From Akkermansiaceae bacterium (GTDB lineage Bacteria > Verrucomicrobiota > Verrucomicrobiia > Verrucomicrobiales > Akkermansiaceae), in the NCBI GenBank assembly GCA_012032235.1, contig JAAURL010000002.1:1-37131 (forward strand): 37,131 nt of DNA. Reading direction: 5' to 3'. Below the pieces are notes generated by a model. That model searched no databases and had not been told where the DNA came from. It saw nothing but the letters and a program-made list of their open reading frames with translations. A program made the translations under genes and the position numbers. Within the stretch, counting starts at the first letter, position 1; every line of letters begins with the position of its first letter. Positions 1 to 37,131 of this stretch are shown piece by piece.

Positions 1-690
1 GCGTGCGCACCGTGATTTCGGCGAGCGAACGTCGGGAAATCCAGCTTACTCAATCGCTTGTTAGGCTTCGAGCGCGCCATCGTCAGCGACACCGCTGGCA
101 CGACTCGCGATACGATTGAGGAAATCATCAATCTGCATGGCATCCCACTCCGTCTCGTCGATACGGCGGGAGTACGCGAAGCCTCTGACCACATCGAATC
201 CGAGGGAATCCAGCGCACGGTCCGCCAAATCGAAGCTGCCGATTTATTGTTGGAAATTTCCGACGCCAGCAAGCCACGTCCTAGCGATGCGGTTTTTCCA
301 AAATCCATCGCCAAACACCTCCGCGTTCTCAACAAAACCGACCTCGGGGAGCATCCATCGTGGCACGGAGTCGAAGCCGTGCGTTTATCCTGCACAACGG
401 GCGCGGGCTTTGATCAACTAACTAACACCATCCGCGATGCACTGCATTTCAGCGAAGCGGATTGGGGAGAACACGCCGTCGCCATCAACGCCCGCCATCA
501 AGCCAGCCTTGAAAATGCGCGCACTTTCCTGACCGCCGCGTTAGAACTTCTGAACGATCTTTCCACTGATCCAGAACTGGCCACCATTGATCTCCGCGAA
601 GCCCTCGACGCCCTTGGCGAAATCCCTGGCAAGGTCGATACCGAAGACTTGTTGGGTGTAATCTTCAGCAGTTTTTGCATCGGGAAATAG
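1..690 (+). CDS. mnmE: tRNA modification GTPase MnmE (TrmE), 3' part; 5' end outside window; apparent frameshifts near 20-27
   Basis: NVGKSSLLNRL P-loop (frame 1, from ~28), SDTAGTTRDTIEE, LVDTAGVR, NKTDL, C-terminal FCIGK*. Upstream bases 3-20 read VRTVIS in frame 3, so indels separate them from the P-loop. Confidence 0.93.
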
Positions 691-709
691 CGCAGCTATT
701 TTGTCTGAT

Positions 710-834
710 GGCAGGGACCATTTGGCAGGGACCGTTCTCCGAACGGTCCTTAGCGTCTCATCTCACACACCGGACCGCCCGGAGGCAGGTCCCTGCCTTA
801 GAAGGTGTTAGGCAGGCATCCTAGATGCACCTTC
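710..834. repeat. Nested palindromic intergenic element (REP-like)
   Basis: GGCAGGGACC at 710-719 and 724-733, inverse GGTCCCTGCC at 788-797; perfect hairpin GGACCGTTC-TCC-GAACGGTCC at 729-749; second hairpin GAAGGTG...GCATC-CTA-GATGC...CACCTTC at 801-834. Confidence 0.7.
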
Positions 835-879
835 GTGATTTCCGCTTTTGAAATCCTCCCCAGCAGGCATGATCTGGCT

Positions 880-1656
880 ATGCGTTACACGGATCGCCTA
901 CAGCAAAGAATCGAAAAAACCGGCTCCCGGCTCTGTGTAGGTCTCGATCCACGCCCCGGCGACGGTGGCGCATCGTTTGCTAGAAATTTTCTCAAACAAG
1001 TCATCGAGGAAACTTCCATTTGGGCGGCAGCCTTTAAGCCAAATATGGCTTATTTCGAGGCGATGGGAATCGAAGGTATTATTCTGTTAGAGGAATTACT
1101 CAAGGAGATTCCAAAAGAAATCCCCGTGATTCTAGATGCCAAGCGCAGTGACATTGGCGAAACGCAGAAATACTACGCGCAAGGTTATTTCGCGGGCTGG
1201 AACGTCGACGCCGTGACGCTGAATCCTTTTCTGGGCTATGATTCAATCGAGCCGTTTTTGGATTGGGAAGGAAAAGCAATCTACCTACTCGCGGTCACTT
1301 CCAATCCAGGATCGGCAGATTTCCAACAGCAAAAATTGGCCGATGGTCGCTCCGTATTCGAGCTGGTAACCGCTCTGGGAGAACGCGCGAAAGGGGAGGG
1401 CAGGGCCACAGATGTAGGTTACGTGGTAGGTTTGACAAACTCAGCGGTAGTTTTAGAAAAAATTCCCGATGCTCCGTTGTTAGTTCCAGGACTGGGCGCA
1501 CAAGGCGGTGATCTGGCATCATTGGCAGATTCTCACAGAACCGCGCCGGATGTCATCAACGTTTCACGCGGCATCCTTTATGCTGCGGATGAGCGTGGCT
1601 TCGGAGCCCGCGCCAGAGACTGGGCGGAAAAGATCGCTGCGGCTTACAGCAAATAA
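880..1656 (+). CDS. pyrF: Orotidine 5'-phosphate decarboxylase (type 2 PyrF)
   Basis: GSRLCVGLDPRP, FKPNMAYFEAMG, ILDAKRSDIGETQKYYA, LNPFLGYDSIEPF, VPGLGAQGGD motifs; start ATG at 880. Confidence 0.93.
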   Translation: MRYTDRLQQRIEKTGSRLCVGLDPRPGDGGASFARNFLKQVIEETSIWAAAFKPNMAYFEAMGIEGIILLEELLKEIPKEIPVILDAKRSDIGETQKYYAQGYFAGWNVDAVTLNPFLGYDSIEPFLDWEGKAIYLLAVTSNPGSADFQQQKLADGRSVFELVTALGERAKGEGRATDVGYVVGLTNSAVVLEKIPDAPLLVPGLGAQGGDLASLADSHRTAPDVINVSRGILYAADERGFGARARDWAEKIAAAYSK

Positions 1657-1706
1657 TTGAAGGTTTCCATGCACGATTCCAGATGGTCTGATAGCTTCGT
1701 AAAATC

Positions 1707-2630
1707 GTGCAATACAACGTTTTCTCATCGGTGAAGTCGCAAGCTACTAGATATTCAGGCTTACTGCCGCAGAAAGGCTGGCCTGCACGGAATCTCCGCT
1801 TTTTAAGACACCGCATCGTGCCGGGGATGTTTCGGCGGCTCGATGGCGATGTTCTAGAGCCCATTCTCTCGCCTCCAGATTCTGGTAAAGTCCGGATCAC
1901 CTGGATCGGCCACGCTTCCTTTTTCCTCCAATTTGCCGGCCACGCAGTCATCGTAGACCCGAACTGGGCAAAGTGGCATGGCCCCGTGAAACGTCAGCGC
2001 CAGCCAGGGCTGAATTTGCACGGCGTGCCAGAGGTAGACCTCGTGCTAGTCACCCATGCGCATTTTGATCATTTGCATAAACCGAGTTTAAAAATTCTCA
2101 AAGCCCGCGAAGGCATCGTCGTCCCAAAAGGCAGCCGCTCATTGGTCAAACGCTTAGGATTTCCCGCCATACACGAGGTGGAAATTTGGGACTCGTTGAG
2201 CTTTGATCAGCTAGAAGTGATTCATACGCCTTCGCACCATTGGGGCGCTAGATTTATCCATGATACCCATCGTGACTACGGCGGTTACATCGTCCGCACT
2301 GGTGGAAAGAGCGTTTTTCATTGCGGCGATAGTGCCTATTTCGACGGATTCAAAGAAATCGGGAAGCGCTATGAAATCGACATCGCCCTCATGCCCATCG
2401 GTGCCTATGAATCACCCAGCGGCCGGGACGTGCACATGAATCCAGAAGAAGCCGTGAGAGCGTTCGTAGATCTCGGTGCGAAGTTGCTGATTCCCATGCA
2501 TTACGGAACTTTTCCCTTAGGAAATGAGCCACACCATGAACCTGTCGAGCGACTATTGATGGAAGCCGACCGACTCGGCATCAGCGAACAAATACTGATC
2601 CCAGAAGAAGGCGTGGGCATCGAATGGTGA
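1707..2630 (+). CDS. MBL-fold metallo-hydrolase (UlaG/NAPE-PLD-like)
   Basis: WIGHASFFLQFAG, VTHAHFDHLHKPSL metal-binding motif, HCGDSAYFDGFKEIG, MHYGTFPLG. Confidence 0.88.
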   Translation: MQYNVFSSVKSQATRYSGLLPQKGWPARNLRFLRHRIVPGMFRRLDGDVLEPILSPPDSGKVRITWIGHASFFLQFAGHAVIVDPNWAKWHGPVKRQRQPGLNLHGVPEVDLVLVTHAHFDHLHKPSLKILKAREGIVVPKGSRSLVKRLGFPAIHEVEIWDSLSFDQLEVIHTPSHHWGARFIHDTHRDYGGYIVRTGGKSVFHCGDSAYFDGFKEIGKRYEIDIALMPIGAYESPSGRDVHMNPEEAVRAFVDLGAKLLIPMHYGTFPLGNEPHHEPVERLLMEADRLGISEQILIPEEGVGIEW

Positions 2631-2666
2631 TGGATCCTTTCGCAATCCGATGAACTCACCTATCGG

Positions 2667-2691
2667 GGAGCGCACGCTTCCAGCGTGCTCC
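2667..2691. repeat. Imperfect palindrome GGAGCGCACGCTTCCAGCGTGCTCC followed by TTTT; possible terminator or REP-like hairpin
   Basis: Inverted repeat read directly, 37 bp after the MBL stop codon. Confidence 0.5.
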
Positions 2692-2759
2692 TTTTCGTAT
2701 CCCTGCGGAAGGGTTTTGAAAAGCCCCCGCGTAGCGCAAATTCTCTCTCCAAAAACCTA

Positions 2760-3101
2760 AGTGGACTTGTTAGTGACGGGGCGGGATTCCACAACCGTCA
2801 GCCCTTGACAGCAGAAAAGATGTTAGGAAACGATCTTCCTGAAAACATTCGCATCATCACCCTGCCGCCATACAGTCCTGAACTCAATCCTGTGGAGGAA
2901 CTTTGGAATGTGATGAAAGACAGCCTGTGCAACAAAATATTCGGCACGCTTGAGCAGATCGAGGAAACGATCACGACGTTCCTGTCGAGCTATTGGCAGG
3001 ATGCGCGCAAGGTTCTCTCTTTAGTTGGCTGCAAACGCTTGACGATCAAGCATCGGTCGCTTGCTCCCCCTGAGCAAAGGCACAAGCAAAAATTTGTATA
3101 A
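2760..3101 (+). pseudogene. IS630-family transposase (DDE_3) C-terminal remnant
   Basis: VSDGAGFHNRQ...ENIRIITLPPYSPELNPVEELWNVMKD; first catalytic Asp region absent. Confidence 0.8.
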
Positions 3102-3107
3102 AATTAA

Positions 3108-3161
3108 TCTGCTTTAATTAATCTTCTTTAATTAATCAATCTAAAGCAGACTCCTTTTATC
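3108..3161. repeat. Element-end-like region: inverted TCTGCTTTA/TAAAGCAGA, tandem CTTTAATTAATC, and CTAAAGCAGACTCCTTTTATC shared with 9308-9329
   Basis: TCTGCTTTA 3108-3116 and TAAAGCAGA 3142-3150; 3141-3161 matches 9308-9329 except for one A. Confidence 0.6.
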
Positions 3162-3162
3162 G

Positions 3163-4446
3163 ATTGGAGCAGATCTCCATCAAGCAGTACCCATGACCCG
3201 ACTTGATCCGCAATATCGGATCGTTTTTGATGATACGCACTCTTCTCGTCCGGTGCACCTAGACGCCACTGCAGACATTGCCAAGATGGAGGAAGAAATC
3301 GCGAGGATTTCGCCAGAAGATGCGCTAGGTTTTCGACGATTTATGGAAGAAAATCGTGCTAAAATGCAAGCCTTCAAAAGCACGATGGAATCGCCATTTT
3401 CCGGCTGGGGAGATGTCCTGACGCCCAGTATGCTCGGGCTATTACCGCATCTCAATCCGCACCTAGATCTGGACAGTTATCTAAAGCGTTTTTTCAAAGA
3501 TCCACGCGTCCGCACGGCTTTTTGCTTCCAGTCGAAATACTTAGGTATGTCGCCTTTCCGCTGCCCTAGCCTATTTTCGATTCTCTCATTTCTGGAGTAT
3601 GAATACGGCGTTTTTCATCCCACAGGTGGTTGTGCCTCGGTAACCACTGCTCTGGCAAATCTAGCACGATCACTGGGGGTCGAAATTTGTTTAAATGAGG
3701 CCGTCACAGGGATGAACTTTGAGAAATCCAGAGTCACTGGAGTCACTACCGCTCAAAAGCACTACCGTGCAGATGCCGTGGTCATGAATGCAGACTTTGC
3801 ACGCGGCATCCAACGCTTTGTGCCAAATGCTCTGCGGCCGCGCTGGACAGATGAAAAGCTAACTCAAAAGAAATTCTCATGCTCCACTTTGATGCTCTAT
3901 CTCGGCCTAGATGGCACATTTCCAGGACTGTCCCACCACACCATCCGCATCGCCTCCAATTACGAAGAAAACTTGCGCGAGATCGATTCTCATCAAGACC
4001 CAGGCATGGATCCATCTTTCTATATTCAGAATGCCTGCAACACAGATTCCACTTTGGCACCGCCAGGGAAATCCACACTTTATCTGCTAGCTCCTGTCTC
4101 AAATCAGCTCGCTGGCACAGATTGGAAAACCGAAGCTCCGCGAATGAGAAAATTGCTCCTTGAGAAAGCTGCTGCTCTTGGCTTTGAAGATCTTCCACAG
4201 CGTATCGAATTTGAAAAAATACTAACACCTGATGATTGGGAAACTGAGCACGAGATCCATCTGGGCGCTACGTTTAATCTGGCCCACACTCTTCCCCAGA
4301 TGCTACATCTCCGTCCGCAAAATCGCTTCCAAGGCATCCCCGGACTATACCTAACAGGAGGCGGAACTCATCCCGGCAGCGGCCTGCCCGTCATCTTTGA
4401 GTCCGCCCGCATCACGACTCGATTATTGTTAGAGGATCTGGCTTGA
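3163..4446 (+). pseudogene. Phytoene desaturase/carotenoid isomerase-like oxidoreductase (CrtI family), N-terminal FAD domain missing
   Basis: In-frame from about 3163: IGADLHQAVPMTRLDPQYRIVF; C-terminus IPGLYLTGGGTHPGSGLPVIFESARITTRLL. No GxGxxG dinucleotide fold upstream; an in-frame stop lies at 3142-3144. Confidence 0.75.
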
Positions 4447-4534
4447 TCTCAGCAGAGCCAAACTTTCACACGGCGGTTTTTTTCCGTGTCTATACATTTT
4501 GTCTGACAAACTGAAATGATCTAATGACACAAGG

Positions 4535-4550
4535 CGGTCAGAAATGACCG
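4535..4550. repeat. Hairpin CGGTCA-GAAA-TGACCG
   Basis: Perfect 6-bp inverted repeat. Confidence 0.5.
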
Positions 4551-4788
4551 TTACGCGATTCGCATTGCACTGGATGAGTCGATAAGAATTTGGCCTTTCT
4601 GTTAATACTGACGAAGAAGTCAGAGCGAGAAATGCAGATGATAAACCGCAAGCCATGCTATGACCTTTGAGGTGTTGCCAGATTCTTTCGATAGGATTGA
4701 AGTTTGGGCTGTAGGGCGGAAGATAGACTGGCTCAATGTGATGCCAGACACGGCGACCGATTTGCTTTACCTCATCGACAACAGGCAA
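4540..4788 (-). pseudogene. IS630-family transposase (DDE_3) C-terminal remnant, different copy from the one at 2760
   Basis: PVVDEVKQIGRRVWHHIEPVYLPPYSPNFNPIERIWQHLKGH. Confidence 0.75.
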
Positions 4789-5008
4789 TCGCGACCCTTA
4801 GCTCTTGGGTGGAGCAGGTTTCAGAGTTGGGGTAATAACATTTGCGACCTATGCACGATCAAGATAGGTGTTCAAAAAAATACAAAATTCAGTTTTTACG
4901 CACGGACTTTTGGCAAGCGGTCTGCAAACGGTCTAAATCCGGAGTGCCAGAAAACTTCTTCGACATTTTTGTCCTTTTTGCAGAGCTTCATTCGTCGTTT
5001 CCATGAAA

Positions 5009-5028
5009 GGCGGTGTTTCGGCACCGCC
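5009..5028. repeat. Hairpin GGCGGTG-TTTCGG-CACCGCC upstream of the DUF1579 lipoprotein
   Basis: Perfect 7-bp inverted repeat 34 bp before the ATG at 5062. Confidence 0.5.
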
Positions 5029-5061
5029 AGCTTACCAAGCATCCTCCCAACCCAAACTCCC

Positions 5062-5592
5062 ATGATCAAGCCAGCGCTCCTATTTTCTCTCACCATCCTT
5101 GCGATACTGCCCGCTTGCCAGCCTGGAATCCACAGCTCTTCGGCCTGTGCGGAAATGCCACCCTACCGAGGATCGGCAGCTTTCGAGCGGATGAAATCTC
5201 TCACCGGAAAATGGTCAGCCGTTTCTCCCATAATGGGAAAAATGCACACCGAATTTCGCGTCATCGCCGGCGGTTCAGTGGTGGAGGAACGTTTCGCCTA
5301 CGGCACGCCGATGGAAATGTTAAGCACCTACTACGATGTGAACGGCAAGCTGATGATGACCCATTATTGCATGTTGCGAAACCAGCCGCGCATGAAGCTC
5401 ACCAAGAGCACGGCAGACTCGCTGACCTTTGATTTCGTGCCCACGCCCGGCCTGAACCCTGCGAAGGACAAACACATGCGCGGAGCCACCTACACCTTCA
5501 TTGATGCCGATCATTTCAAACTCGAAGGCGTAGCCTGGGAAAATGGCAAAGCCTCCAACTGTGGCCCTCCAGTCATTTTCACCCGCAAGTGA
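5062..5592 (+). CDS. DUF1579-type lipoprotein
   Basis: MIKPALLFSLTILAILPACQ lipobox; FERMKSLTGKWSA, VVEERFAYGTPMEMLSTYYDVNGKLMMTHYC. Internal start of the 4660..5592 ORF chosen. Confidence 0.75.
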   Translation: MIKPALLFSLTILAILPACQPGIHSSSACAEMPPYRGSAAFERMKSLTGKWSAVSPIMGKMHTEFRVIAGGSVVEERFAYGTPMEMLSTYYDVNGKLMMTHYCMLRNQPRMKLTKSTADSLTFDFVPTPGLNPAKDKHMRGATYTFIDADHFKLEGVAWENGKASNCGPPVIFTRK

Positions 5593-5619
5593 CTTATTTC
5601 ACCATTCACTTGGCAAACC

Positions 5620-6186
5620 ATGGTCAAAAAAATTCTCATCGGCTTCGCACTCTTCGTGGTCACCGCCATCGGTGGCATCGTAGGCATCGCCTTGCTCAAG
5701 TCTCCAAACTACCGCGTGGAGCGCAGCCTTGTGATCGCCGCACCGCCGGAGAAACTCTTCCCTTACGTCGATAACCACAAAAAATTCAACGAATGGAATC
5801 CATGGTCCAAAATGGATCCCTCGGCGAAGAACAGCTACTCTGGCCCAGAGTCTGGCCTCGGCGCAGTGGCGAGTTGGGAAGGCAAACTAACAGGAAAAGG
5901 CTCCGCCACCATTACTGAAAGCAGGCCCTACGAACTCATCCGCCAGCGCATGGAGTGGAAAGAGCCGATGGTAGGTATCAGCACCGTTGAATTCACATTT
6001 AAACCGGAAACGACAGGAAAAACCCGCGTGACATGGACCATGTTTGGCACCAACGAAAGCCTACTTTCTAAAGTGATGAGCCTCTTCATGGACTGCGAAG
6101 CAATGTGTGGCCCTGAATTTGAAAAGGGCCTCGCCGATCTCGCCACACTTGCCACCACGCCCACCACGCCCACCACGCATCGCTAA
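5620..6186 (+). CDS. SRPBCC family (polyketide cyclase-like) membrane-anchored protein
   Basis: N-terminal TM segment then YRVERSLVIAAPPEKLFPYVDNHKKFNEWNPWSKMDPSAKNSYSGPESGLGAVASWEG. Confidence 0.85.
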   Translation: MVKKILIGFALFVVTAIGGIVGIALLKSPNYRVERSLVIAAPPEKLFPYVDNHKKFNEWNPWSKMDPSAKNSYSGPESGLGAVASWEGKLTGKGSATITESRPYELIRQRMEWKEPMVGISTVEFTFKPETTGKTRVTWTMFGTNESLLSKVMSLFMDCEAMCGPEFEKGLADLATLATTPTTPTTHR

Positions 6187-6191
6187 AACCC

Positions 6192-6608
6192 ATGACGGCC
6201 AATCCACAACAAAGCACTGGCGAGCACCTGCTCTTCATTCGCGGCACGCACTGGAATAACAGCCTCTCGCCTACCGAGCTCCAGAGCATCATGGTGGATT
6301 TTTACGGCTGGGTAGAGGGCCTTCAAAGCCAAGGCATCCTGCTTGGTGCCCAGCCGCTGCTGGAGGCGGGCAAGTTGGTGAGTGGCCCGCAATGTCTCGT
6401 GACAGATGGCGTTTTTGCTGAGTCTAAAGAAGCCATCGCGGGTTATTTCCTGCTTGCCGTAAATTCATTGGAAGAGGCTGTGCGCTTTGCCCAACAATGC
6501 CCAATCCTCAGCTACGGCGCACAGATCGAAGTCCGCCCCATCGCCGATTTCTGCCGTCCGATGGCAGAAGTGAACGCATTTCAAATCCTCCAACCTACCT
6601 CACCATGA
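6192..6608 (+). CDS. YCII-related (DGPF-type) domain protein
   Basis: Short alpha/beta protein with VTDGVFAESKEAIAGYFLLAVNSLEEAVRFAQQCP, a variant of the DGPF signature. Confidence 0.75.
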   Translation: MTANPQQSTGEHLLFIRGTHWNNSLSPTELQSIMVDFYGWVEGLQSQGILLGAQPLLEAGKLVSGPQCLVTDGVFAESKEAIAGYFLLAVNSLEEAVRFAQQCPILSYGAQIEVRPIADFCRPMAEVNAFQILQPTSP

Positions 6609-6976
6609 ATCTACCCGGAACCTACATCGACGGCTTCTTGCTACCCATTCCCACGGCCAAGTTAGAAGAATATCACCTGCTCGCAGAACAGGCCGCTGCC
6701 ATCTGGAAAGAACACGGTGCCCTCCATTACGTGGAAGCCGCCGCCGACGATCTGAGCACGGAGTTTTGCCGCTCGTTCGCCGCCACTGCAGATGCGAGCG
6801 ACGATGAAACCGTCATTTTCGCGTTTGCCATCTTTGCAGACCGTGCCGCACGCGATGCCGCAAACTCCAAGATCATGGCCGACGAACGCCTGCAAGCCAT
6901 CTGTCCTGCCAGTGCCAACATCTTCGACTGCAAACGCATGGCTTTTGGTGGCTTCAAAACCATCGTCACCGCATAA
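6605..6976 (+). CDS. DUF1428 family protein
   Basis: YIDGFLLPIPTAKLEEYHLLAEQAAAIWKEHGALHYVEAAADD; ATGA overlap with the upstream YCII stop. Confidence 0.85.
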   Translation: MNLPGTYIDGFLLPIPTAKLEEYHLLAEQAAAIWKEHGALHYVEAAADDLSTEFCRSFAATADASDDETVIFAFAIFADRAARDAANSKIMADERLQAICPASANIFDCKRMAFGGFKTIVTA

Positions 6977-7005
6977 ATTCTACCCCCTAAAAAACACACC
7001 TCCTT

Positions 7006-7398
7006 ATGAACAACACCCGCAATCCCATCGGCTGGTTTGAAATTTATGTAGCAGACATGCCCCGCGCCAAAGCCTTTTACGAGACCGTCTTTCAAACCAC
7101 CCTCCAGCCCCTCGCCAGCCCCGCTTCCGTCGGACCCGAGCTGGAAATGTGGCAATTCCCCGGCGACATGATGGCCCCAGGGTGCGGCGGCACGATCTGC
7201 AAGATGGACGGCTGTGCCCCGGGTGCAGGAGGCACTTTGATTTACTTTACTTGCGCAGACTGCACGGTAGAGGAAAGCCGTGTCGCCGCCGCAGGCGGGC
7301 ATATCGTCCGCCCCAAGTTCAGCATCGGCGATTATGGCTACATCGCATTACTCATCGATACGGAGGGCAACATGATCGGCCTGCACTCATTGGTTTAA
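7006..7398 (+). CDS. VOC (glyoxalase/bleomycin resistance-like) family protein
   Basis: NPIGWFEIYVADMPRAKAFYETVFQTTLQPL...IALLIDTEGNMIGLHS. Confidence 0.9.
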   Translation: MNNTRNPIGWFEIYVADMPRAKAFYETVFQTTLQPLASPASVGPELEMWQFPGDMMAPGCGGTICKMDGCAPGAGGTLIYFTCADCTVEESRVAAAGGHIVRPKFSIGDYGYIALLIDTEGNMIGLHSLV

Positions 7399-7428
7399 CC
7401 GCAATCACCACCCGAGTAATTCTCGACC

Positions 7429-7881
7429 ATGGACACCCACACCATCCGCCTTCATCGAGTCATTAAGGCGAAACCGGAGTTGGTTTACAAAGCCTTCATC
7501 GATCCAGACGCGTTGGCTCGCTGGCTTCCGCCAGACGGCTACCTCTGCAAAATTTTTCACCTCGAAGCGAAGGTAGGCGGCAGCTTCAAAATGGCTTTCA
7601 TTCAGTTTAATAATGGGCAGAGCCACGCCTTCGGTGGTGATTATCTGGAATTGGTCCCCAATGAACGCCTCCGCTACACAGATGTCTTCGACGATCCTAC
7701 GATGCCGGGCATCATCGAGGTGACAGTCGAGTTGAAAGCCGTCTCATGCGGCACGGATCTTCGCGTCACCCAAGAAGGGGTGCCGGGCATGATCCCCGAA
7801 GAAGCTTGCTATCTCGGTTGGCAAGATTCGCTACGGCATCTCGCCCACCTCGTCGAATCCGGCCAGCCGGATGAGCCGTGA
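7429..7881 (+). CDS. SRPBCC/AHSA1 (Aha1 homology domain-like) protein
   Basis: HRVIKAKPELVYKAFIDPDALARWLPPDGYLCKIFHLEAKVGGSFKMAF...CYLGWQDSLRHLAHLVE. Confidence 0.9.
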   Translation: MDTHTIRLHRVIKAKPELVYKAFIDPDALARWLPPDGYLCKIFHLEAKVGGSFKMAFIQFNNGQSHAFGGDYLELVPNERLRYTDVFDDPTMPGIIEVTVELKAVSCGTDLRVTQEGVPGMIPEEACYLGWQDSLRHLAHLVESGQPDEP

Positions 7882-7884
7882 TCC

Positions 7885-9134
7885 ATGCCCGAGCAAAAGA
7901 CAGCCCAGCTTGCCGAAGACCTCTTCCGTCGGGAAGCCGCGCAGATCGTGGCGACACTCACGGCGCAGCTTGGCACGCACCGCCTGGAACTCGCAGAAGA
8001 TGCGGTGCAGGAGTCACTCGTCCGTGCCTTGCAAACTTGGCCTTACCGCGGCATCCCGCAAAATCCTGCGGCGTGGCTCACCAAAACCGCTAAAAACTTC
8101 GCCCTGGATGCCCTGCGGCGTGAGCAAAATTGGCAGCACAAAGAAACCCAAATCACCACCGAGCAAGAACGCTGGCTCACTCAGGAAAATGAATCTACGA
8201 ACGAGGGAAACTTCGCCGATAGCACCCTGCGCTTAATCTTCGTTTGCATCCACCCGCAGCTTGCAATCGAGGCACAACTCGCGCTCGCGTTACGCATCGT
8301 TTGCGGGCTGAGTCCGGCAGAGATCGCAGCGGCATTTCTCACCCGTGAAGCGGCCATTTCAAAACGCCTCGTGCGCGCCCGCCAGCAAATCCGGGAGCTG
8401 CGCTTGCCCTTTGCCATGCCGGATAAAAGTGAGCTGACCGAACGCCTCGATGGGGTGCTGGCCACCTTGTATTTGCTTTTCAATGAAGGCTACAAAGCCT
8501 CGGCAGGGAGCCGCCTCATCCGTGAGGAATTATGCCACGAAGCCATCCGCCTCACACAGCTTCTGTGCGAGCATCCTGCCACCGCCCAGCCCCGCGCACT
8601 GGCTGCCCTCGCCTGATGTGTCTCAATGCCTCGCGGCTGCAAGCTCGTGTGAACACCCAGGGCGAAATGGTCCGCCTCCAAGATCAAGACCGCCGCCTCT
8701 GGGATGCCGCTCTGATCGCTCGCGGCATCCAAGCACTCGGCGCGGCATCCGTCGGTGAGTGCATCAGCAGCTACCACTTGGAAGCTGGAATCGCTGCCTG
8801 CCATTGCCTCGCCGCCGATGATGCAAGCACCGATTGGCAACAGATTCTAAATCTTTACGAGGCGTTGAGCCTTCTCAAGCCCTCGCCTATCGTAGCGATG
8901 AATCGCAGCGTGGCGGTGGCACGCATCCATGGCCCTCGAGCGGGCTTGGAAGCGTTGGAAAAAATCCCTGATCGGAAATCGCTCGAAACTCAGCATCTTT
9001 ACCATGCCATCCGTGCGAGCTTCATCGCAAAACTCTGTAACCCTGCCGAAGCGCGGGCAGCTTACCAACTCGCCGCTACGCTGGCGAAGTGCGAGGTCGA
9101 GCGAGATTTCCTGCAGGCCGAGGCAGAGTGCTAG
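7885..9134 (+). CDS. ECF RNA polymerase sigma factor with C-terminal extension (ECF42/DUF6596-like); apparent frameshift at ~8612
   Basis: LAEDAVQESLVRALQTWPYRGIPQNPAAWLTKTAKNFALDALRRE; LFNEGYKASAG; second ORF continues LMCLNASRLQARV...LYEALSLLKPSPIVAMNRSVAVARIHGPRAGLEALE. GCCTGATG to GCCCTGATG restores one frame. Confidence 0.88.
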
Positions 9135-9307
9135 CGACTGGATGAAGCCCTCAAGCGACGAAAGATGTGCGCGCGGAGCTGGTGGGCTGGAGGGTGAGGG
9201 TGCAAGAGCCGTTTGCTGAATCGAGTTGGCAAATAGCGGGTGTTGCCGAGTTGTTTTTGTGGTGTCTGACATCGGCACCTGAAACTATTAAAGCAGACTA
9301 TTTTAAA

Positions 9308-9329
9308 CTAAAAGCAGACTCCTTTTATC
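9308..9329. repeat. Second copy of CTAAAAGCAGACTCCTTTTATC
   Basis: Matches 3141-3161 apart from one A; related TTAAAGCAGACT at about 9289-9300. Confidence 0.6.
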
Positions 9330-9735
9330 AACTCTTCTCTCCGACGTCCGCTTCATTGAGGCAACACGGGCAGTGAGATAAATCAAATTTACCCAAAGTT
9401 TTTTGCCTTTCTTGGTTTTATAACATAACAACAGCGGTCTCCTTTTGTTAAAATCTACTGTTGTCTTCTTCGTGAGATTCACAACCTCAGTCATCTATTC
9501 CTAATGACGATAGACTGAATTATCAGGATTCTGTTAAGTCGTTTACCAAAAGCTCGTGCGTTCAAAAGTGAGTTTTAAATTTATACTTTTTCTGAACATC
9601 TGGTTGATTGAGGCATCGGTCGTATGCGTCATTTCTCGCAACAAAAAATTGAAATCGAGCTTTTGAATTCAATGGAATTCCTTGACCAACACCACGTGGC
9701 ACGATGCGATCTAATTTTGATCGTTGCCCAAATTC

Positions 9736-10773
9736 ATGCGTGATTTTCTCCCAACTGACCGACCTGCATTGGTGCTTGCCCCGATGCAGGATGTCACCGA
9801 TTTGCCATTTATGCGGATCATCGCGCGTCGTGGTGCGCCGGATTGGTTCGTCACCGAGTATTTTCGTGTGTATCCAGATTCTTGCCTGAATCGCTACATC
9901 CTACGTTCCATTTCAGAAAATGAAACCGGGCGTCCGATTTTCGCACAATGATCGGACGCGATTTGCCGAGCCTGATTCACACTGCTAATGAGTTAGCGAA
10001 ATTTCCCATCGCGGGCATCGATCTGAACTTAGGATGCCCGGCGCCCATTGTGTGCCGAAAAGATGCGGGAGGAGGACTGCTGCGAAATCCCGAGACCGTC
10101 AATCGTCTCATCGGCTCATTGCGTGAAGCAATTTCAGGGAGATTCACGGTAAAAACACGTCTCGGTTACCACTCAGAAAATGAATTTCCTAAGCTGTTAG
10201 AAATTTTCCGCAGCCACGCGATTGATGGACTTACCATTCATGGTCGCACGGTGTTGGAGCGCTATCAGACTCCTGTGCATCCAGATTTTGTGAAAATGGC
10301 AGTAGAAACGATGGCATGTCCGGTCATCGCGAATGGCAATGTCATCGATGTGGAAACAGGCCTAGCTTACTTTGCTAAAACTGCGGCAGCTGGCCTGATG
10401 ATCGGCCGCGGCGCAATCCGGAATCCATGGATTTTTCACAGCTAATCGCTGCTTTTCTATCAAAAGAATCATTCCAGCCAACCTATCGCGATCTGTGGGA
10501 ATACGTGTTAGAACTTTATGATGAGATCGCCCGCGAGACTCCGAAATTTAATCCACTCTCCCATGTGCAGAGGATGAAAAAACGCTCGCCTACATCAGCC
10601 ATGGATTGGAAGGAGAGTTTGAATTCGATATGCGCCGCGCCAAAACGCCGGAAGATTTCACTAGCATTTGCAGTAAGCATCTGGATCATCACGCGCTACT
10701 TCCGTCTAAGCCACCGTTAGGCTCCAAGTTGTTTTGTGGCTTTGAAACGTTGAGTCAGTCCTTATCGATTTAA
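9736..10773 (+). CDS. dus: tRNA-dihydrouridine synthase (Dus), three apparent homopolymer frameshifts
   Basis: LVLAPMQDVTDLPFMRII / MIGRDLPSLIHTANELAKFPIAGIDLNLGCPAPIVCRKDAGGGLLRNP...TVKTRLGY...LTIHGRTVLERYQTPVHP...PVIANGNV...GLMIGRGAIRNPWIF / SQLIAAF / KTLAYISHGLEGEFEFDMRRAKTPEDF. Breaks at A2 9947, T5 10432, A6 10577. Confidence 0.9.
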
Positions 10774-11180
10774 GATAACGTTTCTCCCATCTCTGGCATC
10801 GGCAAGATTTCTGATAGCTCGAAATCGATCACACAAAAACAACTTAGTTTCGCGGAGTAAGTGATATTCCGTGGCTCGGCATCCAGATGACGCACGCCGT
10901 ATTCGCGCTCCAACTTTGCGAAAAGTTGATCCGCTCTTTCTTTCGAAATCTGATCTGCAGGTTTTCCACAATTCGTCGAGACAAAATACAATTCCTCAGG
11001 ATGCTCTTCTAACAGCTTTGGCACGTAAGGACAGCCGCGTTCTTCTAGCACTTTTAGAGCTGCCACTTCTGTGGCGTAGCGTTTGTCCGCATCTGTTCCG
11101 CGCAGTTTTTTATGCACGTTTCCATAGAAATCGATTCGCACATTCGAGCGGATGCCATCTTTGAGCGGTTCGATTGCCAT
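10770..11180 (-). CDS. Short protein-kinase-like-fold protein (RIO/Bud32/Kdo-kinase-like), 136 aa
   Basis: GVRHLDAEPRNITYSAKLSCFCVIDFELS resembles HxDxxxxN and DFx catalytic motifs; upstream VHKKLRG and E(VAALKVLEE). Confidence 0.5.
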   Translation of the reverse strand: MAIEPLKDGIRSNVRIDFYGNVHKKLRGTDADKRYATEVAALKVLEERGCPYVPKLLEEHPEELYFVSTNCGKPADQISKERADQLFAKLEREYGVRHLDAEPRNITYSAKLSCFCVIDFELSEILPMPEMGETLS

Positions 11181-11213
11181 TGGGCACTAAACAAAGCGCG
11201 GTATCGCCTTTTG

Positions 11214-12410
11214 TCACGCCTTTGTTGCCAGCCATTCTACCGCAGATTTCGCCGCGTGCGTGGCGGAGGCGAAACATCCTTGCATCAAGTAGCCGCCGGT
11301 TGGCGCCTCCCAGTCGATCATTTCTCCCGCCAGAAAAATGCCAGGGAATTTTTCTAACATCAGATTGGGATCCAGCTCTCGCCAGCACACACCACCCGCG
11401 GAGGAAATTGCCTCGTCGATCGGCCGAGGTCGATTTAGCGTGATCACACAGTGTTTCGCTTCTTGCGCGAGGGAAGCAGCATCAGTCCATATTTTTCGCG
11501 AGAGAATCGCGTGGACTGGATCGCTGAGCTTCCACCGAACTTTTGCTTCAGCGAGGAAATCGCGTCGCACGGACTGCATCTTTGTCACGAGTTGTTCGTG
11601 AGTGAATGTCGGTTTAAAATCGATCGAAATTTCTGGATGTGGCATCGCCCGCAATACCGCACCGAGCTGATAGATCGCGCCGCCTTCTAGGCCGTAGTGC
11701 GTGACCATTAGCTCGCCGATGGCCGTGATCCCACCTGCACTGACATGGATGTTTTTCAGCGGCTTTCCCTCTGCAGCTGTTAGGATTCCTCCCGGCCATT
11801 CATGCTCCCAACCGCAGTTAGCTGGCGCTAACGGGTGACATGCGATGCCCATCTTTTCAAAGGCTGGGAGCCATGCCCCGTCTGAGCCAGTTTTTTTCCA
11901 TGATCCGCCACCTAGTGCGAAAATTACCACGTCCGCCGTGGCGGATTTTTCGTTAGAAAATTCGAGACGATACGGCGCTCCCGACTCCAGAGAGATCCAG
12001 CGGTGATTCATTTCGAAGCGCACGCCGAGACCGCGCAATCTTTCGATCCACCGCCTCAGCAAAGGAGCGGCTTTCATGGCCCGTGGATAAATTCTCCCGC
12101 TCGTCGCCTGGAAAGTTTCCACTCCCAGTTCTCCCGCCCAAGCACGCAACGCACTGGGCGGGAAATGATGAATCAGGCGCTCCCACATTTCTCCCGGCTG
12201 ATCGGGACCTGAATAACGTGTGACGAAGCGCTCAACCGATTCTCCATGTGTTAGATTCAGCCCGCCTTTTCCCGCGACTAGAAATTTCCTGCCCACAGAA
12301 GGTTTCCCATCGTAAAGCGTCACCTGCAAACCCGCAGCCGCTGCGACTTCCGCAGCACGCAAACCCGCAGGACCACCACCGATGACGGCGACTTGTGAAG
12401 AAGGGAGCAT
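11214..12410 (-). CDS. NAD(P)/FAD-dependent flavoprotein (HI0933/TIGR03862-like)
   Basis: VAVIGGGPAGLRAAEVAAAAGLQVTLYDGKPSVGRKFLVAGKGGLNLTHGE; IFLAGEMIDWEAPTGGYLMQGCFASATHAA. Confidence 0.92.
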   Translation of the reverse strand: MLPSSQVAVIGGGPAGLRAAEVAAAAGLQVTLYDGKPSVGRKFLVAGKGGLNLTHGESVERFVTRYSGPDQPGEMWERLIHHFPPSALRAWAGELGVETFQATSGRIYPRAMKAAPLLRRWIERLRGLGVRFEMNHRWISLESGAPYRLEFSNEKSATADVVIFALGGGSWKKTGSDGAWLPAFEKMGIACHPLAPANCGWEHEWPGGILTAAEGKPLKNIHVSAGGITAIGELMVTHYGLEGGAIYQLGAVLRAMPHPEISIDFKPTFTHEQLVTKMQSVRRDFLAEAKVRWKLSDPVHAILSRKIWTDAASLAQEAKHCVITLNRPRPIDEAISSAGGVCWRELDPNLMLEKFPGIFLAGEMIDWEAPTGGYLMQGCFASATHAAKSAVEWLATKA

Positions 12411-12485
12411 GGACGAAGGAGCAAAAAAATCCCACCAAACCGGGAGGAATGATGGGAAATGGTTAGCAGAATTGACAGGGAGCAA

Positions 12486-12905
12486 TTATGCCATTTGCTG
12501 ATTTTCGTTCACGAGAACGATGCGCAGTGGCAAACGGACGAGGATTTCTCCGTCGCAGCCGATATCGATGGAGTAGATGCCATCTTGTTCGAAACGCAGA
12601 CCTTGTAAATTCATCACAATGTTGCGAGTCAGGAAAGGCATGTTCTTCGGAAGCTGGACTTCGAATTCTGGCTCGATCGGCATGTTGTTAGGATCCAGCG
12701 ACTCACCATCTTCGTTGATGATATTGATCGAAAGTTTGTGACGGCCGATGTCTTCTGGAGTGAAGCAGAAACGCATCGCCAATGTGCAAGATGGATGAAC
12801 CACTGGCACAGCACGAGCAGCGAGCGTGTCGAAAGTTCCAGAAATAACCAGCTTACCATTGTAGTCAGCAGCGAAGTCACAAAGAGTAGCAATTTGAATG
12901 TCCAT
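12486..12905 (-). CDS. DUF6941-like hypothetical protein
   Basis: MDIQIATLCDFAADYNGKLVISGTFDTLAARAVPVVHPSCTLAMRFCF, resembling a family recalled from other Verrucomicrobia; start chosen at MDIQ. Confidence 0.6.
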   Translation of the reverse strand: MDIQIATLCDFAADYNGKLVISGTFDTLAARAVPVVHPSCTLAMRFCFTPEDIGRHKLSINIINEDGESLDPNNMPIEPEFEVQLPKNMPFLTRNIVMNLQGLRFEQDGIYSIDIGCDGEILVRLPLRIVLVNENQQMA

Positions 12906-13088
12906 GATGGATTGATGTAATGAATTAAAATGAGCCACACGTTTCGGCGTGCAGCAGCGCACTTGTCTGAAGAGATCCTAGCCCAGCGTAAAGCCCAAAG
13001 AGTTTTCGGGCCATTTCCGCTAATCCATCATCCTTTTTCAGTGTCCGCTGCAATGAGGCAATGCACGCCGCCGCCGCTACTCCCATCC

Positions 13089-13784
13089 TCATTTCCCATA
13101 TTTCTCCACCACTTGATTCCAGAAGGCGGGGAATTGCTTCACGGCATCGCGGCGGGTCGTGGTGACAAGGCGGCTACGATTCGGGTCGCCAAAAAGATTG
13201 GATTCCACGAGAGTCAACTTTACGACATTGCCATCTTCTTGTTGGCCCATGACGCCGTAAATGTAGCCAGTCCGGGCGTCCATACATAAGACGGTCAGTT
13301 TGGTGTTCTGTTTTCTGGTGCCGAGATCGAGAAGTCCTAAGGTAACGAGTTGTACAGGCGATAGATCGCGAGATGTGTCGGTCATCTGATCGCAGACGAG
13401 GATGATATCTAGGCCTAGAAATTTCGTATCGTGGATTAACTTCGCCCGCTTTGTCAGCACGTCGTTGAGTTGATGGTAATCTCCGGAGGAAACCATGGCG
13501 TTGATCGATTGCATGGAGCGGATATTGCCGCTTTTCGTTAGGTCGATGTTGGTGTTTCCAAAGTCCATCGCATCGGTGCGGCCTGTGGTTAGGATTCCAA
13601 TCGCCGATGGCGTGCGTAGATTCGGCCGCCCGCTGATGGTTGGGAATCCAGGCATTTGCGATAAGGTCTGCTGCGGAGTGCTGGGTATGGTTGTGGCATA
13701 ATCACCGCATGAGGCAAGCAGCACGAGGCCGAAAACGGGAAGCGATTTGGTAACAAGCTTTGTGAATTTGATTGGAGTATTCAT
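13089..13784 (-). CDS. Hypothetical lipoprotein
   Basis: SLPVFGLVLLASCGDYATT lipobox; 231 aa intact ORF. Confidence 0.65.
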   Translation of the reverse strand: MNTPIKFTKLVTKSLPVFGLVLLASCGDYATTIPSTPQQTLSQMPGFPTISGRPNLRTPSAIGILTTGRTDAMDFGNTNIDLTKSGNIRSMQSINAMVSSGDYHQLNDVLTKRAKLIHDTKFLGLDIILVCDQMTDTSRDLSPVQLVTLGLLDLGTRKQNTKLTVLCMDARTGYIYGVMGQQEDGNVVKLTLVESNLFGDPNRSRLVTTTRRDAVKQFPAFWNQVVEKYGK

Positions 13785-13814
13785 GACAGGAAAATTTCAG
13801 CATTTTTTCCGTGA

Positions 13815-14768
13815 TTGATCCAATCGATCATGCTGATGTATTTATCAGGATTTCCGATGAACTCATTTCCCTGGTATGCCACTGAATTGTTCCTTCAAGT
13901 CTGCGAATCAGGAGGCCTATCAGCCGCATCGCGCTTTGGGAAAATAGGTATTTCTCAGCCAGCATTAAGCGCCCAGATGATGACGCTGGAGCAACATCTG
14001 GGAGTGAAGCTATTCCATCGCAAGCCCTTCGCTCTCACCACCGAGGGGAAATTATTTCAAGAAGAAGCACTGCGACTGCGTTCGCGCATGATTCTTTTGC
14101 GCGACTCACTGCACACAGAATCCGGCAAGCCATTGCGAATCGCAGCATCGGACCTAATCATCCGCGATTACTTGCCGCATTTGTTAAAGCAGATCGATGC
14201 TCCATCGCGCACGCGCCTAGTCTTGCGCGAAGCTCCGTCCCAGGATCTAGCCAGTCTAGTTCGTGATGGGGAAGCGGATCTTGCGATTGGATTGCTTTCC
14301 CGCTACGTTCATTCAGGCACGACGCCGTTGGTGGAAATCATCGCCCGTATGCCGTTGGTGCTATACGTTCCTCCCAGCCAAGTTAAGGTCGTAAAGGCGT
14401 GGCCAGATCTGATCCATTTGCTACAGCAAGCTGAAAAGCCCGGCTTAGTTTCTCTGCCACAGAACAGCTTATTGATACAGCACATTCACGCTTCACTACG
14501 TAAATCCGGCGTAGAATGGCATCCGACTTTGGAAGTATCTTCGTTGAGCCATGTTGAATCGTATGTCGATTTGGATTTCGGTTTTGGTTTTGGGATTTTA
14601 GCGCCACCAGCAAAATCCAAGCGTAGCAGTCGTCATGGCATCGAACTACCAAACGACTGTATCCCTGCACTCAATCTAGGAGTATGGCATACAGAGACTC
14701 TCGACCCTTTAGCCATTCGCCTGCTCTCTCTCATCAGGCGCTATGCCGATGAGAATTTGGGAAAGTGA
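13815..14768 (+). CDS. LysR family transcriptional regulator
   Basis: ELFLQVCESGGLSAASRFGKIGISQPALSAQMMTLEQHLGVKLFHRKPFALTTEGKLFQEEA. Confidence 0.92.
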   Translation: MIQSIMLMYLSGFPMNSFPWYATELFLQVCESGGLSAASRFGKIGISQPALSAQMMTLEQHLGVKLFHRKPFALTTEGKLFQEEALRLRSRMILLRDSLHTESGKPLRIAASDLIIRDYLPHLLKQIDAPSRTRLVLREAPSQDLASLVRDGEADLAIGLLSRYVHSGTTPLVEIIARMPLVLYVPPSQVKVVKAWPDLIHLLQQAEKPGLVSLPQNSLLIQHIHASLRKSGVEWHPTLEVSSLSHVESYVDLDFGFGFGILAPPAKSKRSSRHGIELPNDCIPALNLGVWHTETLDPLAIRLLSLIRRYADENLGK

Positions 14769-14940
14769 AAAATCGAGATTTAGGCCGGGATTAAAAAGAA
14801 CTCGTCCGCCTAACAACTCAAGCGATGGAAAGGTTTCATCGATTTAAAAATCCCAGTCATCGAATTCGGCGAGGCTGAAGCGGAAGAAGCCGCGTCCATT
14901 CAGAAGTCAAAAGCCCGCGATTGGAGGGTCGATATAGACC

Positions 14941-14970
14941 GTGAATGCGGCCGGTTTCCCGGCCCTTCAC
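14941..14970. repeat. Two-tier palindrome GTGAA...GGCCGG-TTTC-CCGGCC...TTCAC
   Basis: Inner stem 14949-14954/14959-14964, outer GTGAA/TTCAC 14941-14945/14966-14970. Confidence 0.5.
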
Positions 14971-14986
14971 TGATCAAGAAGCAGAA

Positions 14987-17359
14987 TCAGCGGATTTTAA
15001 AATGCACACTGGTGCGTAATTCCGAATTTTCGCGACGGCTGTGAATGCTCAGTTTGTCAAAATTGGACATGACCGAGAGAACTTGATCGATGTCTTTTTT
15101 ATCGCTATCAGAGAGTGGAGCTCCGTTGATTTCTTCCGCATTTTCATCGACGATTTTGTAAATTTCTTTTGAGTATTTCTCGATCGTTTTGAAATCTACA
15201 AAAATCGTAAGCCCACTGCCAGCATCTCCAGCTTTGCTCGCTTGATCGATCAAATCCAGGGATTGATTCTTTGACGTGGAAGCCACGAACCACTTATCGC
15301 CAACCGTCACAGATGGCAGGAAGTCATCGTTGAATAGTGGCATCGGGAAGAACCAAGTGGCGTTGCCGTTTTTCTCGGAACTCATCGGCTTTTGCATCGG
15401 GATTTGATTGCCGGAGATTTCTCCAAATTTCCCAAGCACACTGGTGAGAGCAGTATTCATTTTCTCCCAAGAACCAGCGAGCTTTGCACGATCTGCCACA
15501 GGAGAAATCATGGAAATCCGTGGGATTTTTGCTTGATCCACGACTTTTTGTGGCACGCCAGGAACCGCCGGAGCAGCTCCTTTGAAGTCCATGACCCAGG
15601 CCTTTTCACCGCCTAGGCTACCGCTAAAATCATTGCCAAGTGCATCCCAGAGCGCAGCAGCTTCTGGGCGGAATTTTGAATCAAACAGCTTAAAGCCTTC
15701 TTTGAATTGGTCGAATTCTTCGCTCTGAATGGGAGATTCAGTGACTTTGACCGTGATCGCATAGGCCGTCTCAAACAGAGACTCCATGTAGGCGCGGGCA
15801 CTCTTATCAAAAGCTGCATCTGCATTGAAGTTTGCAAACATCGCGACATCCTCAGATTTACCAAGATGCGCTAGCTTGTTAGGTGCCTTCCAATCCAACA
15901 TGCCGCTATCATAGCCGCCATGAGATTCGATTTTTAATCCCTCTTCTAGAAAAGCCACGATGCCTGACGATTCATTTCCTGCAAACTTGCGCAACGCGGC
16001 TTCTCTCTCCGCGACGATTTGGAATAGCGACTCCAAATCCCGGGTGTCCCCGAGACCATCTGACATAGAAATGCCGTCACGCAGACCATTCACGATGTCA
16101 CCTAATCCTCCACCACTGGCGCTGATGAGAGTATCCATACTTTTCTTTTCGCCGTAGACGAGTGCAGCGAGATCTTTTGAAAGATAAGAATCGGCAAAAG
16201 CAAGCGCGTCTGAACCAACGAGAGATGCCTTCGAATCAAGATTCAGTTTAAACGAATCAATCGATGGACCGGTAAAGACGACGATGTGCTCGCCGACTGT
16301 GCCGCTGAAAATCACGAGATCTTTTTCGCGATCGCAGAAATGGCACGCTCGATCGTGGCTTCGTCTAGCATGTCTTTCGCCATTTCACGCATACTGCCTA
16401 ATTGTTCAGCAGCTTTTGCCCCGGAGAACTTGAAGCCTTCAAATTTAGCTCCTGCTTGCTCGCTGGAAATCGGCTCGATCATTTCACCCATCATGCCCAT
16501 CATTGCCATTTGGCCAGATAGTTGCTGTGCGGCAGCTTCACGGTTTTTTTGATCTTTGACTTTGATCGCCACATAGATCGGCGGCATGTTCGCTTTTTCT
16601 AAAGCGTCGATGCCCGCTTGAGGATCTTTAATGAGATCTTTGACGAGTTCTTGCCCCATTCCTTCGGCCATCGATTTGAACGCGGCATCTCCATCGCCAG
16701 TTTTGGCAGCGTCTGCGAATGCTTTGGCGATGTTACGGTATTGATAGTAGTTATAGCGGCGCGTCACCGTTATCAGATTTCCTAACTGTTCCCCGGTGGT
16801 CTTCCCCATCGCTAGGGTGATTTCTTCACCTAGAAGGACTTCTGGGCTCATGGCATCTGCGTCCTCTTCATCTTTCGGAGCATCTGGATTTGCATCCGCA
16901 GGTTCTTCTGGATTCGCCTTCGCAGGTTCGGCGGCGTCCTCAGCGGCAGCAGCCGGGGCTGCCTCTGCTTCAGCAACATCCATGGCAGCATCTTCGGCTT
17001 CTTCCACGGCATCCAGAGCAGCGCCTTCTAAACCGTCTAGACCTAGGCCCATTTCCTTCTCGATCATCTTCCATAATTTGGAAGCCTTCACGCGATTCAC
17101 ATTTTTCGTTCCGTTGTGTAGGGCGATAACGACTTCTGTGTCTTGTGGTAAATATTTGGCGAATCCTAATTTCGCGGCGCGCTCTTCTACACTGACCTTT
17201 GGCGCTTTGACTTCAGGAATCACCTCTGAAATGACTTCCTTTACACCTTCGACAACTTTCGCGGGAATGTTAGGAGGAGCTGCGGCTTCTTCTTTCTTTT
17301 GCACGCACCCACACTCAAGACGACAGCAGGAACCAACAGCCAACTTTTACGATTTTCAT
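14987..17359 (-). CDS. Large hypothetical lipoprotein, split by homopolymer frameshifts
   Basis: ORFs 16312..17343 and 14987..16315 join as ...AISAIAKKDLVIFSGTVGEHIVVFTG if T5 at 16322-16326 is T6. Adding one base at 17345-17348 and 17297-17300 gives MKIVKSWLLVPAVVLSVGACKKKEEAAAPP, a lipoprotein signal. Confidence 0.7.
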
Positions 17360-17390
17360 AGCTACAAAGAGCTAGAACTTTTCGCCCCCC

Positions 17391-17420
17391 CGCTAGCAAG
17401 CAGATTGGCTAGCGTTTTTT
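17391..17420 (+). terminator. Intrinsic-terminator-like hairpin CGCTAGC...GCTAGCG-TTTTTT, plus-strand polarity
   Basis: Stem 17391-17397/17408-17414 then T6. Confidence 0.4.
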
Positions 17421-17429
17421 AAAGAAATC

Positions 17430-17462
17430 AAAAAACGCCGTCCAGCTTGATGCTGAACGGCG
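17430..17462 (-). terminator. Rho-independent terminator of rplT
   Basis: Minus strand CGCCGTTCAGC-ATCAA-GCTGGACGGCG (one GU) followed by TTTTTTGA. Confidence 0.8.
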
Positions 17463-17488
17463 TGTTGATTTTTCTGTTTTACGCGGGA

Positions 17489-17869
17489 TTAAGCGCTTTT
17501 CGCAGCAGATTTCGCTTCGAGAGCTTGCTTTGCTTGGCCGATGATGGCGGAGAAAGCAGGAGCGTCGTTGACAGCAAGGTCGGCGAGGATCTTGCGATCT
17601 GCTTCGATTCCAGCAGCTTTTAAACCTTCGATGAAGCGTGAATAGGTGATGTCCTCGTTGCGGCATGCAGCGTTGATACGTTGCGTCCACAAACGGCGGA
17701 ACTGTCCTTTGCGGCGCTTACGGTCGCGGTATTCATAGGTCATCGCCTTGCGGACGGCGTCCTTGGCGTAACGAAAGAGTTTCGAGCGGAATCCGCGGAA
17801 ACCCTTGGCACGAAGCAGAGTCCGCTTGCGGCGGGCCCGGCTGGCCGGTGAGTTAGTGGCACGTGGCAT
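17489..17869 (-). CDS. rplT: 50S ribosomal protein L20
   Basis: [70 protein letters not shown]. Confidence 0.97.
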
Positions 17870-18009
17870 TTTCTTTTTCTAGTTTGAACAGACCGTTGTT
17901 TTCATTTCCTTCCTCAGTCTCGACTGTTCTTGTCTCCCTCTCGGGATCAGGCTGGGTAAAGGCCGTCCGATTCGCGGACGGGGGCGTAGTTTCGTTGTTT
18001 CGTTCCGAA

Positions 18010-18222
18010 TCAATGGGAGAAAGGAAGATTCTCTCTGACGTTTCTAAGGTCAGCATCGGATACAAGAGTAGCTTGCCCAAGACGACGCTTGCGCTTGCTG
18101 TTCTTGCCTTGCAACAAGTGGCGGGCCCCTTGTTTCCGACGAAGAATTTTCCCAGTTCCAGTGACTTTGAAGCGCTTGGCAACGGCTTTCCGTGTTTTTG
18201 CTTTTCCTCCGACTCTTGGCAT
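18010..18222 (-). CDS. rpmI: 50S ribosomal protein L35
   Basis: [48 protein letters not shown]. Confidence 0.95.
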
Positions 18223-18311
18223 GGGACGGGCAAACTAGGCATCCACCCCCCGCTGGCAAGGCAAAAGTGGCTTATTTTTTACACAAGTTGAAAATCATGA
18301 GGCTGCGGCCT

Positions 18312-18333
18312 GATGATTTAGCTTCAGATCATC
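18312..18333. promoter_or_regulatory. Candidate hipBA operator, GATGAT-N10-ATCATC
   Basis: Perfect inverted repeat 48 bp upstream of the HipB-like ATG. Confidence 0.35.
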
Positions 18334-18380
18334 CTTCTTTATTTAAAATAATAGTTGATATTTTGTCTTTATGACCTTAA

Positions 18381-18713
18381 ATGTTTTTTGTGGACACAAT
18401 AGCATCTTTTAATCAAAGAAACCCATCTGCTCTAACCCGCGAAATTGGCCAACGCCTGCGTGGATTTCGCCTCGCGAAAGGCTGGACCCAGGAGGAGCTG
18501 GTGGAGCGCTCCGGTGTCGCTCTTTCTACATTAAAATTGTTCGAATCACGCGGCCAAGGTTCATTCCAGCGGCTGGCTAGAATCACCGTGGCGCTAGGAA
18601 TCGACGGGCAATTACGGGATTTGTTCGCTCAACCCACCGTCATGGAATCCATCGAAGCCGTAAAACTCAGCGAACGCCAACGCGCTCCCCGCCGGAATCG
18701 GAAAGGAAACTAG
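18381..18713 (+). CDS. hipB: XRE/HTH antitoxin, HipB-like
   Basis: IGQRLRGFRLAKGWTQEELVERSGVALSTLKLFESRGQGSFQRLARITVALG; immediately abuts hipA. Confidence 0.85.
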   Translation: MFFVDTIASFNQRNPSALTREIGQRLRGFRLAKGWTQEELVERSGVALSTLKLFESRGQGSFQRLARITVALGIDGQLRDLFAQPTVMESIEAVKLSERQRAPRRNRKGN

Positions 18714-19931
18714 ATGGAGCTTGAGGTCAAATGGGCGGGAGCGGGAGAAGCCACCGTCGGGAGGCTTTACCAAGATCTGCGCGGTGTGATTTATTTCGAG
18801 TATGATGCGAAATGGCGCAGCGCCGCACGGGAGCTCTCTCCCATTTATCTGCCGAATTCCACCCGCGGTGCGGTGAGCACGCCCACACCTAGCTTTGGCG
18901 CGCTGCACGGACTTTTCCAAGACGTGCTCCCGGATTGGTGGGGAGAGCGGCTGATGCAAAGGCACTTCGAGGCGCGAGAAATTCCGTGGAGCCGCGTGAC
19001 GAGCCTGCAAAAGCTGGCCTGCCAAGGAAACCAAAAAATGGGAGCACTGGCCTTTTCTCCCGTGATGGATGAAATGGATTTCCAAGATGGCATGGTAGCG
19101 GAGTTAGGAGAATTGGTGGAAGCTGCCCGCGTCGCCCTGCGAGGAGAAGCCGGCGAAGTCCTAAAATCCCTCCTCAAAAGCGGCATGTCTCCCGGCGGCG
19201 CCCAGCCGAAAGCCCTCCTCGCCATTTCCGAAGATTTTTCTGAACTCCGTGTCGTTGATCCTGCGCCTACCGGTTACGGTTCCTGGTTGATCAAATTCGA
19301 TACCGAACCTGTCCTAGAAGAAGGCCGCATCGAAGCAGCCTATGCTGACATGGCCCGCGCCGCTGGAATCACCGTCCCGGAAACCCGTCTATTAGAGGCC
19401 GCAGGCGGCTGTCATTTTCTAAGCCGTCGTTTTGATCGCACTGCATCGGGAGAGCGGCTCCATCTACATTCGTATTCTGGCCTTACACAAACCGCCCTGC
19501 GCGATGGGCTTGATTACGCAGATCTGATCGAAACTGCCCGCTCCCTCACCGCGGACAATCGCTGTGTAGAGGAAATTTTCCGGCGTGCCGTCTTCAACGT
19601 CATTGCCGCAAATGACGACGACCACGGGAGAAATCACGCCTTCCTGATGGACGCTGCAGGAAATTGGAAACTCGCTCCAGCTTTCGATCTCACCTTGGCC
19701 ACTTATCCTCTCGCATCCGGTTTCCGTGCCGCCCGCGTCAACCGAAAAGCCGCCCACATCACACGTCAGGATTTCATCAAACTCGCTAAAGACCATGACG
19801 TCCGAAACGCGAAAGCCCACATCGACCACGTCGTCGATGCCATTGCCCATTGGTCAGAACACGCGAAAGCGAACGGCATTTCCCTCACCCAATCTTCCAT
19901 CGTCGAATCACAGCATCTGCGTGGATTTTGA
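18714..19931 (+). CDS. hipA: HipA-family serine/threonine kinase toxin
   Basis: VGRLYQDLRGVIYFEYDAKW, LPDWWGERLM, SGMSPGGAQPKALLAI, CHFLSRRFDR, NDDDHGRNHAFLM, WKLAPAFDLT. Confidence 0.93.
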   Translation: MELEVKWAGAGEATVGRLYQDLRGVIYFEYDAKWRSAARELSPIYLPNSTRGAVSTPTPSFGALHGLFQDVLPDWWGERLMQRHFEAREIPWSRVTSLQKLACQGNQKMGALAFSPVMDEMDFQDGMVAELGELVEAARVALRGEAGEVLKSLLKSGMSPGGAQPKALLAISEDFSELRVVDPAPTGYGSWLIKFDTEPVLEEGRIEAAYADMARAAGITVPETRLLEAAGGCHFLSRRFDRTASGERLHLHSYSGLTQTALRDGLDYADLIETARSLTADNRCVEEIFRRAVFNVIAANDDDHGRNHAFLMDAAGNWKLAPAFDLTLATYPLASGFRAARVNRKAAHITRQDFIKLAKDHDVRNAKAHIDHVVDAIAHWSEHAKANGISLTQSSIVESQHLRGF

Positions 19932-19952
19932 AAAAATCTCGTCACAGAGCAC

Positions 19953-19978
19953 AAAAAAGCCCGGTGTTTCCACCGGGC
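19953..19978 (-). terminator. Rho-independent terminator of rpmB
   Basis: Minus strand GCCCGGTG-GAAA-CACCGGGC-TTTTTT. Confidence 0.9.
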
Positions 19979-20010
19979 CAAAACAAACATGAATAACAAA
20001 TGAGAGAATT

Positions 20011-20274
20011 TTAGACGAGGCCCGCTTTCTTCAGAGTCGCAAAGGCACCGTTCTTATTGACGGTCTTCAGGGCGCGGCAGCTCAACTTGACACGGACGAA
20101 TTTGTTCAATTCTGGCACCCAGATGCGCTTGTTCTGAAGGTTCGGGGAAATCGTTCGCTTCACCACTTTCGTGACGTGACGACCGATACCACCTTTTTTC
20201 TTCGCCAAACCTGAACGGTGAATCTTTCCGCCGGAGCGGACGCGGGTTCCTCTGATGCTGCAAATGCGTGCCAT
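20011..20274 (-). CDS. rpmB: 50S ribosomal protein L28
   Basis: GTRVRSGGKIHRSGLAKKKGGIGRHVTKVVKRTISPNLQNKRIWVPELNKFVRVKLSCRALKTVNKNG. Confidence 0.95.
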   Translation of the reverse strand: MARICSIRGTRVRSGGKIHRSGLAKKKGGIGRHVTKVVKRTISPNLQNKRIWVPELNKFVRVKLSCRALKTVNKNGAFATLKKAGLV

Positions 20275-20361
20275 AAAATTAGAAAGTGCTGGGGTTGCGG
20301 GACGCGGAGAATGGCCACCGGAGCCATCCCGTCAAGACGAATCCTGATTTTTCCGGGAAAA

Positions 20362-21318
20362 TCACTTCCGGCGCTTTCTCAACTGATTGAGCCAACGTTC
20401 GACGTCTTTAAAAATGACTTCTTTTTTCTCGTCATACATCAGCAAGTGATAAGCTCCCGGGTAATTATAGTAGGTCTTTGGGACGCCAGCCGGGATGCGA
20501 GCCACAAAACCACGGAGATCAGAATCGTTATTAAAGTAATCTTTCCCGCCATGTAAAACGAGAACTGGCGTCCTGAAATGAGTGGCGCATTCATTCATAT
20601 TTCCAATATGGCGACCGAGCGTGCCGATGAGCCGCAGGGTGTGTTCCTCCACGTGATAGGAATTTTTCTTCACCTGTTCTCCGTGGTGGGAAGTCTGAGT
20701 CATTTGCACATCCTGGCCGCCAGAGAGAGTTTCCAGGGAAATCCGGGCCAGCGGCAGTGTCGTCGCGGCAATCTGGACCAGACCGGGCGTCCAGGCGGGA
20801 ATATCATCGCGAAACCGGACAATCGGTGACGAAAGCACCAACCCATCACACGGCGGATCATTTGCCGGAGCTTCCCGCCAAGCATGAGAGGCAATCATCG
20901 CTCCCAGACTCTCACCAAACCACACGATCTTCGCATCTGGATGGCGCTCTTGCACCAGCTGCGTGAAAGCAAACAAATCACGATACCAGTCTTTCGGATC
21001 ACCAATATCGCCGCGCCGCGATGGAAGCGGATCGCTGCCCTGACCACGCACTTCATAAGCGTAAAGCGCGGTTTTTGGTTGATATTTCAAAAGGTGATTT
21101 CCCAAGTTCGCATAATCGATCGCCGCACCGCAAAACCCATGAATGCCGATGACGACGACATCTGGCTCAGTCGTTTTAGAAACCCATTTCCGGAAACCAA
21201 ACGTCTCACTTTTCGTAGGCGCATTCGTCTTGTGACTCACCAATGTGTATTCTGGACTGCAGCCACAAAAAAGTAACGCAGCAACACAGGCCGCCAACCG
21301 TCTGATTTTGAGAAGCAC
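20362..21318 (-). CDS. Alpha/beta hydrolase (serine aminopeptidase S33/lysophospholipase-like), lipoprotein
   Basis: RRLAACVAALLFCGCSPEY lipobox; VIGIHGFCGAAIDYANLGNHLL, VWFGESLGAMIASHA, VLVLHGGKDYFNN. Start codon uncertain. Confidence 0.82.
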   Translation of the reverse strand: MLLKIRRLAACVAALLFCGCSPEYTLVSHKTNAPTKSETFGFRKWVSKTTEPDVVVIGIHGFCGAAIDYANLGNHLLKYQPKTALYAYEVRGQGSDPLPSRRGDIGDPKDWYRDLFAFTQLVQERHPDAKIVWFGESLGAMIASHAWREAPANDPPCDGLVLSSPIVRFRDDIPAWTPGLVQIAATTLPLARISLETLSGGQDVQMTQTSHHGEQVKKNSYHVEEHTLRLIGTLGRHIGNMNECATHFRTPVLVLHGGKDYFNNDSDLRGFVARIPAGVPKTYYNYPGAYHLLMYDEKKEVIFKDVERWLNQLRKRRK

Positions 21319-21449
21319 AATCTGAGTCACGAAGGCAATTTCGCAGAATCTACAAAAAGTGCAATTCTCTAAAATCTTCTGATGATTTGAATTTCCATTC
21401 GAGAAGTTTAGTCCACAGTGACTCTGTTTCTGAAAGTTAAATTCCTCCC

Positions 21450-24400
21450 ATGAAAACAAAACTTTGCATCCTCGTGATGTCTTTGGCTACTGCGGTAGCC
21501 GTTTCCGCAGCCCCTCGCCTCGTTGTTTCCACTCCATCGCTCATTCCAGAATCCCAGATCGATCTTGTTTTCGATTCGCCAGTCGTGCCAACAACGGAAC
21601 TCGGAAAAACAGTCGATAATACTTGGTTAGAAATCAAGCCTGCCATTCCCGGGAAACTCATCTGGAAAGCACAAAATATCGCACAATTTATTCCGGCGCA
21701 AGTTCCTAACATTTCTACAAGCTATCAGTTTTCGATTCCCAGCGGACGAAAGCACCTCGATCAATCGCCTATTCCTGCAAAAGCGATTGAAACTTTAGAA
21801 ACAGATGAATTTAAAATCATCACGGCAACCTCACCGAATCGCTATTCTAACGAATACGTTCCCGCCACAGGACAATGGGTCATCGCCTTTAATGATGCTG
21901 TCGATCCCACAGCTGCCGCAGGCTTCATCTCGTTCGGCTCAAAGCAAGGCCAACGCGTCGCCGCAAAGCTAGAGCACGCCACAATCGCCAGCTCATCCTA
22001 TCTCAGCAATTATAAGCCATGGTCAGAAAGATTTCCTAACATAGTAGTTCCGGAGAAAACGCCAGCCAGCATCGCTACGAACATCATCATCGCCACACCG
22101 ATTTCACCTCTGCCTGTTGGCGATGAATGGTCCATTTCCTTGTTAGCCGGTTTACCTAACACATCGAGCACAGCACGCACAAAATCCGACAGCAATTACA
22201 GCATCGGGAAGATTGAACCTTTAAGATCTTAAAAATTGAGCCGCTCGTTGAGGTCGATCAACCTCGTAAAATCACCTTATCATTCAATCAACCTTTACCT
22301 GACCCACTACCGACAGCATCTCATTGAAAATGTCTCTCCATCAATCCCAGACGTGGAAGGCGTAACCGCAACAGTAAGCGGTTCACAAATCTACCTAGCT
22401 GGTAATTTCACCAAGACAAATGACTATCAGGTGAATTTCTTTTCCCCCATTCAGTCTAGAGCTGGGCTTCAACTAAGTAATGTTCTGAACCAAGAAATCA
22501 AATTCAAACATCTCGATCCAGAGCTTACACTTCCTTCACAAGACGAAGCGCAACTCGCCAATGGCAAGCGCACTTACCGCATCCAAACCGTCAACCTCGC
22601 GAAGCTACATATCCGCATCAAAAAACTAACAGGAAATGACCTGATCCGAGCTTACCAAGGCTATCGAAATTACACAGGGAGCGGCCATGACGGAAAAGAA
22701 ATCACTCCAACGGCCCCGCTCCCCTATTCGCTTTTAAATGGAGAAACGTTTTTTGAAAAAGACATCGAGTTAGGAAATCCCATCGACACATCGAAGGAAG
22801 TCGCGCTCAACTGGGATGAAATTTTGCCAAAAGATCTGCGCAACACTTCGATCTTTATTGATATCACTGGAGACTATAACGGAAAAGAAGGAAAACATAG
22901 CGCCCAAGCACTTTTACAGCTCACCGACATCGGCCTAGCGTGGAAAATCACGTCTGAGAATGCATTCATCTACGCCTTTTCCTGTGATAGCGGCGCTCCG
23001 CTACCGGATGTAAAATTACAATTCATCGGCGAGGATAATACTGCGCTCCAATCCACCACCACTGACGCATCTGGCATCGCAACGATTTCCCGCGCAGATT
23101 CCATTCGCCATCTCTACGCCTCATTGGGAAATGATAGCTACCTAACAGCTTTCGACTCGGCCATTGACACGGTCAATCTCTGGCGCTTCCCGGTCCACTA
23201 CTCATCGGGATCAGCCGCTGCCGCCATTCGTAAGGCTTTTCTTTTCACCGACCGCTCACTTTATCGACCAGGTGAAACCGTTCGATTGAAAGGCATTGTC
23301 CGAAATCAGTTAGGAAATATCATCGAAGCTGCCGAGAGCAAACCTGCCCAAATCACATTTCTCGATCCAGCAGGTAATGAGGTCCACAACAGCGAAGTCA
23401 CATTTTCCCCGACTGGTTCGTTTGATCTCGCCTATAAGCTCCCTCCCGTCAGCACCGGCGTTTTCCGAATCCGCCTAGAATATCCAGAGGAAATCGAAAA
23501 GGCCGAAGCCATCCAAGACGATTGGCAAAAGCAGGACGAAATACTCGCCAGCGCGCTCTTTTCCCTATCAATCCAAGTCGAAGAATTCCGCCGGAATGCC
23601 TTTGAAGTCCAACAAACGATCCCAAAACCCGCTCCGGGATCATCCAGCATCGCTGTCGATCTGTTGGCGAAATACTATCAAGGCCAGCCTGTTGCGGCTG
23701 GCGAAGTGAAACACTTCACCAGAATCAGCTCAAAAAATCTTTATCCCGAACGCTTCCGGGATTTCCTGTTTGGCAATCACCGCTCAGACGATTGGGGCTA
23801 TTGGTATCACTACTTTGGCTACAGTGCCCGTGGTGATGAAGACGAAGGCGATGAAGAAGGTGGATATTCCAATAGCCCATCCACCCATGTGGAAGGCCAG
23901 GAAATCCTATCTCCAGATGGAACATCCGCGTTCGCTGTTCTAATCCCACAATCAGAGTTTCCGACAACCCAGCAAGTCGAAGTCACCTCTGAAGTGACGG
24001 ATGCGAACAACCAAACTCTAACAGCCACCACCAAAACGACCGTTCATCCGGCATCGGTCTACGTCGGCATTTCTAGAAATGATCGACTCGTCCGCGTCAA
24101 CGAAGCACTACCACTCAAAATCGTCGCTACTGATACCGAAGGAAATCCATTTCCCGGCTCGATCAAAGCCACCGCCACTCTCACTCGCGAGGTCAATTCA
24201 GCCGTGAAAACCATCAACAACGCGGGAGAAACCGCGACACGCAATGACGTCACCGAGGAAATCATTCAAACTTCGGAGATCATCATTGATCCCGCCGCCT
24301 CCACCGCACAAGGGATGGATTTCTCAGTGACTCCGACAGCCACAGGTCTGCATTATCTCACGATTCGCGGGACTGATCCAGAAGGCCGTCCATTTGCCAC

Positions 24401-27194
24401 AGTCAATCGCTTCCACGCCTACGGCACCGATGAATATCCATGGCTTTATGAAGATGGGATGCGCATCAAACTCATCGCTGAGAAAAAATCTTATAAAACC
24501 GGTGAAACTGCCCGTCTGTTAGTCCTCTCTCCCATCGAAGGCACTGCATTGGTCACCATCGAGCGGGAGAAAGTTCTGCGCTCATTCCTCGTTCCGCTAA
24601 AAGCTGACAAACCAATCATCGACATTCCTCTCACCGATGAAGACGCACCAAACGCTTTCGTTTCCGTCCTTGTTGTCAAAGGAGCAAAAGAATCTGCTAG
24701 GGACCACAAAGAGCCACAACTCCGTCTCGGCTATTGCGAACTGATCGTCGAAAATCAGCGTGATAATCTCGCGATTCAAATGGAGACCAATGCCCCATCG
24801 GTTCGTCCTGGAGACACCGTGACGCTCACGGGAAACATCACTCTTTCCAATGGCCAACCAGCAGCCGGAGCAGAAGTCACTTTCTACGCAGAAGACGAAG
24901 GCACATTGGCCATCATGGGCTACAAAACACCACAGCCGATGTCTTATTTCTACAAGCCTCGCGACCTAAAAGTCGAATCCGGAACCTCATTCCACTCCTT
25001 CATTTCAGAAGATCCAGAAAGTCAGAATTTTTACAACAAAGGATTCTTCATCGGTGGTGGCGGAGAAGAAATGGAACTCAGTAACCCGATCAGAGATAAC
25101 TTCGATCCCTGTGCGACTTGGGCACCTACACTCACCACAGATAGCACCGGGAAATTTACTCATACTTTCAAAACTCCAGACACGCTGACTCGCTATCGTC
25201 TTATCGCTATCGCTCACCATAACGCTGCTCGTTTCGGCCACGTGGAATCATCGCTCGTCGTAAAAAAAGAACTCATGTTAGAGCCGAAGTCTCCACGTTT
25301 CGCCAATCAGGGAGATACGTTCAACCCACAAGTCCTTGTCCAAAACGCCTCCGAATATACCGGAACATGGGAGATCAAATATAGCACTACAAATGGCAAA
25401 GAAACGCCAGCTGCCACACCGCTAGGTTCCACCACAGAAACCGTCACGCTCGCCCCCGGCAAGTCATCTGTCCTCGTTTTCCAAACGCGTGCAGAGACGA
25501 CTGGCGAAGCCGTTCTCACCTGGCAAGCCACACCCGTTTCCCTCAGCAGTGGAAATCTAACCCCTCAGCTCGCCCATCGCCTGTCCGATGCCGTGGAGTC
25601 TCGATTTGAAGTGCAATACCCAATGCCGCTGCTGCGTCAGTCAAAGCTAGTAACACTGAATACACCTAACAAAAACCAAAACCTACTCGATCAGATAGAC
25701 GATAAACTACTCACTGGGACCGGCGAAATTGAACTGGAGTTCGCCCGCTCGCCACTCGTTGAAGCCAGCGGAGCAATCGACTCATTGCTTCAATATCCCT
25801 ACGGCTGCGTCGAACAAACAACCTCTGCCTTGATCCCATGGCTCGCCGTGGAAGACCTCAGCTCCCTTGTTCCACGCTTCGCAAAAATCCAGCCAGAAAA
25901 AGTCACCGAAACGATTCAGGCGGGAGTCAATCGCTTGCTTTCAATGCAACTTCCCGATGGCTCCTTTGCCTATTGGCCAGGCGGCACCGATTCCGTACCG
26001 TGGGCTACCAGTTACGCCGGAATGGGATTAATCATCGCCGAAGAGAACGGCGCTCACGTCCCTGAATACGCGATTGAAAATTTATCCAAAAATCTCATCG
26101 AAAGCTTGCGCGGTCTAGCCAATGAAAAATCCGCCGCTGCATTGGAAATTCATGCACGCTCACTCTTGGTTCTTTCACTCGCAGGATCTCCGCAGCCAGC
26201 TTATTTAAATGCTTTGGCAGATCGGATCAAGGAGCTCACCCCCAGCGCCCGCAGCCTGTTAGCCACAGCCATTGCCACGATGGAAGATGCAGATGCACAA
26301 AAAATCGCTTTCGCAAAATCCATCCTAACATCACCAGTTCCATTCAAAAACAAAGATGACAGCTGGATGCCCTACTCTGCGGAGAGCGCCTATCAACTCA
26401 TCGCTTGGCTTGCAATCGAACCAGAAGGACCACAAGCGACTCAGATTCTCGATCGAATGCTTCGTGAGAGAAATCCTTACGGAGCATGGAACACTACTTG
26501 GGTCAATGGCTGGAGCCTCATCGCCATGAGCGACTACGCAAAACAACAATCGCTCGATGATGAACCCGTTTCACTCTCCTTGGAAACCAGCACTGGCACA
26601 GAAGCCATTTCTTTAAGCAAGGAAACGCCCACCGCCACTCGCTCATTCAAACTAACTCCCGAACTAAAACTCGCCATCAGTGCAGACCGCAAGGCCTGCG
26701 CCCGGATCAAGGTCGCCTCGAAACCAAAAATCGAACCCACGCAACCCGTCGCCAAAAACGGGCTTTCGATTGATCGGATTTACGAACGTGTAAATGGCAA
26801 TGGCTCCACAGAAATACTCACAGAGCCTAAAGTCGGCGATCTCATCCGCGTGTCACTCCGCGTCACTCTACCAAAAGACAACACCAAATACCTCGTCATC
26901 GACGATCCACTTCCCGCCTCCTTCGAGACCGTCAACAATGATTTTAAAACTCAACGCTCCGCAATCGCGGAAAACTCCAGCGAAAACGATTGGAACATCA
27001 GTCACTCCGAACTTCGTAGTGACCGCGCAGTCTTTTTCCTAGACGAAATCTGGCGTAAAGGAACCTACACCGTCACCTATCTCGCCCGCTGCACTCTAGC
27101 AGGCGAGGCCGTCGCTCCTCCGGCGAAAGTGGAATCCATGTATGATCCAGAAAACTTCGCCCTTTCGGCCTCAAGGCTTTTCACAGGGAAATAG
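21450..27194 (+). CDS. Bacterial alpha-2-macroglobulin family protein (thioester type); frame disturbed at ~22220-22320
   Basis: Signal peptide MKTKLCILVMSLATAVAVSAA; KAFLFTDRSLYRPGETVRLKGIVR; YPYGCVEQTTSALIPWL thioester; adding one T at 22220-22222 restores KIEPFKILKIEPLVEVDQPRKITLSFNQPLPDPLPT. Confidence 0.92.
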
Positions 27195-27225
27195 GTTTAG
27201 AGATGCGGAATGGATTTGCCGAGAA

Positions 27226-27957
27226 CTACACTCCAAAATGCGCCGATAACCAGGAATCGACAGCCTCGATAATTTTCGGGTAGCTGGCGGCATGAAACGC
27301 ATGACCCACGTCAGGAATTTCCAGCAACTGTTTCTGACATTTCGCAGCTTCAAAGGCATCCCTGCTGTCTTGAACCGGCACGATATCGTCTGCGCTACCG
27401 TGGATGAGCAACCAAGGCTGTGTCACCGCCTCGGCGGCAGAAAGCGTATCTTCAATTCCTCTCAAATCATCAACATAGGTTTGGGAAAGTGGGAAGCTTT
27501 CATCTTCCCACATGCAGCCAACACCGGGTGTGACGTCACCGAACTCTCGATCCACAAAAGCCGCAGTGTGGGTCATTCCCGCCAAAGAAATCAGAACTTG
27601 GATTCGCATATCTCTGGCAGCTGTTAGGACACCCACTGCACCACCCATGCTGTGACCCAAGTAGGCGACTCTTACTTCATTAGGCACAGTTGCCAAAACA
27701 GCTTGAAGATCGCCAATTTCCTTAGTGATGCAGGATGACTCGAAGCTACCATCTGACGCACCATTTCCCGAAAAAGAAATCCTAAGGCTAGACCAACCGA
27801 GTTCTGCAAGCCCTTCCGCAATCGCGATCAGATGAGGCCGATCTTTATTTCCCGTCACACCGTGACCCATGATCACCAAAGAATCCATGCGACTCCCGGG
27901 ATGAAATGAGTGGTCGATACGCTCGCCGTGGCGATTGAGAATTTCGCTTTGTGTCAT
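27226..27957 (-). CDS. Alpha/beta hydrolase
   Basis: SLVIMGHGVTGNKDRPHLIAIAEGL, VAYLGHSMGGAVGVLTAA, PWLLIHGSADDIVPVQDSRDAFEA, VGHAFHAA. Confidence 0.9.
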   Translation of the reverse strand: MTQSEILNRHGERIDHSFHPGSRMDSLVIMGHGVTGNKDRPHLIAIAEGLAELGWSSLRISFSGNGASDGSFESSCITKEIGDLQAVLATVPNEVRVAYLGHSMGGAVGVLTAARDMRIQVLISLAGMTHTAAFVDREFGDVTPGVGCMWEDESFPLSQTYVDDLRGIEDTLSAAEAVTQPWLLIHGSADDIVPVQDSRDAFEAAKCQKQLLEIPDVGHAFHAASYPKIIEAVDSWLSAHFGV

Positions 27958-27971
27958 TGGATTAGAAATTG

Positions 27972-28871
27972 TTAGGCACCAGCACGGTTGGGAAATGTTA
28001 GCTCTGCGATTCCCGATTTATCTAACTCTCCTAGGCCTAGTGAGATTAACTTTCGATACTGAGCTTCCGTCGCACGAGAGAGCGGCACTGCTAGATTTAC
28101 CTGATTTGCTAACGCATTCGCAATGCCACTATCTTTCGCCGCGTGAGCCGCAGAGAAATAGCAATCATGCTCACGGGAAATCATATCATCGCCATCGGTT
28201 TCTAAAACTCGCGAGTTCGCTCCCGTTTGTGCGAAAATCTCCTTCAATACTTGCAAGTCTAGCCCCAGCGCTGCCCCTAATCCCAATCCCTCTGCGAGGC
28301 CAGCAGTATTGATATTCATCACCATATTGACCAGCGCCTTGATTTTCGCCGCATTTCCCACCGGGCCTACATAGCGCAAGGAGCACGAAAGATCCTTCAG
28401 CAATGCTTCGTTTTTCTGAAATGTTTCCTCCTCGCCACCAATCATCAGATAGAGAGTCCCTTGTCGCGCCTGAGTGATGCTAGATGCCATAGCCGCCGCC
28501 AAAGTCGCGGCACCAGCAGCGGCAGCTAGCTCGGCGACTTTCTCATGCACTTCCGGACTAATTGTCGCACAATGAATGAAAGTTTTATCCTTCACTCCTT
28601 TCGACAAGGAATCATCTCCAGAAAAAATTTCCAGCATCGCGGCGTCATCCGTCACCACGGTGAAAATGATTTCTGAAACAGCCGTCACTTCAAACAAAGA
28701 TTTTGCAGCAACGCATTTTAGCTCCTTCGCTAAAGACACTCCCGCATCTGCATGATGATCGTAAACCGCACGGATCGGGTATCCCAAATCCGCGAGACGG
28801 CGCGCCATGTTCGCCCCCATTCTCCCAAGACCGACAAATCCAATCGATGTTTTTTTCATTGAATCAAGCAT
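27972..28871 (-). CDS. NAD(P)-dependent oxidoreductase (3-hydroxyisobutyrate dehydrogenase/GLYR1 family)
   Basis: IGFVGLGRMGANMARRLADLGYPIRAVYD, TFIHCATISPEVHEKVAELAAAAG, YVGPVGNAAKIKALVNMVM. Start within the ORF uncertain. Confidence 0.9.
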   Translation of the reverse strand: MLDSMKKTSIGFVGLGRMGANMARRLADLGYPIRAVYDHHADAGVSLAKELKCVAAKSLFEVTAVSEIIFTVVTDDAAMLEIFSGDDSLSKGVKDKTFIHCATISPEVHEKVAELAAAAGAATLAAAMASSITQARQGTLYLMIGGEEETFQKNEALLKDLSCSLRYVGPVGNAAKIKALVNMVMNINTAGLAEGLGLGAALGLDLQVLKEIFAQTGANSRVLETDGDDMISREHDCYFSAAHAAKDSGIANALANQVNLAVPLSRATEAQYRKLISLGLGELDKSGIAELTFPNRAGA

Positions 28872-28920
28872 GGAGAAAAAATCTCCCGGCACAACCGGAA
28901 CTTGTAGCAAGTTTATCAAC

Positions 28921-29507
28921 TCAGCGCTTCATCAATCCGCCAAGGATACTGGCTAACATTCCGCCGCCTGCGCTTTTCCCGCCACTGCTGAAGATCATCC
29001 CAGCAATGTCATCGATGATTTGGCCATCACCGTCACGATCTAAAATCCCGAAAATCCCTCCTGCACGTGTTTTTGTTGCGGTGTCTTGTTGTCCCTTTTC
29101 ATCAACATGCTGATGATCACAGGAATCAGCATCGGTAATAATTTACGAGCCACACCACCGCTAATTCCGAGTTTTTGAGAGAGAGCCTGCGCCGTCACAC
29201 CGCCTTGAGATTGTTCAAAAAGACCATGAGCTGTTAGATCATTATCATCGTCGTCTCCATCGAGATCAAACGCAGAAGCCTGATTGACCGCATGATCAAC
29301 GTCCTCGCTGCCAATTTTCGCTAAAAATGTATCTAGTTCATCCTCGCTCATCGTTGCTTGGCTTTTCTTTAACTGGCTCAAAACCACCGGTGCCAAACCT
29401 GCTAGCGCTCCTTGGATCTGGTCTTGATTGAGATTGGCCTTTCCAGAAAGCTTTCCTGCTAGTTGGGGGGCGACAGAAGACAACAATTCATCGTAAAATG
29501 CATTCAT
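28921..29507 (-). CDS. DUF937-type protein, apparent homopolymer frameshift at 29070-29074
   Basis: N-terminal QIQGALAGLAPVVLSQLKK...GGVARKLLPMLIPVIISMLMKR; adding one base yields TRAGGIFGILDRDGDGQIIDDIAGMIFSSGGKSAGGGMLASILGGLMKR*. Confidence 0.82.
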
Positions 29508-29718
29508 AGTCCTGTATTATTGCTTCGTGCTTTTTCAAAAAGCAAAAAGAATCTTCTCGATTCTTGTTAGAAAATCGCTTTATGAACCAGACCAACGAAA
29601 TCGGAAATTGCCATTTCAATCAAATTTGCATCCTTCCACCTAAAATCCGCAGTTGAAGTTCTGAAGCGCGGAACGATTGAGAAAAGGCAAACCCAATCGA
29701 TTCATTCATCAACATAAC

Positions 29719-29754
29719 AAAGAAAATGGGCGGAAGAATCAACTTCCGCCCATT
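29719..29754 (-). terminator. Rho-independent terminator of the pilus-like operon
   Basis: Perfect 12-bp stem AATGGGCGGAAG-N6-CTTCCGCCCATT (29725-29736/29743-29754) followed on the minus strand by TTCTTTGTT. Confidence 0.8.
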
Positions 29755-29779
29755 CTTGAATCGTAAAGATCTGAATGAG

Positions 29780-32418
29780 TTATTGAGTAATGGCAGGCAG
29801 CACACCGCCATCTCCTAATCCGCCGATTTCTGGATTACTATCGGGTGCCTTATCTGGTCCACGAAGCGGGCGGCCCGTTGCATCGATAATCTGCGCCGTG
29901 ACGAAGATGACCAAATTACTCTTAATCCTGTTTTCGCCCTTGGTCTGGAACAAGCGTCCAATCACAGGAATATCACCAAGAATCGGCACTTTATCTTCGA
30001 TGTTTTGCACATCTTCGCGCATCAAACCACCAACTGCCACAGTGTAACCATCATAGATCGTCAGTGAAGTCTTCACACGACGTGAGGAGAACACAGGCAT
30101 CTCAATACGGTTTTCGGTAATGACAGAAACCACAGGGTTTCCTAGAGCGTCTGTTGAAGGAGCTTGGATCGGGCTACCATAGTTGATGAAACCTTCGAAT
30201 TCGACGATTTCTGGCACGAAATCCAAATCAATCACGAAGTCATTGCTACCAATAGTAGGTTGAATTTCGAGAGTCACACCCGTGTTACGAGTCTCGAAGG
30301 CTGTAGGCGTAGCCGGGGTAACAGGGAATCCACCACCACCACCACCACCAATACCACCACCAAAGAGGCCACCAGTATTGTTGCCACCTGTGGACTGTGG
30401 GAGTTCCGGGGGTTCGTATTCAGTTGGATAGATAAATTCACGGATAATCTCGATGGTCGCTTTTTGACCAGACTTTGCCGTTACCGAAGGAGCAGTCATC
30501 AGATCTGTTCCTTTTTTCTGGGCTAGTCCACGCATGATGAGCTGGACTTGGCTATTTGAGAAAAAGCCTGTCAGGGCAGCAATACCGGGAGCCACATTCG
30601 CCGTTTGTGAATTCCGATTCGGGTTGTTCAAAATCGCATCAATATTGTTACGATTAATCGCTTGATCGCCGCTACGTAGACCATTTGTGACGAGATTGTC
30701 TGCGAATTGGCCAGAAGCCAGTGGAACTCCCGAAATGGTTGTGCCATTGACATTGCCAATCAGGTCGCTTCCGGTTCTGCCACCTTGGTTTCCTTGTGTT
30801 CCACCGCTGCCAAAGAGTGTTTGATTATTATTACCAAAGATATTGTTGGTAAGGTTAAAAGGACTAACTAACCAATCAAAGCCTAGCTCGTCGTTATTTT
30901 CCTGGGAGATTTCGATGAACTTGGTGGTGATTTTGACCTGCTTTGGCTTATCCTCATCTAGCGCCTGAATCAAGGCTTCAAGATTTTCGAGTTGCTCAGG
31001 AGTGTTATTTACTAAAAGGGCACCTGAACTGCTCAAAGTCGCAGAGCTGCCTGGAGCCGTGAAGGCGATACCAGCAGCCATCAGAAGATCCTTGATCGGC
31101 TTTCTGGCACCTAGCAGAGGTTTTGATTCTTGCTTGGCAAATGGATCTTCTGCGGCACCACCCGCTGCGGCAGCGCCTGAGTCCAGCTTGCTTTGAAAAT
31201 CCGGAGCTACCCGGAAAGTGCGCGAGAAGGTATCAGTTTCCTCTGCAGATAGAGGAACGAGAGTCACTGAGAAATTATCAATCTTAACTTTAAGCTTCGT
31301 CTGCTCACAGATGTATTGAAGCACCACTTCAAGTGGCAGATTCCGGCTGCGGAGATTGTTGATTCGAAGTGTGTTAGGATCCTGCGTTGGGGCAGCGATC
31401 GTGGCTGCGTCACCCTCAGCTGGAGCCACCTCCCCAATCGTAGCAGCTACCGTGTTGGCGCGAGCACGGCGAACATTGATATTTACACCTTTTCTCGCAG
31501 GATCAAGTTCTGTGGTATCGAGCTCAATGGAGCGTTGTCTGAGGAAGTCAATTGCTTCTTCAACCGTTGTATCCTCGAAATCGACACGTGGTATGATGAT
31601 TTCCTTGAGTTTTTGGTGATTTGAGCAATGCCAGTATCTTGATCTTGAGGTAAATTTCGATTATCTTCCCCTAAAACGTCATTTGAAGGTACTGAAATCT
31701 CCCATGCTTGATCGACTTGGCTGAGGAGCTCAGCACGCGTGTGGTCATACGCAGCGCGGTAGTAGTCCGATTTGGCGACTGAAACTCGCTCTAGCCCGCG
31801 ACGCGCTGCGGAGTTGTAGGGATCGACACGAAGCACGTTATTATACTCATTTTTTGCTTCGTTGTATTTGCCTAAGTTGTAGTTGCCTTCTGCGGTGTAG
31901 AGACCACGGCGGACTTTATCAACATTTTGAGTGTGTTCGTAAGTCAGTGCAGGATTGGTGCGGATCGGATCATCCAAATAGCCCATCTCGCGCTTGGCCT
32001 CGATGCTTTCTGGATCTTCTGCGAGAACCGCTTCCAGCAGCGTGCGCGCTTCTGCATATTTTCCAGTTTTACGGTGCTGGATCGCAAGGGCTACGCTAGC
32101 GTCGCTGAGATGCTCAACGTAGCTTTTGTGGCGATCCTCAAACATTGGAGTGTTCGGGACGCGATCAAGAGCTTGGCGATATTTATCAACGGCTTGTTGA
32201 TAGTCACCTTTGGCGTAAGCGGCACGACCTTCTATCAATAGGGCGTCTCCTTCAGTGACCGCATCTTGGCGGCGTAATAGTTCGCGTTGGGCGAGACTAC
32301 TGTAGCTACCGCCGCCTTCACCGGCCTGGACGTAAGAAATGGTGGCTGGCATGGAAGATGCCACCGCCATCAACGTGAGAGCGGTGCGACTGGATCGAGA
32401 CATGGGCGTTTTTTGCAT
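29780..32418 (-). CDS. Amuc_1098-like type IV pilus/type II secretion secretin with N-terminal TPRs; apparent frameshift at 31610-31614
   Basis: TPR-like region in 31483..32418; secretin region KVPILGDIPVIGRLFQTKGENRIKSNLVIFVTAQIID and TSLTIYDGYTVAVGGLM. Adding one base joins ORFs as GIAQITKKLKEIIIPRVDFEDTTVEEAIDFLRQRSIELDTTELDPARKGVNI. Confidence 0.92.
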
Positions 32419-32476
32419 AATGAACTGAGGTTTTCTGGCGGGGTTTTAGATGTTTGAAAAGTGTTTTTTTGGATAA

Positions 32477-33532
32477 TCATTCAGTAATAGCAGGCATTTG
32501 ACCTTTACCGATCTGGATCGACTGTTTTTCACCTGAAGGCGTCGTGTATTCGATAGTCACTGCCTCTGGAGTCACTTCTTTGGTGAAATAATCTTTCTTC
32601 TCGTTTTCTGGTGGAAGCGCGAATGAGGTTTTTTCCTCTACTTTGAATTCCTTGCCACTCATGCCTAGTGCTTCGAGTGAGAAGATCGCGGTGCGATCAA
32701 ATTTAAGATTTTCCTTGAAAAGTTGATCACTCAACGGAGCTTGGAATTCATAAAGAGTGCCTTTTTTGTTCGGTCTCTGATCTTCAATCACTGCGAAGGT
32801 GACGTCTGATTCGTATTTTAGCCTTTCATTCATGATTTTGCGGACCTCTGTTCTGAGGAACTTGAATCTGTCTTTGACTGGCGGTAGATCAAAGATGTTC
32901 TCACCGGGCATTACTTGCTTCGCGATGTCAGTTTTGATTTTCTGTGACTTGGAATTCTCATATCTGAAATCACATCCCTGTTCACTGGGGTAACCTGGGA
33001 CGATCACCCATGCCAAGCTCTCGTCTTTGATATATTTCAACTTTGCGATGAGTGATGGAATCGACTGCGGGTCGTTCGGATTCGACTTTGCTTTAAATTC
33101 TTCCATATTGGAGAATCCGTCTTTGTCAGGATCGCGAGTAGGAGAGTCTGCAAATCCAGGATCAAGGCGATTTTCGAGCCACCAAGTGTTAGGAATCGGG
33201 TCGTGAATCATTGGGCCTGTGATCGGATCCAATGGCTTATCGGGTGTAGCGCTAGGAACGAACAATGGCACACCTGTGAAAAGATCAACTGCCCGGCCTG
33301 TAGGCGTGACGCCTTGTTGCCAAGCACGGTCCACTTCTAGAGAAGCAATCGATTTAGGAACCAGCTCAGCACTAGCGACAGCTGTATTGTTATTGCCAGC
33401 GCCCTTAGGAGATGCACCAAAATCGTCATCCACTCCGTTTATTTTGGAAAATCCAAGATAAGCGAGGCCTAGCGCGACTGCTACTGCTCCCCCGAGGGTA
33501 GCTTTTTCATAATTTGTGGAAAACCAAGACAT
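32477..33532 (-). CDS. Amuc_1099-like pilus-system protein
   Basis: Position in locus; N-terminal TM (GGAVAVALGLAYLGF); DPDKDGFSNMEEF calcium-loop-like motif. Confidence 0.75.
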   Translation of the reverse strand: MSWFSTNYEKATLGGAVAVALGLAYLGFSKINGVDDDFGASPKGAGNNNTAVASAELVPKSIASLEVDRAWQQGVTPTGRAVDLFTGVPLFVPSATPDKPLDPITGPMIHDPIPNTWWLENRLDPGFADSPTRDPDKDGFSNMEEFKAKSNPNDPQSIPSLIAKLKYIKDESLAWVIVPGYPSEQGCDFRYENSKSQKIKTDIAKQVMPGENIFDLPPVKDRFKFLRTEVRKIMNERLKYESDVTFAVIEDQRPNKKGTLYEFQAPLSDQLFKENLKFDRTAIFSLEALGMSGKEFKVEEKTSFALPPENEKKDYFTKEVTPEAVTIEYTTPSGEKQSIQIGKGQMPAITE

Positions 33533-33558
33533 GGTCGGAAATTTTGCGGAAATTGGGT

Positions 33559-34506
33559 TTAAGGAAGTTTCTTCACAGGGAGAAATTGAACTAGATCCAG
33601 TCTGACAAAGACTTGGATTTTTTCACTTCCCAGCACTTGTGAAAGGATTTGACTACTATCTGTTGTTGCTGCGGCAGGATCAGCTCCAGCTGCTGGGGCT
33701 TCTTCACCGGGCAACAGGAAGTCACCTCCACCGCTATCACTGGAAGCATCTTCTGCCGGAGCGGCTGTTTCAAATTTTGCTTCGCTCAGATTCGGAGCCT
33801 GCTGCTTTTGATTCGTGAAGCGCGCTGAACGCACTACAAAATAGCCATTTTCTGTTTTTGAAATCGCGGTAAAAAAATTACGAACTGACTCCTCTGTCCC
33901 CAAGAAGCTGATTTCCATCGGGAACTCACGAGTGACTGTGGTGGCCGGATCGAATGACTGGCCTTCTTCTTCCAGCAGAGTGGCCCGATAGATATTTTTT
34001 AGTTCAGCTGGCTTTGCCGCAGCTAGTGCGAGCATCAGCTTTTTAACGGCATCCATCTGATAGTTCAGAATACCTGTTGTGGAAGCGGGAGCTAATGAGG
34101 TTTTGTATCTTTCAAAACCTAGGAAAAACTGCTCCGGCAAGGTCGCTCCAGCCGCTTCAAATGCTTGGCGAACTTCTGCATTTGCAGCCAAAAGACTATC
34201 AGCAAACGCCTGCGGTGTGACATCTTTGATTTCTTGTGGGCGGAACTTATCGAAAGTCGTTTGAAGTGATTCGACGGCTTTTTTATAATCTTCTAGGGCC
34301 TTATTTTTACCATCGCGATTTTCTTCGCTAGGATAAAGGGCGATTCCCTCGGCCGCTGATACCTCGGAAAGGCCCGCGTCGAACTTTTCTTTGGTCTTAT
34401 TGTAGTTACTAAGTCCTAGGTAGCCCGCCACGAATAGTAGAATAGTTCCCGCGAGAGTTCCGCCAGCTAACCCGGCGAGAAATTTGTTTTCTTTGATCCA
34501 ACTCAT
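33559..34506 (-). CDS. Amuc_1100-like pilus-system protein (PilO-like)
   Basis: MSWIKENKFLAGLAGGTLAG TM, coiled region, FPMEISFLGTEESVRNFFTAIS, IQVFVRLDLVQF C-terminus. Confidence 0.82.
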   Translation of the reverse strand: MSWIKENKFLAGLAGGTLAGTILLFVAGYLGLSNYNKTKEKFDAGLSEVSAAEGIALYPSEENRDGKNKALEDYKKAVESLQTTFDKFRPQEIKDVTPQAFADSLLAANAEVRQAFEAAGATLPEQFFLGFERYKTSLAPASTTGILNYQMDAVKKLMLALAAAKPAELKNIYRATLLEEEGQSFDPATTVTREFPMEISFLGTEESVRNFFTAISKTENGYFVVRSARFTNQKQQAPNLSEAKFETAAPAEDASSDSGGGDFLLPGEEAPAAGADPAAATTDSSQILSQVLGSEKIQVFVRLDLVQFLPVKKLP

Positions 34507-34533
34507 AATACAGGTGAAATAATTAATAATGGG

Positions 34534-36391
34534 TTACTTGATAGAAACTTCGCGAGCGAGTGGGAGCGTGATTTCAAATGGCACGCCTAATTCTCCAGCT
34601 GCGCCAGCAACGGTGATGACTAGGATTTTATCATCCGCTAGAATGACTTCTTTGCCTTTGGCATCCTTTGATTTGAAATTGAACTTCGTGGATTTGTCCT
34701 TGAGGTTTTTCAGCAATTCAGATACGATATTCGGTCCTTTGGGAGAACCTCTCCAAAATCCTTTCACGCGAATCGCGTTTGCGGTCGTAGTCACGACTTC
34801 CCCCGGTTCCCTCTGGCTCCTTTTGCAGCGACATCCTGCTTTACTTCATTCAAAGCAGATGTCCCGAAGGTGACATTGAAGAAATCTTGTTTGATGAGGG
34901 AAGCTCCGCTTTTAAACTTTCGGTCCACTTTACCGTTAGCCCCCACGCCAGTCGCAAGAGGATCATAATTGGCAATGGGTTCAAAATCGGTGAGCCAAAC
35001 TAAATCGCTCGCAAAGGCACCGCGGACTTCTGACAACAAATCCATCCAATAGCTGCGGTTCTCTTCAGCAGAAGTGTAACCTGTGGCGATTTTCCGAATA
35101 TCGCCTTCTTCTTTCAGAAGTGTCTCTACTTCCCCTTTGAGAGGAGCAAGCTTCTCCATGGCCTCAGTGGTAGAAAGCTCTTTTTCGGCTCCTTTGGAGG
35201 CAGCTAAATGCTGGCCCGCGGCCCATGCACCAACGCCACCTAGCAGAATGGCCGCAGCTCCGATCAGGAATGGTTTTTTCTTATCGGCAGCGCGGGATTG
35301 CTCCACCACTACTGGAACGAGATCGATGTTGATTGAGGATTTCCCGGCTCCTCTCAGGCCGAGACCGACCAGCTCTCCCATGAGGTGGCCTTCACGCTGA
35401 ACTACGGCAGCATCGACACCTTTACCGATCGTGAGGTTTTTAACCGGATTGAAATATTCGACAGGGAGACTCAGCTTCTCTTGGAAGAATTCTAGGGTAT
35501 ATGGGAGATTCGCTCCACCGCCTGCTAACAGCACGCGTGCTGGTGCGCTGCCGCCGTGATTGCTGCGGTAGTAGCTTGTCGTCCGGGCGATCTCAGCGGG
35601 AAGTCGAGTCAGAGCATTGCGAATGACCATTGCGAGCGCAGCGACGCTTTCATCCAACTGCTCAGTGTGCCCGCCTCCGAGAGCAACTAAGCCATTAGAA
35701 ATTTTCTGATGCTCTGCATCCATGAAAGTCAAGCCGTATTCTTTAGCAATCGCGGCGGTGATTGCGCCGCCGCCGACTGGCACACTGCGCGTAAAGAAAC
35801 GTTTTCCTTCGATATAGAGAAGATTGCTGGTTTTCGCTCCAATATCGATGAGGAGCACCGATTCGGCGGGATTGCCGTAGACCGAGCGGAATGCATTGTA
35901 GAGAGCCATCGGCGCGACGTCCACCTCGGCAGTGCCCATACCGCTGTCATTGACAGCGGAATTGATCTCATCCAGCACGTCTGCTTTCACTGCGACGATG
36001 ACAGCTTCTTTCTCCTGGGCGCCATCGATGAGCTCATAATCCCAAACGACTTCCGGGAGCGGGAAAGGCACGTGCTGCTGTGCTTCAAACGTGACAAGTT
36101 GCTCTACATTATCTTGCTGGATTGGCGGCAGCTTGACAAAGCGAGTGAACGCAGTTTGTCCAGAAATCGCGTAGCGAGCCTTGGTTTCCCGACTTTCAAC
36201 TGCTTTGCTAAATCTGCGATGGCAATGCGAGATTGGGAAACTTTGGAAGCTTCCAGTGCTGGATCGGCGACGATGGTTTCTGAACCATAGGCCTTCAAGG
36301 CGAGGCTGCCGTTTTTGCCAGTTTCAAAAACGGCCATGCCGATACGCTGGGATCCGATATTGATTGCGACGGTGGTCTGATTGTCAGCCAT
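34534..36391 (-). CDS. Amuc_1101-like PilM-like protein, apparently fused to a PilN-like domain; apparent frameshifts at 36183-36184 and 34800-34804
   Basis: VAINIGSQRIGMAVFE; adding one base joins KVGKPKARYAISGQTAFTRFVKLPPIQQDNVEQLVTFEAQQHVPFPLPEVVWDYELIDG; SVLLIDIGAKTSNLLYIEGKRFFTRSVPVGGGAIT; TM FLIGAAAILLGGVGAWAAGQHL; second repair joins RGNRGEVVTTTANAIRVKGFWRGSP... Confidence 0.85.
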
Positions 36392-36450
36392 GATGCTTTT
36401 AAATGAGAGAGATTTAGAAAATGGGTTAAATATAATGAGTCGTCGAAAAC

Positions 36451-37110
36451 TTATTTTTTATCGACTGAGACTTCCGCGTAACGATCCCACCACATGTTAG
36501 CGAATGGCGTTTCGTTCTTCTTAAGAAGAGGGACAGCGTCGCTCCGGGAGATTCTTTCGCTGGGTTGCGACCACCAGCCATCTTTTAGTTTGTCAGTGCC
36601 TTCGGCTTTTTTCTCGCCATTCACATGGATTTCGTAGCCGACAGCTTCGACGGCCGCTTTGCCATTGCGGTCTGAACCAGTCAGGCGCCTCACCGATGCA
36701 GGTGATAGGTAAACTGAACAATAAATATCTTCCTCCAGCGGGACGTTCACGTAGTCGATTTCCTTGGTGAGCAGCAAGTAGTTGCCTGACTTCTCGGTGT
36801 CTTTCACTGCGACAAACCACTTCACGGTGATTTTGTCGCAAGTCTTCGACTTGGGAGCTGGAGCTAGCTGGACTTGCAATTTCAGTTCAATGGATAGCCA
36901 GTCTTTTGGAGCAAATGGCTGGTCCTTGCCCGTGCTGAACTTCGGCGATGGAAAATCATCAAATTCGGGTTTGCCCGCGGTCACTTTTGAAGCCTGTCCA
37001 AGGGCAGTGCCTATGGAGACTAATAGAAGTGCAATCGATGCGGAAATGCGGATAGATTTAGGGAAAATAGATTCATGCGCGTGGGCTTTCAAGGAAACTA
37101 AAGAATTCAA
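36451..37110 (-). CDS. Amuc_1102-like pilus-system protein
   Basis: Signal peptide SIRISASIALLLVSIGTALGQA; CDKITVKWFVAVKD..YLLLTKEIDYVNVPLEEDIYCSVYLSPASVRRLTG; first gene of the locus in the window. Start uncertain. Confidence 0.75.
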   Translation of the reverse strand: MNSLVSLKAHAHESIFPKSIRISASIALLLVSIGTALGQASKVTAGKPEFDDFPSPKFSTGKDQPFAPKDWLSIELKLQVQLAPAPKSKTCDKITVKWFVAVKDTEKSGNYLLLTKEIDYVNVPLEEDIYCSVYLSPASVRRLTGSDRNGKAAVEAVGYEIHVNGEKKAEGTDKLKDGWWSQPSERISRSDAVPLLKKNETPFANMWWDRYAEVSVDKK

Positions 37111-37131
37111 TTTCGGGTTGACCAGAGAAAA

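Follow-up and report, generated by a model that had tools for sequence, protein, structure and literature searches.

A seven-gene ECF42-type sigma factor operon, probably self-activated, with a predicted variant promoter in an Akkermansiaceae bacterium

Sigma factors with a DUF6596 domain are known across bacteria (PMC11119718). Those of the ECF42 group are widespread, yet the signal they respond to and the job they perform are poorly known. The C-terminal extension of ECF42 sigma factors is essential, and a YCII protein has been proposed as its partner (PMC8999054). In S. meliloti, the characterised ECF42 sigma factor RpoE10 acts at TGTCGG ... CGTC promoters to turn on genes of the glyoxalase-like and hydrophobic-ligand kinds (PMC6180224). 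The locus described here is a block of seven genes within a 37,131-nucleotide stretch of an Akkermansiaceae draft assembly (the window; contig JAAURL010000002.1), and its sequence suggests an ECF42 operon that is probably self-activated (Table 1). We favor the assignment to ECF42 because the promoter motif is enriched only in genomes with a DUF6596 sigma factor, and has families of small proteins downstream. The system is of a known kind, with a predicted promoter that departs from the described one; the ECF42 features that were tested are present except for an unbroken sigma frame and for positions 5-6 of the -35 element.

Table 1. Features of the sigma factor block and its upstream region, in window coordinates
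Feature	Position	Strand	Basis
Predicted ECF42-type promoter, TGTCCT-N15-TTCGTC	4970..4996	+	sole TGTC-N19-CGTC match in window
Small lipoprotein, predicted calycin-like beta-barrel	5062..5592	+	lipobox, structure model; no Pfam family
SRPBCC (Polyketide_cyc2) protein	5620..6186	+	PF10604 3.3e-11 (Pfam)
YCII/DGPF protein, signature DGVF	6192..6608	+	PF03795 8.4e-10 (Pfam)
DUF1428 protein, ATGA overlap with YCII gene at 6605-6608	6605..6976	+	PF07237 3.9e-32
VOC (glyoxalase/bleomycin-resistance fold) protein	7006..7398	+	PF00903 2.4e-4
AHSA1-type SRPBCC protein	7429..7881	+	PF08327 2.4e-29
ECF sigma with Lys160 in recognition helix; comprises regions 2 and 4 and the DUF6596 first half	7885..8616	+	PF04542, PF08281, PF20239 positions 1-57
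Frame break of -1 type within DUF6596, at TGATG	8614..8618	+	sequence; relatives read through here
DUF6596 second half and TPR-like extension, other frame	8616..9134	+	PF20239 positions 58-101

The preliminary description of this region had listed seven packed genes, and all but the first match the Pfam families named there (SRPBCC, YCII, DUF1428, VOC, AHSA1, and ECF sigma). The intergenic spacings are, in order, 27, 5, -4, 29, 30, and 3 bases, and include the ATGA overlap and the close junction at 7881/7885 from which a single transcript had been proposed. Co-transcription is further suggested by the lone predicted promoter and by the conserved gene order. Sigma-70 promoters and terminators predicted inside the block did not exceed those in shuffled sequence. 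The DGVF variant of the DGPF signature is indeed present in the YCII protein, and is the usual form in its orthologue group. The one solved relative of the YCII protein is 1s7i (PA1349), and solved relatives were also found for the DUF1428 protein (2okq, YbaA), the VOC protein (3oxh, Rv0577), and the AHSA1 protein (1z94, E 8.7e-59). The proposed absence of a classical anti-sigma factor agrees with Pfam and NCBIfam: no scanned protein matched one by sequence. The small-protein set that had been regarded as an expanded variant is present, but is less unusual than implied, with similar families flanking ECF42-type sigma factors in Chroococcidiopsis and Pseudomonas.

Comparative synteny, which had been put forward as a check, shows that the order lipoprotein, SRPBCC, YCII, DUF1428, VOC, AHSA1, sigma recurs in two other genomes. 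The same order without DUF1428 is found in two genomes that are both of the same genus, with extra genes in the relative G109, and in partial form in one further genome. These relatives come from three families, and the recurrence is greater than expected by chance. A natural fusion of YCII and sigma, which would have hinted at contact between the two, was not found among the relatives; a 588-residue frame considered as a candidate is merely an upstream extension of an open frame.

A search for the ECF42 consensus upstream of the first gene, also suggested earlier, returned the predicted promoter 65 bases upstream of the ATG at 5062. Compared with the ECF42 pattern TGTCG[A/G] ... CGTC, the site agrees in TGTC, CGTC, and spacing, and has CT at positions 5-6, while the consensus derived from relatives of the same sigma clade is identical to the window site. 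In its own genome the exact clade consensus occurs once only, at this operon, and the reversed control pattern is just as frequent there (1); the case for the promoter therefore rests on position and on the relatives. The genome-wide search bore out the expectation only in the latter. When 146 genomes were split by presence of a DUF6596 sigma factor, with the reversed pattern as control and counts summed by hand, the 38 genomes with the sigma factor had 100 TGTCCT-N15-TTCGTC sites against 19 reversed, and the 108 genomes without it 22 against 23. At position 21, which the search left free, 87 of 91 sites have A or G.

The genes downstream of the motif point in the same direction. The first gene 3' of a site belongs to one of 12 small-protein families (including YCII, AHSA1, VOC, DUF899, and SRPBCC) in 76 of 91 cases, an upper figure since the site set itself supplied 7 of the 12 query families, and to the window's own families in 40 of 91, which is the strict figure. 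Among genomes without the sigma factor, the corresponding number is 0 of 11. Families beyond the window's set that were confirmed on representatives are DUF899, PhnB-type, VOC, DUF1579, GFA, GyrI-like, and SnoaL. Many of the sites in relatives lie far from any sigma gene, and the regulon is therefore dispersed in these genomes. A wider regulon in the window's own genome was considered and rejected, as one-mismatch sites on other contigs lead to no family member, and a one-mismatch site at 6902-6928 falls within the DUF1428 coding sequence and is attributed to chance.

The sigma core consists of PF04542 and PF08281 only, without region 3, as is characteristic for ECF42. In intact relatives, the TPR-rich C-terminal extension of about 200 residues expected for ECF42 is represented by DUF6596 and TPR-like helices, which in the window copy lie in the second frame. 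The nearest intact sigma factor, that of G109, was modelled with an all-helical extension (mean pLDDT 92.9), whose predicted structure has TPR proteins as its closest folds. The DUF6596 sigma factors of the relatives form three groups, and the window sequence falls within a clade of 35 members (clade A; support 100/100), with named relatives that include Brevifollis and Prosthecobacter. Together with the adjoining YCII gene and the ECF42-type promoter, these features support the initial suggestion of an ECF42-like sigma factor, although the filing of the window copy itself rests on its intact orthologues. Of the long extended sigma protein that had been described, the domains and the extension were found, but not in one reading frame, a break that the word "repaired" in that description hints at but that is not taken up there.

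The frame halts at 8614-8616 and resumes at 8616 in another frame that runs to 9134, such that the single continuous sigma protein typical of ECF42, and found in nearly all relatives, is not found in this assembly. Of 60 sigma copies from 37 relatives, none shows a break here. Two carry a premature stop close to the N-terminus, and in G072, which is of the same genus, a distant paralogue belonging to another clade is interrupted about 15 residues later. Relative to G109, the differences at codon positions 1/2/3 are 0.20/0.10/0.51 before the break and 0.24/0.13/0.64 after it. The constraint is thus protein-like in both halves, and the break is therefore either recent or an assembly error.

The latter reading, in which a sequencing or assembly error hides an intact sigma factor and a working operon in the strain, is in our view slightly better than an even bet. 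With a -1 shift the window sigma aligns to its relatives without gaps, as expected of one lost base, and 172 codons remain open 3' of the break. The neighbouring dus gene on the same contig lies in three frames with both changes also of the -1 type, and the assembly is a draft (85% complete, 272 contigs). On the other hand, only this one assembly is available, and IS630-type remnants nearby point to real decay. That the break is genuine and recent, so that in this lineage the sigma gene has become a pseudogene and the operon's switch is lost, is a serious prospect to which we give somewhat less than even weight. Such a break would remove the extension reported to be essential (PMC8999054), and the surroundings show signs of decay, with an IS630-type remnant adjoining a truncated crtI-like gene in addition to the disrupted dus gene. 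The genome (2.9 Mb) is smaller than most of the sigma-bearing relatives, and the broken paralogue in G072 would also fit; however, the persisting constraint argues against this reading, and several -1 breaks in one contig are compatible with base errors as well. It is very unlikely that stop-start coupling or programmed frameshifting naturally yields the sigma factor as two proteins: TGATG is a typical reinitiation signal, both halves are conserved, and the G072 paralogue breaks nearby, but no relative is split at the same point, no slippery sequence is evident by eye, and the cut falls within DUF6596 and, as mapped on the G109 model, in the middle of a predicted helix (residues 236-249) of the C-terminal domain. 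Given the break in the assembled sigma frame, the switch may no longer work in this particular strain.

The first gene had been labelled a DUF1579 lipoprotein, but the DUF1579 part of the label is not upheld, since neither a credible match to any Pfam family, including PF07617, nor a profile match to DUF1579 proteins was obtained. The lipobox cysteine (residue 19) is invariant across 7 homologues, and the protein is rare: of 388 genomes sampled from across the phylum, 5 have a match. No solved homologue was found by sequence, and the moderately confident structure model (pLDDT 76), which forms a barrel of ten strands, has polyketide spirocyclases, the ECF56 anti-sigma factor RsfG, and nitrobindin as its nearest solved folds. 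A role as RsfG-like regulator of the sigma factor rather than output protein is hardly credible, since despite the fold match (E 1.2e-4, TM 0.52-0.60) and the binding and restraint of SigG1 by RsfG (PMC7730460), spirocyclases match better, the lipoprotein is absent from most clade A operons, and its invariant lipobox implies export, whereas the sigma factor is cytoplasmic.

Based on these observations, we consider it likely that the block functions as a self-activating ECF42 operon that is driven by the sigma factor, controlled by its extension, and has small pocket proteins as output. The sigma factor would bind RNA polymerase and recognize the predicted promoter, giving one message that encodes the six small proteins and the sigma factor itself. 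Since the motif sits upstream of the sigma factor's own operon, positive feedback is predicted, as the sigma factor would transcribe its own gene; against this, the S. meliloti ECF42 sigma factor showed no detectable activation of its own YCII-sigma operon (PMC6180224). Without a classical anti-sigma factor, activity would be set by the DUF6596/TPR-like extension, which probably contacts a partner; the candidate favored for this in the literature is YCII. The SRPBCC/AHSA1, VOC, YCII, DUF1428, and lipoprotein barrel products probably act on small compounds of a reactive or hydrophobic nature, by either binding or detoxifying them.

The deviation of the -35 element can be related to the sigma sequence. 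All 35 sigma factors of the window's clade have Lys at residue 160 of the recognition helix, and the 23 others have Gln there. In our alignment this residue corresponds to S172, a -35 contact of sigma E in E. coli (PMC6713349). Across many phyla, sigma factors with Lys160 are associated with TGTCC at 39 of 39 assignable loci, and those with Gln160 with TGTCG at 18 loci and TGTCC at 4. Among all sigma columns, mutual information with base 5 is also greatest for residue 160. The use of TGTCCT thus appears to track Lys versus Gln at this position, but much of the link is explained by shared ancestry, as the tree holds only about four changes; in a phylogenetic test, these, with one pair on well-supported branches, were too few for significance. 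Several relatives of the window have both Lys160- and Gln160-type sigma factors. That two ECF42 specificity types are set mainly by this one residue (Gln160 for TGTCG and Lys160 for TGTCC), so that such relatives run two insulated regulons with overlapping gene families in one cell, is a proposal we hold at even odds. We found no description of the TGTCCT variant in the literature consulted, but it may already be on record in the papers that define ECF42 or in the ECF Hub.

A clean promoter word and a dispersed regulon make the output genes (YCII, AHSA1, VOC, DUF899, DUF1428, GFA, and others) searchable at the genome level, and function becomes testable in cultured relatives, e.g., Brevifollis and Prosthecobacter. 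Given the Lys/Gln correlation, promoter choice can be tested at a single residue, which could be useful for orthogonal sigma switches.

Compared with the described ECF42 systems (S. venezuelae Sven_0747, P. putida ECF-10, and S. meliloti RpoE10), the window locus shares the sigma2-sigma4 core, lengthened at its C-terminus by a long TPR-like region, the adjoining YCII gene and lack of a classical anti-sigma factor, the TGTC ... CGTC promoter with the same 19-base spacing, and target folds of the glyoxalase-like and hydrophobic-ligand kinds. It differs in that the sigma gene is the last of seven behind one predicted promoter, in the -35 element (TGTCCT, against TGTCGG for RpoE10), in having Lys rather than Gln at residue 160, and in the frame that is broken in this assembly.

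Similarities are also noted with two loci that feature Gln-type sigma factors. A Chroococcidiopsis thermalis plasmid (NC_019699) encodes DUF1579, GFA, VOC, VOC, YciI, YciI, a DUF6596-type sigma factor, VOC, and GFA, i.e., like kinds of small proteins, but the arrangement is divergent and a lipoprotein of the window type is missing. The PA1349-type locus of Pseudomonas aeruginosa comprises YciI (PA1349, the solved relative of the window's YCII protein), a thioredoxin-family protein, an ECF42-type sigma factor, VOC, and YciI; unlike in the window, its genes lie on both strands around an MFS transporter. ECF41 and ECF56 sigma factors likewise have a regulatory C-terminal extension, and the barrel of the anti-sigma factor RsfG resembles the fold of the window's lipoprotein, but their extension is of the SnoaL_2 type, whereas that of the window is DUF6596/TPR.

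The predicted ECF42-type promoter motif TGTCCT-N15-TTCGTC precedes YCII and AHSA1 genes at six loci of other genomes (L154, L161, L162, L164, L171 and L184), remote from sigma genes, and these sites probably constitute a dispersed regulon in the relatives. As for the sigma factors themselves, three actinobacterial DUF6596 proteins (at L241, L248 and L254) have Lys at position 160, in the recognition helix, and promoters with TGTCCA or TGTCCT, and possibly represent independent switches of promoter specificity.

In G072, a genome of the same genus as the window, a distant DUF6596 sigma paralogue (L100:7571-8661) has a -1 type frame break, located about 15 residues downstream of the break in the window's sigma gene. 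The proximity of the two breaks is either a coincidence, or the extension has been lost recurrently.

Elsewhere in the window the tRNA-dihydrouridine synthase gene is also broken, and a second gene may be interrupted (see table). The alpha-2-macroglobulin region can be read as one gene with an in-frame stop, or as two neighbouring genes. Upstream of the cluster, the site expected for the N-terminus of a crtI-like oxidoreductase (3193-4446) is occupied by the first of two transposase remnants.

Additional features of the window
Feature	Position	Strand	Basis or remark
IS630/DDE_3-type transposase remnant, upstream of cluster	2630-3100	+	read by eye
IS630/DDE_3-type transposase remnant, upstream of cluster	4429-4788	-	PF13358
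tRNA-dihydrouridine synthase gene, in three frames	9724-10720	+	two frame changes, each -1 type
HipA-like protein	18714-19931	+	by eye
Bacterial alpha-2-macroglobulin gene	21450-27194	+	in-frame stop at 22230-22232
Secretin/PilM/pilus-like gene block, similar to Akkermansia locus	29780-36071	-	by eye
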